A stretch of DNA of 64,000 nt. Source: Bordetella genomosp. 1. Its GTDB lineage: Bacteria > Pseudomonadota > Gammaproteobacteria > Burkholderiales > Burkholderiaceae_B. Below, piece after piece: positions 1-64,000 of the stretch. The stretch covers positions 992,001 to 1,056,000 of the forward strand of contig NZ_NEVL01000003.1 of NCBI RefSeq assembly GCF_002261335.1, in the 5' to 3' direction. Position 1 is the stretch's first letter. Each line of letters begins with the position of its first letter. The notes beneath the pieces are model-generated. The model was not told the origin of the DNA and searched no databases. It saw only the letters and a program-made list of their open reading frames with translations. The translations under genes and the position numbers were made by a program.

Positions 1-1257
1 GGCTGCCTGCTGCTGGGCGGCCGGCTCGGTGACCTGTTCGGCCACCGCCGCATGTTCCTCGCCGGGCTGGTGCTGTTCACGCTGGCCTCGCTCGCCTGCG
101 GCCTGGCGCAGGGGCGCGAGCTGCTGGTGGCGGCGCGTGCCCTGCAGGGCGTGGGCGGCGCGGTGGTGTCGGCGGTGTCGCTCTCGCTCATCATGACGCT
201 CTTCACCACGCCGGCCGACCGCGCCCGCGCGATGGGCGTGTACGGCTTCGTCTGTGCCGGCGGCGGCAGCATCGGCGTGCTGCTGGGCGGCGTGCTCACC
301 AGCGCGCTGAGCTGGCACTGGATCTTTCTGGTGAACCTGCCGATCGGTGTGCTGGTGTATGGCCTCTGCGTGGCGCTGCTGCCGGCGCGCGGCGGGCCCG
401 CGGTACGGCCGCGTCTCGATCTGGCCGGCGCGCTCGCCATCACCAGCGCGCTGATGCTGGCGGTGTATGCGATCGTGAACGGCAACGAGGCCGGCTGGCA
501 CAGCGCGACCACCCTCGCGCAACTCGGCGCGGCCGCGGTGCTGCTGATTGCCTTCGTCGCCATCGAAGCGCGCGTGCGCGAGCCGCTCATGCCGCTCGGC
601 CTGCTGCGGCTGCGCAACGTTGCCACCGCCAACGGCGTCGGCATTCTGTGGGCGGCCGCGATGTTCGCGTGGTTCTTCATCTCGGCGCTCTACATGCAGG
701 TGGTGCTGGGCTACAGCCCGATGCAGGTCGGCCTGGCGTTCCTGCCGGCCAATCTGATCATGGCGCTGTTCTCGCTGGGCGGCTCGGCGCGCCTCGTCAT
801 GCGGTTCGGCATCCGCGCGCCGCTGGCCGCCGGCCTGGCCCTGGCGACGCTCGGCCTGGCCTGGTTCGCACGCGTGCCCGAGGCCGGCGGCTTCTGGCTC
901 GACGTCATGCCGGGCATGACGCTGCTGGGCATCGGCGCCGGCATTGCGCTCAACCCGATCCTGCTGGCCGCGATGAGCGACGTGGACCCGGCCGACGCCG
1001 GCCTGGCCTCGGGCGTGGTCAATACGGCCTTCATGATGGGCGGCGCGCTCGGGCTGGCCCTGCTCGCCAGCCTGGCCAGCGCCCGCAGCGCCGCACTGGC
1101 CGCGGCGGGCGCCCTGCCCGCCGCCGCGCTCACCGGCGGCTACCGCATGGCCTTCGCGGTGGGCGCGTTCGCCGCGCTGGCCGCCGCGCTCGGCGCCGGC
1201 CTGCTGATGCGGGCACCGCGCAACCACGAGGCGGGGCAGCCCGCCCCGCACGCCTGA
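1..1257 (+). CDS. MFS drug efflux transporter, DHA2 family (5' end missing)
   Basis: Proton-driven multidrug efflux permease of the inner membrane. The reading frame is open from base 1, so the true start lies upstream of the window. The first codons encode GGRLGDLFGHRR, the MFS motif A loop between TM2 and TM3, so roughly the first 60-80 residues are missing. The remaining sequence of about 418 residues is hydrophobic, with some 11-12 further membrane segments and a DHA2-like motif C region (GVLLGGVLTSALSWHWIFLVNLP, split by charged loops). It ends 21 bp before the GFA gene and could be co-transcribed with it. Substrate cannot be inferred. Confidence 0.85.
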   Translation, partial: GCLLLGGRLGDLFGHRRMFLAGLVLFTLASLACGLAQGRELLVAARALQGVGGAVVSAVSLSLIMTLFTTPADRARAMGVYGFVCAGGGSIGVLLGGVLTSALSWHWIFLVNLPIGVLVYGLCVALLPARGGPAVRPRLDLAGALAITSALMLAVYAIVNGNEAGWHSATTLAQLGAAAVLLIAFVAIEARVREPLMPLGLLRLRNVATANGVGILWAAAMFAWFFISALYMQVVLGYSPMQVGLAFLPANLIMALFSLGGSARLVMRFGIRAPLAAGLALATLGLAWFARVPEAGGFWLDVMPGMTLLGIGAGIALNPILLAAMSDVDPADAGLASGVVNTAFMMGGALGLALLASLASARSAALAAAGALPAAALTGGYRMAFAVGAFAALAAALGAGLLMRAPRNHEAGQPAPHA

Positions 1258-1278
1258 AGCCCTCACACGGAGCGACTC

Positions 1279-1626
1279 ATGTCATACCAGGGAAGTTGTC
1301 ATTGCGGCCGCATCGCGTTCAGCGTCAGCGGCAAGGTGGAGGGCGCGCTCTCGTGCAACTGCTCGATCTGCCGGCGCAAGGGCGCGCTGCTGTGGTTCGT
1401 GCCGCGCGAGCAACTGGTGCTCGACACGCCGGCCGCCGACATGGCCACCTATCAATTCAACCAGCACCTCATCAAGCATCACTTCTGCCCGGTCTGCGGC
1501 ATCCATCCCTTCGGCGAGGCCCATGATCCGCAGGGCCGCGCGATGGCAGCGGTGAACCTGCGCTGCCTGGAAGACGTCGATCTCGACAGCGTGCCGGTGC
1601 AGCACTACGACGGCCGCGCACGCTAG
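1279..1626 (+). CDS. GFA/CENP-V family zinc-binding protein
   Basis: Small protein (115 aa) of the glutathione-dependent formaldehyde-activating enzyme (GFA/Mss4-like) fold. Zinc ligands are visible: C7-H-C9, C26-N-C28-S-I-C31 and C70-P-V-C73, the spacing expected for the family. Most members have no demonstrated enzyme activity, so a formaldehyde role should not be assumed. The start follows GGAG at about 8 bases. Its TAG stop shares the palindromic CTAG with the stop of the convergent LysR gene, so the two genes overlap by 4 bp. Confidence 0.85.
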   Translation: MSYQGSCHCGRIAFSVSGKVEGALSCNCSICRRKGALLWFVPREQLVLDTPAADMATYQFNQHLIKHHFCPVCGIHPFGEAHDPQGRAMAAVNLRCLEDVDLDSVPVQHYDGRAR

Positions 1627-2531
1627 CCCACGCCGCGCTCGAGCTCCGACCAGAGTTGGCGCACCAGCGCGCGCGGATTGTCGGCGGCCACGTAGAGCCG
1701 GATCTCCATCGCGATGTCGTTGACCGCGTTGTCGGCGCGTACCAGCGTGCCGGCGCGCAGATCCTGCTCGACCAGCGTGTGCGGCAGCCAGGCCAGCCCG
1801 GTGCCCTGGCGCGCGGTGGCGAGGATGGCGTCGGCCAGATCGGATTCATAGACGGTGTTGAGCTGCGCCGTGTTGCAGATGCCCTTGAGGCCGGCGCGCA
1901 TGATCTTGCCCAGCGACATGCTGGCCGAGTAATCGAGAAACGGCACCGGCGCGTCGCTGCGCAGCCGCGGCACCACGTAGCGCGGATGGCCCGGCGCCAC
2001 CGGCGCGCTCACCGCCACCAGCGTGTCGGCGCCGACGCGGCGGTACTTGAACGCGGGGTTGTCGATCTTTTCGTAGATCGGCTCGTGCGCGTGGCACAGC
2101 AGCATGTCGACCTCGCCATCGACCAGCATGTCGATGCCGTAGTTCAGCGTGGTGGTCACCACCTTCACCTGGAACGGCGGCACGCCGTGCTGCATGCGCT
2201 GCATCAGGTCGGGCAGCACCAGATGCGCCAGCGTGCGGCCCGAGGCGATCGACACGCGGCGCGCGCGCGCCTGTTCGGGCCTTTGCAGGGTCGCCCGGGT
2301 TTCGTTGAGGATGTCGAGCACCTCGATCGCGGCCGAAAGCAGCACCCGGCCCGAGGCATTGAGCTGGGTATGCTGCGGCCCGCGCTCGACCAGCGGCACG
2401 CCGGCCCATTCTTCGAGGGCGCGGATGCGGCGCCCGAAGGCCGGGTGGGTGACGTTGCGGCTCTCGGCAGCGCGGAACAGGCTCTGCGACTTGGACAGCG
2501 CGACGAAGTCTTCCAGCAGTTTGAGGTGCAT
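1623..2531 (-). CDS. LysR family transcriptional regulator
   Basis: LysR regulator of 302 aa. The N-terminal winged helix covers residues 1-60 (MHLKLLEDFVALSKSQSLF, then a recognition helix ending in RRIRALEEWAG), followed by the periplasmic-binding-protein-like effector domain. The frame extends 37 codons upstream, but MHLKLLEDF is the canonical LysR start. It is divergent from the alpha/beta hydrolase and Bug receptor genes, the usual arrangement for a LysR and its target. A 17-bp palindrome in the shared 137-bp spacer could be its operator. Confidence 0.88.
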   Translation of the reverse strand: MHLKLLEDFVALSKSQSLFRAAESRNVTHPAFGRRIRALEEWAGVPLVERGPQHTQLNASGRVLLSAAIEVLDILNETRATLQRPEQARARRVSIASGRTLAHLVLPDLMQRMQHGVPPFQVKVVTTTLNYGIDMLVDGEVDMLLCHAHEPIYEKIDNPAFKYRRVGADTLVAVSAPVAPGHPRYVVPRLRSDAPVPFLDYSASMSLGKIMRAGLKGICNTAQLNTVYESDLADAILATARQGTGLAWLPHTLVEQDLRAGTLVRADNAVNDIAMEIRLYVAADNPRALVRQLWSELERGVG

Positions 2532-2570
2532 GGCGATGACAGCGGGGTGGCGGCGGACCGGCCGCCGGGC

Positions 2571-2587
2571 TGTGCCGGTTCGGCACA
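2571..2587. promoter_or_regulatory. Palindrome in LysR/hydrolase divergent promoter region
   Basis: TGTGCCG-GTT-CGGCACA is a perfect 7-3-7 inverted repeat in the 137 bp between the divergent LysR (start 2531) and hydrolase (start 2669) genes. Position and symmetry suit a LysR recognition site; regulator assignment is inference. Confidence 0.4.
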
Positions 2588-2668
2588 GGGTATGCCCATT
2601 TTGCACAAGCGGCGGCGGTGCCACAACTACTATTTGATACATCCTGAATTCGCCCGAACCGCCCGGTC

Positions 2669-3643
2669 ATGTCGCTCGCCTCCGTCCGTCTCAAATCGAT
2701 CCGCAGCCGCTTCGTCGGCGGCCAGGATGCCGTCGTGCGCGGCATGCCGGTGCAGCAACGCCGGGTCGTCGAGAATGCCGAGCCGCGCGCGGTCGACATG
2801 AACGGCACGTACTCGGTGGGCCAGCTCTACGTGCAGGATTACCGGCTCGAGCATCCCGTCTATCCCTACCCTGTGCTGCTCTGGCACGGCGGCGGCATGA
2901 CCGGCGCGCAATGGGAAACCACGCCCGACGGCCGCGACGGCTGGCTCTGGCGCCTCCTGCAGGCCGGTTTCGACGTGAGCGTGTGCGATGCGCCCGAACG
3001 CGGCCGCGCCTCCTGGGCGATGTTCCCGCAGGTGTACCCGGCCGAGCCGCAGTTCCGCACCAAGGAAGAGGCCTGGACGCTGTTTCGCATCGGCGCGGCG
3101 CGCGACTACGCCCCGCATCCGGCCCTGCGCCGGGCCTATCCGGGCCAGCAGTTTCCGGTGGCGGCCTTCGACGATTTCGCGCGCCAGTTCGTGCCGCGCT
3201 GGCTCGACCATGACGCCATGACCATGCGTGCCTACCGCCAGTTGCTCGAAGACACCGGCCCGTGCGCGCTGATCGCGCACAGCCAGGGCGGCGGCTATGC
3301 CACGCGGCTGGCGCGGCTGTGCCCGAGCCTGGTGCGCGCCGTGGTGGCCGTCGAGCCCACCGGCGTGCCCGACCAGCCTTCGGCCACCTGTGCGCCGCAC
3401 CTGCTGCTGTGGGGCGACCATTTCGGCGGCAATGGCGAAGGCGCTCCGGGCGCCTGGACCGATTACCGCCAACGCACCGATCATTACTGGTCGGTGCTGC
3501 AACAACATGGCTGTAAGGCGGAGGTCTATGACCTCCCGGCCATGGGTATTACGGGAAATTCCCATTTCTGCATGCTCGACCTCAACAGCGACGAGATAGT
3601 GACCCGGGTGCAAGCCTGGCTGCTGGATCACGCTGGCCTATAA
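2669..3643 (+). CDS. Alpha/beta hydrolase (esterase-like)
   Basis: Serine hydrolase of 324 aa. The oxyanion segment HGGG lies at 73-76, the nucleophile elbow AHSQGG puts the catalytic serine at S205, and the late GNSHF supplies the histidine near residue 300. No signal peptide is seen, so it is probably cytoplasmic. It is followed after 25 bp by a Bug receptor and is divergent from a LysR gene, which suggests hydrolysis of an imported ester or lactone; the substrate is unknown. No good ribosome-binding site precedes this ATG; M26 (base 2744) is an alternative start. Confidence 0.8.
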   Translation: MSLASVRLKSIRSRFVGGQDAVVRGMPVQQRRVVENAEPRAVDMNGTYSVGQLYVQDYRLEHPVYPYPVLLWHGGGMTGAQWETTPDGRDGWLWRLLQAGFDVSVCDAPERGRASWAMFPQVYPAEPQFRTKEEAWTLFRIGAARDYAPHPALRRAYPGQQFPVAAFDDFARQFVPRWLDHDAMTMRAYRQLLEDTGPCALIAHSQGGGYATRLARLCPSLVRAVVAVEPTGVPDQPSATCAPHLLLWGDHFGGNGEGAPGAWTDYRQRTDHYWSVLQQHGCKAEVYDLPAMGITGNSHFCMLDLNSDEIVTRVQAWLLDHAGL

Positions 3644-3668
3644 CTTCAAGAATGCAAGACAGGAGAGA

Positions 3669-4658
3669 ATGATGTTGTTGAACAAGCTCCGGCTCGCCTC
3701 GGTCACGGCGGTGACCCTGGCAGCGCTCGCGCCCGCGGCGTATGCCCAATCCAGCTACCCCGGCGACAAGCCGATCCGCATGATCGTCCCGTTCGCCCCC
3801 GGTGGCACGGCCGACATCATCGGCCGCGTGTTCGCCGCCCAACTGGGCAAGGAGCTCAAGGCCAACGTTATCGTCGAAAACCGCGCCGGCGCGGGCGGCT
3901 CGATCGGCACGCGCTTCGTGGCCGACTCGGCGCCCGATGGCTACGTCGTGCTGCTGGCCTCCTCCAGCACCCACGGCACCAACCCGGCCGTCTACAAGCA
4001 CCTGAGCTACGACGCCGTCAACGACTTCACCCCGATCACCCAGCTGGTGACGGTGCCTGGCGTGCTGAGCGTCACCAAGGACTTCCCGGCCCAGGACCTG
4101 AACGGTCTGATCGAGGTCACCAAGGCCAGCCCGGACAAGTATTCCTACGCCTCGTCGGGCGCGGGCGGCCTGGGCAACCTGGCCATGGAACTGCTGAAGT
4201 CGACCACCGGCGCGCGCGTGCTGCACATTGCCTATCGCGGCGCGGGCCCGGCCTTCACCGACGTGATCAGCGGCCAGGTCAGCATGATCTGGGAACCCGT
4301 GCCGGCCTCGCTGCCCTACATCCAGAGCGGCCAGCTGCGCGCGATCGCGATCGCCGCCGACACGCGTTCGCCCGAACTGCCCAACGTCCCCACCTTCAAG
4401 GAAGCCGGCCTGGCCAACTACGAAGCCGTGGCCTGGAATGGTTTCCTGGCGCCCAAGGGCCTGCCGGCGGACATCCAGAAGACGCTGAACGAAGCCTCGG
4501 TGCGCGCGCTGAAGGATCCGGAACTGCAGAAGAAGCTCGCCTCTCTGGGCGGCACGGTCGTGGGAAACACCCCGGAAGAATTCCGCCAGGTGATCGCCAA
4601 GGACACGACCAAGTGGAAGCAAGTGGCCCAACAGGCCAACATCTCGCTGGACAACTGA
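3669..4658 (+). CDS. Bug/TctC-family periplasmic solute-binding receptor
   Basis: Periplasmic receptor (329 aa) of the tripartite tricarboxylate transporter family, which binds carboxylates through backbone loops. It has a Sec signal peptide (cleavage after AYA-Q near residue 26), the first ligand loop VPFAPGGTADIIGR and the second AKxxPDGY-type loop (APDGYVVLLAS). AGGAGAG precedes the start. No TctA/TctB membrane partners occur anywhere in the window, so this is one of six orphan Bug proteins here. Probably co-transcribed with the upstream hydrolase. Confidence 0.92.
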   Translation: MMLLNKLRLASVTAVTLAALAPAAYAQSSYPGDKPIRMIVPFAPGGTADIIGRVFAAQLGKELKANVIVENRAGAGGSIGTRFVADSAPDGYVVLLASSSTHGTNPAVYKHLSYDAVNDFTPITQLVTVPGVLSVTKDFPAQDLNGLIEVTKASPDKYSYASSGAGGLGNLAMELLKSTTGARVLHIAYRGAGPAFTDVISGQVSMIWEPVPASLPYIQSGQLRAIAIAADTRSPELPNVPTFKEAGLANYEAVAWNGFLAPKGLPADIQKTLNEASVRALKDPELQKKLASLGGTVVGNTPEEFRQVIAKDTTKWKQVAQQANISLDN

Positions 4659-4906
4659 TCCGGGCCAGGCCGACGGTTCTCGCCGGTTCCGGCGGCCAGG
4701 CGCGGATGTTGTGATGATGGGTGCGGTGATTCAGAGGCCGGTCGCAGGGGGGAGCCTCCCAGAAGCGGCGCGCAGACAGTCTCGCGACGTCGAAGGCTGT
4801 GGCCGGCCAGCCGCGCAGCGAAACCCATCAAGCAGGAAACGGAACCGACCGCGGCCCTGACCACGTCCGCGCCGGTTTCCGGCTAGTGATGTTGTATTGT
4901 CGTTCG
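4659..4906 (+). other. Gene-free segment, possible long 3' UTR or sRNA
   Basis: About 250 bases without a credible coding frame lie between the Bug stop and a strong plus-strand terminator. It contains several GC-rich inverted segments but no riboswitch, tmRNA, SRP or RNase P signature that I can recognise. It is either an unusually long 3' UTR of the Bug gene or an independent small RNA that uses the terminator. Confidence 0.3.
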
Positions 4907-4937
4907 TGCCCGGGGGCCTCGTCCCCGGGCATTTTTT
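4907..4937 (+). terminator. Rho-independent terminator
   Basis: TGCCCGGGG pairs with CCCCGGGCA across a 7-base loop and is followed directly by six T. This is the clearest intrinsic terminator in the window; the T-run orientation means it stops plus-strand transcription coming from the Bug gene side. Confidence 0.85.
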
Positions 4938-4954
4938 CGCCCGGGCAAAACAGG

Positions 4955-5917
4955 TCAGAGATAGCGCTCGCGGTAATCGACGGGCGACATGCCGCTGTAT
5001 TTGTTGAAGGTGTCGCGAAACGCCTTGGTGTCGCTGTAGCCCACCTGGTACATCACCTCGGCCACGCTCTTGCGCGTGGTCTCGAGCTGCTTTTTCGCGA
5101 CCTCGACCCGGACCCGTTGCAGGTACTCGACCACGCTGGCCCCGGTGGCCTGGCGGAAGCGCCGTTCGAGCGTGCGCCGGCCCAGCGCATGGCGGTCGGC
5201 CAGCGCCTCCACGGTGAGGCGCTCGGCGTAGCGCAGCTCGATGTCGTCCTGGACCGCCCGCACCACGGTGTCGGCGTGGCTCTTCTGGCCCGCGAACACG
5301 GCGAACGGCAGCTGGCTGCTGCGGTTCCAGTCGAGCTGGAAGAACTTGGCGCACCAGATCGCGGTGTCGCGGTCGGTGTACTTCTCGACCAGATGCAGCA
5401 CCAGATGCGCGGCCGAGAAGGCCCCGCCGCTGGTGTAGAGGCCGCGCTCGGAGTGCAGGATGCGGTCGCTCACCCACGACACGCGCGGGAACAGCGCCTC
5501 GTACTGGTTGCGCGCGACCCAGTGCACCACGGCGCGCTGGCCGTCGAGCAGCCCGCCCGCGGCCGGCAGCGCCGCGCCCACGCACAGGCTCGCGACCTCG
5601 CCGCCCGCGCGATAGCGCTCCGAGAGCCAGCCGATCAGCGCGCCGTTGGCATCCACCGCGGCCGGCACCTCGCCCTGCAGCGGCGGCACCACGCAGACGT
5701 CGGCGGGCGGCGCATCGCGCAGCAGCGCGTCGGCGCGAACGGTGTAGCGGCCGCTGTCCATCACCACGTTGGGCGTGGCCGCGACCAGCTGCACGGCGAA
5801 GCCCGGCGGCCGGCCTTGCGCGGCCAGATACTCGTTGGCGGCCAGAAAGCCCTGACGGGCGATTTCCAGCGTGGCGATGTTGGCCCGCGCAGGCAACAGC
5901 ATGGCGATATTTTTCAT
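4955..5917 (-). CDS. GlxA-type AraC family regulator (DJ-1/PfpI + HTH)
   Basis: Transcriptional regulator of 320 aa. Residues 1 to about 190 form a DJ-1/PfpI amidotransferase-like sensor domain (MKNIAMLLPARANIATLEI start). From about 225 to the end it has the two AraC helix-turn-helix units (SVVEYLQRVRVEVAKKQLE and VGYSDTKAFRDTFNKYSG). Translation starts at the conserved MKNIA; the open frame continues upstream without family similarity. Divergent from the DUF1428 gene, with a direct repeat in between that looks like an AraC-type binding site. Effector unknown. Confidence 0.9.
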   Translation of the reverse strand: MKNIAMLLPARANIATLEIARQGFLAANEYLAAQGRPPGFAVQLVAATPNVVMDSGRYTVRADALLRDAPPADVCVVPPLQGEVPAAVDANGALIGWLSERYRAGGEVASLCVGAALPAAGGLLDGQRAVVHWVARNQYEALFPRVSWVSDRILHSERGLYTSGGAFSAAHLVLHLVEKYTDRDTAIWCAKFFQLDWNRSSQLPFAVFAGQKSHADTVVRAVQDDIELRYAERLTVEALADRHALGRRTLERRFRQATGASVVEYLQRVRVEVAKKQLETTRKSVAEVMYQVGYSDTKAFRDTFNKYSGMSPVDYRERYL

Positions 5918-5940
5918 CGGCCCAGCATAGCGCCTAAGTC

Positions 5941-5972
5941 TGTCGCGATCCACCAGCAATATTGTCGCAATC
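5941..5972. promoter_or_regulatory. Candidate AraC-type direct-repeat operator
   Basis: TGTCGCGATC (5941-5950) and TGTCGCAATC (5963-5972) are identical at 9 of 10 positions and start 22 bp apart, i.e. two helical turns on the same face. AraC proteins bind such direct repeats. The pair sits between the divergent AraC-type gene and the DUF1428 gene, upstream of a TACAGT possible -10 box at 6001. Confidence 0.45.
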
Positions 5973-6052
5973 GCCCATCGGCGTGGTCCACCTGCGCCGC
6001 TACAGTGGCGCAATGCGGCCGCCCTTTCCGCGCGCCGCGCCGGGAGAATGGC

Positions 6053-6421
6053 ATGACGCAATCGAACGAGCAGTACGTGGACGGCTTCCTGCTGGTGGTG
6101 CCGAACGACAAGATCGAGGCCTACCGGGCCATGGCCACGCGCGCCGCCGAGGTGTGGAAGGAGCATGGCGCGCTGGATTACCGCGAATGCGTGGGCGACC
6201 AGCTCGACAATGAAGGCCACGTGAACTTCCGCGGCCTGAGCGGCGCGGGCGAGGGCGAAACCGTGGTCTTCGCCTGGATCGTGTACGCCAATCGCGCGGA
6301 GCGCGACCGCGTCAACACCGCCGTGATGGCCGACCCGCGCCTGAACTGCGAGGGCTACGAAAACGTGTTCGACCTCAAGCGCATGGCCTGGGGCGGCTTC
6401 AGGACCCTGGTGCAGCTCTGA
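6053..6421 (+). CDS. DUF1428 family protein
   Basis: Protein of 122 aa with the hallmarks of DUF1428: YVDGFLLVVP near the N terminus, the central DYRECVGDQ segment and the C-terminal FDLKRMAWGGF. Members adopt a ferredoxin-like (Dabb/ABM-type) fold; the molecular function is not known. The open frame extends far upstream, but MTQSNEQYVDGF is the family start and is preceded by GGGAGAATGGC. The gene is divergent from the GlxA-type AraC regulator, its probable controller. Confidence 0.85.
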   Translation: MTQSNEQYVDGFLLVVPNDKIEAYRAMATRAAEVWKEHGALDYRECVGDQLDNEGHVNFRGLSGAGEGETVVFAWIVYANRAERDRVNTAVMADPRLNCEGYENVFDLKRMAWGGFRTLVQL

Positions 6422-6431
6422 CGCCGGCGCC

Positions 6432-6866
6432 TCAGGTGGGCTCGAACAGCGCGCGCAGCCGTTGCAGGTCGCGCGCCACCCACTGGCGGTCGGCCTCGAA
6501 GGTCGCGTCGGTGTGACCGGCCTGCCGGAACAGCGTCAGCGTGACCAGGCTGCCCGCGCCCTGCGCCACCACGCGCAAGGGCACGGACACCTCTTCGCCG
6601 CTGTCGAGCCGCACCAGATGATCGGCCACGCCGTAGGCGTTGCGCGGCGTGAAGCGCACCCGCACCGGCCCGGCCGGCCCGTCGGCGGCCCACTCGTCGC
6701 CCGCCTGCGTGAGGCCGTCGGCCAGCCCGCTGGCCCAGCGCGGGAAGTTGCGCGGCTCGGCCAGGAAGGCATAGACCTCCTCGGCGGGACGCCGGATGCT
6801 GACGGCAAGCACGTGCACCCCGGGCGCGCCCTCGGCGGGCGCGGCGGCTTCGGCTGCGCGGGACAT
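6432..6866 (-). CDS. SRPBCC/START-like domain protein
   Basis: Protein of 144 aa with a polyketide cyclase/SRPBCC-type fold: an initial strand (VLAVSIRRPAEEVYAFLAEPRNFPRWA), helices typical of the ligand-binding cavity, and a C-terminal long helix (TFEADRQWVARDLQRLRALFE). Such proteins bind hydrophobic ligands; none can be assigned. AGGAG precedes the start by 7 bases. It lies 10 bp beyond the convergent DUF1428 gene and downstream of the siderophore operon on the same strand, 102 bp from its last stop. Confidence 0.75.
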   Translation of the reverse strand: MSRAAEAAAPAEGAPGVHVLAVSIRRPAEEVYAFLAEPRNFPRWASGLADGLTQAGDEWAADGPAGPVRVRFTPRNAYGVADHLVRLDSGEEVSVPLRVVAQGAGSLVTLTLFRQAGHTDATFEADRQWVARDLQRLRALFEPT

Positions 6867-6968
6867 GACGGTCTCCTCGTGTCGGTATGAAACCCCATGG
6901 TGGCACAGGGCCGCGGCGCCTGCCTAGGCGCGTGCCGGTTGCGGTCGCAACAGAGGGTTTCCGCGGCG

Positions 6969-8087
6969 CTACTCGGGCAGATAGGCCGCGCCGCCGATCT
7001 CGATGATCTGCTCCTCGCTGAGCGTGCGATGCCAGTGCGAGTAGAGCACCTGGCGCGCGCGGTCGAGGCCGACCTCCTGCTTGAGAAAGCGATGGATGTC
7101 GCGGAAGGCCCGGTATTCGCAGCCGCCCCACACGAACACCTCGGCCAACGCGCGCGGCCACGCCACGCCGCGCACGGCCTGCTGCAGCAGCGTGGTGGTG
7201 CCGGCCGGCGCCGCGCCGCGCAGCAGCCACTGCAGCGCGATGCCGGGCGGCGCGCTCAGCGCCAGGATCTCGCCCTCGTCCTGCACCTCGATGAAGGCAT
7301 GGCCGCGCGCGTCGGGCGCGAGCGATTCCAGCATGCGGGCGATGCCGGGCAGCCCCGTCTCGTCGCCGAACAACACGTGGAACGATGCCGCGATCGGGCC
7401 GCCCGCCGCCGGGCCCACCACGGCCACGGCGTCGCCCGGACAGGCCGCCTCGGCCCATGCCGTGGCCGGGCCGGCGGCCGCATGCAGGGCGAAGTCGATC
7501 GTCACCTGGCCGCGCGCCGGATCGACCGCGCGCAGCGTGTAGACCCGGGTCGGCATCTTGCCGCCCGGCCAGGCCACGCGGCCGTCGTCATCGAGCATGG
7601 GCCAGACGGGCGCGGCCTCGCCACGCGCCGCGAAGATGAGGCGGCAGTGCATCTGGTCGGGCCGGTCGAGATGGCCCAGATCCTCGCCCTGCAGCACGAT
7701 GCGGCGCAGACGCGGCGTGAGCGCGCTGACCTGCACCACGCGCAGCACGCGCAGATCGTCGAGCGGGACCAGCCCGGCCGCGTCGCCGACCCAGCGGATC
7801 TCCAGTTTTTCGCTCGCCGCGATGAAGCCGATCGGCCCCGCCAGCGCGTGCTTCATGCGATTGAGCGAGACCGCATCGGCCGTCTCCACGCGCAGCGTCA
7901 ACGCACCCGGTTGCGGCTGCAACCAGGCGCGTCCGAACACCGCCTCCACGCGCCACGAAGCGCCTTCCGGCGTGATGCGCATGTCGTGCGTGGCGATCGA
8001 GGCCAGGATCGGCTCGAGATAGTCGGCCACCCGCGCGAACGCGATGGTGGCAGTGGCCCGACAGGGCCCGGGGATGGGATCAGGCAT
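6969..8087 (-). CDS. Siderophore-interacting protein with N-terminal DUF2218 domain
   Basis: Cytoplasmic flavin-dependent ferric-siderophore reductase (372 aa). Residues 1 to about 100 resemble DUF2218 (ATATIAFARVADYLEPI ... LEIRW). From about 108 the FAD-binding SIP domain follows, with RVYTLR as the flavin-binding RxYT motif and GPAAGG as the phosphate loop, then the C-terminal SIP domain ending in WGGCEYRAFRDIHRFL and the YSHWHR motif. The start ATG is two bases after the stop of the upstream binding-protein gene, implying coupled translation. It should release iron from the siderophore imported by the upstream genes. Confidence 0.9.
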   Translation of the reverse strand: MPDPIPGPCRATATIAFARVADYLEPILASIATHDMRITPEGASWRVEAVFGRAWLQPQPGALTLRVETADAVSLNRMKHALAGPIGFIAASEKLEIRWVGDAAGLVPLDDLRVLRVVQVSALTPRLRRIVLQGEDLGHLDRPDQMHCRLIFAARGEAAPVWPMLDDDGRVAWPGGKMPTRVYTLRAVDPARGQVTIDFALHAAAGPATAWAEAACPGDAVAVVGPAAGGPIAASFHVLFGDETGLPGIARMLESLAPDARGHAFIEVQDEGEILALSAPPGIALQWLLRGAAPAGTTTLLQQAVRGVAWPRALAEVFVWGGCEYRAFRDIHRFLKQEVGLDRARQVLYSHWHRTLSEEQIIEIGGAAYLPE

Positions 8088-8089
8088 GG

Positions 8090-9223
8090 TCAGTCCTTGA
8101 GCGACACCCATAGCGGACCGTCGATCGGCCGCGCCAGGAAACGCGCGTTGATCTCGGCCAGCGTCGCTGCGGGGTCCAGGTCGGGGAAACGTTCGGGGTG
8201 CAGCCACTTGGCCGCCACCTCGACGAACAGGATGTTGAGCGGCCGCATCGTGATGAGGCCGGTCCAGATGCCATGCACGCGCTGGTTGCGCGTGCTCGCC
8301 AATTCGGCAAAGCCGGGCCGGCCGAGCAGCCGCTGCAGGCCGGCGCGCGCCTGGACCGGGTCGAGGCCGGGGCCGATGGCCGGACGGCCGCCCGCGGCCC
8401 AGCCGCCGCCCGAGGCGATGTACACGTCGTGCGGCGTGGCCAGCAGGTATTCGAGCTGCAGTTTCTGGTACCAGGCCGCGCTCACGGCCGGCAGCGTCCG
8501 CCCGCCGGCCAGCGCCAGCAGCTCGCCCCAGACCTGCTGGCCCGCGGCCCAGCAGCAATCGTCGACCGTGGACTGCACCTCGAGATAAGTGGTCACGGGC
8601 GGCGTGCCCGACCCGAGGCCCTTGGCGATGCGCGCCAGATGGCGGTCGGCGAACGCCAGGTAGTCCTGCGCGCGCGCCTCGGCGTCGAGGATCTCGCCCC
8701 ACATGCGCAAGTAGCGCCGCAGGTCGGCCACGGGGCCGGCCGAGGTCGCGGCGTCCGCGCCGTTGCTGGCGACGTCGCTGAACACCACCGGGATGTCCGC
8801 CAGGCGCATGCGCTCGAGAAAGCTGCCGCGCTCGTCCCGCTCGGGCGCCATGAACGAACTCGCCACCACCAGGTCGGGCGCGAGGCTGATGACGCCTTCC
8901 AGCGAGATCGAATCGGGCGTCTGGCGTCCCACCACCGGTATCCTGCGCCCGTCTTCCAGGCGCGCCTGCAGCGCGGCGCTGTCGATACGATCGGCCGCCG
9001 CCCAGCCCGCCACGCGCGCGGCCGGGTCCGGCACCAGCAGCGCCATGGTGAGCAGGTCGCGCGCCTCCAGCAGCAGGATGCGGCGCGGCACGCCCGCCAG
9101 CGTCACCTGCCGGCCGGCCATGTCGGTGACGCGGCGCGCGCCGGGCGCGGCCAGCGCCGGCACGGCGCCGCCGCCCAGGCCGCCGAGCAGCAGCCCGGCG
9201 CAGAATCGGCGTCGATCCATCAT
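8090..9223 (-). CDS. Iron-siderophore ABC transporter substrate-binding protein
   Basis: Periplasmic binding protein (377 aa) of the FecB/FhuD/BtuF class III type. The N terminus MMDRRRFCAGLLLGG followed by a hydrophobic stretch and ALA-A resembles a twin-arginine (RRxF) signal peptide. The mature part opens with RRVTDMAGRQVTLAGVPRRI, the typical Peripla_BP_2 entry. Two start codons overlap (9223 and 9220). It begins 7 bp after the TonB receptor gene and ends 2 bp before the SIP gene, so the three form one operon. No permease or ATPase gene is present, so inner-membrane transport must come from elsewhere. Confidence 0.88.
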   Translation of the reverse strand: MMDRRRFCAGLLLGGLGGGAVPALAAPGARRVTDMAGRQVTLAGVPRRILLLEARDLLTMALLVPDPAARVAGWAAADRIDSAALQARLEDGRRIPVVGRQTPDSISLEGVISLAPDLVVASSFMAPERDERGSFLERMRLADIPVVFSDVASNGADAATSAGPVADLRRYLRMWGEILDAEARAQDYLAFADRHLARIAKGLGSGTPPVTTYLEVQSTVDDCCWAAGQQVWGELLALAGGRTLPAVSAAWYQKLQLEYLLATPHDVYIASGGGWAAGGRPAIGPGLDPVQARAGLQRLLGRPGFAELASTRNQRVHGIWTGLITMRPLNILFVEVAAKWLHPERFPDLDPAATLAEINARFLARPIDGPLWVSLKD

Positions 9224-9230
9224 GGCGGGC

Positions 9231-11387
9231 TCACCAGCGATAGCGCAGACCCGCGACGATCTGCCGGCCATTGCCGTACTGGCAATAGAAGTTGGAGCTG
9301 CAGCTCGAGTAGTAGGTCTTGTCGAACAGGTTGTTCACGTTCAGCCGCCCTTCCAGGCCCTTCAGGCTCGCGCTGGCCGCCCCGAAGTCATAGCGCAGCG
9401 CGGCATCCACCAGGGTGTACCCGTCGGCCTCGATGTCGTTGGCGTTGTCGGCATAGCTGGCCCCCACCACGCGCACGCCCGCGCCCACCTTGAGCCCTTC
9501 CAGCAGGCCGCCGCCAAAGCGGTAGTTGGCCCACATCGACCCGAAGTAGCGCGGCACGGCCTGCGGGCGCTTGCCCTGGTTGGCGGGCACGGCGGCCTCG
9601 GTGACCTTGGTGTCGAGCAGGGTCAGCGCAGCGATCAGTTCGACGCTGGGCGTGACCTGCCCGCGCGCCTCGAATTCCAGTCCGCGCGAACGGATCCGGC
9701 CTTCCTGCGTGTTGAAGCCCACGACGTCGGGCACCAGCGCATCGCGCTGGCGGATGTCGAAGGCCGACACCGTGAACAGCGCGTCCATGCCGGTGGGCTG
9801 ATACTTCACGCCCACCTCGTACTGGCTCGCCTTGCTCGGCACGAACGGCGCGCCGCTCGCGTCCACGCCCACGTTGGGCTCGAACGAGGTCGAATAGCTC
9901 AGGTACGGCGCCACGCCGTTGTCGAAGGCATACAACAGGCCGGCGCGATAGCTGGTGGCCTCGCTCGACTGGTCGCTGCGGCTCTGCGCCAGGCGGTTCT
10001 CGGTGTCCTGCGTGGTCCAGTCGTGACGCACGCCGAGCGTGGCGCGCCAGCCGCCGTAGCGCAGCTGGTCCTGCACGTAGGCGCCGGTCTGGCGCAGCGT
10101 CTGGCCGCTGTCGATGATGGTGGTCAGCGCGCCGATGGGCTGGCCATACTGCGGCCGCGTCACGTCGAATGCCGGCGCGGGCCCCCAGTCGTACTGCCAG
10201 TTGCTGCGCGTGTGCTGATAGTCGAGCCCGGTGAGCAGCGTGTGCTGGACCGCGCCGGTGGCGAAGTCGAACTGGGCCTGGTTGTCGAGCGCCACGCCCT
10301 GCACGTCCTCGATCGAGCGCAGGGCCTGGCGCGGGATGATGCCGGTGTCGGCCAGCGGCCCGGCCATCTGCAGCGAGCGGAAGTCCACGTCCACGTCGGA
10401 ATAGCGCAGGCGCGAGCGCAGCGTCAGCGTCGCGTTCGCGCGGTGTTCGAACTGATAGCCGATGCCATGCTGCTCGCGCTTGAAGGCGTCGAAGTCCGGA
10501 TCGCCGATGTTCACGCGCCGGCCGAGGTCGCCCTTGTAGGCGGCAGGCGCGAGAAACCTGGGATAGATCGAGTTGAAGTAGCCGCCGTCCGGATCCTTCT
10601 GGTAGTACGCGCTCAACGTGAAGCGGGTGTCGGCGCTGGGGCGCCAGGTCAGCGCGGGCGCCACCGCGTAGCGGTCTTCGCGCACGCCGTCGTAGCGCGA
10701 ATCGGCGTGGCGCCCGATCGCGGCCAGGCTGTACAGCAGCGAGCCGTCGGCGTCGAGCGCGCCCTGCGAGCTGAAGCCGGCCTGCGCGCGGCCGTGCGTG
10801 CCGCCCTCCAGCAGGATCTCGTGCGCGGCGCGATCCGAGGCCAGCCGGCTCACCTGGTTCACCAGGCCGCCCGGGCTGATCTGGCCGTAGAGCAAGGCCG
10901 ACGGCCCCTTGAGCACGTCGACGCGGTCGAGCAGATAGGGATCGATCGCGGCCTGCGCGAAGGCCTGCCCGCGCGGCAGCTTCAGGCCATCGAGAAAGTT
11001 GACGTACTGGGTGGCCGTGCCGAACGCGCCGAAGCCGCGCAGAAACACCGAATCGTAGCGGGCGTTGGAGTCGCGATCGGACAGCACGCCGGCGGTGTAG
11101 CGCAGCGCCTCGCCCACGGTCTGTGCGCCCTGCTCGTCGAGTTGCTGGCGCGTCACCGTCGAGACGGACTGGGCGGTTTCAAGCACGGGCGTGTCGCTCT
11201 TGGTCGCCGACGCGCTGGTGGAAAGAAACAGCCGGTCGCCCGTTTCCGTGGGCTCGGGCGCGTCGCCGCGCACCACCACCGGGCTGAGCTGCGTGGCGGC
11301 AGCCTCCTGCGCCTGCGCCGCGCCCCCGAGCGCCAGCCAGCCAGAAACCGTGCCGAGGACCACGGCTTCCCGCAAATCAATCGCCAT
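9231..11387 (-). CDS. TonB-dependent siderophore receptor
   Basis: Outer-membrane ferric-siderophore receptor (718 aa). The signal peptide ends at AQA-Q near residue 26. A TonB-box-like QLSPVVVRGD follows, then the plug (VSTVTRQQLDEQ, LRYTAGV, LRGF, DRVDVLKGPSALLYG, PGGLVNQVS) and a 22-strand barrel. It finishes with LRYRW, the aromatic terminus required for outer-membrane insertion, preceded by NVNNLFDKTYY. The frame opens 17 codons upstream, but MAIDLREAV gives the proper signal peptide. A candidate Fur box lies 21-35 bases upstream. It heads the operon with the binding protein and SIP. Confidence 0.95.
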   Translation of the reverse strand: MAIDLREAVVLGTVSGWLALGGAAQAQEAAATQLSPVVVRGDAPEPTETGDRLFLSTSASATKSDTPVLETAQSVSTVTRQQLDEQGAQTVGEALRYTAGVLSDRDSNARYDSVFLRGFGAFGTATQYVNFLDGLKLPRGQAFAQAAIDPYLLDRVDVLKGPSALLYGQISPGGLVNQVSRLASDRAAHEILLEGGTHGRAQAGFSSQGALDADGSLLYSLAAIGRHADSRYDGVREDRYAVAPALTWRPSADTRFTLSAYYQKDPDGGYFNSIYPRFLAPAAYKGDLGRRVNIGDPDFDAFKREQHGIGYQFEHRANATLTLRSRLRYSDVDVDFRSLQMAGPLADTGIIPRQALRSIEDVQGVALDNQAQFDFATGAVQHTLLTGLDYQHTRSNWQYDWGPAPAFDVTRPQYGQPIGALTTIIDSGQTLRQTGAYVQDQLRYGGWRATLGVRHDWTTQDTENRLAQSRSDQSSEATSYRAGLLYAFDNGVAPYLSYSTSFEPNVGVDASGAPFVPSKASQYEVGVKYQPTGMDALFTVSAFDIRQRDALVPDVVGFNTQEGRIRSRGLEFEARGQVTPSVELIAALTLLDTKVTEAAVPANQGKRPQAVPRYFGSMWANYRFGGGLLEGLKVGAGVRVVGASYADNANDIEADGYTLVDAALRYDFGAASASLKGLEGRLNVNNLFDKTYYSSCSSNFYCQYGNGRQIVAGLRYRW

Positions 11388-11407
11388 TTCAGACACCCTA
11401 TTGCAAA

Positions 11408-11422
11408 TGAAAAGAACTCTCA
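11408..11422 (-). promoter_or_regulatory. Candidate Fur box
   Basis: TGAAAAG-A-ACTCTCA matches the 7-1-7 Fur consensus TGATAAT-N-ATTATCA at 10 of 14 positions and lies within a larger dyad (TTGCAAATGA / TCAATTGCGA). It sits just upstream of the TonB receptor start at 11387, as expected for iron-repressed siderophore uptake. Confidence 0.45.
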
Positions 11423-11439
11423 ATTGCGATGATGGCATA

Positions 11440-11461
11440 AACGGGACGGTATCGTCCAGTT
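11440..11461. promoter_or_regulatory. Candidate TetR operator
   Basis: AACGGGACG-GTAT-CGTCCAGTT is an inverted repeat with arms of 5+3 bp and one mismatch, in the spacer between the divergent TonB receptor and TetR genes. Size and symmetry fit a TetR dimer site, probably autoregulatory. Confidence 0.4.
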
Positions 11462-11595
11462 ATTTCACGCGCGTTGTTTTCCGGAGAACGGCGCCTTGGC
11501 GTGGCCACAACGGGATGGCAGCGTTTGGTTATTTGCCGGCCCGGGGCGAAGTGCGGGACAATGCCGCTTGTTTCCCCAGGCTTCCAGGACATCGC

Positions 11596-12291
11596 ATGGC
11601 AACCACTCCCGGCTCGACGCAAGCGCGTGCGCGCGCCCCCCGGGCGGTCGCGGCACCGCCGGCCGCGCCCCGATCCCAGGGCGGGCGCCCAACCCGCGCG
11701 GCCGCGGCCGAACTGGAACGGCGCATACTCGACGAAGCCGCGGCGCTGTTCGCGGCGCAGGGCTATGCCGCCACCTCCATGGAGCAGGTGGCCGAAGTCT
11801 GCAAGGCCGGCAAGGACACCATCTATCGCCGCTACGCCTCCAAGGGCGCGCTGTTCACGGCCGTGATGGCGCGCTTTCGTGCCGCCGTGGTCGACGAACT
11901 CGGCGCCTGTCTGAGCGCGGGCGGCGCGCCCGCCGAGCGCTTGCGCCGCTACGCGCGCGCCCTGCTCGACGTCAATTTGCGGCCGCAACTATTGGCGCTG
12001 AACCGCGTCGCGCTGGCCGAGGCGATACCGTCCAAGGGCGTGCAACCCACGCCCAGCGCCGACGACCCCTTCATGCGCCAGCTCGCCGCGCTGGTGCGCG
12101 AGGCCCAGGATGCCGGCGCGCTGCGGCCGGGCGACGCCCTGTTCATCGCCGAACAACTGCTGTACGCCACCTCGATCCGGCCGCTGGTGACGACGATGCT
12201 GGGCGAGGCCGCCTTCTCGACCGCCGCCCGCCAGGACGCCTATTTCGAGCAGGCCTGGACGCTGTTCCTGCACGGCGCCGCGGCGGCCTGA
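11596..12291 (+). CDS. TetR/AcrR family regulator
   Basis: Repressor of 231 aa. After a disordered Ala/Pro/Arg-rich N terminus of about 30 residues comes the HTH: RRILDEAAALFAAQGYAATS, then the recognition helix region AGKDTIYRRYASKGALF. The C-terminal ligand domain resembles the AefR-like TetR_C group. The start chosen (MATTPGSTQ) is the first ATG with no upstream extension resembling the family. Divergent from the siderophore receptor; a palindrome at 11440-11461 may be its operator. Ligand and target are not evident. Confidence 0.85.
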   Translation: MATTPGSTQARARAPRAVAAPPAAPRSQGGRPTRAAAAELERRILDEAAALFAAQGYAATSMEQVAEVCKAGKDTIYRRYASKGALFTAVMARFRAAVVDELGACLSAGGAPAERLRRYARALLDVNLRPQLLALNRVALAEAIPSKGVQPTPSADDPFMRQLAALVREAQDAGALRPGDALFIAEQLLYATSIRPLVTTMLGEAAFSTAARQDAYFEQAWTLFLHGAAAA

Positions 12292-12379
12292 CGAGATGCG
12301 GCTGCGCGCCGAGGCCCTGCCGTAGCGGGCCCGGAAGGCGCGCCGCGACGGCGCGGCGAGTGCCTTGCCTCCAATGAAA

Positions 12380-12403
12380 AAGCCGCGCCCGAGGGCGCGG
12401 CTT
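12380..12403. terminator. Bidirectional intrinsic terminator
   Basis: AAGCCGCGCC and GGCGCGGCTT form a 10-bp stem with a 4-base loop between the convergent TetR and Bug genes. On the minus strand it is followed by TTTTTC-type sequence (five T), on the plus strand by TTCTTT, so it can stop both transcripts. Confidence 0.75.
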
Positions 12404-12426
12404 CTTTCATCGTGCGGCCGGCGGGA

Positions 12427-13398
12427 TCACTCCACGCGCGCGCCCGACTCCTTCACCAGCTTTTCCGAGGCCTTCCAGTCGGCGGCCAGGATCTGCTGGA
12501 ACTCGTCGGTGGACTTGGCCGCGGCTTCGACGCCGAGCGAGGCCAGGCGTTCCTGCACCTTGGGATCGGCCAGCACCTTGTTGACCGCGGCGTTCAGCTC
12601 CGCCTTCTTGTCGGCCGGGATGGCGGCCGGCGCGAGCAGGCCCATCCACGAATCGAACGCGTAGCCGGGCACGCCGCTTTCCGCCACGGTCGGCAGGTCG
12701 GGCGCGAAACGCGAGCGCTGCTTGCCGGTGTAGGCGATCAGCGTGACGCGCGGATCGTTGCGGTACGGCATCACGCCGATGGTGGCCGAGGTCACGCCCT
12801 GCACGCGGCCGGCGAGCAGCTCGGTCACGGCGTCGCCGGTGGACTTCATCGGGATGTGCTGCATTTCCAGGCCGGCGGCGGCCAGGAAGGAGGCCATGCC
12901 GAGGTGCGAGGCGCTGCCGTTGCCGGCCGAGGCGTAGTCGTAGCCGCCCGGCTTGGCCTTCACGGCCTGGATGAACTCGGCGGTGTTCTTCGCGCCGAGG
13001 GCCTTCGAGGCCATGATGATGTAGCCGACGTTGCCCAGATAGCCCACGCCGGTGAAATCCTCGTAGGGGCGGTAGCTCAGGCTCTTGTACATATAGCCGG
13101 CGATGTGGTGGCTGGCCGCGGCCAGCACCAGCGTGTTGCCGTCGGGCTCGGCCTTGGCCACGGCGGCGGTGCCCACCGTGCCACCGGCGCCGGCGCGGTT
13201 CTCGACCACGACCGTGGCGTTGAGCGCGCGGCCCAGCTCTTCGCTGATGGCGCGTGCGATGGTGTCCTGCACCGCGCCGGTGCCATAGGGCACGATCACG
13301 CGCACGACGCGGTCGGCGGCGAGGGCGTCAACGCCCTGCGTCAGCGCAAACAGGGAGAACGAAGCGGCGGAAACTGCGTACGACAAGCGGAATTTCAT
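12427..13398 (-). CDS. Bug/TctC-family periplasmic solute-binding receptor
   Basis: Orphan Bug receptor of 323 aa. Signal peptide MKFRLSYAVSAASFSLFALT with cleavage after ALA-A. The first ligand loop reads VPYGTGAVQDTIAR, lacking the usual PGG, which may alter ligand choice; the second loop is AEPDGNTLVLAA rather than PDGYT. The open frame extends 35 codons upstream of MKFRL without family similarity. It stands alone between the TetR gene and a GNAT gene, so no pathway is suggested by context. Confidence 0.9.
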   Translation of the reverse strand: MKFRLSYAVSAASFSLFALTQGVDALAADRVVRVIVPYGTGAVQDTIARAISEELGRALNATVVVENRAGAGGTVGTAAVAKAEPDGNTLVLAAASHHIAGYMYKSLSYRPYEDFTGVGYLGNVGYIIMASKALGAKNTAEFIQAVKAKPGGYDYASAGNGSASHLGMASFLAAAGLEMQHIPMKSTGDAVTELLAGRVQGVTSATIGVMPYRNDPRVTLIAYTGKQRSRFAPDLPTVAESGVPGYAFDSWMGLLAPAAIPADKKAELNAAVNKVLADPKVQERLASLGVEAAAKSTDEFQQILAADWKASEKLVKESGARVE

Positions 13399-13695
13399 GA
13401 TTCTCGTCAGGTGAGCGGCCACAACCGGGCGGCACGCGAGTGAAACTGCGAAAGGGAGACAGCGATAGTGCGGGGAACTGCGGGCGCATGATCGGAAGCG
13501 CATCCGTGCACAGGTGCTGGCGGCATGGAACCTGGAGCAACGGAGACGCGCCCGGGACGGGGCGGCGCGGGCGCCGCGACGCCAGCGTAGACACGGCGCG
13601 GGGAACCCCGGCCGCGAACCGGCGACGGACTCTACGCATTAACGGCCTGCGCGGCCACGATTTAATGGCAGTTTGCTTATGCCATATAGCGGGGT
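13399..13695. other. Intergenic region, no gene seen
   Basis: 297 bases between the Bug gene and a GNAT gene, both on the minus strand. It holds the promoter region of the Bug gene and the 3' end of the GNAT transcript. An inverted repeat ATGGCA / TGCCAT (13665-13670 and 13680-13685) lies just after the GNAT stop but has only a weak T tract, so I do not call a terminator. No conserved coding frame is seen. Confidence 0.5.
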
Positions 13696-14181
13696 TTACA
13701 CCGATACCCGGCCCGGTCGGCGCATGTGGTATTCGTGCTCGCCTTCCCCCGCCACCACGAAGCCGCAGCGTTCGTACAGACGGCGCGCCGGGTTGACCTT
13801 CAGCACGTCGAGCACCACGGGCAGGCCCTCGGCATCGGCCTGGTCCAGCACCACGCGCAGCACGCGCTCGCCCCAGCCCTGGCCCTGAAAGCCGGGCGCG
13901 ATCTGGATCTGCACCACGTACCAGCGCGTCTCGCTGCCGGTCGTGTCGCGATAGGCCTTGAGCAGGCCGCCGGGTTGCCCGTCGATCAGCAGCAGCCGCG
14001 CGTCTTCCCAGTGATAGAGGATGCGCGCCATGTGGGCCGCGTCGTCGTGCGGGATGCCCTGCGCCTCGAGATGCGCGTCCATGGTGCGGCGGCGCAGGTC
14101 CAGCAGATAAGGCAGGTCGGTCTGGGCCGGCACCTGGAAGCGGATGCGGGCGTCGGCGCTGGCCGTGAAGAGGGAGGGCAT
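13696..14181 (-). CDS. GNAT family N-acetyltransferase
   Basis: Acetyltransferase of 161 aa with the GNAT core. Strand beta4 is VVQIQIAPGFQGQGWGERVL, which carries the acetyl-CoA pyrophosphate loop (Q-G-Q-G-W-G). The C-terminal NPARRLYERCGFVV is motif B. The N-terminal DLRRRTMDAHLEAQG is typical of a small-molecule acetyltransferase. It starts at MPSLFTASADAR; the long upstream frame is a shadow of the MFS gene. Divergent from an MFS permease. Acceptor unknown. Confidence 0.85.
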   Translation of the reverse strand: MPSLFTASADARIRFQVPAQTDLPYLLDLRRRTMDAHLEAQGIPHDDAAHMARILYHWEDARLLLIDGQPGGLLKAYRDTTGSETRWYVVQIQIAPGFQGQGWGERVLRVVLDQADAEGLPVVLDVLKVNPARRLYERCGFVVAGEGEHEYHMRRPGRVSV

Positions 14182-14352
14182 GGCTGGGTCCGGAACGGGA
14201 AGACGAAGGGCCCCGGCATCCGCGCGGATGCCGGCCGGCCGCCATCTTATCAAGGCCGGCGCGCGCAGCGGGCCCGGCACGACTGGAGTATGCTCTCGCC
14301 CCGCCGCGCCCTCTCCTTTCCTGCGGCGCACCGATCTGGCGGAGCATTTCCT

Positions 14353-15564
14353 GTGGGCAACAACATCCGTTGGCTGCGCGCGTTCTATTTCCTGTTCTAC
14401 GGGCTGCAAGGCATCAGCATCCCGTTCCTGCCGCTGTGGTTCGCGAGCCGCGGGCTCGACAAGGACCTGATCGGCCTGATCGTCGCCACCGCCTTTCTGC
14501 CCAAGATCCTGTCGGCGCCGCTGCTGGCGCACGCGGCCGATCTCACCGGCCGGCTCAAGGCGCTGATCGCGGCGCCGCTGGTCGCCACCGCCCTGCTGTT
14601 CGCGCTCTATCCCTGGCTGCAGGCGCCCGCGTGGGTGTTCTGGACCACGCTGGGCATCAACATGCTGTTCCCGGCGGTGCAGCCGGTACTCGACCGCATC
14701 GCGCTGTCGCACAGCCACGGCGGGCGGCCGGTCTACACCACGGTGCGCGTGTGGGGCTCGATCGGCTTCGCCGCCACCACGCTGGCCGGCGGCTACGTGA
14801 TCCGCGCGACCGATCCGCTGGCCATCGTCATCATGAGCGTGCTGCTGACCCTGACCTGCGTGGCCTGCCTGCGCAGGCTGCCGCTGGGCGCCACGCTGCC
14901 GAACCGGCCGGTGCCCGCGGCCAGCGCGACGCCGCCCGCCACGGCCCCTACCCCGTCCGCAACCGCGCCGCGCCCGCGCTGGCCCCTGCTGCAGGTCCTG
15001 CGCGACAACGCCGCCGTGCTGGTCATCCTGGGCGCGTCCCTGGTGCAGGCGAGCAACGGTTTTCTCTATTCCTATTCGACGCTGTACTGGACCGACGCCG
15101 GCCTGAGCACCTCCGACATCGGCCTGGCCTGGACCGTGGGCGTCAGCGCCGAGGTGCTGTTCTTCTACTTCGCGGCGCGCATCGTGCCGCGCATCGGTGC
15201 CGAGCGGCTGATCTGGATCTCGGCCCTGCTCACCGCCGTGCGCTGGATCGGGCTGGCATTCTGCACCTCGCTCGCGCCGCTGCTGGCCCTGCAGCTGCTG
15301 CAGGCCTTCACGCTGGGCGGCAACAACTCGGCCGTCATGACGTACATCTCGCGGCGGGTCGCGCCCGGTTGCCAGACCTCCGCCATCGCCCTCTACGCCA
15401 TGATGTCCGGCGGGATCCTGATGTTCTTCTGCGTCAACGCCGCGCGCCTGGTGTATCCGCAGGTAAGCTGGGGCGGCTTCGGCATGATGGCCGTCTTCGC
15501 CCTCTGCGCCATCCCGCTCGTGCTCTGGTCGCGCCGCGTCGGCGCGGCGCCCCCGCCGCCTTGA
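14353..15564 (+). CDS. MFS transporter, MFS_1-like (phenylpropionate permease HcaT-like)
   Basis: Inner-membrane permease of 403 aa with about 12 membrane segments. The N terminus WLRAFYFLFYGLQGISIPFLP is characteristic of the PF12832 (HcaT/nucleoside permease-like) group, as is VYTTVRVWGSIGF after TM4. A Pro/Ala-rich cytoplasmic loop (residues about 187-212) separates the halves. I use the GTG at 14353 because GGAG precedes it by 8 bases and the length then fits the family; ATG 14290 is an alternative but has its GGAG only 1-2 bases away. Substrate unknown. Confidence 0.8.
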   Translation: MGNNIRWLRAFYFLFYGLQGISIPFLPLWFASRGLDKDLIGLIVATAFLPKILSAPLLAHAADLTGRLKALIAAPLVATALLFALYPWLQAPAWVFWTTLGINMLFPAVQPVLDRIALSHSHGGRPVYTTVRVWGSIGFAATTLAGGYVIRATDPLAIVIMSVLLTLTCVACLRRLPLGATLPNRPVPAASATPPATAPTPSATAPRPRWPLLQVLRDNAAVLVILGASLVQASNGFLYSYSTLYWTDAGLSTSDIGLAWTVGVSAEVLFFYFAARIVPRIGAERLIWISALLTAVRWIGLAFCTSLAPLLALQLLQAFTLGGNNSAVMTYISRRVAPGCQTSAIALYAMMSGGILMFFCVNAARLVYPQVSWGGFGMMAVFALCAIPLVLWSRRVGAAPPPP

Positions 15565-15666
15565 AACGCAACGAAACCACCCCGTGCATCGCCGCGATTC
15601 CGGGGCCGGAACGACAGCAGTAAAGTAGTGGTGGGTACCGGGGTTTCCGGTTCCGGAGAACAGATC

Positions 15667-16329
15667 ATGAAGTCGCAAGTCTTGCGGCGGGTGTCCGCGG
15701 CCGTGCTCCTGGCCGCCGTGTGCGCCCCCGCGTTCGCGGGCCCCGGCTGGGGCGGCGGTGGCTACTACGGTGGCCGCCACGGTTATTACGGCAGTGGCTA
15801 CAACCACCATCACCATGGCGGCGGCGGTTCGTCGTCGGATGGCTGGTGGATCGGCGGCGCGATCGCGCTGGCCGCGGTGGGCGCACTGCTGCTCGCCAAC
15901 AATGCCAACGAGCCGGCCTACAACTCGGTGGGCGGCCAGGTGAGCGCCGGCGGCGTCACCTACACCACGCCGCCGGGCGTGTACGACAGCGGCTACGGCA
16001 ACGCGGGCTACGGGGGCACCTATGTCGCTCCCTACGAATCGCAGGGAAGCTATGCCCAGCCGCTGACGTCATCGCCCACCTACGCCGCGCCGCAATCCTA
16101 CCCGGTGCCGCAATACGACGCGGGCGATCCTGCCGCGCGCAACACGGCGCCGTTGGCCGCGCAGCCGTCGACGTCGGTGGCGCGCAACACGCCGCCGGCC
16201 AGCGTCGACTGCCGCAGCTATGCCATCAACCAGAGCGGCTACGACCCGGCGATCCGCTCGTCCTGGACCACGCAGGTGATGGTGGACACCTACAACCGCT
16301 ATCTGCAGAGCTGCATGGCGGGTTCCTGA
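15667..16329 (+). CDS. Secreted Gly/Tyr/His-rich hypothetical protein
   Basis: Exported protein of 220 aa with no recognised enzymatic domain. Signal peptide MKSQVLRRVSAAVLLAAVCA with cleavage after AFA-G. A Gly/Tyr-rich segment with four consecutive His follows (GGGGYYGGRHGYYGSGYN, HHHHGGGG), then one hydrophobic helix (WWIGGAIALAAVGALLLANN) that may anchor it, and a Tyr/Ser/Pro-rich tail. A CRSYAINQSGYDP segment with two late Cys lies near the C terminus. The His cluster could bind metal, and a ZIP metal transporter gene lies convergent next door, but the link is speculative. Confidence 0.7.
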   Translation: MKSQVLRRVSAAVLLAAVCAPAFAGPGWGGGGYYGGRHGYYGSGYNHHHHGGGGSSSDGWWIGGAIALAAVGALLLANNANEPAYNSVGGQVSAGGVTYTTPPGVYDSGYGNAGYGGTYVAPYESQGSYAQPLTSSPTYAAPQSYPVPQYDAGDPAARNTAPLAAQPSTSVARNTPPASVDCRSYAINQSGYDPAIRSSWTTQVMVDTYNRYLQSCMAGS

Positions 16330-16349
16330 GCGCAGCCCACGCGGGCAGG

Positions 16350-16376
16350 CAGGCGGCCGCCATGCGCGGCCGTCTG
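16350..16376 (+). terminator. Hairpin terminator between convergent genes
   Basis: CAGGCGGCCGC pairs with GCGGCCGTCTG (11 bp, one G-T) across a 5-base loop, followed by CGTTTC on the plus strand. It lies between the convergent secreted-protein and ZIP genes. The T tract is short, so efficiency is uncertain. Confidence 0.5.
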
Positions 16377-16380
16377 CGTT

Positions 16381-17310
16381 TCAGCCCAGCGCGGTATCGA
16401 GAAACATCATCACCGCGAAGCCGGCCATGAGGCCGACCGTGGCCGCCGTCTGGTGGCCATTGCGGTGGGTCTCGGGGATCACCTCGTGCGAGACCACGAA
16501 GATCATCGCGCCGGCGGCCAGGCCCATGCTGATCGGATAGGCCAGCGGGAAACCGGTGGACATGCCCACGCCCACCAGCGCGCCGATCGGCTCCATCAGG
16601 CCCGATGCGACCGCCACCAGCACCGCGCGCATGCGGCTCATGCCGATGGCGCGCAGCGCCACCGCCACCGCCAGCCCTTCCGGAATGTCCTGGATCGCGA
16701 TCGCGGTCGTGAGCGGCAGGCCGACGCTGAGGTCGCCGTTGGACAGGCTCACGCCGATGGCCATGCCTTCCGGCAGGTTGTGCAGCACGATGGTGAGCAC
16801 GAACAGCCAGACCCCGCCCACGCGGGCGCCCTCGGGCCCCTTGGCGCCGGTCTGTTCGTGCACGTGTGGCGTGAAGAAATCGAGGCCCAGCATCAGCAGC
16901 ACGCCGAGCGCGAGCCCGACCACCACCACGCCGGCCGCCGCCGGGCCCTCGCCCACCAGGTCGGCGGCCGCGGCCAGGCCGGGCAGGATCAGCGAGAACG
17001 CGCTCGCGGCCAGCATCATGCCGGCCGCCAGGCCCAGCATCACGTCCTGCGTACGCTGGCGGATGTCGCCCAGCACGCCTGCCAGCACCGCGCCGAAGGC
17101 AGTGGCGGCGAAGCCGGCCATGCCGCCCAGCACCGCGTAGCCCACGTGCGCGCGCTTGTCGCCGGTGAGCGCGTCGTAGCCGCTCGACAGCAACAGCAGC
17201 AGCACCGCCGCGACGGCGGCGCCCAGGCTGAGCGCGACGTAGGGATGCCGTTGCGCCTGCAACTTCCAGGCGGTGAGCAGATCGGTGGCGGCGACGGAAC
17301 CGGTATTCAT
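16381..17310 (-). CDS. ZIP family divalent metal transporter (ZupT/GufA-like)
   Basis: Inner-membrane metal importer (309 aa), probably for zinc or other divalent cations. The ZIP metal site is complete: H177-N-L-P-E181 in one helix, Q207-D-I-P-E211 in the next, and H275-E276. Here the second motif has Q in place of the usual H/N. A His-containing cytoplasmic loop (HVHEQTGAKG, 149-158) precedes it. An extra N-terminal membrane helix of about 20 residues puts it in the GufA-like group. Transcribed alone; no Zur site recognised. Confidence 0.9.
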   Translation of the reverse strand: MNTGSVAATDLLTAWKLQAQRHPYVALSLGAAVAAVLLLLLSSGYDALTGDKRAHVGYAVLGGMAGFAATAFGAVLAGVLGDIRQRTQDVMLGLAAGMMLAASAFSLILPGLAAAADLVGEGPAAAGVVVVGLALGVLLMLGLDFFTPHVHEQTGAKGPEGARVGGVWLFVLTIVLHNLPEGMAIGVSLSNGDLSVGLPLTTAIAIQDIPEGLAVAVALRAIGMSRMRAVLVAVASGLMEPIGALVGVGMSTGFPLAYPISMGLAAGAMIFVVSHEVIPETHRNGHQTAATVGLMAGFAVMMFLDTALG

Positions 17311-17390
17311 GGACGAGGGACGCAGGATGGGATTCGTCCATCTTGCCAGAGGCCGGGCGCGCGCCCAAGCGGATTCGAGCAGGCCGTGGC

Positions 17391-17693
17391 TCAGGCCGGG
17401 CCCAGGCCGCGCAGCATCTCGCGGGCGCGCTCGAGTTCGTAGGCCACCACCTCCGCGCGCTCGCCCAGCTCCGCGGCCAGCGCCTGCGCCAGCAAGGCTC
17501 GGGCGGCGTCGCGCTCACCCGCTTCGAGCAGGCATTCGCCCAGGATCACCTGCGCCTGCACGCGGATGGCGGGCTGGCCGGCGGCCTCGGCCATGTCGAT
17601 CGCGCGCCGCAGCGCGGCCTGCGCACAGGGCCCGGCGCCGCGATCGAGAAGCATCAGCGCCTTGTTGACCTGATGCATGGCGGGCGCGGTCAT
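17391..17693 (-). CDS. Small TPR-like helical protein
   Basis: Protein of 100 aa made almost entirely of helix pairs with TPR-like spacing (ALMLLDRGAGPCAQAALRRA, VQAQVILGECLLEAGERDAA). The start ATG overlaps the stop of the upstream DJ-1 gene (ATGA), so it is translationally coupled to it. No catalytic motif; a protein-protein interaction role is only inferred. The longer open frame upstream is a shadow of the DJ-1 gene. Confidence 0.6.
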   Translation of the reverse strand: MTAPAMHQVNKALMLLDRGAGPCAQAALRRAIDMAEAAGQPAIRVQAQVILGECLLEAGERDAARALLAQALAAELGERAEVVAYELERAREMLRGLGPA

Positions 17694-18385
17694 GGCGTGC
17701 GCGCCGGCGCGGCGTCGAGCGCCTCGCCCGCCGCCCGCGCCGCCACGACCCGGCGCGCCTGGAACTCGGCGCTGGCCTCGGTCACGGCCTGCACCAGCAC
17801 CGCCGGGGCGGCGCGCGGCGAGCCGCTGTTCCAGGGCGGTTGCGGGTCGTATTCCATCGACAGCTGGATGCGCTCGGCGCGCTCCTGGCCGTAGAGGTGC
17901 GCAACCAGCGTGAGCGCGAAGTCGATGCCGGAGGTGACGCCGGCGCCGGTGACGCGGTCGCGGTCGATCACCACCCGCTCGCCGACCGGCTCGGCGCCCA
18001 TCAGCGCCAGCTGCGACAGCGAGAGCCAGTGCGAGGTGGCGCGATAGCCGCGCAACAGGCCGGCGGCCGCGAGCACCAGCGAGCCCGTGCAGACCGAGGT
18101 GATGTAACGCGCCCCGACCGCCTGGCGGCGCAGGAAATCGAGGGTGGCCGCGTCCTGCATCAGGTCGAGCTGGCCCGGCCCGCCGGGCACGAACAACAGA
18201 TCGGCCGCGGGACAGTCGTCGTAGCCGTGCTCGGCGAACAGGCGCAGGCCGCCGCCGTCGGTGACCAGCCCCGCCTCGCGCGACACCACGTGCAACCGCA
18301 TTTCCTTGACCCGCGTGAAGACCTCGTAGGGCCCGGTGAAATCGAGCTGGGTCAGGCGCGGGTAGAGCAACATCACGACGTTCAT
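17690..18385 (-). CDS. DJ-1/PfpI family protein, isonitrile hydratase-like
   Basis: Enzyme-like protein of 231 aa in the DJ-1/PfpI superfamily. It shows the nucleophile elbow SVCTGS with C99 and an early acidic residue D15 in LTQLDFTGPYE, matching the Asp/Cys pair of isonitrile hydratase (InhA) and of the sensor domain of GlxA regulators. There is no HTH, so it is the stand-alone form. The start MNVVMLLYPRLT is the family start; the frame extends 11 codons upstream. It overlaps the small TPR-like gene downstream. Substrate unproven. Confidence 0.8.
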   Translation of the reverse strand: MNVVMLLYPRLTQLDFTGPYEVFTRVKEMRLHVVSREAGLVTDGGGLRLFAEHGYDDCPAADLLFVPGGPGQLDLMQDAATLDFLRRQAVGARYITSVCTGSLVLAAAGLLRGYRATSHWLSLSQLALMGAEPVGERVVIDRDRVTGAGVTSGIDFALTLVAHLYGQERAERIQLSMEYDPQPPWNSGSPRAAPAVLVQAVTEASAEFQARRVVAARAAGEALDAAPARTP

Positions 18386-18493
18386 GATCGCTTCCTGGGA
18401 GAGGCCGCAAAGCGCCATGGTAGCGGGTCATCGGCGGGAAATCGACGGCGCCGTGAGCGCGATCCGGCCCGCGCGCCGCCGCTCCAGCAAAAG

Positions 18494-18520
18494 TTGCATG
18501 CAATCTTTGCTCGCGCAAAG
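18494..18520. promoter_or_regulatory. Two adjacent palindromes upstream of GntR gene
   Basis: TTGCATGCAA (18494-18503) is a perfect 10-bp palindrome. One base later CTTTGC-TCGC-GCAAAG (18505-18520) is a 6-4-6 inverted repeat. Both lie in the spacer between the divergent DJ-1 and GntR genes, about 75-100 bases before the GntR start. FCD-type GntR proteins often bind short palindromes of this kind; assignment is inference. Confidence 0.4.
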
Positions 18521-18592
18521 CTGTACCCAATCCTTGTCGCAGTTTGCTAGACTGGGCTGCCTCGCCCGCACGGGCCTTTTATCGCAGCATCC

Positions 18593-19273
18593 ATGCCGTC
18601 CACTCCCGATCACAGCGCCGAAGACATCGCCCGCGCCCTGGCCGAAGCCGTCGTCTCGCACCGCCTGCCGCCCGGCACGCGGCTGCGGGAAGAGGCCCTG
18701 GCCCGGGTCTACGGCGTGAGCCGCACCAAGATCCGCGCGGCGCTGCTGATGCTCTCGAAAGACAAGCTGATCAACATCGTGCCCGACAAGGGCGCGTTCG
18801 TGAGCAAGCCCGACGCCAACGAGGCGCGCGAGGTCTACAGCGTGCGCGCGATCCTCGAAACCGCCGTGGCGCGCGAGTTCGTGGCGCGTGCCCGCCCGAC
18901 CGACTACCGCCGCCTGCGCGAACACCTCAAGCGCGAGCGCGCGGCCATCGCGGCCGGCACCGTGCCGCTGCGCAACCAGCTGCTTTCGGATTTCCATCTG
19001 CTGCTGGCCGAGATCGTGGGCAATTCCGTGCTCACGGCAATGCTGCGCGAGCTGCTGGCGCGCAGCGCCGTGATCACCGCGCTGTACCAGACCGCCCACG
19101 ACGCCAACTGTTCGTCGCAGGAGCACGAGGCCTTTCTCGAAGCGGCCCAGGCCGGCGACGTGGAACGCGCATGCGCGCTCATGCAGGAACACCTGCACCA
19201 CACTCAGAGCGCGCTCGAATTCGCCGACCCGGAGGCGCGCGACGGCGACCTGGTGGCCGCGCTGCTGAGTTGA
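18593..19273 (+). CDS. GntR family regulator, FCD (FadR) subfamily
   Basis: Regulator of 226 aa. The N-terminal winged helix contains LPPGTRLREEALARVYGVSRTK and the wing PDKGAFV (residues about 8-78). The all-helical FCD effector domain follows, with the metal/ligand-binding pattern ... SDFHLLLAEIVGN and the late QEHEAFLEAAQAGD with H residues. Ligands of this subfamily are usually organic acids bound through a metal. No nearby catabolic operon except the GNAT gene 2 bp downstream, which is probably co-transcribed. Confidence 0.9.
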   Translation: MPSTPDHSAEDIARALAEAVVSHRLPPGTRLREEALARVYGVSRTKIRAALLMLSKDKLINIVPDKGAFVSKPDANEAREVYSVRAILETAVAREFVARARPTDYRRLREHLKRERAAIAAGTVPLRNQLLSDFHLLLAEIVGNSVLTAMLRELLARSAVITALYQTAHDANCSSQEHEAFLEAAQAGDVERACALMQEHLHHTQSALEFADPEARDGDLVAALLS

Positions 19274-19275
19274 AC

Positions 19276-19728
19276 ATGATCGTCATCAGCCCCTGGAACG
19301 CCGGCCCCGACGCCGCGCCGCCCGCCGAATCGCTGACCCAGCTCTGGCTCTCCGCCACCCTGACCACGCACGATTTTCTCGATTCGGCCATGATTGCCGC
19401 GCTCTACCCCCAGGTGCGCGATCTGTACCTGCCGGCGGTCGAGGTCTGGCTCGCGCACGACGCACGCGGCCGGTTACTGGGCTTTTCCGGGCTGCGCGAG
19501 TCCAAGGTCGAAATGCTGTTCGTGGCGCCCGCCGCGCACGGCCAGGGCGTGGGCACGGCGCTGCTCGATCACGCGCGGGCGCGGCTGGGCAGCCTCACGC
19601 TCGACGTGAACGAGCAGAATCCCCGCGCGCACGGCTTCTATCTGCACTATGGCTTTGTCGAAACCGGCCGTTCGCCGCTCGACGCCGCCGGCCGGCCCTT
19701 CCCGCTCGTGCACCTGCGCCTGCCCTGA
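19276..19728 (+). CDS. GNAT family N-acetyltransferase (YjaB-like)
   Basis: Acetyltransferase of 150 aa. It shows VEMLFVAPAAHGQGVGTALL, with the acetyl-CoA pyrophosphate loop G-Q-G-V-G-T, and the C-terminal NEQNPRAHGFYLHYGFVETGRS of GNAT motif B, ending HLRLP. The pattern fits the YjaB subgroup of Gram-negative acetyltransferases. The start is two bases after the GntR stop, so the two genes are very likely co-translated. Acceptor unknown. Confidence 0.82.
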   Translation: MIVISPWNAGPDAAPPAESLTQLWLSATLTTHDFLDSAMIAALYPQVRDLYLPAVEVWLAHDARGRLLGFSGLRESKVEMLFVAPAAHGQGVGTALLDHARARLGSLTLDVNEQNPRAHGFYLHYGFVETGRSPLDAAGRPFPLVHLRLP

Positions 19729-19881
19729 GCGCAGGCACGCGTCATTCTCGGTTTCATCCCGCTACGACGCTTTGCAGGCACGCCGCGCCCCGAGGCGTAG
19801 GGTGGAATCGTGGCTGCGCGCAACGCGCCGGCCCATTCCCACCCCGGCCGGGGCGACCCGGCCGCAACCAGGAGCAACGAT

Positions 19882-20076
19882 ATGCCAGCCAAATCGAAGG
19901 CACAGCAAATGGCCGCAGGCGCGGCGCTCTCGGCCAAGAAGGGCGAGCGTCCCAAGAAGGAGCTCAAGGGCGCCTCCAAGGACATGTACGAGTCCATGTC
20001 GAAGAAACAGCTCGAGGACTTCGCCTCGACCTCGCGCAAGGGCAAGCCCGAGCGCGTGCAACACAAGCATCACTAG
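19882..20076 (+). CDS. DUF3008 family small basic protein
   Basis: Protein of 64 aa that is about one quarter lysine/arginine. It begins MPAKSKAQQMAAGAALSAKK and contains the block GASKDMYESMSKKQLEDFAS typical of DUF3008 proteins. Function is unknown; the family is found mostly in proteobacteria and is annotated as hypothetical or stress-related. Preceded by a good AGGAG 6 bases before the ATG. The last 4 bases overlap the convergent LysR gene. Confidence 0.8.
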   Translation: MPAKSKAQQMAAGAALSAKKGERPKKELKGASKDMYESMSKKQLEDFASTSRKGKPERVQHKHH

Positions 20077-21044
20077 GCGGTCCGCCCCGCCTCGCCCGCT
20101 TCCCGGCCCGCGGCGGCCTGCTCGCGTATCCATTGCGCGACGCGGGTCACGGCGGGCCGGGGCGCTTGCGCCGCGTGCAACAGCCAATAGGCATGCGCGA
20201 GCGGCGCGGGGCTGGCCTTGGCCGGGATGATCCGCAGCAGGCCCTGGTCTCGTTGCCTGCGCAACAATTCGAGCCGGCCCAGTGCCACGCCCTGCCCCGC
20301 CAGCGCCGCCTGGATCACCTGATCGTACTGATTGAAGTGCAGCACGCCTGCGGGCCTCGCGCCGGCCAGCCCGCGCTGCGCCAGCCAGTGCTGCCAGCCG
20401 AGTTGCGGATGCGCCGCGTCGTCGAGCTCGAGCAGATGCACGCCACGCAGGCTGCGGGCGGAATTCAGGGCGGCCAGGGCGAGGTCCGGGTGGGCAACCA
20501 GCGCGATGGTCTCGCCGAACAGCGGCTCTGCGTCCGCCGGCGCATCCGGCGCCGGGCAGTAACGGATCGCGAGGTCGATATCCTCGCGGCGCAGGTCGTT
20601 CAAGCGGTTGTCGGCCGACAGTCGCACCTCCACGTCGGGTAGGGCGGCCTGCAGCTGCGTGAGCCGTGGCAGCAGCCACAGGCCCGTGACGCCCACGCTG
20701 GCGCTGATCGTGACCGGCCGCTCGGCGCCGGCCTGGCGTACCTGCTGCACGCAATGCGCGATGGCGTTGAGCGCCGCGTCCGCCGTGTCGAACAGCTGGC
20801 GGCCGGCGGGCGTGAACGTGATCGCGCGATGATGGCGCTGCAACAGCGGCACGCCGATGGCCGCCTCGAGCGCGGCGACCTGCCGGCTCACGGCCGACTG
20901 GGTGAGAAACAGATCCTGGGCGGCCAGCGTCACGCTCATGCGCCGTCCTACCGCCACGAACCCGCGCAGCAGGTCCAGCGCCGGCAGCCGGGCAAGCGCC
21001 GGCGGCCGCGCCGAGGGCGCGCTCTTTGCATTCTTTGCACGCAT
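20073..21044 (-). CDS. LysR family regulator (GcvA-like)
   Basis: LysR protein of 323 aa. A basic N-terminal extension of about 20 residues precedes the HTH (LLRGFVAVGRRMSVTLAAQD, SAVSRQVAALEAAIGVPLLQR). The effector domain with RLSADNRLNDLRREDIDLAIRY is typical of the GcvA/AmpR branch. It ends in an Ala/Glu-rich tail. Divergent from an MFS permease plus alpha/beta hydrolase pair, the likely targets. ATGC-N6-GCAT at 21093-21106 in the 88-bp spacer is a candidate binding site. Confidence 0.88.
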   Translation of the reverse strand: MRAKNAKSAPSARPPALARLPALDLLRGFVAVGRRMSVTLAAQDLFLTQSAVSRQVAALEAAIGVPLLQRHHRAITFTPAGRQLFDTADAALNAIAHCVQQVRQAGAERPVTISASVGVTGLWLLPRLTQLQAALPDVEVRLSADNRLNDLRREDIDLAIRYCPAPDAPADAEPLFGETIALVAHPDLALAALNSARSLRGVHLLELDDAAHPQLGWQHWLAQRGLAGARPAGVLHFNQYDQVIQAALAGQGVALGRLELLRRQRDQGLLRIIPAKASPAPLAHAYWLLHAAQAPRPAVTRVAQWIREQAAAGREAGEAGRTA

Positions 21045-21092
21045 CCGAGTGTTCCTATTTCTCAGTTGAGCTTGCCGTTTGCGCCCGATCTA

Positions 21093-21106
21093 ATGCGAGT
21101 CTGCAT
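21093..21106. promoter_or_regulatory. Candidate LysR site
   Basis: ATGCGAGTCTGCAT is an imperfect dyad (ATGC-N6-GCAT) in the spacer between the divergent LysR gene and the MFS gene. Only the symmetry and position support it. Confidence 0.25.
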
Positions 21107-21132
21107 ACCCCACACGCATTCGTCGCGAGCCC

Positions 21133-22341
21133 ATGATGACACACTCTTCCTCTTCCGCCGCGCCCCGCCTCGGCGTGCTGCTGCTGGCCGGCGGCGTGAT
21201 CCTGGGCCTGGCCCTGGGCGCGCGCCATGTGCAGGGCCTGTTCCTGCTGCCGGTGTCGCAGGCACACGGCTGGCCGCGCGAAACCTACGGGCTCGCCATG
21301 GCGTTGCAGAATCTGGTGTGGGGCCTGGCGCAGCCGGTGGCGGGCTGGATCGCCGACCGCCAGGGTTCGGCGCGCGTGCTGGCGGGCGGGCTGCTGCTCT
21401 ATGCCCTGGGGCTGGCCGGCATGGCGTTCGCGCACGGCGCCCTGCCCTTCATGCTCGCGGCCGGACTGTGCATCGGCCTGGCGCAGGCGGGCACCACGTT
21501 CGGCGTGATCTACGCCGCCATGACGCGGCTGGCGCCCCCGTCCCAGCGCGGCATGGCCCTGGGCGTGACCGGCGCCCTCGGCGGCCTCGGCCAGTTCCTG
21601 CTGGTGCCGGGCGCGCAGGTGGCGATCGACCTGCTCGACTGGCGCGGCGCGCTGTGGCTGATGGCCGCCCTGTTGCTGGGGGCCCTTGTGCTGGCTCCGA
21701 TCCTGCGCGACCGGCCGTCCGCGTCCGCCGCGAACGAGGGCTCCGCCCCGATCGCCCTGGCCGTGCGCCAGCCCGGCTTCTGGCTACTGACCGCCGGTTT
21801 CCTGACCTGCGGCTTCCAGCTGGCCTTCATCGCCACGCACCTGCCCGCCTATCTCGCCGAGCTCGGGCTGGGCCACCAGGGCGTGGCCGCGCTGGCGATC
21901 GTGGCGCTGTTCAACATCGCGGGCACCTATGCCTGCGGCGTGCTGGGTGCGCGCTGGCCGCGCCAGCGCCTGCTTTCCGTGCTCTATCTGCTGCGCGCCG
22001 CCGCCATCGCCGCCTTCATCGCGGCGCCCGCCACCCCGCTCACCGTATACGTGTTCGCGGCCGTCATGGGCTTGCTGTGGCTGGGCACGGTGCCGCTCAC
22101 CAATGGCCTGATCGCGCAGGTCTACGGCACGCGCAACCTGGGCACGCTGTTCGGGCTGGTCTTCGTAGGGCACCAGCTGGGCTCGTTCCTCGGCGTGTGG
22201 CTGGGCGCGCGCCTCTACGACCGCCTGCACGACTACACGCCGGTGTGGCTGCTCGCCATCGCGCTCGGGTTGCTGGCGGCCGCGCTGCACTGGCCGATCT
22301 CCACCCGTCCGCTCGCCGCGCCCCGCGCCGCCGCGGCATGA
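21133..22341 (+). CDS. MFS transporter (monocarboxylate/oxalate-formate antiporter-like)
   Basis: Inner-membrane permease of 402 aa with 12 predicted helices. The N-terminal half has GWPRETYGLAMALQNLVWGL and the motif A-like loop ADRQGSARVLAGG. The pattern of the first helices and the TPVW-containing last loop fit the MCT/oxalate-formate antiporter-like MFS group, so a carboxylate substrate is plausible. Two in-frame ATG codons open the gene (21133 and 21136). Its stop overlaps the hydrolase start (ATGA), so the pair is a translationally coupled operon under the divergent LysR. Confidence 0.85.
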   Translation: MMTHSSSSAAPRLGVLLLAGGVILGLALGARHVQGLFLLPVSQAHGWPRETYGLAMALQNLVWGLAQPVAGWIADRQGSARVLAGGLLLYALGLAGMAFAHGALPFMLAAGLCIGLAQAGTTFGVIYAAMTRLAPPSQRGMALGVTGALGGLGQFLLVPGAQVAIDLLDWRGALWLMAALLLGALVLAPILRDRPSASAANEGSAPIALAVRQPGFWLLTAGFLTCGFQLAFIATHLPAYLAELGLGHQGVAALAIVALFNIAGTYACGVLGARWPRQRLLSVLYLLRAAAIAAFIAAPATPLTVYVFAAVMGLLWLGTVPLTNGLIAQVYGTRNLGTLFGLVFVGHQLGSFLGVWLGARLYDRLHDYTPVWLLAIALGLLAAALHWPISTRPLAAPRAAAA

Positions 22342-23237
22342 GCGACGCGCCGTCGCCGTACGCGGCCCGGGCCGCCGATGGCTACGCCGTGCACGGCCAC
22401 GCCTGGGTCCACGCGACGGCGCAGCGCCGGCCGGTCACGCTGATCAACGCCGCCACCTCGGTGCACAGCCGCTACTACGCCCGCTACGCCGCCTGGCTGC
22501 ATGCGCGCGGCCGAAACGTCTACACCTATGACTACCGCGGCATCGGCGGCTCCCGCCCGGACCACGGGCTGCGCGGCTTCAGCGCCAGCTGGACCGACTG
22601 GGGCGCGCTCGATTGCGAGGCCGTGCTCGGTCTCCTGCGGACACGCCATCCGGACGCGCCCATCGACGTGGTGGCGCACAGCTTCGGCGGCTGCGCGCTG
22701 GGCCTGGCGCGCAGCGCTGGCACGGTGCGCCACGTGGTGAGCGTGGGCGCGCAATACGCCTACTGGCGCGACTACGCCCGCGCGCAGCGCTCGCGCATGG
22801 CCGCACGCTGGCATCTCGTGATGCCGCTGCTGACGCGGCTGTTGGGCTACTTTCCCGGCAGACGCCTGGGCTGGCTGGAAGACACGCCGGCCGGCGTGGT
22901 GCGCGACTGGGCCAGCCCGCGCGCGAGCTACCTGGCGCGTCCGAGCATGCGGCACGCGCCACCCGCACCGGCCTTCACGCATCTGCGCGCACGCATGCTG
23001 GCGATCGGCCTGGACGACGATCCGTTCGGCACGCCGGCGGCCGTGGCCCGGCTGCTGGCGCACTACACCGGTTGCGCGCGCACCCATCTGCGCATGACGC
23101 CCGCCGATGCGGGCGCCACCGAGGTCGGCCACTTCGCCTTTTTCCACGCCCGCCACGCCGACACGCTGTGGCCGCTCACGCTGGCCTGGCTCGACGGCGG
23201 CCGGCTGCCGCCGGGGCACCCGGGCCGCGTGCTCTGA
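22338..23237 (+). CDS. Alpha/beta hydrolase
   Basis: Serine hydrolase of 299 aa of the COG4757-like group. The nucleophile elbow VVAHSFGG places the serine at S115; YDYRGIGGS (64-72) is the oxyanion-side loop and EVGHFAFF near residue 260 carries the histidine. No signal peptide. The start overlaps the MFS stop by 4 bp, so the permease may import the compound this enzyme hydrolyses. Its stop abuts the stop of the convergent LacI gene with no gap. Substrate unknown. Confidence 0.8.
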   Translation: MSDAPSPYAARAADGYAVHGHAWVHATAQRRPVTLINAATSVHSRYYARYAAWLHARGRNVYTYDYRGIGGSRPDHGLRGFSASWTDWGALDCEAVLGLLRTRHPDAPIDVVAHSFGGCALGLARSAGTVRHVVSVGAQYAYWRDYARAQRSRMAARWHLVMPLLTRLLGYFPGRRLGWLEDTPAGVVRDWASPRASYLARPSMRHAPPAPAFTHLRARMLAIGLDDDPFGTPAAVARLLAHYTGCARTHLRMTPADAGATEVGHFAFFHARHADTLWPLTLAWLDGGRLPPGHPGRVL

Positions 23238-24317
23238 TCAGGGCAGGTTCTCGCGGAAGATGACCTGGCTGCGCGCGAACTCCACCCCGGTCATGGGGCT
23301 GCGCCGGTGGCGCAGGTTGGCGAAGATGCGCACGCAGTTCATCAGGGCCTCGAGCGGGCTCTGCGTGATCACGGCGTCCATGGTGCCGTCGATCAGCAAA
23401 GCGCGCGTGTCCGGCGTGAGGCCGTGGCCGATGAACACCACGCGATGCTGCAGCCCCGCCTCGCGCAGCGCGCGCGCCACGCCGTCGGAGGCCCCGCCGA
23501 TGTTGTAGATGCCGGCGAGCTGCGGATACTGGTCGATCAGCTGGCGCGCCTGCTCGTAGTTGCGCTGCTCGTCGTCATAGCCTTCGCGCAGCCCCACCAC
23601 CTGCAAGGCCTGGAAGCGCTCGGCATACAGCTGCAGAAAGCCGCTCTCGCGTTCCTCGTGGGCGCGATAGTGGCGCGAGCCGGCGATCAGCGCGACCTGC
23701 GCCGCGCGCGGCCCGATGAAGCGCCCGATCAGGTAGCCGGCGGTACGGCCGGCCGCGCGGTTGTCCAGGCCCACGTAGGCGGCGCGCGCGCAGTTGGCGA
23801 TGTCGGAGATCAGCGTGACCGTGGGCACGCCGCGCGTCGCCAGCGTGTCCACCGCCTCGCGCACGGCCGGATGCTCCAGCGCCATGAACGCAATGCCGTC
23901 GGCGCGCCGGCCGCGCTTGAGCAGCGCCTGTGCGAGCGCATCGGGATTGAAGCTCTCGACATATTCCACCTGGCAGCGCGCATCGAGCGGCGCGACGTGT
24001 TCGGCCGCGTAGCCCACCGTGTCGCCCAGCATGCGCAGAAAGCGGTTGCTGCCGCGCGGCAGCAGGAACACCAGGCGCATCGGCTCGCGCGCCGGCGTGG
24101 TGTCGACGGCGTCGGGCAGGTAGCCGAGGTCGGCGGCGGCCTGCCACACCTTCTGCGCGGTGATGGCCCGCACGCCGGGCCGGCGGTTGAGCACGCGATC
24201 GGCGGTGGCCGTGGAAACGCCGGCGCGCTGCGCCACGTCGGCGAGCCGGGCCAGGGTGCGGGCGGGCGCCTTTTTCACATCAGAATCCATCATTTTTTTG
24301 GTTTGACGTCGTTGCAT
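23238..24317 (-). CDS. LacI family regulator
   Basis: Repressor of 359 aa. The HTH and hinge are RLADVAQRAGVSTATADRVL followed by NRRPGVRAITAQKVWQAA; the ligand domain is a periplasmic-binding-protein fold (from about residue 68) related to sugar sensors, with AGRTAGYLIGRFIG. I use ATG 24317, which follows AGGGGAG, although the spacing is only 3 bases; ATG 24293 is an alternative and lacks a ribosome-binding site. Divergent from the TRAP/RuBisCO-like operon, which it very likely controls through the palindrome at 24329-24338. Confidence 0.88.
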   Translation of the reverse strand: MQRRQTKKMMDSDVKKAPARTLARLADVAQRAGVSTATADRVLNRRPGVRAITAQKVWQAAADLGYLPDAVDTTPAREPMRLVFLLPRGSNRFLRMLGDTVGYAAEHVAPLDARCQVEYVESFNPDALAQALLKRGRRADGIAFMALEHPAVREAVDTLATRGVPTVTLISDIANCARAAYVGLDNRAAGRTAGYLIGRFIGPRAAQVALIAGSRHYRAHEERESGFLQLYAERFQALQVVGLREGYDDEQRNYEQARQLIDQYPQLAGIYNIGGASDGVARALREAGLQHRVVFIGHGLTPDTRALLIDGTMDAVITQSPLEALMNCVRIFANLRHRRSPMTGVEFARSQVIFRENLP

Positions 24318-24328
24318 GGGCTCCCCTA

Positions 24329-24338
24329 TTGTGCACAA
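24329..24338. promoter_or_regulatory. Candidate LacI operator
   Basis: TTGTGCACAA is a perfect 10-bp palindrome with a central CpG-less GTGCAC core, just upstream of the LacI start and about 70 bases before the TRAP receptor gene. LacI-family sites are usually slightly longer palindromes with a central CG, so the match is suggestive only. Confidence 0.4.
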
Positions 24339-24408
24339 CAGCCTGCGCTAAGCATCGGGCGATGGCTCATAGAAGCACATCAAATTACATCAAAAACCGG
24401 AGACAAAC

Positions 24409-25428
24409 ATGAAGCTGATCACCCGTCGCAGCGCACTGCGCCGCCTATGCGCCGTGCCCGCCGCCGCCCTGGCGGGCGGCTTTCCGCTGATCGCCCGGAG
24501 CGCCGAGTTCTCGCTGAAGTACGGCAACAACCTGCCGGTCACGCACCCGCTGAACATCCGCGCCCAGGAAGCCGCCGACCGCATCCTCAAGGAAAGCAAC
24601 GGCCGCGTCGACATCAAGATCTTCCCGAACAACCAGCTCGGCGGCGACACCGACATGCTGGCCCAGGTGCGTTCGGGCGGCATCGACTTCTTCACGCCCT
24701 CCGCGCTGGTGATCGCCACGCTGGTGCCGGTCGCAGCGATCAACGCCGTCGGCTTCGCCTTCAAGGACTACAACCAGGTCTGGAGCGCGATGGACGGCGC
24801 GCTGGGCGCCCACGTCCGCGCGGCCATCGCGCAGCGCCGGCTCTATGCCTTCGAGAAGATGTGGGACAACGGCTTTCGCCAGACCACCAGCAGCAAGGCG
24901 CCGGTGCAGAACGCGGCCGACATGAGCGGCCTGAAGATCCGCGTGCCGGTCAGCCCGCTGCCGATCTCGATGTTCAAGGGCCTGGGCGCCGCGCCCGCCA
25001 GCCTGCAGTTCAGCGAAGTCTATTCCTCGCTGCAGACCCGCGTGGTGGACGCGCAGGAGAATCCGCTGCCCATCATCCAGGTGGCCAAGCTCTACGAAGT
25101 GCAGAAGTACTGCTCGCTCACCAACCACATCTGGGACGGCTACTGGTTCATCGCCAACGGCCGCATGTGGGAAGGCCTGCCGGCCGACCTCAAGACCGTC
25201 GTGGCGCGCGGCATCAACGAGGCCGGCCTGGCCCAGCGCGAAGACATCAAGAAGCTCAACGCCTCGGTGCAGTCCGACCTCGAGGCCAAGGGCCTGGCCT
25301 TCAACAAGCCGTCGGCCGACAGCTTCCGCGAACAGCTGCGCACGGCCGGCTTCTACAAGGAATGGCAGGAGCGTTTCGGCCAGGAAGCCTGGGGGCTGCT
25401 CGAGCAGGCCGTCGGCAAGCTGGCGTAA
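24409..25428 (+). CDS. TRAP transporter substrate-binding protein (DctP family)
   Basis: Periplasmic receptor of 339 aa for a carboxylate or sugar acid. The N terminus TRRSALRRLC plus hydrophobic stretch looks like a twin-arginine signal; cleavage is near ARS-A (residue 31). Family landmarks: the conserved arginine in MSGLKIRVP (R178), which ion-pairs the ligand carboxylate, and the MWDNGFRQ segment (R157). GGAG precedes the start by 6 bases. It is the first gene of the operon with the fused DctQM permease, VOC, RuBisCO-like protein and kinase, so the ligand is probably an acid sugar such as an apionate-type compound (inference). Confidence 0.92.
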   Translation: MKLITRRSALRRLCAVPAAALAGGFPLIARSAEFSLKYGNNLPVTHPLNIRAQEAADRILKESNGRVDIKIFPNNQLGGDTDMLAQVRSGGIDFFTPSALVIATLVPVAAINAVGFAFKDYNQVWSAMDGALGAHVRAAIAQRRLYAFEKMWDNGFRQTTSSKAPVQNAADMSGLKIRVPVSPLPISMFKGLGAAPASLQFSEVYSSLQTRVVDAQENPLPIIQVAKLYEVQKYCSLTNHIWDGYWFIANGRMWEGLPADLKTVVARGINEAGLAQREDIKKLNASVQSDLEAKGLAFNKPSADSFREQLRTAGFYKEWQERFGQEAWGLLEQAVGKLA

Positions 25429-25437
25429 GGGCAGGCC

Positions 25438-27345
25438 ATGAGCATGCCCTCCACCACCCTGCCGGGCGCGCACGCCGCCCACGGCGCGACGCCGCTGGCA
25501 GCGCCTTCCGGCCCGCTGGCGCGCGGCGCCGCCCGCATCGAAACGGCGCTCGGCGCCGTGGTCGAACACGTGGCGGCCGCCATCGTGCTGATCGAGATCA
25601 TCGTGCTGTTCGCCGGCGTGGTGGCGCGGTATGCGCTGCACAGCCCGCTGGTCTGGTCCGACGAGCTGGCCTCGATCCTGTTCCTCTGGCTGTCCATGCT
25701 GGGCGCCGTGGTGGCCTTGCGGCGCGGCGAGCACATGCGCATGACGGCGCTCGTGAACAACGTGCGCCCGGCCGTGCGGGCGCGCCTGGAAGTGGCGGCG
25801 CTGGCGGCCTCGATGGCGTTCCTGGTGCTGATCCTCGGGCCGTCGATCGAATACGCCTACGAAGAGCACTTCATCATCACGCCCGCGCTCGAACTCAGCA
25901 ACGCCTGGCGCGCCGCGGCGCTGCCGACCGGCATGGGGCTGATGGCGGTGGTGGCCCTGCTCAAACTGTTGCGCACGCAAACGGTGGCGCAGGTCGCCCT
26001 GGCGCTCGCGCTGGCGGCCGCGGTGGTGGCGCTGTTCTGGCTGGCCAAGCCGGTGTTCGCGCCGCTGGGCAAGCTGAACCTCGTGATCTTCTTCGTCGGC
26101 ATCGTGGCGGCCACGGTGTTCACCGGCGTGCCGATCGCGTTTTCCTTTGCGCTGGCCACCTTCTCCTACCTAGCGCTCACCACCAACACCCCGATGCTGG
26201 TGATGGTGGGCCGGCTCGACGAGGGCATGTCGCACCTCATGCTGCTGGCCGTGCCGCTGTTCATCTTCCTCGGCTCGCTGATCGAGATGACCGGCATGGC
26301 GCGCGCCATGATCCAGTTTCTCGCCAGCCTGCTCGGCCACGTGCGCGGCGGCCTGTCATACGTGCTGATCGGCGCCATGTACCTGGTCTCGGGCATCTCC
26401 GGCTCGAAGATCGCCGACATGGCGGCCATCGCGCCGGTGCTGTTTCCCGAGATGCGCAAGCGCGGCGCCAAGCCGGGCGACCTGGTGGCGCTGCTGTCGG
26501 CCACGGGCGCGCAGACCGAGACCATCCCGCCGTCGATCGTGCTGATCACCATCGGTTCGGTCACCGGCGTGTCGATCGCGGCGCTGTTCACCGGCGGCCT
26601 GATGCCCGCCGTGGTGCTGGGCGTGGCGCTGTCGGCCGTGGTCTGGTGGCGCTACCGCAAGGAAGACCTGAGCCAGGTCAAGCGCTTCGCCGCGCGCGAG
26701 ATCGGCAAGCTGTTCGTGATCGCACTGCCGGCCGTCGCCCTGCCCTTCGTGATCCGCGCCGCGGTGGTCGAGGGCGTGGCCACCGCCACCGAGGTGTCGA
26801 CCATCGGCGTGGTGTATTCGATGGTGGTGGGGCTCCTGATCTACCGCCGCTTCGACTGGGCCCGCCTCAAGCCCATGCTGATCGAGACCGCCTCGCTGTC
26901 GGGCGCGATCATGCTGATCGTGGGCTGCGCGACCGCCATGGCCTGGGGCCTCACGCAATCGGGCTTCTCCGGCGACCTGGCGCGCCTGATGGCCGGCATG
27001 CCGGGCGGCGCCTACGGCTTCCTGGCGGTGTCGATCGTGGCCTTCATCATCCTGGGCAGCGTGCTGGAAGGCATTCCCGCCATCGTGCTGTTCGGCCCGC
27101 TGCTGTTCCCGATCGCGGTGCAGGCCGGCGTGCACGAGGTGCACTACGCCATGGTGGTGATCTTCGCCATGGGCATCGGCCTGTTCGCGCCGCCGTTCGG
27201 CGTGGGCTACTACGGCGCCTGCGCCATCAGCCGGGTCGATCCCAACGAAGGCATCCGGCCGATCTGGGGCTACATCGCCGCCCTGCTGGTGGGCCTGCTG
27301 ATCGTGGCCGCCTTCCCGTGGTTCTCGATCGGCTTCCTCAAATAA
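25438..27345 (+). CDS. TRAP transporter fused permease (DctQM)
   Basis: Inner-membrane permease of 635 aa combining both TRAP membrane subunits. Residues about 36-180 form the four-helix DctQ part (FAGVVARYALHSPLVWSDEL, LRRGEHMRM). From about 215 the large DctM part follows, with GVPIAFSFALATF, the signature SGISGSKIADMAAIAPVL and IPPSIVLITIGS. Energised by a sodium or proton gradient. It starts 9 bp after the receptor gene. The fusion fixes a 1:1 ratio of the two subunits. Confidence 0.93.
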   Translation: MSMPSTTLPGAHAAHGATPLAAPSGPLARGAARIETALGAVVEHVAAAIVLIEIIVLFAGVVARYALHSPLVWSDELASILFLWLSMLGAVVALRRGEHMRMTALVNNVRPAVRARLEVAALAASMAFLVLILGPSIEYAYEEHFIITPALELSNAWRAAALPTGMGLMAVVALLKLLRTQTVAQVALALALAAAVVALFWLAKPVFAPLGKLNLVIFFVGIVAATVFTGVPIAFSFALATFSYLALTTNTPMLVMVGRLDEGMSHLMLLAVPLFIFLGSLIEMTGMARAMIQFLASLLGHVRGGLSYVLIGAMYLVSGISGSKIADMAAIAPVLFPEMRKRGAKPGDLVALLSATGAQTETIPPSIVLITIGSVTGVSIAALFTGGLMPAVVLGVALSAVVWWRYRKEDLSQVKRFAAREIGKLFVIALPAVALPFVIRAAVVEGVATATEVSTIGVVYSMVVGLLIYRRFDWARLKPMLIETASLSGAIMLIVGCATAMAWGLTQSGFSGDLARLMAGMPGGAYGFLAVSIVAFIILGSVLEGIPAIVLFGPLLFPIAVQAGVHEVHYAMVVIFAMGIGLFAPPFGVGYYGACAISRVDPNEGIRPIWGYIAALLVGLLIVAAFPWFSIGFLK

Positions 27346-27350
27346 ATCCC

Positions 27351-27373
27351 GGGCGCCCCGGCGCCCTCTTCTT
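27351..27373 (+). terminator. Intra-operon hairpin, weak terminator or attenuator
   Basis: GGGCGCC-CC-GGCGCCC followed by TCTTCTT lies between the permease stop and the VOC start. The loop is only 2 bases (effectively 4) and the T tract is interrupted, so it may only attenuate, giving more transporter than enzyme mRNA. Confidence 0.4.
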
Positions 27374-27387
27374 GCAGAACATACGTC

Positions 27388-27927
27388 ATGAGCCGTTTCC
27401 TGGGTGAAATCCGTCAACTCGGTTATGTGGTGCCCGACATCGAGGCCGCCATGCGCTACTGGAGCGAGACGCTGGGCGTCGGGCCCTGGTACTACAACCC
27501 GCGCGTGCCGATCGAAAACTATCGCTACGACGGCGAGCGCCACGAGCCGCACAACTCGGTGGCGCTGGCCAACTCCGGCTTCGTGCAGGTCGAACTGATC
27601 CAGACCCGCAACGACGTCCCGTCGATGTACCGCGACTTCCTGCGCGCCGGCCGCACCGGCCTGCAGCACGTGGCCTACTGGACCGAAGACTACGACGCCG
27701 ACCTGGAGCGCCTGCTCGCACAGGGCTTCAGGCCCAAGATGAGCGGCGAGGTCGGCGCCAACGGCCGCTTCATCTACTTCGACACCGAGTACCACCCGGG
27801 CACCGTCATCGAGCTGTCCGAAGTGGCGGGCCCCAAGGGCAAGCTGTTCGACCTGATCCGCGCCAGCAGCGAGGGCTGGGACGGCAGCGATCCGGTGCGC
27901 CCCTTCCCCGATCTCAAGACCCTCTGA
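27388..27927 (+). CDS. VOC family protein (glyoxalase/methylmalonyl-CoA epimerase fold)
   Basis: Metalloprotein-fold enzyme of 179 aa with two beta-alpha-beta-beta-beta modules: module one from IRQLGYVVPDIEAAMRYW, module two from TGLQHVAYWTEDYDADLERL. Candidate metal ligands are H82-like residues in the first module, H in LQHVAYW, and E in IELSEV. VOC enzymes catalyse isomerisation, epimerisation or C-C cleavage. It sits between the TRAP permease and the RuBisCO-like gene, 10 bp upstream of the latter, so it likely acts on the same acid sugar. No published apionate-pathway enzyme that I know belongs to this family, which makes it the unexplained step. Confidence 0.85.
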   Translation: MSRFLGEIRQLGYVVPDIEAAMRYWSETLGVGPWYYNPRVPIENYRYDGERHEPHNSVALANSGFVQVELIQTRNDVPSMYRDFLRAGRTGLQHVAYWTEDYDADLERLLAQGFRPKMSGEVGANGRFIYFDTEYHPGTVIELSEVAGPKGKLFDLIRASSEGWDGSDPVRPFPDLKTL

Positions 27928-27937
27928 GCCGCACCGC

Positions 27938-29215
27938 ATGAACGCACAGCAGATCCGCGCCACCTATCTGATCGAAACCCCGCTGGACCCGGCCCGGGTG
28001 GCCGAGGTGATGGCGGGCGAACAGTCCTGCGGCACCTTCACCCGGGTGGCGGGCGAGACCGACGAATTGCGCGCCCGCGCCCGCGCCACGGTGGAAGCCG
28101 TGGAGCTGCTCGACGTGGCCGAGGCGCCGGCCCTGCCCAATGCCTGGCTCGAACGCCAGCCGGGTCAGGCGCAGCGACGCTACCAGCGCGCGCGCATCCG
28201 CATCGCCTTCCCCACCGCCAACATCGGCGCCAACCTGCCGACGCTGGCGGCCACGGTCAGCGGCAATCTCTACGACCTGGGCGAGGTCACCGGCCTGCGC
28301 CTGGAACGCCTGAGCCTGCCGTCGAACTATCGCGCGCAATTCGAGCTCCCGCGCCTGGGCATCGCCGGCACGCGGCGTGCCACGGGCGTGAGCCAGGGCC
28401 CGCTGGTGGGCACCATCATCAAGCCCAACGTGGGTCTCTCGCCGGAACAGACCGCCCACCTCGTGGCGCAGCTGTGCGCGGCCGGCGTGGACTTCATCAA
28501 GGACGACGAGGTCTGCGCCAATCCCGCCCATGCGCCGCTGGCCGCGCGCGTGGCCGCGGTGATGGCGGTGGTGCGGGCACACCGCGACCGCACCGGCCGC
28601 GACGTGATGGTGGCCTTCAACATCAGCGACGAGACCGAGGCCATGCTGCGCCACGCCGAGCTGATCGAGCGCGCCGGCGGCAGCTGCGTGATGGCCAGCC
28701 TGAACTGGTGCGGCTATTCCGCGATCCAGACGCTGCGCCGCCACACCCCGCTGGCGCTGCACGGCCATCGCAACGGCTACGGCGCGCTGGCGCGCCATCC
28801 CCTGCTCGGCATCGGCTTCCAGGCCTACCAGACGCTGTGGCGCCTGGCCGGCGTGGATCACATGCACGTGCATGGGCTGCAGGGCAAGTTTTCGCAGACC
28901 GACGAAGAAGTGGTCGAGTCGGCGCGCGACTGTCTGGCGCCGCTCGCGCCGGGCCTGGACGACGCCGTGATGCCGGCCTTCTCGTCGGGCCAGTGGGCCG
29001 GCACCGTGCCCGCCACCTGGAACGCGCTGCACACCGACGACCTGATGTTCATGTCGGGCGGCGGCATCCTGGCGCATCCCGACGGCCCGGCCGCCGGCGT
29101 GCAGAGCATTCGCGATGCGTGGCAGGCGGTGCGCGCCGGCCGCACGCTCGAACAGCACGCCGCCGACGCGCCCGCGCTCGCGCGCGCCCTGGCCCACTTC
29201 GGAGCCGCGGCATGA
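27938..29215 (+). CDS. RuBisCO-like protein, probable 3-oxo-isoapionate-4-phosphate transcarboxylase/hydrolase
   Basis: Form IV RuBisCO homologue of 425 aa. Counterparts of the RuBisCO catalytic residues are present: K162 in TIIKPNVGLS, the carbamylated lysine K188 with D190-E191 in DFIKDDE, H277-R278 in LHGHRNG, H310 in DHMHVHG, loop-6 lysine K317 in GLQGKF, S350 in FSSG, and the GGG phosphate site 374-376. The loop-6 context differs from true RuBisCO, so CO2 fixation is not expected. Related proteins next to DUF1537 kinases (OiaX) cleave 3-oxo-isoapionate 4-phosphate to 3-phosphoglycerate and glycolate. Its stop overlaps the kinase start, so both are made together. Confidence 0.85.
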   Translation: MNAQQIRATYLIETPLDPARVAEVMAGEQSCGTFTRVAGETDELRARARATVEAVELLDVAEAPALPNAWLERQPGQAQRRYQRARIRIAFPTANIGANLPTLAATVSGNLYDLGEVTGLRLERLSLPSNYRAQFELPRLGIAGTRRATGVSQGPLVGTIIKPNVGLSPEQTAHLVAQLCAAGVDFIKDDEVCANPAHAPLAARVAAVMAVVRAHRDRTGRDVMVAFNISDETEAMLRHAELIERAGGSCVMASLNWCGYSAIQTLRRHTPLALHGHRNGYGALARHPLLGIGFQAYQTLWRLAGVDHMHVHGLQGKFSQTDEEVVESARDCLAPLAPGLDDAVMPAFSSGQWAGTVPATWNALHTDDLMFMSGGGILAHPDGPAAGVQSIRDAWQAVRAGRTLEQHAADAPALARALAHFGAAA

Positions 29216-30570
29216 GCGTTGCGCCGCGGCTGGCGTGGTACGGCGATGACTTCACCGGCGCCACCGACACGCTGGCGGAAGTGGCGCGCGCCGGCTGGCG
29301 CAGCCTGCTGTTCCTGGCGGTGCCCACGCCGGCCCGCCTCGCGGCCGCCGGGCCGCTGGATGCCATCGGCATCGCGGGCGCGGCGCGCGGCATGGCGCCC
29401 GAGCGCATGGCGAAGGAGCTGCATGCGGCCGGCCACTTCCTGGCCGGGACGGGCGCCCGCATCCTGCACTACAAGTGCTGTTCCACCTTCGACAGCGCGC
29501 CGCACGTCGGCAGCATCGGCCAGGCGGTGCAGGTGTTGCGCCAGTATGCGCCGCACCCGCTCGTGCCCATCGTGGGCGGCCAGCCCAGCATCGGGCGCTA
29601 TTGCAGCTTCGCGCAGCTGTTCGCGCGGGCCGGCGCCGCGCCCGAGATCCATCGCATCGACCGCCATCCGGTGATGAGCCGTCATCCGGTGACGCCCATG
29701 CACGAGGCCGACCTGCGCCGCCACCTGGCCGCGCAGGGCCTGGACGGGGTGCAGTCGCTGCCGCACGTGGCCTATCCCGCGCAGGACGACGCCGCCGCCC
29801 TCGACGCCTGGATCGCGCCCCTGCTGCGCGACACCCGCGGCCCGCTGCTGCTCGACGTGACGGAAGAGCGCCATCTCGCACCGCTGGGCCGGCTGATGTG
29901 GCGCGCGGCGGCGCAGGCGCCGCTGCTCGCCGTGGGCGCCAGCAGCGTGCAACAGGCCCTGGCGCGAGCGGTGGCCGCCGATGCGGCATTGATCGACGAC
30001 GCGCCGCGGCCGCTCGCGCAACAGGCCCGGCTCGCGCCGGCCCGAGCGCCCGTGCTGCTGCTGGCGGGCAGCCTGTCGCCCGTCACCGCGCGCCAGATCG
30101 ATGCGGCGCGCAACTATCAGCGGCTGGCTGTCGATACCGTGCGTCTGGATGGCGAGCCCGGCTATGCACGGAATCGTGCACGCGACGCGGTGGCGGCGCT
30201 TGCCGGCGGGCGGCACCTGCTGGTGCATACCCTGCCCCCCGCCGAGCCGCCCACGGCCGCGCAGACCGCGGCGGCCGCCGAGGCCACCGGCCGCCTGCTG
30301 GCGGCGATCGTGCGCGATTGCGCGGCGGCCGGGCATCGCCTGACCCGGATCGGCGTGGCCGGCGGCGACACCTCGAGCCAGGCCGTCCTGGCGCTGGGCC
30401 TGTGGGGCCTGTCATTCCATTCGGTGCTGGCGCCGGGCGTGGCGGTCAGCATCGGGCACAGCGACGACCCCGCCACCCACGGCATCGAGCTCATGCTCAA
30501 GGGCGGCCAGATGGGCGGCGAAGAATTGTTCGATCAATTGGTCGACGGCGACCGCCCGGTTTCCGTATGA
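29212..30570 (+). CDS. DUF1537 family acid-sugar kinase, probable 3-oxo-isoapionate kinase
   Basis: ATP-dependent kinase of 452 aa. The N-terminal substrate domain opens with YGDDFTGATDTL, the family signature; the C-terminal nucleotide domain has VLLLAGSLSPVTARQI and the phosphate loop VAGGDTSSQ near residues 382-390, followed by LKGGQMGGEE, a late family motif. DUF1537 enzymes phosphorylate four- to five-carbon acid sugars (OtnK, LtnK, DtnK, OiaK). ATGA overlap with the RuBisCO-like gene indicates it supplies that enzyme's phosphorylated substrate, as in the OiaK-OiaX pair. Exact substrate is inferred from context. Confidence 0.87.
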   Translation: MSVAPRLAWYGDDFTGATDTLAEVARAGWRSLLFLAVPTPARLAAAGPLDAIGIAGAARGMAPERMAKELHAAGHFLAGTGARILHYKCCSTFDSAPHVGSIGQAVQVLRQYAPHPLVPIVGGQPSIGRYCSFAQLFARAGAAPEIHRIDRHPVMSRHPVTPMHEADLRRHLAAQGLDGVQSLPHVAYPAQDDAAALDAWIAPLLRDTRGPLLLDVTEERHLAPLGRLMWRAAAQAPLLAVGASSVQQALARAVAADAALIDDAPRPLAQQARLAPARAPVLLLAGSLSPVTARQIDAARNYQRLAVDTVRLDGEPGYARNRARDAVAALAGGRHLLVHTLPPAEPPTAAQTAAAAEATGRLLAAIVRDCAAAGHRLTRIGVAGGDTSSQAVLALGLWGLSFHSVLAPGVAVSIGHSDDPATHGIELMLKGGQMGGEELFDQLVDGDRPVSV

Positions 30571-30608
30571 TGAAGTGGGACCGGCGCACATCGCCGGCCC
30601 ACCCCATC

Positions 30609-31145
30609 ATGACGCATACCATCCGCTTCGCCCAGCCTGCCGATATCGCCGCGCTGCAAGCCCGGGATTTCGCGTTCCAGATCGACGCCGTGCTGCCCGG
30701 GCCCTTCGATGTGCCCGTGCCCACGCTCGAAGGCGTGGCCGTGCCGCCGCGCCGCAAGGCCTACACCTTCGATGCCCATGCCCTCACCGACGCGCTGCAC
30801 GATCCGGATGCCGACGTGCTCGTGATCGAACGGGCCGCGCGCCAGCCCTTCGGCTATGTGCTGCTGTCGTGTGCCTGGAACGGCTATGCCAGCATCGACG
30901 ACCTCGCCGTCGACGCGACGCACCGGCGCCAGGGCGCCGCCGCCGCGCTGATGGACGTGGCCGCCGACTGGGCGCGCGGCCGCCAGCTCGCCGGCCTGCG
31001 GCTCGAGACCCAATCCAACAACGTCGCCGCCTGCCGCTTCTATGCGCGCCAGGGCTTCATGCTCGGCGGCAGCGACCGCTTCCTCTACAGCGCACTGCAC
31101 CCCGACACGGACGAGGTGGCGCTGTATTGGTATCTGCGGTTCTGA
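30609..31145 (+). CDS. GNAT family N-acetyltransferase
   Basis: Acetyltransferase of 178 aa. Beta4 with the acetyl-CoA loop is ASIDDLAVDATHRRQGAAAA; motif B is TQSNNVAACRFYARQGFMLGG. The overall pattern resembles streptothricin-type/SatA GNATs (aspartate-containing IDDLAVD). I use MTHTIRFAQ as start; an in-frame ATG at 30567 overlapping the kinase stop would add 14 residues and couple it to the operon, but neither start has a clear ribosome-binding site. A role in the acid-sugar pathway is not obvious. Confidence 0.8.
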   Translation: MTHTIRFAQPADIAALQARDFAFQIDAVLPGPFDVPVPTLEGVAVPPRRKAYTFDAHALTDALHDPDADVLVIERAARQPFGYVLLSCAWNGYASIDDLAVDATHRRQGAAAALMDVAADWARGRQLAGLRLETQSNNVAACRFYARQGFMLGGSDRFLYSALHPDTDEVALYWYLRF

Positions 31146-31169
31146 GGTGCCGGGTGCACGGCCGCGCGC

Positions 31170-31370
31170 TCACGCGCAAGGCAACGGTTGCGCGCGCAGC
31201 GAGCCCCGCGCACGCCATGCGCGCGCCAGCACCACGGATATGCGTTCGTCGCCCCACGCGTCGCCATTGCGATCGTTCTCGATCAGATGGGCCTCGCGGC
31301 GCAGGCCGCGGCGCTCGACCACGCCGACCGACCCGGCGTTGAGCGGGTCGAAGATGTGGCCCAACTCCGC
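31170..31370 (-). pseudogene. RimJ/RimL-type GNAT acetyltransferase remnant
   Basis: On the minus strand the translated segment AELGHIFDP joins directly to LNAGSVGVVERRGLRREAHL and runs on to GDERISVVLARAWRA. The first piece looks like the beta4 entry of a RimJ/RimL GNAT, the second like motif B and the C terminus; the roughly 40-50 residues with the acetyl-CoA loop that should lie between are missing (junction near 31343). There is no N-terminal half upstream. I read it as an in-frame internal deletion plus loss of the 5' end, i.e. a decayed gene. Confidence 0.5.
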
Positions 31371-31509
31371 CTGCCGCGCCGCCCAAGCCGGCGCGCCGTT
31401 CCGGCAGCGTCCGCCGCGCCCGGCATAACAGCTATGCACGCGCAGCCGGTCCATCGGCCGCGCGGAATTCCTAGACTGACGCCATCCCTGCAATCACGAG
31501 GAGAAGGCG
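31371..31509. other. Intergenic leader of acyl-CoA operon
   Basis: No gene seen. It contains a purine-rich AGGAG (31499-31503) six bases before the TTG start of the CoA transferase; promoter elements are not clear. Confidence 0.4.
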
Positions 31510-32730
31510 TTGCAGCCGCTGTTGTCAGATACCAAAGTGTTGGACCTGAGCCGGGTGCTCGCGGGCCCCTGGGCCACGCAGATCCTCGCCGACCTGGGCG
31601 CCGACGTCATCAAGGTGGAACGCCCGGGTCGCGGCGACGATACCCGCGCCTGGGGCCCGCCCTTCCTGAAGAACGCGGCCGGCGAGGACACCGAGGACGG
31701 CGCCTATTTCGTGGCCACCAACCGCGGCAAGCGCTCGATCACGCTGGACCTGCAGAGCCCCGAGGGCCAGGCCCTGGTCAAGTCGCTGTGCGCCGAGGTC
31801 GACGTGGTGGTCGAGAACTACAAGGTCGGCACCCTGGCGCGGCTCGGGCTGGACTACGCCACGCTGTCGCGCATCAACCCGCGCCTGGTGTATTGCTCGG
31901 TCACGGGCTTCGGCCAGACCGGTCCGCGCGCGGCCGAACCGGCCTATGACTTCCTGATCCAGGCCATGGGCGGCCTGATGAGCGTGACCGGCGAGCGCGA
32001 CGACCGGCCCGGCGGCGGCCCGCAGAAGGTCGGCGTGCCCATCGTCGACCTCAGCACCGGCGTCTACGCCGCGCTGGGCATCGTGGCCGCGCTGCTGCGC
32101 CGCACGCAGACCGGGCGAGGCGAGTACGTGGACGTGGCCATGCTCGACGTGCAGGTCGGCCTGCTGGCGAACCAGGCGATGAACTTCCTGCTCGGCAAGC
32201 GCGTGCCGCGCCGCACCGGCACGGCCCACCCCAACATCCAGCCGCAGCGCACCTTCCACTGCGCCGACGGCGACATCGTGCTGGTGGTCGGCAACGACGG
32301 CCAGTTCGCCACGCTGTGCGAGGTGATCGGCCGCCCCGAGCTGGCCACCGACCCGGCCTACGCGACCAACGGCAAGCGCGTGCGCAACCAGGCCGAGCTC
32401 GACCCGATCCTGGACGCCGTCTTCGCGGCGCAGCCCCGGGCCCACTGGCTCGCCCGCCTGAAGGAGGCCGGCGTGCCGGCCGGCTCGATCAACGCGGTCG
32501 ACGAGGTGTTCGAGGATCCGCAGGTGCGCCATCGCGGCATGCTGCGCCACCTGCCGCACCCGGTGGCCGGCGAGGTGCCGCAGGTCATGAATCCGCTGCG
32601 CTTCGGCGAGGCCACGCTGCGGGTCGACCGCGCGCCGCCCGTGCTGGGCCAGCACACCGAAGAAGTGCTCGCGAGCCTGGGCCTGTCGGCCGAGCAGATC
32701 GGCGACTACCGCCGCCGCAACATCATCTGA
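31510..32730 (+). CDS. CaiB/BaiF family III CoA transferase
   Basis: Enzyme of 406 aa that moves CoA between carboxylic acids without a free intermediate. Family features: VLDLSRVLAGPWATQILADLGADVIK (split across residues 10-35), NRGKRSITLDL, and the catalytic aspartate in the PAYDFLIQAMGGLMSVTG region. It starts with TTG, supported by AGGAG at the right distance and by family alignment. First gene of an operon with an enoyl-CoA hydratase, a second CaiB protein and an acyl-CoA dehydrogenase; it probably activates the imported acid. Confidence 0.93.
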   Translation: MQPLLSDTKVLDLSRVLAGPWATQILADLGADVIKVERPGRGDDTRAWGPPFLKNAAGEDTEDGAYFVATNRGKRSITLDLQSPEGQALVKSLCAEVDVVVENYKVGTLARLGLDYATLSRINPRLVYCSVTGFGQTGPRAAEPAYDFLIQAMGGLMSVTGERDDRPGGGPQKVGVPIVDLSTGVYAALGIVAALLRRTQTGRGEYVDVAMLDVQVGLLANQAMNFLLGKRVPRRTGTAHPNIQPQRTFHCADGDIVLVVGNDGQFATLCEVIGRPELATDPAYATNGKRVRNQAELDPILDAVFAAQPRAHWLARLKEAGVPAGSINAVDEVFEDPQVRHRGMLRHLPHPVAGEVPQVMNPLRFGEATLRVDRAPPVLGQHTEEVLASLGLSAEQIGDYRRRNII

Positions 32731-32743
32731 TCCGGAGATCGCC

Positions 32744-33541
32744 ATGACGTTTCCCGAAGCCCTCACCGGCCCCTACACCGCGCTCGACGTGCGCCTGGAC
32801 CAGGGCGTGGCCGTGATCCTGCTCGCCAACCCGCCCGTCAATGCCCTCTCCACCGAGATGATGCTGGAGCTGAGCTGGGTGCTCGACCGCATCTCCGAAA
32901 CGCCCGAGGTGCGCGCCGTGGTGCTGTCGGGCCAGGGGCGCAACTTCTGCGCCGGCGCCGACCTCAAGAGCCGCGCCACCACGATCAAGGGCCCCGGCGA
33001 CCTGCCGCAGCACTCGCGCCGCACGCGCGAATGCTTCCACGCGATCCGCGAGTGCGCCAAGCCCGTGGTCGGCGCCATCAATGGCGCGGCGCTCGGCGCG
33101 GGCATGGCGCTGATGGCCTCCTGCGACATCCTGGTGGCCGCGCGCGACGCCTCGGTCGGCCTGCCCGAGATCAACGTGGGCCTGCTCGGCGGCGGCCGCC
33201 ACGGCATGCGGCTGTTCGGCCATTCGCGGCTGCGCCGCATGATGCTCACCGGCCTGCGCGTCGATGGCGACGAGCTCTACCGGCTGGGCGTGGTGGAAGC
33301 CTCGGTCGAGCCGGAACGGCTCATGGACGCCGCGCTGACGCTGGCCCACGAGCTGGCGTCCAAGAGCCCGCTGGCCAGCGCGCTGGCCAAGCAGACCCTC
33401 AATGCCATCGAAGACATGAGCCTGCGCGACGGCTACCGCTACGAGCAGGACATGACCGCCGCCATCGCCAGGACCGAGGACGCGCAGGAGGCGCGCCAGG
33501 CCTTTCTCGACAAGCGCCCGCCCGTGTTCCGCGGCCGCTGA
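32744..33541 (+). CDS. Enoyl-CoA hydratase/isomerase family protein
   Basis: Crotonase-fold enzyme of 265 aa. The oxyanion hole is formed by FCAGADLK (69-75) and the NGAALGAGMAL loop. The second crotonase glutamate is present as E142 in GLPEINVGLLGG, but the first (normally in GGGCEL) is replaced by alanine in GAGMALMASCD, so it may act as an isomerase, hydrolase or single-acid hydratase rather than a classic hydratase. Lies 13 bp after the first CaiB gene and 54 bp before the second, with a GGAG ribosome-binding site. Confidence 0.9.
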   Translation: MTFPEALTGPYTALDVRLDQGVAVILLANPPVNALSTEMMLELSWVLDRISETPEVRAVVLSGQGRNFCAGADLKSRATTIKGPGDLPQHSRRTRECFHAIRECAKPVVGAINGAALGAGMALMASCDILVAARDASVGLPEINVGLLGGGRHGMRLFGHSRLRRMMLTGLRVDGDELYRLGVVEASVEPERLMDAALTLAHELASKSPLASALAKQTLNAIEDMSLRDGYRYEQDMTAAIARTEDAQEARQAFLDKRPPVFRGR

Positions 33542-33595
33542 TATCGCCCCAAGCCGCCGGCAGCGCGGCAGGGCTCACAACGATAAGGAGACATC

Positions 33596-34819
33596 ATGAC
33601 GGGAGCGCTCGAGGGCGTGAAGGTACTGGACCTGAGCCGCGTATTCTCGGGGCCATGGGCGGCGCAGATGCTGGCCGATTTCGGTGCCGACGTGATCAAG
33701 GTGGAGCGGCCGGGCCGGGGCGATGACGTGCGCCACCAGGGCTATCCCATGGCCGACGGCGCCGGCCGGCCGAGCGGCCAGACCTCGTCGTTCGTGGCGA
33801 TGAATCGCGGCAAGCGCTCGCTGACGCTGGACATCGCGCGGCCCGAAGGCCAGGACCTGGTGCGCCGGCTCGCCGCGCGCGCCGACATCGTGATCGAGAA
33901 CTTCAAGGCGGGCGACCTGCGCCGCTACGGCCTCGACTACGCCGCGCTCTCGGCCGTGAACCCGCGCCTGGTGTACTGCTCGATCACCGGCTTCGGCCAG
34001 GACGGCCCCTACAGCCACCTGCCCGGCTACGACCCGATCTTCCAGTCGATGAGCGGCCTGATGAGCGTGACCGGCCTGCCCGACGGCGAGCCCGGCGCCG
34101 GGCCGGTGAAGGCCGGCTATTCCGTGTCCGACCTGACCGCCGGGTTCTATGCCGTGTGCGCGATCCTGGCCGCGCTGCGCCATCGCGACCAGGTCAGCGG
34201 CCAGGGCCAGCACATCGACCTGGCGCTGCTCGATGCGCAGATCGCCGCCATGTCGCACATCGGCATGAACTATCTCGCCAGCAGCCAGCAGCCCGCGCGC
34301 ACCGGCTCGGCCTCGCAGATCACCGCGCCGTTCCGCGCCTTTGCCTGCGCCGACGGCCACCTGATGGTGGCGGTGGGCAACGACGCGCAGTTCCGCGCCT
34401 TCTGCCAGGTGCTCGGCCTGCCGGCGCTGGCGGAGGATCCGCGCTACCTCACCAATCCGCTGCGCGCCGCGGCCCAGGCCGCGCTCGGCGCCGAGCTGGA
34501 GCCGGTGATGCGCAGCCGCAGCGTGGCGCAGTGGCATGCCGCGCTCGAAGCGGCCAAGGTGCCCTGCGGCCCGATCTACACGCTGCCGCAGGTCTTCGCC
34601 GATCCGCAGGTGCAGCACCGCGGCCTGCTCGCCAGCGTGACCCACCCGCAGCTCGGCGAGATGCCGGTGATCCGCAATCCCATCCACTTCTCCGCCACGC
34701 CCATCGGTGCGGGCCTGGCGCCGCCGCTGCTCGGCGAACACACCGCGGCCATCCTGGCCGACGAGCTCGGTTTGACGCCGCAGGACATCGAGCGGCTGCA
34801 CGCGGAGGGCATCCTGTGA
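33596..34819 (+). CDS. CaiB/BaiF family III CoA transferase (second copy)
   Basis: Second CoA transferase of the operon, 407 aa, clearly paralogous to the first (VLDLSRVFSGPWAAQMLADF, NRGKRSLTLDI, PRLVYCSITGFGQDGPY). The catalytic aspartate is in the PGYDPIFQSMSGLMSVTG segment. Sequence divergence between the two copies is substantial, so they likely form a heteromer or serve two different acids. AAGGAG precedes the ATG. The stop overlaps the GTG start of the acyl-CoA dehydrogenase. Confidence 0.93.
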   Translation: MTGALEGVKVLDLSRVFSGPWAAQMLADFGADVIKVERPGRGDDVRHQGYPMADGAGRPSGQTSSFVAMNRGKRSLTLDIARPEGQDLVRRLAARADIVIENFKAGDLRRYGLDYAALSAVNPRLVYCSITGFGQDGPYSHLPGYDPIFQSMSGLMSVTGLPDGEPGAGPVKAGYSVSDLTAGFYAVCAILAALRHRDQVSGQGQHIDLALLDAQIAAMSHIGMNYLASSQQPARTGSASQITAPFRAFACADGHLMVAVGNDAQFRAFCQVLGLPALAEDPRYLTNPLRAAAQAALGAELEPVMRSRSVAQWHAALEAAKVPCGPIYTLPQVFADPQVQHRGLLASVTHPQLGEMPVIRNPIHFSATPIGAGLAPPLLGEHTAAILADELGLTPQDIERLHAEGIL

Positions 34820-37143
34820 GCGATACCGACATGCTCGACGCGGTGCGCGACAGCGCGCGCGACTTCCTGCGCCGGCGCGACCACCGCCAGCGCAAGCGCA
34901 CCGATGCCGCGCCCGACCGCGACGTGTGGCAGGAGATCGCCGAGATGGGCTGGCTCGCCATGGCCGTGCCCGAGACGCAGGGCGGCCTGGGCCTGGGCTG
35001 GCACGCGCTCGCCGCCGTGATGGAGGAAGCCGGCCGCGCGCAGCTGCCCGAACCCCTGCTCGCCGCCGGCGTGCTGCCCGCCGCCGTGCTGGCGCAGTTG
35101 CGCGACGACACCGGCGCCGCCGCGCGCCAAGCCTTGCTGGACGAGATCTGCGCGGGCAGCCGCATCGTGGGGCTGGCCTGGCAGGAAGCCGACGGCCAAC
35201 TCGAGGCGGGCGAGGCCGCCGGCGCCTTCGGCGTGAGCGCCACGCCGCGCGACGCGGCCTGGCTGCTGAACGGCGAAAAGCGCCACGTCGTGCCCGGCGC
35301 GGGCGTGGACGGCTGGCTCGTCTCCGCCGACAGCGAGTACGGACCCGCGCTGTACTACGTCGATGCCGACGCCCCCGGCCTGCACCTGACCGCGCGCCCC
35401 CGGGCCGACGGCAGCGCCGCCTGCCATCTGCGGCTGGAACAAGTGGCGCCGCGCCAGCTGCTGGCGCGCCAGGGCGTGCTCGACGCGCTCGATGCCGCGC
35501 TCGATCTGGCGCGGCTGATGCAGGCCGCCGAGCTCGTGGGCGGCGCGCGCCAGGTGCTGGCCGACACGGTGCAATACCTGAACACGCGCCAGCAGTTCGG
35601 CCGCGCGCTCGCCTCCTTCCAGGCCCTGCAACACCGTCTGGTCGACGCGGTGATGCAGGTGGAGCTCGCCGCCAACGGCCTGCAGGGCGCCCTCAACGCG
35701 CTGCCCGACGCCCTGCCCTCGCCCGCCAGCCGGCTCGATGCCAGCCGGGTCAAGGCGCGCGCGGCCCAGGCCGCCGTGGGCGCGGCCCGCCTCGCCATCC
35801 AGCTGCACGGGGCGATCGGCTACACCGACGAGTGCGACGTCAGCCTCTACTTCCGCGCCGCGCTGCATCACGCGGCCTGGCTCGGCAACGCCACCGCGCA
35901 CCGCCGCCGCTTTGCCGCGCTCGCGCCCGAACCGGCCAGCGCACACGATGCCGACGACGCGGCGCCGGACGCCGCCACCGCCGTCGCCTTTCCGCGCGAC
36001 GCCGACTGGAACGCCATGCCGGAGCCCGCGTTCCGCGCCATGCTGCAACGTTTTTTCCGCGCCCACTATCCCGAAGCCCTGCGCCACGCGCACTGGCGCC
36101 TGCACTGGGACGAGATCAAGCCGTGGTACTTCACGCTGTCGCGCCAGGGCTGGATCGCGCCCTCCTGGCCGCGCGAGCACGGCGGCATGGGCTTGTCGCC
36201 GGCGCGCCTGATCGCCTACATCGAGGAGGCCGAGCGCTACGGCGTGGCGCGCGCGCCCGACCAGGGCCTGGTGATGCTGGGGCCCATCCTGCTGCGCTAC
36301 GGCACCGAGGCGCAGCGCGCGCGCTTTTTGCCCGGCATCCTGTCGGGCGAGGATGTGTGGGCGCAAGGCTACTCCGAGCCCGACGCCGGCTCGGATCTCG
36401 CGGCGCTGCGTTGCGAGGCGGTGGCCGATGGCGACGCGCTGGTGGTGACCGGCCAGAAGACCTGGTCGACGCTGGCGCAGGACGCCACGCACATGTTCAT
36501 GCTGGTGCGCACCGACAAGACGGTGAAGAAGCAGGCGGGCATCAGCTTCCTGCTGGTGGACCTGCGCAGCCCCGGCGTGAGCCGCCGGCCGATCCGCACG
36601 CTGTCCGGCCACGAGGAGTTCTGCGAAGTGTTCTTCGACCAGGTGCGCGTGCCGCGCGCCAATCTGGTGGGCGAACTCAACGCGGGCTGGACCATCGCCA
36701 AGGCCCTGCTGGGCTTCGAGCGGTTGTTCTCGGGCAGCCCCAAGCACGCCAACCACGCGCTCGGGCAGATCCATGCGGTGGCGCGCCAGCGCGGCCTGCT
36801 CGACGACGCCGCCTTCGTCGACCGGCTCACCGAGCTGCGCATGGACAGCGCCGACCTGGTGGCGATGTACGAGGTGTTCGCCGACATGGCGCGCTCGGGC
36901 CGCCTGCTGCCGCCGGAACTGTCGCTGCTCAAGATCTGGGCCAGCGAGACCCACGAGCGGCTCGGCGCGCTGCTGATCCAGGCCTGCGACGAGGACGGCG
37001 GCGGCGCGCTGTCGGCCGACCTGGGCCGCGTGCATCCGCAGGCGCCCTTCATCAATGCCCTGGCCGCCACCATCTTCAGCGGCACCAACGAAATCCAGCG
37101 CAACGTCTACGCCAAGCAGGTGCTCGGCCTGCAGGGCGCCTGA
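34816..37143 (+). CDS. Double-domain (fused) acyl-CoA dehydrogenase
   Basis: Flavoprotein of 775 aa containing two acyl-CoA dehydrogenase units. The N-terminal unit (1 to about 375) has ETQGGLGLG, the late QQFGRALASFQALQHRL and LHGAIGYTDECD. A linker rich in Ala/Asp (about 376-402) follows. The C-terminal unit has HGGMGLSP, the flavin-contact YSEPDAGSDLA, the base candidate E635 in LLGFERLFSG (position as in isovaleryl-CoA dehydrogenase) and FSGTNEIQRNV. The N-terminal unit has no visible equivalent base and may be structural, as in heteromeric steroid-type dehydrogenases. GTG start overlaps the upstream stop (GTGA). Confidence 0.88.
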   Translation: MSDTDMLDAVRDSARDFLRRRDHRQRKRTDAAPDRDVWQEIAEMGWLAMAVPETQGGLGLGWHALAAVMEEAGRAQLPEPLLAAGVLPAAVLAQLRDDTGAAARQALLDEICAGSRIVGLAWQEADGQLEAGEAAGAFGVSATPRDAAWLLNGEKRHVVPGAGVDGWLVSADSEYGPALYYVDADAPGLHLTARPRADGSAACHLRLEQVAPRQLLARQGVLDALDAALDLARLMQAAELVGGARQVLADTVQYLNTRQQFGRALASFQALQHRLVDAVMQVELAANGLQGALNALPDALPSPASRLDASRVKARAAQAAVGAARLAIQLHGAIGYTDECDVSLYFRAALHHAAWLGNATAHRRRFAALAPEPASAHDADDAAPDAATAVAFPRDADWNAMPEPAFRAMLQRFFRAHYPEALRHAHWRLHWDEIKPWYFTLSRQGWIAPSWPREHGGMGLSPARLIAYIEEAERYGVARAPDQGLVMLGPILLRYGTEAQRARFLPGILSGEDVWAQGYSEPDAGSDLAALRCEAVADGDALVVTGQKTWSTLAQDATHMFMLVRTDKTVKKQAGISFLLVDLRSPGVSRRPIRTLSGHEEFCEVFFDQVRVPRANLVGELNAGWTIAKALLGFERLFSGSPKHANHALGQIHAVARQRGLLDDAAFVDRLTELRMDSADLVAMYEVFADMARSGRLLPPELSLLKIWASETHERLGALLIQACDEDGGGALSADLGRVHPQAPFINALAATIFSGTNEIQRNVYAKQVLGLQGA

Positions 37144-37173
37144 CCGCGCGACACAACGAGGAGACATCCCACA

Positions 37174-38136
37174 ATGAAAAAAACCACCTTCATCTGCGCA
37201 GCCCTGTTTGCCCTGGCCGGCGCCGCGCCGGCACAGGCGGCCGATTGGCCCAACCAGACCATCCGCATGATCGTGCCCTACCCGCCCGGCGGCTCGGTCG
37301 ACAATCTGGCGCGCCTGCTCGCGCCCACGCTCGGCCGCGAGCTGGGCCAGACCATCGTGGTGGAAAACCGCGCCGGCGCCTCCGGCACCATCGGCGTGGA
37401 CGCCACCGTGCGCGCCACGCCGGACGGGAGCACGTTCGGCTTCGGCGTGCCCGGCGCGATTTCCGGCCTGCCGCACGTGATGAAGACCCCGTACGAGGTG
37501 GACAAGATCCAGTACGTGTCGCTGGTGGCGAAGATTCCGATGGTGTTCATGGTGAATCCCGCCATGCCCGACCACACGCTCAAGGAATTCATCGAGAGCG
37601 CGCGCAAGAATCCCGGCAAGTACAACTTCGGTTCGGCCGGCAACGTCACCACGCCGCACCTGGCCGGCGAGCTGCTCAAGCAGGAGACCCGGATCGACAT
37701 CATGCACGTGCCCTACAAGGGCGCGTCGCCGGCGCTGACCGCGCTCATGGCCAACGAGATCCAGATGTTCCCCGGCGATGCGTCGGCGGCGCTGGGCTTC
37801 ATCAAGGCCGGCAAGCTGCGCCCGCTGGCGGTGGGCAGCGACAGCCGCTTCGAGGGCCTGCCCGACGTGCCCACCACGCGCGAGCTGGGTTTTCCGGCCG
37901 TGCAGGTGGAGTCGAACTACGGCGTGATCGCGCCCACCGGCACGCCGGCCGCGATCGTGGACAAGATGGCGCAGGCCATCGCCAAGTCGCTGCAGGATCC
38001 GGAACTGCGCCAGAAGATGATCGACCAGGGCGCCGTGCCGCAGGCGACCACGCCCGACGCCTACCGCAAGCTGATGGAGGCGGAGTCGAAGAAATGGGGC
38101 GAAGTGATCCGGCGCGGCAAGCTCGGGCTGCAGTGA
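37174..38136 (+). CDS. Bug/TctC-family periplasmic solute-binding receptor
   Basis: Receptor of 320 aa and last enzyme-operon gene on this strand. Signal peptide MKKTTFICAALFALAGAAPA with cleavage after AQA-A; ligand loops VPYPPGGSVDNLAR and RATPDGSTFGFG. It follows the acyl-CoA dehydrogenase by 30 bp with GAGGAG at the start, so it probably binds the carboxylic acid that the CoA transferases activate. No membrane components nearby. Confidence 0.92.
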   Translation: MKKTTFICAALFALAGAAPAQAADWPNQTIRMIVPYPPGGSVDNLARLLAPTLGRELGQTIVVENRAGASGTIGVDATVRATPDGSTFGFGVPGAISGLPHVMKTPYEVDKIQYVSLVAKIPMVFMVNPAMPDHTLKEFIESARKNPGKYNFGSAGNVTTPHLAGELLKQETRIDIMHVPYKGASPALTALMANEIQMFPGDASAALGFIKAGKLRPLAVGSDSRFEGLPDVPTTRELGFPAVQVESNYGVIAPTGTPAAIVDKMAQAIAKSLQDPELRQKMIDQGAVPQATTPDAYRKLMEAESKKWGEVIRRGKLGLQ

Positions 38137-38139
38137 AAA

Positions 38140-38168
38140 CGGCAATGCCGGCTTCGGCCGGCTTGCCG
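38140..38168 (+). terminator. Stable UUCG-loop hairpin after Bug gene
   Basis: CGGCAA-T-GCCGGC pairs with GCCGGC-TTGCCG around a C(TTCG)G tetraloop, starting 3 bases after the stop. A single-base bulge interrupts the stem and no T run follows, so it may end transcription inefficiently or protect the 3' end before the LysR gene. Confidence 0.45.
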
Positions 38169-38204
38169 TATAGTGACCCCGCCCTTCACCCGCCTGCACG
38201 CCTC

Positions 38205-39167
38205 ATGCCTTCCGCCAAAGCCACGGGGCCCAGCCTCGACCTGACCGCCGACCTGCACAAGTGGCGCGCCTTCGTCGCCATTGCCGAGCTGGGCAGCATC
38301 ACCCGCGCCGCCCTGCACCTGGACCAGGATCAGTCGGTGCTGAGCCGCCGCATCAACGCGCTCGAACGCGAATGCAACGCCCGGCTGTTCAACCGCACCG
38401 GCCGCGGCGTGCACCTCTCCGAGGTGGGCGCACGGCTGCTGCCGCTGGTGCAGACCCTGCTCGACAACGCCGAGCGCCTCGAGCTCGAGGTCAACGGGCA
38501 GGCGCGCGAGCCGGCCGGCGAGGTCACGCTCGGCCTGCTGCCCTCCACGGCGCATCCCATGATCCGCCGTCTCTTCTCGCGCCTGCGCAAGCAGTTTCCC
38601 AAGGTGCACCTCAAGATCCTCGAGGGCTCGAGCGGCCAGATCGAGGAATGGCTCACGGACAGCCGCGTCGACATCGCGATCCTGTACCGCTACGGCGAGA
38701 AGTGCCCGCCCGGCGAAACCTCGCTGGCCTACGTGGACTCGTATCTGGTAGGCCGCGCGGGCGATCCGCGCACGCAGGCCGGCGTGGTCGACTTCGAGGC
38801 GCTCGACGGCCTGCCCTTCATCCTGCCAGGCGCGCCCAACGGCCTGCGCAACGCGCTCGACGGCCTGGCGCGGGCGCGCAAGATCACCATCGCGCCGCTG
38901 ATCGAGGCCGACTCGCTGCCGCTGATGAAGTCCATCGTGCAGCACGAAAGCATGTACACGGTGCTGCCGCTGCACGCGGTGTGGCAGGAGGTGGAGGAAG
39001 GCAAGCTCAGCGTGGCCGCGCTGCGAAACCCCGCGATGGGCCGCATCATTTCGATGGCGTTCGCGCGGGCCAAGGGCCCGGGCCGCACGGTGATGGAGGT
39101 GGCGGGCCAGATCGAGGCGCTGGCGCGCGAGATCGCCGGCGAAGGCGTCTGGCACGTCAGCCCCTGA
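38205..39167 (+). CDS. LysR family regulator
   Basis: LysR protein of 320 aa. HTH at residues about 17-76 (WRAFVAIAELGSITRAALHL, QSVLSRRINALERECNARLF), then the effector domain with LLPSTAHPMIRRLFSRLRK and DSRVDIAILYRYG. Located downstream of the acyl-CoA operon on the same strand and convergent with the amidohydrolase operon, so it may control either. Start ATG chosen by HTH position; no strong ribosome-binding site. The longer open frame upstream is antisense-like shadow of the preceding genes. Confidence 0.88.
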   Translation: MPSAKATGPSLDLTADLHKWRAFVAIAELGSITRAALHLDQDQSVLSRRINALERECNARLFNRTGRGVHLSEVGARLLPLVQTLLDNAERLELEVNGQAREPAGEVTLGLLPSTAHPMIRRLFSRLRKQFPKVHLKILEGSSGQIEEWLTDSRVDIAILYRYGEKCPPGETSLAYVDSYLVGRAGDPRTQAGVVDFEALDGLPFILPGAPNGLRNALDGLARARKITIAPLIEADSLPLMKSIVQHESMYTVLPLHAVWQEVEEGKLSVAALRNPAMGRIISMAFARAKGPGRTVMEVAGQIEALAREIAGEGVWHVSP

Positions 39168-39186
39168 GGCCGCTCGCCTGCCCGGC

Positions 39187-40074
39187 TCAGAAGCCGTAGA
39201 GGCGCGCCGGATTCTCCACCCAGACCTTGGCGCGCAGCGTGTCGTCGCCGAGCCAGTCCCAGGCCAGGTCGACCAGCGCGTCGGCCGCGGGCGCGCGTTC
39301 GCCCATGCGCACGAACGGCCAGTCGGAGCCCCACAACAGCTGGTCCGGATTGGCCGCCACGAACGCGTCGTGCAGAAAGCGCGCATCGGCGTAATCGGGC
39401 GCCTGGCCGACACGGCACACGGTCAGCTTCATCCAGATGCGGCCCTCGGCCAGCAACCCGTGCATGAGCTGGAAGATCTCGTCGCCCGGGCCACGCGCCG
39501 GCGCCAGGCTGCCGAGGTGGTCGATCACCAGCGGCAGGTCCAGTCTGGCCAGCGCCGGCAGATGGTCGCGATAGACATCGTACGGCGCCCATAGTTGCGC
39601 ATGCAACCCGTGGGCCTTCAGGCGCGGCGCCAGCGCGGGCAGCTGGCCGAAGCCGACCGCGCCCGGAAACAGCCGGCCCGCGGGGTCGCGCGCCTCGACG
39701 AAACGCAGCGCGCGCACGCCGCCCTCGTAGAGCGCCGCCAGCGCCGCATCGCTGATGTCGGGCTCGGCCACCGCCACGCCGCGCAGCCTTCCCGCGCCCT
39801 GCGCCAGCGCATCGAGCAGCGCGGCGGCGTCGGTGCCGTACGGCGCGGGCTGGATCAGGACGCCGCGCTGCGCGCCCAGGGTGTCCAGCATCCGCAGATG
39901 GCGCGGCGCGGGTGCGTCGGGCGCGGCATAGGTCGAGGCATGCCGCAGCGGAAAGCGGTCGTAGGGGCCGAACACATGGCAATGGCCATCGCACGCCAGC
40001 GGCGGCAGCACGTGGCGCGGCGCCACCGGCATGCGCGGCTGCTCGATCTGGTCGGGCACATACGCGGCGCTCAT
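39187..40074 (-). CDS. Amidohydrolase 2 family (TIM-barrel) hydrolase
   Basis: Metal-dependent hydrolase of 295 aa. The metal-binding D-x-H-x-H motif is ACDGHCHVFG (residues about 28-37), the catalytic histidine region is VIDHLGSL, and the C-terminal LLWGSDWPFV supplies the terminal aspartate. This group includes 2-pyrone-4,6-dicarboxylate lactonase, 4-sulfomuconolactone hydrolase and related lactonases, so lactone hydrolysis in aromatic breakdown is plausible. ATGA overlap with the upstream carboxymuconolactone decarboxylase-like gene. It is the last gene of the minus-strand operon. Confidence 0.88.
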   Translation of the reverse strand: MSAAYVPDQIEQPRMPVAPRHVLPPLACDGHCHVFGPYDRFPLRHASTYAAPDAPAPRHLRMLDTLGAQRGVLIQPAPYGTDAAALLDALAQGAGRLRGVAVAEPDISDAALAALYEGGVRALRFVEARDPAGRLFPGAVGFGQLPALAPRLKAHGLHAQLWAPYDVYRDHLPALARLDLPLVIDHLGSLAPARGPGDEIFQLMHGLLAEGRIWMKLTVCRVGQAPDYADARFLHDAFVAANPDQLLWGSDWPFVRMGERAPAADALVDLAWDWLGDDTLRAKVWVENPARLYGF

Positions 40075-40676
40075 GGCACCGCCTTCGGCGCCAGCCGGCT
40101 CAGGGCCGGCAGGCCGCCGGCCTCGGGCACGTCGAGCGGCGCGGCCGCGTCGTCGGGCATCGGAATCTCGTGCGCGTTCAGCGTCATCGACACCATGGTG
40201 TAGTAGCCGATCACGGCGATGAGTTCGACCACGCCGGCCACGCCCCAGGTCTGCACCGCCTGCGCATGCAGGGCCGCGGGCACCTGGCCGGTTTCCTGGA
40301 GCTGGCGCGCATACTCGTAGGCGAGCGCGTCGGCGGCGGTCTCGAACGGCGGCTCTGCGCGCGCCTTGATGGCGGCCAGCACCGCCTCGCCCACGCCGGC
40401 CGCGGCGGCGGCCTGCGCGTGGATGTGCCACTCGATCTGGCTGTTCCAGCGCCGCGCCGTCACCAGGATGGCGATCTCGCTGATGCGCGGCGCCAGGCTG
40501 GTGCCGAAGCGCAGCAGCGCGCCCAGCGCCTGCCAGCGTTCGGCCAGCTCGGGGTTGTGCAGGGCGGCGCGCAGCGGGCCGACCAGCCGGCCGCGCGGGC
40601 CCGAAACGATGTTGTCGTGGACACGCCGTTGCGCGTCGCTCATGGCGTCGGGCGTGGGCAGGGGAATACGGCTCAT
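40071..40676 (-). CDS. Carboxymuconolactone decarboxylase family protein
   Basis: Protein of 201 aa of the all-helical CMD/AhpD fold. Landmarks: RVHDNIVSGPRGRLVGPLRA at the N terminus and RRWNSQIEWHIHAQAAAAAG, which carries the E-x-x-x-H type active-site helix; the CxxC of AhpD is absent, so it is not a peroxidase adaptor. Members act in aromatic ring degradation or are of unknown function. Lies between the GST and the amidohydrolase, overlapping the latter by 4 bp. Confidence 0.87.
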   Translation of the reverse strand: MSRIPLPTPDAMSDAQRRVHDNIVSGPRGRLVGPLRAALHNPELAERWQALGALLRFGTSLAPRISEIAILVTARRWNSQIEWHIHAQAAAAAGVGEAVLAAIKARAEPPFETAADALAYEYARQLQETGQVPAALHAQAVQTWGVAGVVELIAVIGYYTMVSMTLNAHEIPMPDDAAAPLDVPEAGGLPALSRLAPKAVP

Positions 40677-40704
40677 GCGGAATCCTTGAGGCTGCGGGAG
40701 AGGG

Positions 40705-41322
40705 TCAGGCGGCGGCGTCGTCGGGCAGACTGCGCGCCACGGAGGGCCGCGTGCCGAACGCGGCGTGCCAGGCCGCCAGGGCCGGGCGGCCCTCGCGCCA
40801 CGGCAGGTCGGCGAAACGATAGTCCAGATACGACAGCGCGCAGCCGATGGCGATGAGGCCCAGGTCGAACGGTGTGTCGGCGAGCGCGCCCGCCTCGCGG
40901 TCGAGCACGTCCAGCGCGGCCTCCACCTTGAGCGCGAACGCGGCCAGCCACGCGGGCGTCTGGCGCTCGGCGGGCTTGTTGCGCTCCTGGCGGTACAGCA
41001 GCAACACGTCGAGCAGGCCGTCGCCCAGCGCCTCCCGCCGCTGCGCCAGCCAGTGCGCGCGCGGCTCGGCGGGCAGCAGCCCGGTGCCGGCCTGCGCATC
41101 GAGGTAGGCGCAGATCACGCGCGAGTCGTACAGCGCCGTGCCGTCGTCCAGCACCAGCGTCGGCAGCTTGATGAGGGGATTGTCGCGCACCAGATCGAGA
41201 TTGGGCTTGTCCATCGCCACCGGCGTGCGCACCAGCGTCACCCGGTCTTCGAGACCGCCCTCGTGGATCACGATCATCACCTTGCGCACGAACGGCGAGC
41301 GCGGCGACCAATGCAACTTCAT
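40705..41322 (-). CDS. Glutathione S-transferase
   Basis: GST of 205 aa. The N-terminal thioredoxin-like domain begins MKLHWSPRSPFVRKVMIVIHE and contains NPLIKLPTLVLDDGTALYDS with the glutathione-contact cis-Pro and the DS pair (P54-region, D66-S67). The helical C-terminal domain has LIAIGCALSYLDYR. The SPFV segment suggests a Ser-type active site near S9. In this operon it may remove glutathione or catalyse isomerisation/dehalogenation of a pathway intermediate; not provable here. GGAAGGAGACAGAC precedes the start. Confidence 0.9.
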   Translation of the reverse strand: MKLHWSPRSPFVRKVMIVIHEGGLEDRVTLVRTPVAMDKPNLDLVRDNPLIKLPTLVLDDGTALYDSRVICAYLDAQAGTGLLPAEPRAHWLAQRREALGDGLLDVLLLYRQERNKPAERQTPAWLAAFALKVEAALDVLDREAGALADTPFDLGLIAIGCALSYLDYRFADLPWREGRPALAAWHAAFGTRPSVARSLPDDAAA

Positions 41323-41341
41323 GTCTGTCTCCTTCCGGGAA

Positions 41342-41986
41342 TCAGTGGCCCTGCGCGGGGCGCACGGCGGGATCATTGGCGGCGTCGGGCGCGCGCATCT
41401 GGAACAGGCCGCCGGTGTGCACGTACCAGCCGGCGCCATGCATGCGCCCGACCAGGCCCAGGGCCGGCGTGTCGACGTGATAGCGCTGCGCATCCAGCAG
41501 CGCGTCGTCGCGCAGGTACATGGCCACCACGCGCGCCAGCACGATGACCCGCTGCGGCGCGGCCTCCAGCACCTGCCACACGCGGCATTCGAGCGCGGCC
41601 GGGCTTTGCGCGATGCGCGGCGGCGCCACCCGCAGCGAGGCCGCCGTCTCCAGGCCGGCCATGGCGAGCTCGTCGACCTCGGCGAGGTAGTCCAGGCTGG
41701 TGCGGTTCATCGCCTGCGCCAGCGCATCGGTGACCACGTTGACCACGAACTCGCCGGTGTCGAGGATGTTGCGCGCGGAGTCCTTGAACTCGCCGCCGCG
41801 CGGCCCGATGCCCAGCGCGATGATGGGCGGGTCGCTGCTCACCACGTTGAAGAACGAGAACGGCGCGGCGTTGTTGCGGCCCGCGCGCGACTGGCTCACC
41901 ACCCAGGCGATCGGCCGCGGCACCACCACGCTGGACAGCAGTTTGAAGGCGTCGGCCGAGGCCAGCTGGCTGAAATCGAAATTCAT
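41342..41986 (-). CDS. Flavin reductase-like domain protein (FMN split barrel)
   Basis: Protein of 214 aa of the DIM6/NTAB flavin-reductase family. The N terminus LLSSVVVPRPIAWVVSQSRAG and the FMN-binding NNAAPFSFFNVVSSDPPIIA are typical; a long middle region with DTGEFVVNVV follows. It would bind FMN and either reduce it with NAD(P)H for a partner oxygenase or act directly on a substrate. No two-component monooxygenase lies in this operon. 19 bp before the GST gene. Confidence 0.88.
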   Translation of the reverse strand: MNFDFSQLASADAFKLLSSVVVPRPIAWVVSQSRAGRNNAAPFSFFNVVSSDPPIIALGIGPRGGEFKDSARNILDTGEFVVNVVTDALAQAMNRTSLDYLAEVDELAMAGLETAASLRVAPPRIAQSPAALECRVWQVLEAAPQRVIVLARVVAMYLRDDALLDAQRYHVDTPALGLVGRMHGAGWYVHTGGLFQMRAPDAANDPAVRPAQGH

Positions 41987-42002
41987 GCGTGGGGGAGTCC
42001 GT

Positions 42003-42983
42003 TCATTTGGCCAGCAGATCGAGCCGGCCCAGCAGCGCCCGCATTTCCACGCGGTCCTGCTCGACGTAAGCCTGCGCCTGCGCGGGCGTGAGCGCCATCA
42101 GGCTGATCCCTTGCTGCGTGAGCAGGTCGCGGTAGTCGGGCTCCTGGTTCAGCGCGCGCACGGCGTCGCTGAGCTGCTGCACGATGGGCGCCGGCGTGCC
42201 GGCCGGCGCAGCCAGGCTGTACCAGGTGGCGGCCTGCGCGCCCGGCACGCCGGCCTCGGCCAGCGTCGGCACGTCGGGCAGCAGCGGCGAGCGCTGCTCG
42301 GCGGCATAGCCGAGCGGCAGCAGCCGGCCTTGCTTGATGAAGGGCAGGATGGCGGAGAGGTTCAGCATCACCAGATCGACCTGGCCGCCCACCGCGTCGT
42401 TCACTGCCGGCGCCGCGCCGGCGTACGGAATGTGGTTGAGCGAGATGTGCGCGGCCTGCTGGAACTGCTCCGCGCCCAGGTGGGTCGCCCCGCCCACGCC
42501 GGCCGAGCCGTAGCTGAGTTTGCCCGGCTCGGCGCGCGCCCGGTCCAGCAGCTGCGCGACGGTCTTGATGCCGCGCTCGGGATTGACCGCCAGCATGATG
42601 GGCTGCACCGCGACGATCGCGGCGAAGGCAAAGCCGCCCACCCCGTCGTACGGCGTCTTCTGCATCAGCGGCGTCACCACGTGGCCGGCCGAGGTGCCCA
42701 GCAGCAGCGTGTAGCCGTCGGGCTTGGCGCGGGCCACGAAGCCGGTGCCGATGGAGGCGCCGCCGCCCGGCTTGTTTTCCACGATCACGGGCTGGCCGAG
42801 CCGCGCCTCCAGGCCGCGCGCCAGGCTGCGCGCCACCAGGTCGGCGGGGCCGCCCGCCGCGTAGGGATTGACCAGCGTCACCGGCCGTTCGGGATAGGCG
42901 CCCGCCAGCGCCGGGCCGGCCGGCACGGCGGCCGCGGCGGCCAGCGCGCCCACCCGCTTGAGCAACGATCTGCGTATCGACAT
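42003..42983 (-). CDS. Bug/TctC-family periplasmic solute-binding receptor
   Basis: Receptor of 326 aa. The N terminus SIRRSLLKRVGALAAAAAVP resembles a twin-arginine signal, unlike the Sec signals of most Bug proteins here; cleavage after ALA-G. Ligand loops NPYAAGGPADLVAR and AKPDGYTLLLG. I chose ATG 42983 over 42989 because GGGAG then lies 8 bases away. It is the second gene of the operon, 17 bp after the first Bug gene and 16 bp before the flavin reductase-like gene; the tandem pair may recognise related aromatic acids. Confidence 0.9.
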   Translation of the reverse strand: MSIRRSLLKRVGALAAAAAVPAGPALAGAYPERPVTLVNPYAAGGPADLVARSLARGLEARLGQPVIVENKPGGGASIGTGFVARAKPDGYTLLLGTSAGHVVTPLMQKTPYDGVGGFAFAAIVAVQPIMLAVNPERGIKTVAQLLDRARAEPGKLSYGSAGVGGATHLGAEQFQQAAHISLNHIPYAGAAPAVNDAVGGQVDLVMLNLSAILPFIKQGRLLPLGYAAEQRSPLLPDVPTLAEAGVPGAQAATWYSLAAPAGTPAPIVQQLSDAVRALNQEPDYRDLLTQQGISLMALTPAQAQAYVEQDRVEMRALLGRLDLLAK

Positions 42984-43000
42984 GTGCATGGCTCCCGGGC

Positions 43001-43972
43001 TCAGTCGGCCTTCGCGCCGGAGGCACGCACCACCTGCGCCCACTTCTGCGTGTCCTGGCGGATGCGCTCGGCGAAGGCCTCGGGCGTGCTGTGGGTGGTT
43101 TCGATGCCGTAGCTCGCCATGCGCTGCACCATGGCCGGGGCCTTCATCACGGCCTCGAGATCGGCGTTGAGCTTGTCGATGATGGGTCGGGGCGTGTTGG
43201 CCGGCGCCAGCACGCCCGACCACAGGCTCACCTCGTAGTTCTCGAAGCCCGGCGCCTCCGAGATCGACGGCACCTGCGGCAGCGCCGCGAGCCGGCCGCG
43301 CTTGGTCACGCCCAGCGCCTTGATGCGGCCGGCCTGGACCGGCTCGATGAAGTTCGACGAGGTGTCGATCATCATCGAGATGCGCCCCGCCATGAAGTCG
43401 TTGATCGCGCCGGAAGTGCCCTTGTAGGGAATGTGGCGCAACTTCACGCCCGCGGTCGCGCCGAACAGCTCGCCCGCCAGATGGCTGGTGGTGCCGTTGC
43501 CCGACGAGCTGAAGGTGAGTTCGCCGGGATGCGCGCGGGCGTAGTCGGCCAGTTCGGCCACCGAGTTCACCGGCAGGTCCTTGGACACCACCAGCAGATT
43601 CGAGGTCAGGTTGGTGATGGACACCGGCGCGAAGCTCTTCTGCGGGTCGTAGCGCAGATTGGCGTAGAGCGACGGGTTGATCGTGAGGATGCCCATCGTC
43701 GAGTACAGCAGCGTGTAGCCGTCGGGCGCGGCGTTGGCCACGGCTTCCGCGCCGATCGCGCCGCCCGCGCCGCCGCGGTTCTCGACCACCACCGTCTGCC
43801 CCAGCCGCGCGCCCAGGTCCTGGGCCAGCGCACGGGCCATCAGATCGGTGGCGCCGCCGGCCGGGAACGGCACGATGAGCTTCACCGGCCGTTCCGGGTA
43901 GGCCCCCGCCCAGGCGCCCACGGGCAACCCGAGGCACAGGCCCGACAGGGCCAATGCTCGCAAGAATTTCAT
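43001..43972 (-). CDS. Bug/TctC-family periplasmic solute-binding receptor (operon leader)
   Basis: Receptor of 323 aa opening the minus-strand degradative operon. Sec signal MKFLRALALSGLCLGLPVGA, cleavage after AWA-G. Ligand loops VPFPAGGATDLMAR and AAPDGYTLLYS. GGAGACAGC precedes the start. The next gene encodes a paralogue of modest similarity. The tandem arrangement without TctAB suggests the receptor serves a transporter encoded elsewhere or a sensing function, as described for BugE/BctC-like proteins. Confidence 0.92.
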   Translation of the reverse strand: MKFLRALALSGLCLGLPVGAWAGAYPERPVKLIVPFPAGGATDLMARALAQDLGARLGQTVVVENRGGAGGAIGAEAVANAAPDGYTLLYSTMGILTINPSLYANLRYDPQKSFAPVSITNLTSNLLVVSKDLPVNSVAELADYARAHPGELTFSSSGNGTTSHLAGELFGATAGVKLRHIPYKGTSGAINDFMAGRISMMIDTSSNFIEPVQAGRIKALGVTKRGRLAALPQVPSISEAPGFENYEVSLWSGVLAPANTPRPIIDKLNADLEAVMKAPAMVQRMASYGIETTHSTPEAFAERIRQDTQKWAQVVRASGAKAD

Positions 43973-44100
43973 GCTGTCTCCGCACATTGTGTTTGTTATG
44001 TGCAGGCATGGTAGTGGGCATTGGCCGGGGGCCGCCATGCCCCGTGCGGCATAGCAGCTATGCAGCCCCGCCGCCGGCCCGCGGCAGAGCGGCGCGCGCT

Positions 44101-45120
44101 CTAGCGCACCGGGCCGGCGCCGGCCTGCTGGACCGGATGGCGCGCCGCGGCGCCCTGCGCGGGCGGTTCCGCCACGGCGGCCGGTGCGCTGGCCGCGTCG
44201 AGCCGTTCGCGCTGCGCGGCATCGAGCGTCAGCGCCGCCGCGCCCAGATTGCTTTGCAGCTGGGCCATTGAGCGCGGGCCGATCAGCGGGATCACGCCGC
44301 GCGCCAGCGTCCAGGCGAGCGCGACCTGATCGGCCGAGGCGCCGGTTTCCGCCGCCAGCGCCAGCACGGTGTCGACCACGGCGCTGCGCTGCGCCGAGTT
44401 CTCCGCCTGGAACACCTTGCCACCCAGCGCCTCGGCGCGGCCGGTCTCGCCGCGGCGGTACTTGCCGGTCAGCAGGCCGCCGCCGAGCGGCGACCAGGTC
44501 ACCGGCGCCAGCCCGAAGGCGGCAGCGGCCGGCAGCAGGTCGGCCTCGGGCTCGCGCCGCACCAGGCTGTATTCGAACTGCAGCGCCGCCAGCACGCCAC
44601 CGCCGCGCCACTGGTCCAGCGTGGCCGCATGCGCGGCGCGCCAGGCCGGGAAATTCGACAGCCCGGCGTAATGGATCTTGCCCGCGCGGCGCAGATCCTC
44701 CAGCCCGCGCAGGATCTCCTCGCTCGGGGTGACGCCGTCCGGGTGGTGCACCCAGTACAGGTCGATATGATCGGTGCCCAGCCGCTCGAGGCTGGCTTCG
44801 AGCGCGCTCACCATGGCCTTGCGGCTGTTGCCCAAGACGAGGCGGTCGGCGTCCGGCGCCGCGCCGTTGCTGAACTTGGTGGCCAGCACGACGCTGTCGC
44901 GGCGCCCCGCGAGCCAGCGGCCCACGATGGCCTCCGATTCGCCGAACTGATAGATGTCGGCCGTGTCGATGAAGTTGCCGCCCTGCGCGGCGTAGTGGTC
45001 GAGCATCGCCAGGCTGTCGGCCTCGCTGGCGCCATGGCCCCAGCCGGTGCCGAAGTTGGCGGCGCCCAGCGCGATCTGCGACACCTTCAGGCCGGTCTGG
45101 CCGAGCAAACGGTAGTTCAT
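44101..45120 (-). CDS. Aldo/keto reductase
   Basis: NADP(H)-dependent (beta/alpha)8 oxidoreductase of 339 aa. The catalytic tetrad is visible: D52 and Y57 in FIDTADIYQFG, K82 in LATKFSN, H125 in YWVHHPDG. GLSNFPAW and the C-terminal LIGPRSMAQL complete the pattern. The last 25 residues are Ala/Pro-rich and outside the family core. Transcribed with the DHA2 pump upstream (15 bp gap) and divergent from a TetR gene, the common set-up of a detoxification module for electrophiles or carbonyls. Confidence 0.93.
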   Translation of the reverse strand: MNYRLLGQTGLKVSQIALGAANFGTGWGHGASEADSLAMLDHYAAQGGNFIDTADIYQFGESEAIVGRWLAGRRDSVVLATKFSNGAAPDADRLVLGNSRKAMVSALEASLERLGTDHIDLYWVHHPDGVTPSEEILRGLEDLRRAGKIHYAGLSNFPAWRAAHAATLDQWRGGGVLAALQFEYSLVRREPEADLLPAAAAFGLAPVTWSPLGGGLLTGKYRRGETGRAEALGGKVFQAENSAQRSAVVDTVLALAAETGASADQVALAWTLARGVIPLIGPRSMAQLQSNLGAAALTLDAAQRERLDAASAPAAVAEPPAQGAAARHPVQQAGAGPVR

Positions 45121-45135
45121 GAGAAATCCTTCGGA

Positions 45136-46536
45136 TCAGCCGGCCAGCGGCTTGCGCACGCGCAGGCAGAGCGCGGCGGTGAGCAGCGCCAGCACCACGT
45201 GCAGGCCGTAGACGATGTTGAAATCGGCGCGCGCGAGCGCGCCATGGCCGAGCAACAGCACCGTGAGCGCCACCCCGATCACCGCGCCCATCTGGCGCGT
45301 GGCCTGGTTCACCGCGCTGCCCACGGCATAGCGCTCGGCCGGCAGCTGGCTGACCGCCGCGCCCGAGAGCGAGGGCATCACCAGCCCCACGCCCATGCCG
45401 CTGAGAAACAGCCCCGGCAGCCAGTGCGTGAGGTAAGCCGGCTCGGTGCCCGGCACGAGCAGGAACCACAGCCCGGACGCGGCATAGACCAGGGAACCGC
45501 CCACCAGGAAGCGCCGGTAGCCGAGCCGGCCGGCCAGCCGGCCCGTCACGATGGCGACCGGCACCACGGTGAGCGGCCCCGGCATGATGGCCAGGCCCGC
45601 GCTCACCCGGTCGAGGTGCCACACGTGCTCCATGAAAAAGAAGAACGTGAAGAACATCATCGCGAACGCCACGCCGAAGCTCAGCGTCGCGAGGTTGACG
45701 ATGCTGTAGCCGGGAATGCGGAACAGGTTCAGGTCGACCAGCGGCGCGGGCGCCACGCGGGCCCACGCCACGAACGCCGCCAGCGCCGCCATGCTGACCG
45801 CCAGCGTGCCCACGAAACGGGCCACGCCGGCCTGCGGGCCTTCGAGGTCCACGATCGCCAGCGCCAGCGCGCCCAGGGCCACCATCAACAGCGCCATGCC
45901 GATCAGGTCGACCCGCGCCGGTCGGCCGCTGGCCTTGGCCGCGGGCAGCCGCCGCGCGCCGGCCAGCAGCGCCAGCGCAGCCACCGGCACATTGATAAGA
46001 AAGGCCCAGTGCCAGCCCATGCTCTGCTCGATGTAGGAGCCCAGGCTGGGCCCGATCGCGGCCGCGAAGCCGCCGACCGCGCCCCACGCGCTCACCGCCA
46101 GCGCACGCCGCTCGCGCGGGAAGACGTCGAGCACGATCGACAGCGAGGCCGGCGTGAGCAGCGCCGCGCCCAGGGCCTGCAGGGCGCGCGCGGCCACCAG
46201 CAGACTGACGCTGTCGGCCAGGCCGCACAGCGCCGAGGCCAGCGAGAACAGGATCACGCCGCCCACGAAGACGCGGCGCTTGCCGTACGCATCGGCCAGG
46301 CCGCCCGCCGGAATCAGCATGGCGGCGAACACGATGGTGTAGGCGTTCAACACCCACGACATCTCGGCGGCCGAGGCGCCGGCAAAGCCGGCCCACACCG
46401 CCTCGAAGATCGAGTACAGCATGGTGCCGTCGAGCGACACCAGGAACACCGCCACGCTGGTGACGGCAAACACCGGCCAGGGCGAGGCCGCGCGCGGTGC
46501 GGCGGCGGCCGGCATGCCCAGCGAGGCCCCGCTCAC
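45136..46536 (-). CDS. MFS drug efflux transporter, DHA2 family
   Basis: Proton-driven efflux permease of 466 aa with 14 predicted helices. Motif A is GGLADAYGKRRVF after TM2; GWHWAFLINVPV after TM6 and the D1 region VLNAYTIVFAAMLIPAG are DHA2 hallmarks. The frame starts with GTG (46536); ATG 46515 is an in-frame alternative that would remove seven residues. It precedes the aldo/keto reductase by 15 bp and is divergent from its probable repressor (TetR, 46749). Confidence 0.9.
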   Translation of the reverse strand: MSGASLGMPAAAAPRAASPWPVFAVTSVAVFLVSLDGTMLYSIFEAVWAGFAGASAAEMSWVLNAYTIVFAAMLIPAGGLADAYGKRRVFVGGVILFSLASALCGLADSVSLLVAARALQALGAALLTPASLSIVLDVFPRERRALAVSAWGAVGGFAAAIGPSLGSYIEQSMGWHWAFLINVPVAALALLAGARRLPAAKASGRPARVDLIGMALLMVALGALALAIVDLEGPQAGVARFVGTLAVSMAALAAFVAWARVAPAPLVDLNLFRIPGYSIVNLATLSFGVAFAMMFFTFFFFMEHVWHLDRVSAGLAIMPGPLTVVPVAIVTGRLAGRLGYRRFLVGGSLVYAASGLWFLLVPGTEPAYLTHWLPGLFLSGMGVGLVMPSLSGAAVSQLPAERYAVGSAVNQATRQMGAVIGVALTVLLLGHGALARADFNIVYGLHVVLALLTAALCLRVRKPLAG

Positions 46537-46673
46537 GCGGCCACCCCGAGGGCGAAACGACAGGCAGGTCCCGGCGCGGCACTGGGGCGGCGCGCGATGG
46601 CGGCAAAGGCATTCATCTGGAAATCCGTGAGTGACGCTCCGGGCGCCGGTAACGCCGCGTGGAGCACGATTTT

Positions 46674-46706
46674 TAAATGTCGATCGACATCTATTTATAA
46701 ATGTCG
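46674..46706. promoter_or_regulatory. TetR operator cluster in divergent promoter
   Basis: ATGTCGATCGACAT (46677-46690) is a perfect 14-bp palindrome. The half-site ATGTCG occurs again at 46701-46706, with TAAATGTCG duplicated exactly at 46674 and 46698 (24 bp apart). The AT-rich cluster lies between the DHA2 pump/reductase operon and the TetR gene, a classic place for autoregulated TetR control of both. Confidence 0.65.
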
Positions 46707-46748
46707 TGCATCATGTAAAATGTGTCAACCCCTTTTTGGAGCAGCGAC

Positions 46749-47336
46749 ATGAAAGTGAGCCGAGCCCAGGCGGCCGCCAATCGCGAACGCGTGGTGGCGG
46801 AGTCCGCGCGCCTGTTCCGCGATCGCGGCTTCGCTGCCGTGGGCCTGAACGAGCTGATGCAATCGGCCGGCCTCACGCGCGGCGGCTTCTACGGCCAGTT
46901 CGAATCGAAGCAGGACCTGGTTCGCCTCGCGCTGTCCGAAGCCATGGCGCAGAACCTCGCCAACTGGGAAAAGCTGGCGGGCGCGGGCGAGGAGGCCTCG
47001 CTGCGGCGCTACATCGAAAACTACCTGTCCGACCGCCATCAGTCGGCGCGCGCCGCCGGCTGCACCATGGCCGCGCTGGCCGGCGACATCGGCCGCGAAG
47101 ACGCCGCCACGCGGGCGCTGTTCGAGCGGGGGCTGTGCAATCTCGAGGCGCGCGTGCAGACGCTCATGCCCGGCGCCACCGACGCGCAGCGGCGCCAGCG
47201 CACCTGGGCGTGCCTGTCGGCGCTGGTGGGCGCCCTCACCCTGTCGCGCAGCGTGACCGACCCGGCGCTTGCCGCCGAGATCCGCCAGGCCACCATCGAT
47301 ACGCTGGTCGACAGCTTCGTGCCGGCCACCCGCTGA
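46749..47336 (+). CDS. TetR/AcrR family regulator (AcuR/NemR-like)
   Basis: Repressor of 195 aa. HTH: RVVAESARLFRDRGFAAVGL, with the recognition helix GLTRGGFYGQFESKQDL, a pattern seen in regulators of electrophile-responsive operons. Two cysteines (C in AAGCTMAAL and GLCNLEAR) could serve as redox or electrophile sensors, which would fit control of the aldo/keto reductase and DHA2 pump encoded divergently. GGAG lies 7 bases before the ATG. Operator half-sites lie in the shared spacer. Confidence 0.9.
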   Translation: MKVSRAQAAANRERVVAESARLFRDRGFAAVGLNELMQSAGLTRGGFYGQFESKQDLVRLALSEAMAQNLANWEKLAGAGEEASLRRYIENYLSDRHQSARAAGCTMAALAGDIGREDAATRALFERGLCNLEARVQTLMPGATDAQRRQRTWACLSALVGALTLSRSVTDPALAAEIRQATIDTLVDSFVPATR

Positions 47337-47407
47337 GCACGGCGGTCGCCAGGCGCCGCGCTTTGGCGCATCATGTCGGCATGTTCCCGCGCTTTCCGGA
47401 GCCCCGC

Positions 47408-48061
47408 ATGATCATCGACATCGCCATCACCTCCGACTTCATCTGCCCCTGGTGCTTCATCGGCGAGCGCCGGCTGGCGCGCGCGCTGGCCTACCTGCCC
47501 GACGGTACCGAGGTCGCGCTGCAATGGAAGCCGTTCGAGCTGAATCCCGGCATGCCGGCCGAAGGCGTGGAGCGGCGCACCTACCGCACGCAGAAGTTCG
47601 GCAGCTGGGAGCGCAGCCGCCAGCTCGATGCGCAGGTCATGGCGGCCGCCAGCGACGACGGCATCGCATTCGACTACGACGCCATGACGCGCACGCCCAA
47701 CACCTTTGCCGCGCATCGCCTGATGCAGCTGGCGCAGCGCGAGGGCGTGGCCACCGCGCTCGCGCAGGCGCTGTTCGCCGCCTACTTCGAGCAGGGACGT
47801 GACCTGGGCGACGCCGCCACGCTGGCCGACCTGGCCGCGCAGGCGGGGCTGGACCGCGCCGCCGCGCTTGCTTACCTGGCCGGCGACGATGGCAGCGACG
47901 CCGTGCGCGCCGCCGAGCGCGAAGGCATGGCGCGCGGCATCCGCGGCGTGCCGCTGTTCGACATCGGCGGCGAAGTCGTGAGCGGCGCGCAGCCGCTCGA
48001 GGTGTTCGTGCTGGCGCTGCAGCGCGCCTTCGACCGCGCCAGCCAGCCCGCCACGGCCTGA
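47408..48061 (+). CDS. DsbA family oxidoreductase (FrnE-like)
   Basis: Cytoplasmic thioredoxin-fold protein of 217 aa related to FrnE and 2-hydroxychromene-2-carboxylate isomerase. The redox motif is C13-P-W-C16 in SDFICPWCFIGERRL, and cis-Pro is in RGVPLFDIG. The helical insertion contains TPNTFAAHRLMQLA. No signal peptide, as in FrnE, which supports a role in cytoplasmic disulphide or oxidative-stress chemistry. 71 bp after the TetR gene and perhaps co-transcribed. Confidence 0.9.
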   Translation: MIIDIAITSDFICPWCFIGERRLARALAYLPDGTEVALQWKPFELNPGMPAEGVERRTYRTQKFGSWERSRQLDAQVMAAASDDGIAFDYDAMTRTPNTFAAHRLMQLAQREGVATALAQALFAAYFEQGRDLGDAATLADLAAQAGLDRAAALAYLAGDDGSDAVRAAEREGMARGIRGVPLFDIGGEVVSGAQPLEVFVLALQRAFDRASQPATA

Positions 48062-48126
48062 TCCGGCCGGGCCCCTGCGGCGGCGCACGCCGCGGCAGGG
48101 GCTGCACGCCGAACCCATCCCGACCA

Positions 48127-48214
48127 CGTCTCGGCCGCATCGCGGCCACATCGCGGCCCCGTCTCGGCCACCTCTCGGCCACCGCTCCACCACCGCTCCG
48201 CCACCTCGCGTCCG
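48127..48214. repeat. Eight degenerate 11-bp tandem repeats
   Basis: Starting at 48127 the sequence divides exactly into eight 11-base units: CGTCTCGGCCG, CATCGCGGCCA, CATCGCGGCCC, CGTCTCGGCCA, CCTCTCGGCCA, CCGCTCCACCA, CCGCTCCGCCA, CCTCGCGTCCG. The consensus is C-N-T-C-N-C-G-G-C-C-A with drift towards the 3' end. A period of 11 is not a multiple of 3 and no gene crosses it. Confidence 0.75.
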
Positions 48215-48327
48215 CCGTCCGCGTCCTGCCGCGCTCGCGCGTCCACCCGCGTCGCACGCCCTCGCCGCGGCCGCCCGCGCTGCACGGCGCGCGCCCCGCG
48301 CTCGCCATAAACAAACAACCCCACGCC

Positions 48328-48364
48328 GCATATCCATAAAACCGCCGCGCCGATATGGATATGC
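48328..48364. promoter_or_regulatory. Dyad in AT-rich promoter island of sulfur operon
   Basis: GCATATCCAT (48328-48337) and ATGGATATGC (48355-48364) are a perfect 10-bp inverted repeat with a 17-bp spacer, in the only AT-rich stretch of the leader. Size and position suit a LysR-type (CysB/Cbl-like) or other dimeric regulator; identity is not determinable here. Confidence 0.45.
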
Positions 48365-48525
48365 GCATTCCTTTGTTGGCGCCATGCGGCCGCCGGTCGA
48401 ACAATGAAATCCCGATACACCGACCGGGCCCGGCCCGCCGACGCGACATGCACGAATCCCGGCGCACAGCGCCCCGCCAGAAGTCCGCAGGGCCCGCGCC
48501 CGCCGCCCTCCTCGCCGCCCTCCAC

Positions 48526-48573
48526 GGTGCCCGCGCCGGTGCCCGAGCCGGTGCCCACGCCGGTGCCCACGCG
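48526..48573 (+). repeat. Four 12-bp direct repeats
   Basis: GGTGCCCGCGCC, GGTGCCCGAGCC, GGTGCCCACGCC and GGTGCCCACGCG follow one another without gap, ending 20 bases before the importer ATPase gene. In one frame they would encode a Val-Pro repeat, but that frame has no good start or domain, so I treat them as non-coding. Confidence 0.7.
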
Positions 48574-48593
48574 CACGGCACCGGCCGCAGCCG

Positions 48594-49601
48594 ATGAGCG
48601 CCGTGTTCCGACTGGAGCATGTCTCCAAGACCTACTCGCGCGGCGGCGACACCATCCACGCATTGAAGGATGTCTCGCTCACCATCCCGGCCCGCTCGTT
48701 CTTCGGCATCGTCGGCACCTCGGGCGCCGGCAAGAGCACGCTGCTGCGTCTGCTCAACCTGCTCGAGTCGCCCACGCAGGGCACGATCCACTTCCGCGAT
48801 ACGCCGCTCGCCGGGCTCAAGGGCGCGGCGCAGCGCGACTACCTCAGCAAGGTCGCCACAATCTTCCAGCACTTCAATCTGTTCCATGGCCAGACGGTGC
48901 TGGAGAACATCGCGTTTCCGCTGGCCGTGCGCGGGGTGCCGCGCGCCGCCCGCCTGAAGAAGGCGGCGGAGCTGGTCGAGCTGGTCGGCCTGCAGGGCAA
49001 GGAGCGCGCCTATCCCTCGCAGCTTTCGGGCGGCCAGAAGCAGCGCGTGGGCATCGCGCGGGCCCTGTCGGCCGACGCCGAAGTACTGCTGTGCGACGAG
49101 GCCACCAGCGCGCTCGACTCCGAGACCACGACCGTGATCCTCGACCTGCTGCTGCGCCTGAAGCAACAGCTCGATCTCACCATCGTGCTCATCACCCATT
49201 CGTGGGACGTGGTGCGCTATGCGGCCGACTCGGTCACGCTGATCCAGGACGGCCGCGCCCGCGAAACCGGCGACGTGCGCGACCTGCTGCATGACGCCGA
49301 CTCGTACCTGGGCCGCCAGCTGCTGCCCGCGCCCGACCTCGGCTTCGCGCCGCAGCAGGGCTGGGTCCGTTACGACCTGATCCTGGCCGACGTGCGCGCC
49401 CAGAGCACCTTCTTCTCCGACGCGGCGCGCCGGCTCGACGTGACCGCCGCCGTGGTGTCGGGCGGCGTGGAGCGACTGGGCGGCATCGACGCGGCCCGTT
49501 TCAAGGTGGACTTCGACCTGCGCGACAAGGCGCCCTCGGTGCGCGAGGCGCTGTCGTCGATCCTGCGTGAAAAAAGCATCGTGCTAGGCAAGGTGGCCTG
49601 A
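48594..49601 (+). CDS. Methionine-type ABC importer ATPase (MetN-like, with NIL domain)
   Basis: ATPase of 335 aa energising the importer. Walker A GTSGAGKST at 41-49, Q-loop Q92, signature LSGGQKQR at 144-151, Walker B VLLCDEATSALD at 164-175, and the switch histidine in LITHSWD. From about 255 a NIL domain (RYDLILADVRAQSTFFSDAA) provides the regulatory methionine-type ligand site. Its stop overlaps the permease start. Because oxygenases follow in the operon, the true ligand may be another organosulfur compound; family similarity alone says methionine class. Confidence 0.92.
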   Translation: MSAVFRLEHVSKTYSRGGDTIHALKDVSLTIPARSFFGIVGTSGAGKSTLLRLLNLLESPTQGTIHFRDTPLAGLKGAAQRDYLSKVATIFQHFNLFHGQTVLENIAFPLAVRGVPRAARLKKAAELVELVGLQGKERAYPSQLSGGQKQRVGIARALSADAEVLLCDEATSALDSETTTVILDLLLRLKQQLDLTIVLITHSWDVVRYAADSVTLIQDGRARETGDVRDLLHDADSYLGRQLLPAPDLGFAPQQGWVRYDLILADVRAQSTFFSDAARRLDVTAAVVSGGVERLGGIDAARFKVDFDLRDKAPSVREALSSILREKSIVLGKVA

Positions 49602-50266
49602 TGAACCGCGACTGGAAACAATACATTCCCGACTTCTGGGACGCCCTGGGCCAGACGCTCTACATGACCGCCCTGTCCGGCGTGCTCGTCATCACCCTGG
49701 GCATCACCATCGGGCTGGTGCTGTATCTCACCGCGCCGAACTCCTGGAAGCCCAACGCCGCGATCTATCACACGGTCAACACCATCGTGAACGTGGGCCG
49801 CTCGATCCCGTTCATCATCATGATCGTGATCCTGATCCCCGTGACCCGCATCGTCGTGGGCACGCCGCTCGGCCCGGCCGCCGCGCTGGTGCCGCTCACC
49901 ATCGGCTTCACGCCTTTCTTCTCGCGCCTGATCGAGAGCAATCTGCGCGAGCTCGACCAGGGCCGCATCGAGGCGGCCAAGGTGATCGGAGTGACCACGC
50001 CGCAGTTCATCTTCCGCATCCTGCTGCCCGAATCGCTGTCCGGCATCATCGGCTCGGCCACCATCATCCTGGTGGGCCTGGTGGAAGGCACCGCGGTGGC
50101 CGGCGCGATCGGCGCGGGCGGCGTGGGCGACTTCGCCCTGAACTACGGCTACCAGCGCTGGTTTACCGAGCTCATCGTGATCGCGGTCGTCGCGATGGTG
50201 CTGATCGTGCAGACCATCCAGATCAGCGGCGACCTGTGGATCCGGCTGCGCCGGCACAAGCGCTGA
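49601..50266 (+). CDS. Methionine-type ABC importer permease (MetI-like)
   Basis: Inner-membrane permease of 221 aa with five to six helices. It contains the DctQ-free BPD_transp_1 fold and the ATPase-coupling EAA loop (EAAKVIGVTTPQFIFRILLPES) near residues 125-147, and GLVEGTAVAGAIGAGGVG, a MetI hallmark. Its ATG shares one base with the ATPase stop, and the binding-protein gene follows 32 bp later. Confidence 0.92.
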   Translation: MNRDWKQYIPDFWDALGQTLYMTALSGVLVITLGITIGLVLYLTAPNSWKPNAAIYHTVNTIVNVGRSIPFIIMIVILIPVTRIVVGTPLGPAAALVPLTIGFTPFFSRLIESNLRELDQGRIEAAKVIGVTTPQFIFRILLPESLSGIIGSATIILVGLVEGTAVAGAIGAGGVGDFALNYGYQRWFTELIVIAVVAMVLIVQTIQISGDLWIRLRRHKR

Positions 50267-50298
50267 ACCTCCCCTCGTTCCTCCCAGAAGGCAGTCTC

Positions 50299-51183
50299 AT
50301 GCAACACGCCCGTCCGCAACGCCCCGCACACCGCCTGCTCGCGGCCCTGTCCGTCTCGCTCGGCCTGATCGGCGCCCCCGCGCTGGCCGCGCAAGACACC
50401 ACCACCAAGGTCCCAAGCGAACCGCTCAGGATCTACGTGACGCCCACGCCGCAGGGCGACGTGCTGCGCTACGTGCAGAAGCTCGCCGACCAAAACGGCA
50501 ACGGCCTGAAGCTGCGCGTGATCGAAAGCAGCCAGGGCCTGGACTCGAACCAGCTCGTGCTCAAGGGCGACGTCGATGCCAACCTGATCCAGCACCGGCC
50601 CTTCTTCAACTCGTGGATCGCGGCGCATCCCGAGGGTCGCGACAAGCTGGTGAACGTGGCCACGCTGCTGGTGAATGTGTTCGGGCTGTACTCGTCGAAG
50701 TACAAGTCGCTCGAGGACATCCCGGAAGGGGCATCGTTTCTGGTGCCGAACGAGCAGACCAACCTGCCGCGCGCGCTCTTCATCCTGCAGAACGCGGGCC
50801 TGATCAAGCTCAACCACGGCAGCTCCGACGGCTCCGCGGCCGCGGTGGCCATCGACGAGAAAAGCATCGTCGAGAACCCGAAGAGGTTCAAGTTCATCCC
50901 CACCGAGACGCGCCTGCGCGCCAAGTCGCTGCCCGACGTCGAGGCCTCGTTCATCAACGGCGACATCGCCCTGACCCACGACATCGACCCCGCCTCGGCC
51001 CTCGCCCTCGAAGACAAGCAGGGCAACCCCTATGCCAACGTGCTGACCACGCGCCGCGAGCTGGTGGGCGACCCGCGCATCCAGCTGCTGGTCACCTACC
51101 TCACCGGCGACAAGGTGGCCGCCTACATCAACGAAAACTACAAGGGCTTCATCGTGCCGGTGCAGCAGCGCCTGGTGCCCTGA
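50299..51183 (+). CDS. NLPA/MetQ family substrate-binding protein
   Basis: Periplasmic receptor of 294 aa of the NLPA lipoprotein family. The signal peptide ends at ALA-A (residue about 32), and there is no lipobox cysteine, so it is probably soluble rather than lipid-anchored. Family segments: LRIYVTPTPQGDVLRYV, GDVDANLIQHRPFFNSW and SFLVPNEQTNLPRAL. The start ATG follows AGAAGGCAGTCTC. It completes the importer and precedes two flavin monooxygenase genes. Confidence 0.92.
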   Translation: MQHARPQRPAHRLLAALSVSLGLIGAPALAAQDTTTKVPSEPLRIYVTPTPQGDVLRYVQKLADQNGNGLKLRVIESSQGLDSNQLVLKGDVDANLIQHRPFFNSWIAAHPEGRDKLVNVATLLVNVFGLYSSKYKSLEDIPEGASFLVPNEQTNLPRALFILQNAGLIKLNHGSSDGSAAAVAIDEKSIVENPKRFKFIPTETRLRAKSLPDVEASFINGDIALTHDIDPASALALEDKQGNPYANVLTTRRELVGDPRIQLLVTYLTGDKVAAYINENYKGFIVPVQQRLVP

Positions 51184-51215
51184 GCGCCTTCTTCTCACTC
51201 GCCCCAGGTGAACCG

Positions 51216-52538
51216 ATGAGCGCACAGCCTCCCCGACAGCTGCATCTGAACGTCAACGCCTGGCTGCAGGGCTTCGTGCCCTCGGCCTGGCGCGTGCCCG
51301 AAAACGACCCGCGCGGCTTCGTCGACGTGCAGCACTACATCCGCGTGGCGCAGGCGGCCGAAGCCGGCAAGTTCGACGCCATCTTCCTGGCCGACTCGGT
51401 CTCGACCGACGGCCTGGCGACCGGCCCGGTCACGGCGCTCGAACCCACGGTCGTGCTGGCCGCCGTGGCGGGCGCCACCCGCAACCTGGGGCTCATCGCC
51501 ACCGCCTCCACCAGCTACAACGAGCCCTACAACATCGCGCGCCGCTTCGCCTCGCTCGACCACGTGAGCGGCGGCCGCGCGGGCTGGAACGTGGTCACCA
51601 CCGCCGACGGCCTGTCGGCCAAGGCCTATGGCCGCGACGCCGTGCCCGACCACGCGGAGCGCTACCGCCGCGCCGGCGAGTTCACCCAGATCGTGAAGGA
51701 TCTCTGGAACAGCTGGGACGACGACGCCATCGTCGGCGACGCCGCCAGCGGCCAGTTCGTCGACACGGACAAGCTGCATCCGGTGCGCCACCAGGGCGAG
51801 TTCTATTCCGTGCAGGCCGTGCTGAACCAGCCGCGCTCGCCGCAGGGCCATCCGGTGCTGCTGCAGGCCGGCGGCTCGCAGGACGGCCGCGCGCTGGCCG
51901 CCCGCCACGCGGAGGCGGTGTTCTCGGCCTCGCAATCGTTCGACGAGGCCGTCGCCTATGCGCGCGAGCTCAAGGCGGGCGCCGAGGCCCTGGGCCGCGC
52001 CCCCGGCAGCCTGAAGGTGTTTCCCGGGCTGGGCGTCTTCCTGGGCGGCACCGAGGCCGAGGCGCGCCAGCGCCACCGCGAGCTGATCGAGCTGGTGCCG
52101 GTGGAACACAGCCTGCGGCGCCTGGCCGGCCGGCTGGGTGTGCCGCCCGAGCTGCTGCATCTCGACCGCCCGCTGCCACAGGACCTGCCGCTGCCCAACA
52201 ACGGCAACGGCGGCCACACCTTCTTCCGAGCGATCCTGGCGCGCTCGCGCGAACACGGCTACACGCTGCGCCAGCTGCTGCAGAACATGGCCGGCGGCGG
52301 CGGCCACCGCGAGATCGTCGGCACGCCGGAACAGGTGGCCGACGATATCGAACACTGGTTCCGCGGCGGCGCCGCCGACGGCTTCAACCTCATGCCGGGC
52401 CTGCTGCCCAGCGGCCTCATCGAGTTCGTCGAACACGTGGTGCCGATCCTCCAGCGCCGCGGCCTGTTCCGGCGCGACTACGAGGGCAGCACGCTGCGCC
52501 AGCACCTCGGCCTGCCCGTGCCGATCCCGGCGCGCTGA
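51216..52538 (+). CDS. LLM-class FMNH2-dependent monooxygenase (NtaA/SnaA/DszA family)
   Basis: Luciferase-like monooxygenase of 440 aa using reduced FMN supplied by a separate reductase. NtaA/SnaA/DszA family landmarks: FDAIFLADS, NEPYNIARRFASLDHVSGGRAGWNVVTT (split over residues 108-137) and a late FRGGAADGFNLMPG. Such enzymes cleave C-S or C-N bonds in sulfones, sulfonates or chelators. Located directly after the MetNIQ-type importer; the adjacent gene encodes a paralogue. No flavin reductase is in this cluster, so reduced FMN must come from elsewhere. Confidence 0.9.
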   Translation: MSAQPPRQLHLNVNAWLQGFVPSAWRVPENDPRGFVDVQHYIRVAQAAEAGKFDAIFLADSVSTDGLATGPVTALEPTVVLAAVAGATRNLGLIATASTSYNEPYNIARRFASLDHVSGGRAGWNVVTTADGLSAKAYGRDAVPDHAERYRRAGEFTQIVKDLWNSWDDDAIVGDAASGQFVDTDKLHPVRHQGEFYSVQAVLNQPRSPQGHPVLLQAGGSQDGRALAARHAEAVFSASQSFDEAVAYARELKAGAEALGRAPGSLKVFPGLGVFLGGTEAEARQRHRELIELVPVEHSLRRLAGRLGVPPELLHLDRPLPQDLPLPNNGNGGHTFFRAILARSREHGYTLRQLLQNMAGGGGHREIVGTPEQVADDIEHWFRGGAADGFNLMPGLLPSGLIEFVEHVVPILQRRGLFRRDYEGSTLRQHLGLPVPIPAR

Positions 52539-52560
52539 CCCCACCCCTTTCGGACTCCCC

Positions 52561-53880
52561 ATGACGCAACCGCAACGCCAATTCAGCCTGGGCGCCTTCC
52601 TGATGCAGACCGGCCATCACATCGCCGGCTGGCGCCATCCGGAGGCCCAGGCCGACGCCGGCAGCAACTTCCGCCATTACGTCGACCTGGCCCGGCAGGC
52701 CGAGGCCGCCAAGTTCGACGCCATCTTTCTGTCGGACTCCTCGGGCATCCGCAGCACCCATCTGCCCTCGCTGGGCCGCACCGCGCGCAGCGACTTCTTC
52801 GAGCCGGTGACCCTGTTGTCGGCGCTGGCCGCCGTGACCGAGCGCATCGGCCTGATCGCCACCGTCTCGACCTCGTTCCACGAGCCCTACAACGTGGCGC
52901 GCAAGTTCGCCTCGCTCGACCAGATCTCGGGCGGGCGCGCCGGCTGGAACCTGGTCACCTCGAGCGGCTCGACCGAGGCCCAGAACTTCAACCACGACTC
53001 CCTGCCCGAGCACGCCGAGCGCTACGCGCGCGCCCGCGAGTTCCACGACGTGGTGCTGGGCCTGTGGGACAGCTGGCGGGAAGACAGCTTCCCGCGCGAC
53101 AAGCGCAGCGGCATCTATCTCGACACCGACACGCTGCGCGTGTTGAATCACCGCGGCGAACACTTCCAGGTGCGCGGGCCGCTCAACGTGAATCGCTCGC
53201 CGCAGGGCCGGCCGGTGGTCGTGCAGGCCGGCGCCTCCGAGGCCGGCCGCGACCTGGCGGCGCGCACGGCCGAGGTCATCTTCGTCGCGCACCAGACCTT
53301 CGAGGAAGCGCGCGCGTTCTACGCCGACATCAAGGGCCGGCTGCCGGCCCACGGGCGCCGGCCCGAGGACGTGCGGATCATGCCGGGCATCTTCCCGGTG
53401 GTGGGCCGCACCCAGGCCGAGGCCGAAGAAAAGTTCGAGCAGCTGCAGTCGCTGGTCGATCCGGTGGTGGGCGTCGCCCTGCTCTCCACGGTGATCGGCG
53501 GCGTCGACCTCAGCGGCCTGGACGTGGACGGCCCGATCCCCGCGCTGCCCGAGACCAACGGCCCGAAGAGCCGCCAGCAGTTGCTGGTGGACCTGGCGCG
53601 GCGCGACCGGCTGAGCATCCGGCAGCTCTACCTGCGCATCGCCGGCGCGCGCGGCCACCAGCAGGTGATCGGCACGCCGCAGACCATCGCCGACCAGCTG
53701 CAGCAGTGGTTCGAGGAAGGCGGGGCCGACGGCTTCAACATCATGGCGCCGTGGTTTCCCGGCGGCCTGACCGACTTCATCGAGCTGGTGCTGCCCGAAC
53801 TGCGCCGGCGCGGCCTGTTCCGCACCGAGTACCAGGGCCGCACGCTGCGCGAGCACCTGGGCCTGGCGCGTCCGTCCTGA
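52561..53880 (+). CDS. LLM-class FMNH2-dependent monooxygenase (second copy)
   Basis: Paralogue of the preceding gene, 439 aa, with FDAIFLSDSSGIRS, FHEPYNVARKFASLDQISGG, LVTSSGS and FEEGGADGFNIMAPW. The N terminus SLGAFLMQTGHHIAGWRHPE is characteristic of the NtaA/SnaA/DszA subgroup. The 22-bp spacing and shared direction indicate one operon. Two related but clearly different oxygenases suggest either two substrates or sequential oxidations of one organosulfur compound. Confidence 0.9.
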   Translation: MTQPQRQFSLGAFLMQTGHHIAGWRHPEAQADAGSNFRHYVDLARQAEAAKFDAIFLSDSSGIRSTHLPSLGRTARSDFFEPVTLLSALAAVTERIGLIATVSTSFHEPYNVARKFASLDQISGGRAGWNLVTSSGSTEAQNFNHDSLPEHAERYARAREFHDVVLGLWDSWREDSFPRDKRSGIYLDTDTLRVLNHRGEHFQVRGPLNVNRSPQGRPVVVQAGASEAGRDLAARTAEVIFVAHQTFEEARAFYADIKGRLPAHGRRPEDVRIMPGIFPVVGRTQAEAEEKFEQLQSLVDPVVGVALLSTVIGGVDLSGLDVDGPIPALPETNGPKSRQQLLVDLARRDRLSIRQLYLRIAGARGHQQVIGTPQTIADQLQQWFEEGGADGFNIMAPWFPGGLTDFIELVLPELRRRGLFRTEYQGRTLREHLGLARPS

Positions 53881-53953
53881 CCACCCGTTTCCACCGCCGT
53901 GCCGCCCGCGGGCAGGCCTGGCGCCCACCTCTTCCCTGACTGCGACATTCCTC

Positions 53954-55213
53954 ATGGCCGACTCCACCCGCATCCCCACGCAAGCCGACACCACGCCCCA
54001 CACGGCCCTCGGCACCCCGCCCAGCGAGCGCTACGAACGGCTGGCGCAGACCTGGCGGCCGATCTTCGCCCGCATCCGCGCCAGCGCGGTCGAGCGCGAC
54101 CTGGCCCACCGCCTGCCGCATGAAGAGCTGGCTTGGCTGCGCGAGACCGGCTTCGCGCGCGTGCGCCTGCCGCACGTGCACGGCGGCGCCAGCGCCACGC
54201 TGCCCGAGTTCTTCGCGCTGCTGATCGAGCTGGGCGCGGCCGACACCAATGTGGTGAACGCGCTGCGCGCGCATTTCGGCTTCGTGGAAGACGTGCTCAC
54301 CGCGCCCGACAGCGCCTGGCAGGCGCGGTGGCTGCGCCAGCTCGGCAGCGGCACGGTGTTCGGCGCCGGGCTGTCGGAGGCCGGTGGCGCCAAGGTCGGC
54401 AGCTTCGCCACCGCGCTCACGCGCGGCCCCGAGGGCCTGCGCCTGAACGGCACCAAGTTCTACACCACCGGTTCGCTGTTCGCCGACCAGATCACCGTGG
54501 CCGCACAGGATGGCGACGAGGTCGTCTATCTCCAGGTGCCGCGCACTGCGCCGGGCGTGGAGGTGGTGGATGACTGGGACGGCTTCGGCCAGGCGCTGAC
54601 CGCCAGCGGCACCACGCACTTTCGCGACGTGAAGATCGAGCCCGACTGGCTGCGCCCCTCGGCGGTGCGCTTTCCGTATGCCGTGGCGTTCTACCAGCTG
54701 GTGCACCTGGCCTCGCTGGCCGGCATCGCGCGCGCGCTGGCCGACGACGTGGCGCTGCGCGTGCGCCAGCGCGACCGCGTCTACAGCCACGGCAACGCCG
54801 CGCGCGTGGCGGAAGACCCGCAGATCCTGCAGGTGGTGGGCCGCATCCAGAGCGCCGCCTACGCCGCGCGCGCCCTCACGCTGCAGGCGGCCGAGGCCAT
54901 CCAGCGCAGCTACGATGCCCACACCGATCCGGCGGCCACCGAGGCGCAGCGCCTGGCGCCGACCACCGCGGCCCACGTCGAGGTCGACCAATCGGTGTCC
55001 GTCATCACGCGCCTGGTGCTGGAGGCGGCCACCGACCTGTTCGACGCGCTGGGCGCCTCGGCCACGCTGCGCACCGCCGGCCTGGACCGCTACTGGCGCA
55101 ACGCCCGCACCATCGCCTCGCACAACCCGCGCGTCTATCGCGAGCGCCAGGTCGGCAGCTACGCGGTCAACGGCACCCCGCCGCCCACCTCGTACCGCGT
55201 CGGCCAGGGCTGA
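53954..55213 (+). CDS. SfnB/DszC-like acyl-CoA dehydrogenase-fold flavoprotein
   Basis: Flavoprotein of 419 aa with the acyl-CoA dehydrogenase fold but without the CoA-dehydrogenase base. It shows RLPHEELAWLRETGFARVRLP, GAGLSEAGGAKVG for flavin contact, and the C-terminal DLFDALGASATLRTAGLDRYWRNARTIASHNP segment typical of SfnB and of the DszC sulfur oxygenases. SfnB-type proteins are produced for growth on organosulfur sources. Last gene of the importer-oxygenase operon, ending before a shared terminator. Confidence 0.88.
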   Translation: MADSTRIPTQADTTPHTALGTPPSERYERLAQTWRPIFARIRASAVERDLAHRLPHEELAWLRETGFARVRLPHVHGGASATLPEFFALLIELGAADTNVVNALRAHFGFVEDVLTAPDSAWQARWLRQLGSGTVFGAGLSEAGGAKVGSFATALTRGPEGLRLNGTKFYTTGSLFADQITVAAQDGDEVVYLQVPRTAPGVEVVDDWDGFGQALTASGTTHFRDVKIEPDWLRPSAVRFPYAVAFYQLVHLASLAGIARALADDVALRVRQRDRVYSHGNAARVAEDPQILQVVGRIQSAAYAARALTLQAAEAIQRSYDAHTDPAATEAQRLAPTTAAHVEVDQSVSVITRLVLEAATDLFDALGASATLRTAGLDRYWRNARTIASHNPRVYRERQVGSYAVNGTPPPTSYRVGQG

Positions 55214-55236
55214 GCCGCGCCCGCGCCATGAAAAGA

Positions 55237-55264
55237 AAGGCGTGCGGGTCGCCCCGCACGCCTT
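55237..55264. terminator. Bidirectional intrinsic terminator
   Basis: GGCGTGCGGG and CCCGCACGCC form a 10-bp stem with a TCGC loop, extended by A-A/T-T pairs. It lies between the convergent SfnB-like and Bug genes. On the minus strand it is followed by TTTCTTTTC, so termination of the Bug operon is well supported; the plus-strand T tract is weak. Confidence 0.7.
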
Positions 55265-55279
55265 GCGCTCACGCCCGCC

Positions 55280-56248
55280 TCACTGCGCGGTGATGTGGTT
55301 GTCCTGGATGAGCTTGGCCCAGGTCGCGAGCTCGCGATCGACGAACTTGCCCAGGTCCTGCGGCCCCATGTAGACCGCGAACCCGCCCTGCTCCTCGATC
55401 TTCTGCCGGTACGCATCGCTCGCGACCACGTGCTTGATCTCGGCGGCCAGCTTGTCGAGCACCGGCTTGGGCGTGCCGGCGGGCGCAAACAGCGCGAACC
55501 ACGATTCGATCTCGTAGCCGGGTAGGCCCGCCTCCTTGGTGGTGGGGACGTCGGGCATCGACGGGTGGCGGCGCGGGCCCGCGTAGGCCAGCGCACGGAT
55601 CTTGCCCGCCTTGACCTGCCCGATCATCGAGGGCGGCGTGGTGATGAACAGATCGACCTGCCCGCTGATGAGATCCTGCACCACCGGCCCCGCGCCCTTG
55701 TAGGGCACGTTGGTGAGCGGCACGCCCGTCTTGTTTCCGAACAGCACGCCGGCGATGTGCTGGATCGAGCCGATGCCCGAAGAGGCGTAGAACAGGCCCT
55801 TCTGGTGGTTCTTGCCATAGGCGATCAGCTCGGTCAGGCTGTGCACCGGCAGCTTGCCGCTGGCGGCAATCACGTGCGGGGCCCGCATCACCAGCGCCAC
55901 CGGCGCGAAGTCGGCCGGCTTCCAGCGTATGTCGGGAAACAAGGCGGGGTTGCCGACGTGATAGCCGGAGTACTGCAGCAGCAGCGTGTAGCCGTCGGCC
56001 GGCGCGCGCGCCACCTCTTCGGTGCCGATGTTGCCGCTCGCGCCGGGCTTGTTTTCCACCACCACGGCCTGGCCGAGATCGCGCGTCATCTGGTCGGCGA
56101 GCAGCCGCGCCACGATATCGGTGGAGCCGGCCGGCGCGCTGGGCACCACCAGCTTGACCGGCCGTTCGGGATACGTGGCCGCCGCCAGCGCCGGGGCGCT
56201 CGCGGCCAGCCCGAGCGCCAACAGCGCCGTGATTCGCATGGTTCTCAT
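55280..56248 (-). CDS. Bug/TctC-family periplasmic solute-binding receptor
   Basis: Receptor of 322 aa, last gene of the minus-strand operon with the SAF oxidoreductase. Signal MRTMRITALLALGLAASAPA, cleavage after ALA-A; ligand loops VPSAPAGSTDIVAR (PAG in place of PGG) and APADGYTLLLQ. ATG 56248 is preferred over 56239 because GGAG lies 7 bases before it. Probably binds the acid metabolised by the upstream dehydrogenases. Confidence 0.92.
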   Translation of the reverse strand: MRTMRITALLALGLAASAPALAAATYPERPVKLVVPSAPAGSTDIVARLLADQMTRDLGQAVVVENKPGASGNIGTEEVARAPADGYTLLLQYSGYHVGNPALFPDIRWKPADFAPVALVMRAPHVIAASGKLPVHSLTELIAYGKNHQKGLFYASSGIGSIQHIAGVLFGNKTGVPLTNVPYKGAGPVVQDLISGQVDLFITTPPSMIGQVKAGKIRALAYAGPRRHPSMPDVPTTKEAGLPGYEIESWFALFAPAGTPKPVLDKLAAEIKHVVASDAYRQKIEEQGGFAVYMGPQDLGKFVDRELATWAKLIQDNHITAQ

Positions 56249-56313
56249 GGGTTGTCTCCTGTGCTGGATTGAGGTCTTGTTGCCGCCGTGGGCGGTGACC
56301 CGCCCCGGATCCG

Positions 56314-57660
56314 TTACGCGCTGGCCGTGAAGGTTTGCTCCATTTCGCGGCGCAGCCGGTATGCAGTGAGGGTGTCGTCGACCAGCACGTCGTCCCAGGT
56401 GAGGGGCTGGTCCTTGGCGACGGGCCGCAGCAGGCGCATGCCATGCGCCAGGCCCAGCGGCAGATAGCGGCGCGCGAGCGAGGCGCTCGCGGGCGCCAGC
56501 TTGCCGTAGACGGCGTAGCCGCCCTCGCCGTCGAGCATCTCGCCTTCGCGCAGGGCCCGCTTGGTGGTGGCCACCACGTCGGCATGGAAGCCGCGCGCGA
56601 CACCGGTGGGCTCGCCGCGCAGCCCCACGCTGGCCACCGAAATGCCCAGCTCCAGGCCGATCAGGTGCCACTTCTTGTACTGGACCATGTTGCGCCCGCC
56701 GGGATCGGTGAACACCTGGTATTCCTTGAAGCAGCGCTGGATGTAGTCGGTGGTGGCCTCGACGCAGACCCACACGCCCTTGCGGAGGTCGTATCCCACC
56801 GGCGTGCCGTCGGCGCGCAGCGACGACACCACTTCCACCATGCCCTTGCGCTCCAGCACCCCGCCCTCGCTGCGCAGCCGCATCACCGCGGGGATCTCCT
56901 CGACCGAGGCCGGCGGAAAGCGCAGGCCCTCCGAGGGCGCCGCCAGCCCGCAGGCGTTGGCGATCGCCGCGCTCTCGATCGCCGGCTTGCTGCCGTCGAG
57001 AAAGGCGTTGAACATCTTGGGATTCATGCCGCCCTCGCGGGCCTGCTCGGCCGACACGCCCCAGTGCTCCCACACGGTGTCGGGCGTGGACTCGCGGAAC
57101 TGCGGCAGCCACTTGTGGCCACGGCCGGCCGCCATGATCGGAAAGCCGCAGGCGCGCGCCCAGTCGACCAGCTCGCAGGCCAGCGCCGGCTGGTCGCCGT
57201 AGGCCATCGAATACACGACGCCCGCCTCGCGCGCCCGCTGCGCCAGCGCGGGGCCGCAGAACGCGTCGGCCTCGACCGTCACGTTGATCACCGGCTTGCC
57301 CTCGCGAAACGCGGCCAGGCAGTGCTCGACGGCCGCGGCCGGGTTGCCGGTGCATTCGATCACGATGTCCACGGCCGGATGCGCCACCAGCGCGTGCCAG
57401 TCGTCGCCGACGTGGGTGGTGCCCATGCGCAGCGCCTCGTCGATCGAGCGGGCCTGCGCGCGGCCCGCGTCCCAGCCGATGCGCGCCAGGTTGGCATGCG
57501 CGTTGGCGGGCGAGAGGTCGGCGATGGCGACCACGTGCACGCCCGGCGTGCGCGGCGCCTGCGCCAGATACATGGAGCCGAACTTGCCCGCGCCGATCAG
57601 GCCCACGCGCAGCGGTTTGCCCTGGTCGGCCCGGGCGGCGAGCTGGAGATGAAAGTTCAT
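56314..57660 (-). CDS. SAF-domain NAD(P)-dependent oxidoreductase (homoserine dehydrogenase-like)
   Basis: Oxidoreductase of 448 aa resembling COG4091. The N-terminal Rossmann domain has LRVGLIGAGKFGSMYLAQ (18-35) and VDIVIECTGNPAAAVEHC; the middle part contains the conserved GMNPKMFNAFLDGSKPAIES; the C terminus (from about 380) resembles an SAF domain (LPLGLAHGMRLLRPVAKDQPLTWDDV). Family members are annotated as predicted homoserine dehydrogenases and their substrates are mostly unknown; the operon context suggests a hydroxy acid. The frame continues upstream of MNFHLQLAARAD without family similarity. Confidence 0.82.
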   Translation of the reverse strand: MNFHLQLAARADQGKPLRVGLIGAGKFGSMYLAQAPRTPGVHVVAIADLSPANAHANLARIGWDAGRAQARSIDEALRMGTTHVGDDWHALVAHPAVDIVIECTGNPAAAVEHCLAAFREGKPVINVTVEADAFCGPALAQRAREAGVVYSMAYGDQPALACELVDWARACGFPIMAAGRGHKWLPQFRESTPDTVWEHWGVSAEQAREGGMNPKMFNAFLDGSKPAIESAAIANACGLAAPSEGLRFPPASVEEIPAVMRLRSEGGVLERKGMVEVVSSLRADGTPVGYDLRKGVWVCVEATTDYIQRCFKEYQVFTDPGGRNMVQYKKWHLIGLELGISVASVGLRGEPTGVARGFHADVVATTKRALREGEMLDGEGGYAVYGKLAPASASLARRYLPLGLAHGMRLLRPVAKDQPLTWDDVLVDDTLTAYRLRREMEQTFTASA

Positions 57661-57754
57661 GTTGAAGGTCGTCGTAGTGAGTCGGATGTGGGCCCGCGCC
57701 GCTGCGCGAGCCGGAGGAAAGCGCCTGGGTCGTGCAAGAATGGCCGCGGCGTCG

Positions 57755-58666
57755 TCAGCCCCCGCCGTCAGCAATGCGAAATCGGACGTCGAGCAAGGCC
57801 TCGAACACGCGGATCATGGCGCCCTTGTCTTCCTTGCCGTGCCCGGCGCGCAGCGCCATCTGGTAGGTGGCCGTCGCGGCGGCCAGCACCGGCATCGGCA
57901 CGGTGCGCGCGGCGCCCAGCTCGGCCGCGCTCACCAGGTCCTTGTAGGCCGCCGCCAGCGGATAGCCGTCGCTGAAGTGGCCGCGCAGGATGCGCGGCAG
58001 GAAGAACTCGGAGGCGTAGCTGCGGCCGGTGCCGCCATTCACCACGGCCGCCGTGCTCGCGGGATCCAGCCCCAGGCTCGCCGCCATGGGCAGGATCTCG
58101 GCCAGGGCGGCGCAGTTGATGTCGAACAACAGCTGATTGACGAGCTTGGCGAGCTGGCCGCAGCCGGCCGGGCCCATGTGCAGGATCTGCTCGCCCATGC
58201 GCGCCAGCCAGGGCCGGGCCGCGTCGAAGGTGTCGGCCGCGCCGCCGCACATGATGGTGAGCGTGCCGGCCTCGGCGCGCGCCTGCATGCCCGACACCGG
58301 CGCGTCGAGAAAGCCGATGCCGGCCTGCGCCAGCCGCGCGTGGATCGCCAGCGTGGCGCCGTGCGCGATGGTGCTGGTGTCCACCACGATCGCGCCGGCC
58401 GTCAGCGCCTCGGCCAGACCGCCCGGGGCGAACAGCACCTGCTCGACCGCCGCCGTGTCGGGCAGGCACAGGAACACCAGCCGCGCGGCCGCCATGCCCG
58501 CGGGACCCTCGGCCACGCGGGCGCCCTGCGCGCGCAACGCGGCGCAGGCGTCGGGCCTGCGCGACCAGATCAGCAGCTCCGTGTCGTCGCCCAGCAGGTT
58601 GCGCGCCATGGGCCCGCCCATCTGGCCCAGGCCGATGAAGCCGAGCGTGGTGCGCGCCCCGCTCAT
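57755..58666 (-). CDS. Beta-hydroxyacid dehydrogenase (3-hydroxyisobutyrate dehydrogenase family)
   Basis: NAD(P)-dependent dehydrogenase of 303 aa. Cofactor motif GFIGLGQMGGPMA at 9-21, substrate motif DAPVSG at 121-126 and the catalytic lysine K174 in GCGQLAKLVNQL. Members oxidise 3-hydroxyisobutyrate, tartronate semialdehyde (reverse), L-threonate (LtnD) and similar hydroxy acids. Its start overlaps the VOC stop (ATGA). Together with the SAF oxidoreductase it suggests two successive oxidations of a hydroxy acid bound by the Bug receptor. Confidence 0.9.
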   Translation of the reverse strand: MSGARTTLGFIGLGQMGGPMARNLLGDDTELLIWSRRPDACAALRAQGARVAEGPAGMAAARLVFLCLPDTAAVEQVLFAPGGLAEALTAGAIVVDTSTIAHGATLAIHARLAQAGIGFLDAPVSGMQARAEAGTLTIMCGGAADTFDAARPWLARMGEQILHMGPAGCGQLAKLVNQLLFDINCAALAEILPMAASLGLDPASTAAVVNGGTGRSYASEFFLPRILRGHFSDGYPLAAAYKDLVSAAELGAARTVPMPVLAAATATYQMALRAGHGKEDKGAMIRVFEALLDVRFRIADGGG

Positions 58667-59046
58667 GCGTCCGCCCGTTCGGAGATCTCGATCAGGTTCA
58701 GGTCGGGATCGCGCAGATAGATCGACCGGATCGGATAGCAGGCGCCGGTGCGCGCCACCGGCCCCTCGATGATGCGGGCGCCGCGCGCGGTGAGCGTGGC
58801 GATCACCGCGTCGAGCGGCTCGCTGGCGATGAAGCAGAGGTCGAGCGCGCCGGGCACGGGCAGATGCGCGTTGGGCTCGAACTCGGCGCCGCGCACGTGC
58901 AGGTTGATCTTCTGCTGGCCGAAGCGCAGGGCCTTGCGGCCCTGCCCGAAGGTCTCGAGCTGCATGCCCAGCAGGCCGACGTAGAAGGCCACGCAGGCGG
59001 CCTCGTCGGTGGTGGTGAGGACCAGGTGGTCCAGGTGATCGATCAT
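58663..59046 (-). CDS. VOC family protein
   Basis: Protein of 127 aa with a single glyoxalase/bleomycin-resistance-type unit. It begins MIDHLDHLVLTTTDEAACVA and ends RSIYLRDPDLNLIEISE; probable metal ligands are H7, H50 region in INLHVRG and E in LIEIS. The subgroup includes putative dioxygenases and lactoylglutathione lyases, so the exact reaction is open. First gene of the operon with the beta-hydroxyacid dehydrogenase; its promoter carries the element shared with the esterase gene. Confidence 0.88.
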   Translation of the reverse strand: MIDHLDHLVLTTTDEAACVAFYVGLLGMQLETFGQGRKALRFGQQKINLHVRGAEFEPNAHLPVPGALDLCFIASEPLDAVIATLTARGARIIEGPVARTGACYPIRSIYLRDPDLNLIEISERADA

Positions 59047-59076
59047 CGAGGTCCCTTGCCGTTTCACGAATGGGAG

Positions 59077-59143
59077 CAATCTAGATCCGATCCGCTCCAC
59101 CCTGGAATCCCTGATCCGGCATACGGTCTTCGCAAAATGCGAA
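59077..59143 (-). promoter_or_regulatory. Operator-promoter element of VOC operon
   Basis: On the minus strand, reading towards the VOC start: the palindrome TTCGCA-TTT-TGCGAA (plus-strand 59129-59143), then ATGCCGGATCAGGGATTCC (59104-59122), then TAGATTG (59077-59083), a possible -10. The same three blocks with nearly identical spacing occur upstream of the esterase gene at 60936-61001, pointing to one regulator. Confidence 0.65.
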
Positions 59144-59255
59144 CGCGGCACGCGTCGCGCCTTCCGGCGCGTGCCGCGCGCGGCGGCCCCGGGCGCACAG
59201 CGACCGGCGGTGCGAGCCGCCCCTGGCCCCGCGGGTCCGCGCGCTCGCGCGCGCC

Positions 59256-60812
59256 TCAGTGCCGTTGTGCGGCGTAGAAGTCCTCGATCACGTCCCAGCG
59301 CGCCCGCGCCTGCGCGTCGAGGCGGTCGGGACCCTTGCCGAACACGTGCACCGGCGTCTGCCCCGGCGTCACCGGCCGCCATCCCTTCAGGCCGGCGCCG
59401 TTCGGATCGCCGCTGGCGGCAAAGCGCGTCCATGCGCCCCCCATCGCCGCCGAGACCTGCTCGTCGGCCGCGCCATAGGGCTTGTGCTGGCCGCGATGCG
59501 ACGCCGCCAGCGTGCCGAACACGAATTGCAGCTCGGCCCCGTGCACGGGCAGCTTGCCGTCGCCGTTGCGGTCGTGGGCGTAGACGTAGCGCCATGCGGG
59601 TACGCCGTCGCGCGCCAGGATGCGCAGCAGCGCGCGGGTGCCGTAACGGAACTGCAGGTCGCCGTAGAGATCGGACAGCACGGGCTTGACCTCGGCGTCG
59701 GTCGCGGCGGCATAGGCTTGCGCCGCGCGCGCCTCGAATCCCGGGAAGGTGCGGGCCACGTAATCGGCCAGGCCTGCCGGCGTGGCGATGGCCATCTTGC
59801 GCGCCGCGCCCCCGCCCTCGTCGGCGTTGCTGCCCACCAGCACCGGCACGTGCACGTAGTCGCCGGCCGCGTAGGCCTCGTAGTCGGGCCGGGGAACCAA
59901 CGCGCCATCCACGGTGAGCCCCGGCAGCGCGGGCTCCGTCAACACCGCCGCGCGCGGCAGGCTTTTCTGGCGCGCCACCAGCTCGGCCGCGGGCAGGCCG
60001 CGCAACGCGGCCACGTCCGGCCCCACCAGCTCGCCGAACCGTTCCGCCTGCGCCAGGCTCGCGACCGGCCGCATCACGCCGACGCTCTGCATGATGGCGC
60101 GCGCATAAAGGCCCCGGCTCGAAGGCGTGACCAGCATCGTGCTGATGGCGTGCGCGCCCGAGGACTGGCCGAACACCGTCACGCGCGCCGGATCGCCGCC
60201 GAACGCCGCGATATTGCGCTGGACCCAGCGCAGCGCCGCCAGCATGTCCATCAGGCCGTAGTTGCCGGAAGCGTGCGTGGGCGATTCGGCGCTCAGCCCG
60301 GGATGCGCCATGAAGCCGAGCAGGCCCAGGCGGTAGTTGACCGTGACCACCACCGCGCCGCGGCCGGCCAGCGCCGCGCCGTCATACGAGGGATGCGAAC
60401 CGGAGCCGTAGCGGAACCCGCCCCCATGGAACCAGACCATGACGGGCAGCCGCGCCTGCGGCCGGTGCGCGGGCGTCCAGACGTTGAGGAACAGGCAGTC
60501 CTCGCTCATGCCGCCGCCGCGCAGCTCCGGATACTCGGCCGGCTGCACGCAATCGGCGCCGAAGCGCGTGCCGTCGCGCACGCCCTTCCAGTGCGGCGCG
60601 GGCCCGGGTGGGCGCCAGCGCAGGGCGCCCAGCGGCGGCGCGGCATAGGGAATGCCGCGGAACGCGACCACCCCGCCCGCGGTCCCGGCCAGGCCCGCGA
60701 TGCGGCCGCCCTCGGTCTGCACCGCATCGGCGCTGCCTGCCCGCGCGGGTCCGAAAGTGAAGGGGGACAGCGAGACGAGCGTGGACAGCAACACTGCGGG
60801 GATGGTGCGCAT
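59256..60812 (-). CDS. Secreted type-B carboxylesterase
   Basis: Serine carboxylesterase of 518 aa. Sec signal MRTIPAVLLSTLVSLSPFTF with cleavage after ARA-G. The type-B signatures are EDCLFLNVWTP (104-114), oxyanion hole HGGGF (129-133) and the nucleophile S217 in FGGDPARVTVFGQSSGAH; the histidine is in HGAELQFVFG near residue 425. Periplasmic ester hydrolysis of a substrate whose acid part may be taken up and oxidised by the adjacent operon is plausible (inference). AGGAG precedes the start. Divergent from the LysR gene. Confidence 0.93.
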   Translation of the reverse strand: MRTIPAVLLSTLVSLSPFTFGPARAGSADAVQTEGGRIAGLAGTAGGVVAFRGIPYAAPPLGALRWRPPGPAPHWKGVRDGTRFGADCVQPAEYPELRGGGMSEDCLFLNVWTPAHRPQARLPVMVWFHGGGFRYGSGSHPSYDGAALAGRGAVVVTVNYRLGLLGFMAHPGLSAESPTHASGNYGLMDMLAALRWVQRNIAAFGGDPARVTVFGQSSGAHAISTMLVTPSSRGLYARAIMQSVGVMRPVASLAQAERFGELVGPDVAALRGLPAAELVARQKSLPRAAVLTEPALPGLTVDGALVPRPDYEAYAAGDYVHVPVLVGSNADEGGGAARKMAIATPAGLADYVARTFPGFEARAAQAYAAATDAEVKPVLSDLYGDLQFRYGTRALLRILARDGVPAWRYVYAHDRNGDGKLPVHGAELQFVFGTLAASHRGQHKPYGAADEQVSAAMGGAWTRFAASGDPNGAGLKGWRPVTPGQTPVHVFGKGPDRLDAQARARWDVIEDFYAAQRH

Positions 60813-60935
60813 GACAGACTCCTTTCCGAGAGAGCGGGCCAGGGGACCGGCGCGGCGGCGGCGCCCGTTGCCGCCCGCGAGCCGGCCATGCCTGAGGCCG
60901 CTTTCCGCGCCGTGTTCGGGTTTTGCGAACGCAGG

Positions 60936-61001
60936 CAATCTAATATCTGCATTTCCGCGCCAGAATCCCTGTTCCGGCATGCCCCTTTCGCACAATGCGA
61001 A
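60936..61001 (-). promoter_or_regulatory. Operator-promoter element of esterase gene
   Basis: Palindrome TTCGCA-CAA-TGCGAA (60987-61001), block CAGAATCCCTGTTCCGGCAT (60961-60980) and CAATCTA (60936-60942; TAGATTG on the minus strand). It matches the element upstream of the VOC operon block by block (51 versus 52 bases from the TAGATTG box to the palindrome). It lies between the divergent esterase and LysR genes, so the LysR at 61023 is the natural binding partner. Confidence 0.65.
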
Positions 61002-61022
61002 TGCCTCCGCCTCGAGACCGCC

Positions 61023-61928
61023 ATGGCCCACGACCTCATCAATCCGGCCCGCATCGACTTCGTGACCCTGCGGCTCTTCTGCGCCGTGGCGCAGACGGGC
61101 AGCCTCACCAAGGGCGCGCAGCGCTGCCACCTGGCGCTGTCGGCGGCCAGCCGGCGGATTGCCGACTTCGAGCTGGCGTCGCGCGCCACCCTGCTGGAAC
61201 GCAGCTCGCAGGGCGTGCGGCTCACCCCGGCCGGCCACGTGGCGCTGCAGCACGCGCTGCGGCTGTTCCAGGGATTCGAGCTGTTCAGCAACGAGCTGAG
61301 CGAGTATTCGAGCGGCTCGCGCGGCCATGTGCGGCTCTGGGCCAACATGTCCGCCCTGGTCGAGTTCCTGCCGGGCGCGCTGGCCGGCTTCATGGCCGAC
61401 CATCCGGACACCCACGTCGAAGTGGAGGAACAGCTGTCGGGCGACATCGTGCGCGCCCTGATCGACGGCATCGCCGACGTCGGCATTTTCGTTGCGGACG
61501 CACCGACCGACGGGCTCGCCGTGCGCCCCTTCCGCCGCGACGAGCTGGTGGTGCTGACCGCCGCGCGCCATCCGCTGGCCAGACGCCGCCGCGTGTCGTT
61601 CTCCGAATGCCTGGCCTACGACTTCGTCGGCCTCAATCGCGGCAGCTCGCTGCTCAACCTCATCACGCGCAGCGCGCAGGAAGCCGGCGCCACGCTGCGG
61701 CTGCGCGTGCAGGTGCGCAGCTTCGACGCCATGTGCGAAATGATCGCCGCCGGCCTCGGCATCGGCGTGCTGCCGCTGGGCGCCTGCGCCCGCCGTCTCG
61801 AGGTGAGTGGCCTGAAGGCCTTGCGCCTGACCGACGCCTGGGCCTCGCGCGACCTGCTGCTGGCCACCCACGCCGCCCGCCCGCTGAGCGCGGCCACGGC
61901 GCAGCTGGTGCGGCATCTGGAAGCCTGA
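61023..61928 (+). CDS. LysR family regulator
   Basis: LysR protein of 301 aa. HTH: FVTLRLFCAVAQTGSLTKGA and ALSAASRRIADFELASRATL; effector domain with RGHVRLWANMSALVEFLPGALA and a DVGIFVAD strand. Divergent from the esterase; its palindromic operator candidate also occurs at the VOC operon promoter, so it probably controls both, and perhaps the SDR downstream. ATG 61023 is the first in frame with the HTH; the long upstream frame is a shadow of the esterase gene. Confidence 0.9.
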   Translation: MAHDLINPARIDFVTLRLFCAVAQTGSLTKGAQRCHLALSAASRRIADFELASRATLLERSSQGVRLTPAGHVALQHALRLFQGFELFSNELSEYSSGSRGHVRLWANMSALVEFLPGALAGFMADHPDTHVEVEEQLSGDIVRALIDGIADVGIFVADAPTDGLAVRPFRRDELVVLTAARHPLARRRRVSFSECLAYDFVGLNRGSSLLNLITRSAQEAGATLRLRVQVRSFDAMCEMIAAGLGIGVLPLGACARRLEVSGLKALRLTDAWASRDLLLATHAARPLSAATAQLVRHLEA

Positions 61929-61950
61929 GCCTGGGGCGACGTCAGGCGGG

Positions 61951-61970
61951 CCAATTGTTAATGCAATTGG
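61951..61970. promoter_or_regulatory. Perfect dyad upstream of SDR gene
   Basis: CCAATTG-TTAATG-CAATTGG, a perfect 7-bp inverted repeat with a 6-bp AT-rich spacer, about 90 bases before the SDR start. No T run follows, so a protein-binding site is likelier than a terminator. Regulator unknown. Confidence 0.4.
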
Positions 61971-62019
61971 AATGATGTTCGCAATTTCCGCCCAATTATC
62001 TTTCCGGCGGAACAGCCCA

Positions 62020-62051
62020 GAATCCTTTTCACCCCCACCCGAAAAGGATTC
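62020..62051 (+). promoter_or_regulatory. Hairpin sequestering the SDR ribosome-binding site
   Basis: GAATCCTTTTC (62020-62030) and GAAAAGGATTC (62041-62051) are a perfect 11-bp inverted repeat with a 10-base loop. The right arm contains the AAGGA ribosome-binding site (62044-62048), 8 bases before the ATG at 62057. In mRNA the stem would hide it, so translation could be conditional; at DNA level it could also be an operator. Confidence 0.55.
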
Positions 62052-62056
62052 CGACC

Positions 62057-62800
62057 ATGAACCTCCCCACCGCCTCCCGCGTTGCCCTGGTCACCGGCGC
62101 CTCGCGCGGCATCGGCGCCGCCATCGCGCGCCGGCTCGCGGCCGACGGCTTTGCCGTCGCCATCAACTATGCGACCAACGCCGCCGAAGCCGAGGCATTG
62201 GCGGCCGCGCTCACGCGGGACGGCGCGCGCGCACTCGCCGTGCAGGCCGACGTGTCGCGCGCCGACCAGGTGGCCGCGCTGTTTGCCGCCGTGGCGGCGG
62301 GACTGGGCCCTGTCGACGTGCTCGTCAACAACGCCGGCATCCTCAAGGCCGCCCCGCTGGCGCAGACCAGCGACGCGCAGTACGCGCAGTATTTCGCCAT
62401 CAATACACAGGGCGTGTTCAACACGCTGCGCGAGGCCGCGACCCGCTTGAACGACGGCGGCCGCGTCATCAATCTGTCGAGCACCACGCTGGCGCTGAAC
62501 CTGCCGGGCTACGCGATCTACAACGGCACCAAGGCCGCGGTGGAAGCCTTCACCCGCGTGTTCGCCAAGGAGCTGCGCGGCCGCCGCATCACCGTGAACG
62601 CGGTGGCGCCGGGCCCGGTGGCCACCGCGCTCTTTCTCGACGGCAAGAGCGAAGAACAGGTGCGCGGCTTCGCGCAGATGTCGCCGCTCGAGCGTCTGGG
62701 CCAGCCGGAGGACATCGCGGGCGTGGTGGCGTTTCTCGCGGGCCCGGACAGCGGCTGGATCAACGGACAGGTCGTGCGCGCCAACGGCGGCGTGGCCTGA
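62057..62800 (+). CDS. Short-chain dehydrogenase/reductase (SDR)
   Basis: NAD(P)-dependent oxidoreductase of 247 aa. Cofactor motif TGASRGIG at 13-20, NNAGI after strand 4, active-site Y155-N-G-T-K159 with the upstream serine in NLSSTTLAL, and the C-terminal SGWINGQVVRANGG. It resembles the 3-oxoacyl-ACP reductase-like SDRs of unknown substrate. The ribosome-binding site is inside a perfect hairpin. Followed 15 bp later by the DUF1097 gene. Confidence 0.93.
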   Translation: MNLPTASRVALVTGASRGIGAAIARRLAADGFAVAINYATNAAEAEALAAALTRDGARALAVQADVSRADQVAALFAAVAAGLGPVDVLVNNAGILKAAPLAQTSDAQYAQYFAINTQGVFNTLREAATRLNDGGRVINLSSTTLALNLPGYAIYNGTKAAVEAFTRVFAKELRGRRITVNAVAPGPVATALFLDGKSEEQVRGFAQMSPLERLGQPEDIAGVVAFLAGPDSGWINGQVVRANGGVA

Positions 62801-62815
62801 GCCCGGGAGATCCAT

Positions 62816-63310
62816 ATGAGCCACCGTTCCGTCTCCCCCCGCCGCTACGCCGTCGTGACCCTGGTCGCCGCCCTAACCGCCTCGCTCGCCGCGGCCAGCG
62901 CGCTGCTGGCGGGCCTGCCGGTGTGGGCCATGTTCATCGGCTGGATCGCCTTCTTCACGCGCGGCCTGACGCTGCGCGCCACGTTCGACAACCTGGCCTG
63001 CGTCTGGCTCGGTCTCGCGATCGGCGCCCTGGCGGCGGCCAGCGTGGCCGCGTTGACACCCGCGCTCGGCCTGGCTTTGGCGCTTCCGCTGGTGGTGTTC
63101 GTGGTCGCGCTCGGCGTGGTGGCGCTGCGCGGCCTGCCCGCGCTCAACAACCTGCTGGCCTACTTTCTCGGCCTCGTCGCCTGGTTTGCCGCCCATCTCG
63201 AACCGTCGCTCGAACAGATCGCCCACCTGGGCGGCGCGAGCGCCATCGGCTCCTTCGCCGGCTGGATTTCCCATCACGCGCCGCAGCGCCTGATGCCGGC
63301 CCGCGCCTGA
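62816..63310 (+). CDS. DUF1097 family membrane protein
   Basis: Integral membrane protein of 164 aa with about five hydrophobic segments, the pattern of DUF1097 (YcdZ-like) proteins: VTLVAALTASLAAASALLAG, LPVWAMFIGWIAFFTRG, then two further pairs, and a conserved LEPSLEQIAHLGGASAIGSFAGWIS near the C terminus. Function unknown. In the same direction as the flanking SDR genes with short gaps, so part of the same transcription unit. GGGAGA precedes the start. Confidence 0.8.
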   Translation: MSHRSVSPRRYAVVTLVAALTASLAAASALLAGLPVWAMFIGWIAFFTRGLTLRATFDNLACVWLGLAIGALAAASVAALTPALGLALALPLVVFVVALGVVALRGLPALNNLLAYFLGLVAWFAAHLEPSLEQIAHLGGASAIGSFAGWISHHAPQRLMPARA

Positions 63311-63333
63311 ACCTGAGTCCAAGGAGATCGCTC

Positions 63334-64000
63334 ATGTCTCACGTCATCCTCGTCACCGGCGCGTCTTCCGGCTTTGGCCGCATGACCGCCCAGGCCCTGG
63401 CGCTGGCCGGCCACACCGTCTACGCCTCGATGCGCGACACCCAGGGCCGCAACGCGCCGCGCGTGGCCGAGCTGCGCCAATGGGCCGCCGATCACGAAGC
63501 CGATCTGCGCAGCCTCGAGCTCGACGTGCAGTCCGACGCGTCCTCGGCACACGCGGTGGCCCGGGTGCTGGCGCAATCGGGCCGGCTGGATGTGATCGTG
63601 CACAACGCCGGGCACATGGTGTTCGGCCCCGCGGAGGCCTTCACGCCGGCGCAGCTGGCGCAGCAATACGATGTGAACGTGCTTGGCACGCAGCGCGTGA
63701 ACCGCGCGGCGCTGCCACAGCTGCGTCGCCAGGGCCACGGTTTGCTGCTGTGGGTCGGATCCTCGTCGACGCGTGGCGGCACGCCGCCCTTTCTCGCGCC
63801 GTACTTCGCCGCGAAGGCGGCCATGGACGCGCTCGCCGTGTCGTATGCGGCCGAGCTGGCGCGCTGGGGCATCGAGACCACCATCATGGTGCCGGGCGCC
63901 TTCACGCAAGGCACCAACCATTTCGCCCACGCCGGCAAGCCTGCCGACGCGGCGGTGGCGGCCGACTACGAGGCCGGCCCCTATGCCGGGGTGGCGGCGC
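63334..64000 (+). CDS. Short-chain dehydrogenase/reductase, 3' end cut by window
   Basis: SDR of which 222 residues are visible. Cofactor motif TGASSGFG at 8-15, HNAGHMVFG in place of NNAG, active-site Y157-F-A-A-K161 in APYFAAKAAM, and then PGAFTQGTNHFAHAG. The frame is open to base 64000. It starts 23 bp after the DUF1097 gene with AAGGAG before the ATG. The histidine in place of the first Asn of NNAG and the extended loop fit the oxidoreductase subgroup of classical SDRs; substrate unknown. Confidence 0.9.
   Translation, partial: MSHVILVTGASSGFGRMTAQALALAGHTVYASMRDTQGRNAPRVAELRQWAADHEADLRSLELDVQSDASSAHAVARVLAQSGRLDVIVHNAGHMVFGPAEAFTPAQLAQQYDVNVLGTQRVNRAALPQLRRQGHGLLLWVGSSSTRGGTPPFLAPYFAAKAAMDALAVSYAAELARWGIETTIMVPGAFTQGTNHFAHAGKPADAAVAADYEAGPYAGVAA

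Follow-up and report, generated by a model that had tools for sequence, protein, structure and literature searches.

A TRAP transporter, VOC protein, RuBisCO-like protein and DUF1537 kinase cassette in Bordetella genomosp. 1 and its possible role in acid-sugar catabolism

RuBisCO-like proteins (RLPs) are kin of RuBisCO that do not fix CO2, and few of them have an assigned reaction. The window analysed here, a stretch of 64 kb from Bordetella genomosp. 1, carries the gene of one such protein within a compact cassette. On the forward strand lie, in order, the genes for a TRAP solute-binding protein of the DctP type (SBP; 24409..25428), a fused DctQ+DctM permease (25438..27345), a VOC-fold protein proposed to be an isomerase (27388..27927), the RLP, with its RuBisCO_large domain (27938..29215), and a DUF1537 (four-carbon acid sugar) kinase proposed to act on a 3-oxo acid (29212..30570, from the ATG at 29212). 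The last two genes share 4 bp (ATGA, 29212-29215). A LacI-family regulator (Pfam PF00356 and Peripla_BP_4) is encoded divergently on the reverse strand (23238..24338); this frame has a mechanically assigned TTG start, and an in-frame ATGATG near 24291-24293 is possibly the true one. The original prediction had placed the five forward genes and the overlap correctly, Pfam recognises their domains, and the assignment to acid-sugar type genes was right; its span of 24409..30570 left out the LacI gene and the repeats described below.

Two copies of an operator-like direct repeat were found on the forward strand: CATCAGAATCCATCAT (24278..24293) covers the possible LacI start codons, and CATCAAATTACATCAA (24378..24393) lies shortly 5' of the SBP start. 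In the whole genome (5.6 Mb) the repeat has exactly these two matches, while the backwards control has none. Of 96 related upstream regions, 81 contain a slightly looser form, which has six outside occurrences in 1.87 Mb. A palindromic operator was replaced by the direct repeat as the candidate, since no shared palindrome was seen by eye in the upstream regions inspected. The LacI protein is predicted to bind these repeats, and the cassette is probably a self-contained catabolic unit under LacI control.

That the operon is real, and beyond chance, is confirmed by loci of the same arrangement from Betaproteobacteria, Rhodospirillales, Rhodobacterales and Hyphomicrobiales. Among 117 fetched loci with a VOC protein of at least 57% identity, a set that includes some duplicates (e.g. 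L067/L171 and L096/L173), an RLP gene lies within 300 nt of the VOC gene in 113 and a same-strand kinase gene no more than 2.5 kb away in 108; the conservation of the VOC gene beside RLP and DUF1537 genes is thus borne out in related genomes. One locus (L119) encodes RLP and kinase in a single frame of 861 codons, and nine cassettes include a linked SDR. The four VOC loci that have no RLP (L322, L323, L324 and L336) rule out a VOC protein strictly bound to RLPs: the first consists of LacI, SBP and VOC only, and the other three carry an OiaK-like kinase together with a DhnA/LsrF-type aldolase. More distant VOC cousins (about 50% identity) occur in contexts that lack an RLP and keep identical metal-site residues. 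The four loci also bear on the idea that the VOC protein follows the RLP in the pathway or handles a side product, e.g. in dicarbonyl detoxification, rather than converting the imported compound. Glyoxalases do belong among the VOC enzymes, and the order of steps is a proposed one, but VOC and TRAP genes persist in the four loci from which the RLP is absent, and a late-acting VOC protein appears quite improbable.

The transporter assignments are firm, with DctP scoring 243 bits on TIGR00787 (cut-off 175) and DctM 290 bits on TIGR00786, also above its cut-off. The nearest PDB entry to the receptor is 4OAN, whose ligand we take to be the 2-acetolactate modelled in its density. This ligand was rejected as a guide to the substrate: the gene of 4OAN itself (100% match, G865) is accompanied by an AMP-binding enzyme and by neither RLP nor VOC, and a 4OAN relative (86%) and the cassette SBP (62%) occur together in one genome (G606). 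Where PAAT-type receptors replace the TRAP system, the carboxylate-binding Arg is kept and Thr stands at the position of the amino-binding Asp in 14 of 14.

The RLP keeps the counterparts of the RuBisCO catalytic residues, as had been predicted: K162, K188, D190, E191, H277, H310 and K317 are invariant in 14 aligned relatives and also in the 49 rows of its clade. The second Lys of the RuBisCO KPK motif is Asn164. None of the family models reaches its cut-off; the OiaX model is the best in NCBIfam (NF042437, 433 bits, cut-off 700), and lower scores were obtained for RuBisCO form III (TIGR03326, 227 bits, cut-off 497) and MtnW (TIGR03332, 129 bits, cut-off 513.6), the last score placing the protein outside the methionine-salvage family. 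On the tree, the VOC-adjacent RLPs and PDB 3NWR form one clade of 49 rows with support of 100/98, separate from OiaX. A clade RLP with no VOC gene beside it was seen in a single case, on a draft contig (L010). Of 23 relatives of 3NWR at 67% identity or more, 10 were fetched and all 10 have the VOC cassette; the gene of 3NWR itself was not found, the best match being 93%. The genome search revealed no further RLP in Bordetella genomosp. 1.

Active-site residues also separate the protein from OiaX. At the discriminating positions, presumably E60, N123, H327 and S379 in RuBisCO numbering, the window RLP has E28, N110, H310 and S349; E/N/H/S occurs in 49 of 49 clade RLPs, and D/G/Q/G-C in six of six OiaX-type rows. 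By score and by residues, the RLP does not fit OiaX. Every non-OiaX group compared carries E/N/H/S, RuBisCO rows included, so the pattern says 'not OiaX' and does not say 'transcarboxylase'; for the same reason it was discarded as a feature diagnostic of the L160 group, the RLPs introduced below. Asn164, His312 and Gly316 correspond to Ser, Asn and Asn/Ser in that group, and the clade-specific Asn164 and His312 may reflect a different substrate. An OiaX-like decarboxylase that yields a tetrulose phosphate, with the isomerases encoded elsewhere, would agree with the best NCBIfam model, but the score lies under the cut-off, the OiaX-type residues are absent and no erythrulose-phosphate isomerase lies in the cassette. 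Three of five OiaX loci include two isomerases, one TIM-like and the other RpiB-like, and one of the pair at L150 is a D-erythrulose-4-phosphate isomerase scoring over the cut-off; the window cassette has neither type, and the TIM-like protein used as a query against the genome gave one match only, at 37%. Such a decarboxylase is accordingly considered improbable.

The L160 group comprises nine RLPs, which we infer to be transcarboxylase/hydrolases and which serve as a proxy for that activity. Two members lie in ApnL-type clusters. L160 itself has a neighbour scoring 842 bits on the ApnL model (cut-off 750), with no ApnO-like gene recognised within 35 kb ('ApnO-like' denotes here the Gfo/Idh gene next to ApnL, which no NCBIfam model names); L193 has a Gfo/Idh gene plus an ApnL-sized gene, and L157, L159 and L192 have SDRs instead of ApnL-type genes. 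RLPs linked to ApnL or ApnO-like genes do not form a clade on the tree (four rows, four changes). In one genome, TRAP, VOC and LacI genes of the cassette kind are followed by an L160-group RLP in place of the usual one (L162), with a kinase 39% identical to that of the window.

The original prediction had noted that the cluster lacks an apionate oxidoisomerase and a lactonase, and the cassette indeed contains no ApnL or ApnO-like gene; at 40% identity, neither was matched in any of the 117 VOC loci. Genome-wide, ApnL gave no match at E 0.001, in a search that had no positive control, so that the empty answer proves little, and the ApnO-like query gave, under the same limitation, only a Gfo/Idh match of 34 bits. 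With the repeat present at the cassette only, these results weaken the option that the oxidoisomerase is encoded elsewhere; of the other options in the original prediction, replacement by the VOC protein or a different acid as substrate, either may hold. An ordinary D-apionate pathway, with lactonase and oxidoisomerase elsewhere in the genome and the VOC protein as an accessory, would explain why RLP and kinase are related to OiaX and OiaK; against these searches and the confined repeat, it is highly improbable. A relocated linked dehydrogenase was rejected, the SDR of the nine cassettes having no close relative in the genome (best 40%). As a whole, the earlier reading is partly supported, and neither outcome that it had named as refuting was seen: by model score the RLP is not MtnW, and the VOC gene is conserved next to RLP and DUF1537 genes.

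The VOC protein belongs to the VOC superfamily through a Glyoxalase_4 domain (PF13669, 97 bits), and Q10, Q67, E69, H94 and E142 are invariant in aligned relatives; from an alignment with 1jc4, we take Q10, Q67/E69, H94 and E142 to be putative metal-ligand positions. The only curated model that matches is methylmalonyl-CoA epimerase (TIGR03081), at 29 bits with a cut-off of 115. The kinase has both domains of the DUF1537 fold (SBD_N and NBD_C) and scores 285 bits on OiaK (NF042436, cut-off 700) and 154 bits, also below cut-off, on the 3-oxo-tetronate kinase model. The epimerase and 3-oxo-tetronate kinase scores could fit a linear 2- or 3-oxo acid of the tetronate or pentonate type. On it the VOC protein would either epimerise by proton transfer, as methylmalonyl-CoA epimerase does, or interconvert 2-oxo and 3-oxo forms in the manner of OtnI, and the RLP would have been recruited to decarboxylate or cleave it; aldolase and PdxA-type genes do replace the RLP in three loci. 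On the other hand, OiaK is the better kinase model, OiaX is the best RLP model, and the VOC gene of L162 precedes an RLP from a group with ApnL-linked members; a linear substrate is possible but unlikely. A bolder proposal is that the VOC protein is a cofactor-free ketol isomerase performing the carbon-skeleton shift of ApnO without NAD (2-oxo-apionate to 3-oxo-isoapionate). SDR plus VOC would then equal ApnO in the nine SDR-linked cassettes, and the RLP clade with the orphan structure 3NWR would gain a pathway. To our knowledge this shift is known in no VOC enzyme, and the proposal is rather improbable as it stands. Among the literature matches listed, none links an RLP pathway with a VOC protein, most subscription papers lying outside the reach of that search.

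The model we favour is tentative and falls somewhat short of an even chance as a whole, its substrate, VOC chemistry, order of VOC and kinase steps and every reaction being ones that we infer. The TRAP system would import a small polyhydroxy keto acid or an isomer of one, e.g. an isomer of 3-oxo-isoapionate or a relative. The VOC protein, in the position held by OtnI in tetronate catabolism, would turn it into an isomeric 2-hydroxy-2-(hydroxymethyl)-3-oxo acid, e.g. 3-oxo-isoapionate, the kinase would phosphorylate the terminal hydroxyl, and the RLP would carry out the reaction of the transcarboxylase/hydrolase RLP in D-apiose breakdown, giving 3-phosphoglycerate and glycolate, for which no further dedicated enzyme would be needed. 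If the VOC protein does perform the isomerase step, it would open a new way into the catabolism of apiose-type or other branched acids. A widespread RLP clade that includes 3NWR is now defined by a conserved transporter, VOC protein, RLP, kinase and LacI regulator of its own; the cassette is shared by many bacteria of soil and water, and the candidate substrates that it suggests are few and testable. Ready-made comparisons are offered by the RLP swap behind the VOC gene (L162) and by the loci in which a DhnA-type aldolase replaces the RLP (L323, L324 and L336).

Among known systems, the rubisco-like protein of PDB 3NWR is a member of the window RLP's own clade. The oxidative D-apiose/D-apionate pathway with OiaX, reportedly described by Carter et al. 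in 2018, a study cited in PMC6302742, resembles the cassette in pairing an RLP with a DUF1537 kinase on an acid sugar; the cassette differs in having a VOC protein instead of ApnL, an ApnO-like gene and erythrulose-phosphate isomerases, and in an RLP of a distinct clade with other active-site residues. The transcarboxylase/hydrolase RLP, whose name we take to be OiaT, is similar in its proposed reaction and in the proxy-group RLP behind the cassette VOC gene of L162. The cassette RLP has the residues of that group at the four key positions, as do all other non-OiaX groups and RuBisCO, but it lies in a separate clade and departs from the proxy group at Asn164, His312 and Gly316. The original prediction had wrongly treated OiaX as the transcarboxylase/hydrolase; NCBIfam defines OiaX as the decarboxylase, and PMC6302742 assigns decarboxylation and transcarboxylation/hydrolysis to the RLPs of two different bacteria, the Xanthobacter RLP being the transcarboxylase/hydrolase of 3-oxo-isoapionate-4-phosphate. 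The tetronate pathway, given as LtnD-OtnI-OtnK-OtnC in PMC12540250, likewise proceeds through an isomerase, a DUF1537 kinase and then C-C cleavage of a 3-oxo acid phosphate; the window's cassette differs in having no dehydrogenase, with the VOC protein in place of OtnI and the RLP in place of OtnC.

An open-reading-frame check confirmed the five genes of the operon (24409..30570) at the positions originally predicted; a divergent LacI gene (23238-24338, minus strand), omitted from that prediction, belongs to the locus. Pfam models recognise a DctP solute-binding protein (SBP), DctQ and DctM in a single chain, a VOC protein (Glyoxalase_4), a RuBisCO-like protein (RLP; RuBisCO_large) and a DUF1537 kinase (SBD_N, NBD_C). 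The predicted 4-bp overlap of the RLP and kinase genes (ATGA) is present, as are the predicted catalytic residues K162, K188, D190, E191, H277, H310 and K317, invariant in 14 relatives and 49 rows of the clade described below. The RLP scores 433 bits against the OiaX model (cut-off 700), 227 against form III RuBisCO (497) and 129 against the methionine-salvage enzyme MtnW (514), the kinase 285 against OiaK (700) and the VOC protein 29 against methylmalonyl-CoA epimerase (115); no curated equivalog cut-off is reached by any of the three. The OiaX/OiaK-type pair first proposed is upheld as an RLP/DUF1537 acid-sugar type and abandoned as to OiaX identity, given that score and a separate clade. 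No second RLP was found in the genome with the OiaX model. Directly after the kinase lies a GNAT acetyltransferase gene (30609-31145, plus strand; nearest model streptothricin acetyltransferase Sat3, 156 bits, cut-off 360), absent 3' of the kinase in all seven annotated plasmid relatives. In the region 31510-39199, models match an enoyl-CoA hydratase flanked by two CaiB-type CoA-transferases; farther on, inspection by eye alone suggests frames resembling acyl-CoA dehydrogenases, a receptor of the Bug/TctC kind and a regulator of the LysR kind. Together these genes resemble a CoA-linked acid pathway distinct from the cassette.

The cassette recurs widely as a coherent variant of RLP/DUF1537 catabolism of acid sugars, and we do not class it as OiaX. 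Eighteen plasmid records encode an RLP 60-80% identical, and the seven examined (H2, H3, H10-H14) all carry LacI, TRAP, VOC, RLP and kinase genes, with no further neighbour common to them. Scanning genome contigs with the VOC alignment gave 383 relatives, and an RLP adjoins the VOC gene in all of the best 80; the nearest named relative locus is from Bordetella genomosp. 5 (VOC 95% identical). A survey of 117 loci with a VOC of at least 57% identity (80 picked by VOC; duplicates such as L067/L171 and L096/L173 included) bore out a recurrent VOC-RLP-DUF1537 neighbourhood: the RLP lies within 300 nt of the VOC gene in 113, a same-strand kinase within 2.5 kb in 108, and LacI is present in 108. Five of the nine loci lacking a same-strand kinase are cut by contig ends, and L323, L324 and L336 have it on the other side. 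Neither ApnL nor the ApnO-like gene was found in any of the 117. Choosing loci by RLP instead (nine of at least 64% identity, counting the window's, seven plasmid loci, four new ones, and 10 fetched of 23 at 67% or more to the PDB rubisco-like protein 3NWR), the VOC gene is present in 29 of 30, the exception being L010, a short draft contig; no such VOC occurs in 40 other RLP loci (RLPs 41-53% identical). In Paenalcaligenes niemegkensis (L119, 10592-13174) a single open frame of 861 codons spans RLP and kinase, likely a natural fusion.

Four loci speak against a strict VOC-RLP bond. L322 (7647-10492) is a reduced cassette of LacI, SBP and VOC, with no permease, RLP or kinase adjoining. L323 (2694-10662), L324 and L336 share one layout of TRAP, VOC (61-65%), a kinase resembling OiaK (448 bits for that of L323) and an aldolase of DhnA/LsrF type (DeoC family in each), with no RLP; a DeoR regulator and divergent PdxA were tested in L323 and seen by eye in the other two. 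TRAP, VOC and kinase therefore look like the core, the final cleaving enzyme being variable.

Transport also varies: this TRAP system is present in 93 of the 117 loci, nine have a different TRAP whose permease is split, 14 have an ABC system of the polar-amino-acid type, and in one no transporter was seen. All 14 ABC receptors keep the carboxylate-binding Arg and have Thr at the amino-acid binders' Asp, which makes a hydroxy or keto acid their probable ligand. An SDR is linked to the cassette in nine loci; since its best match in the window's genome (40%) is not a close relative, the compound imported by the window's cassette is probably already at the keto level. The gene of the PDB receptor 4OAN, presumably from R. 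palustris HaA2 (L254, 5334-9925), lies beside a TRAP permease gene and one for an AMP-binding enzyme, a trio repeated in L255 and L256.

In the VOC protein, Q10, Q67, E69, H94 and E142 are invariant, even in eight cousins at about 50% identity, which makes a metal site likely. For its proposed step, which may shift either a proton or a carbon, the closest parallel is OtnI of tetronate catabolism, which converts a 2-oxo acid to a 3-oxo acid ahead of a kinase (PMC12540250). Three VOC cousins at 50-53% identity (L305, L307, L308) have no RLP beside them; a small protein is encoded nearby (in L308, SnoaL-like), with SDRs in two of the three.

The upstream regions contain a direct repeat, CATCARANNNCATCAW, with exactly two copies in the 5.6-Mb genome (window 24278 and 24378) and no match to its backwards control. 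As the motif was derived from these same regions, its presence there is by construction; the finding is that it is absent elsewhere. Relaxed slightly, the motif recurs in 81 of the 96 upstream regions compared, many of them from close relatives; 44 have it twice, and outside these regions it occurs six times in 1.87 Mb. The copy at 24278 overlaps possible LacI start codons, and we infer that LacI binds the repeat.

In a tree of 91 RLPs, run against OiaX as originally proposed, 48 VOC-adjacent RLPs and 3NWR form one clade (100/98), apart from that of the five OiaX rows above cut-off (100/98). With two long rows removed and L010 added, the VOC-linked clade has 50 rows (99/87), L010 within. L162 is the exception: its VOC nests among cassette VOCs, and its RLP falls in the nine-row L160 group (100/96), used as proxy for transcarboxylase/hydrolase RLPs. 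Its VOC (80%), SBP (76%), permease (74%) and LacI (61%) resemble the window's, and its kinase, compared pairwise, is 39% identical; from these sequences we read this single genome as a probable swap of RLPs behind one VOC. Within the L160 group, ApnL-type clusters hold just two of nine rows: L160, whose ApnL exceeds its cut-off (842 of 750 bits) with no ApnO-like gene recognised in the 35 kb around it, and Microvirga L193, which has a gene of ApnL size as well as a Gfo/Idh gene; L157, L159 and L192 have SDRs. ApnO is our own label, given by no model, for the Gfo/Idh gene adjoining ApnL in OiaX loci. ApnL/ApnO-linked RLPs are scattered over the tree (four rows, four changes). In L177, L178 and L181 an RLP about 50% identical is followed by a kinase, a PGDH_C-type protein, a 131-aa protein (no family match in L177) and an IlvD-type dihydroxy-acid dehydratase, another RLP pathway without obvious assignment.

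At positions that we take to correspond to RuBisCO E60, N123, H327 and S379, the VOC clade has E28, N110, H310 and S349 in 49 of 49 rows and OiaX-type rows D, G, Q and G or C (n=6). The same E/N/H/S occurs in every other group compared (nine L160-type rows, five and eight rows of two more groups, two RuBisCOs), so it separates the VOC clade from OiaX and gives no tie to the L160 group. Three residues mark the clade: Asn164, where L160-type rows have Ser, OiaX rows Ala or Ser and RuBisCO Lys; His312 (48 of 49); and Gly316. Our preferred reading as a whole, rated at somewhat under an even chance and put lower because E/N/H/S is so widely shared, is that an isomer or relative of 3-oxo-isoapionate is imported, isomerised by the VOC protein, phosphorylated by the kinase and cleaved by the RLP to 3-phosphoglycerate and glycolate. 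For 3-oxo-isoapionate-4-phosphate, PMC6302742 describes two outcomes: the Agrobacterium K84 RLP decarboxylates it, and the Xanthobacter RLP transcarboxylates/hydrolyses it. In the TIM-like/RpiB-like pair of L150, the second protein exceeds the cut-off for D-erythrulose-4-phosphate isomerase; the TIM-like query has one match in the window's genome (37%). OiaX loci carry such a pair in three of five cases, whereas the window cassette has neither protein, and since a decarboxylase product would need these isomerases, the comparison favours a transcarboxylase/hydrolase-like outcome, with products needing no dedicated enzyme.
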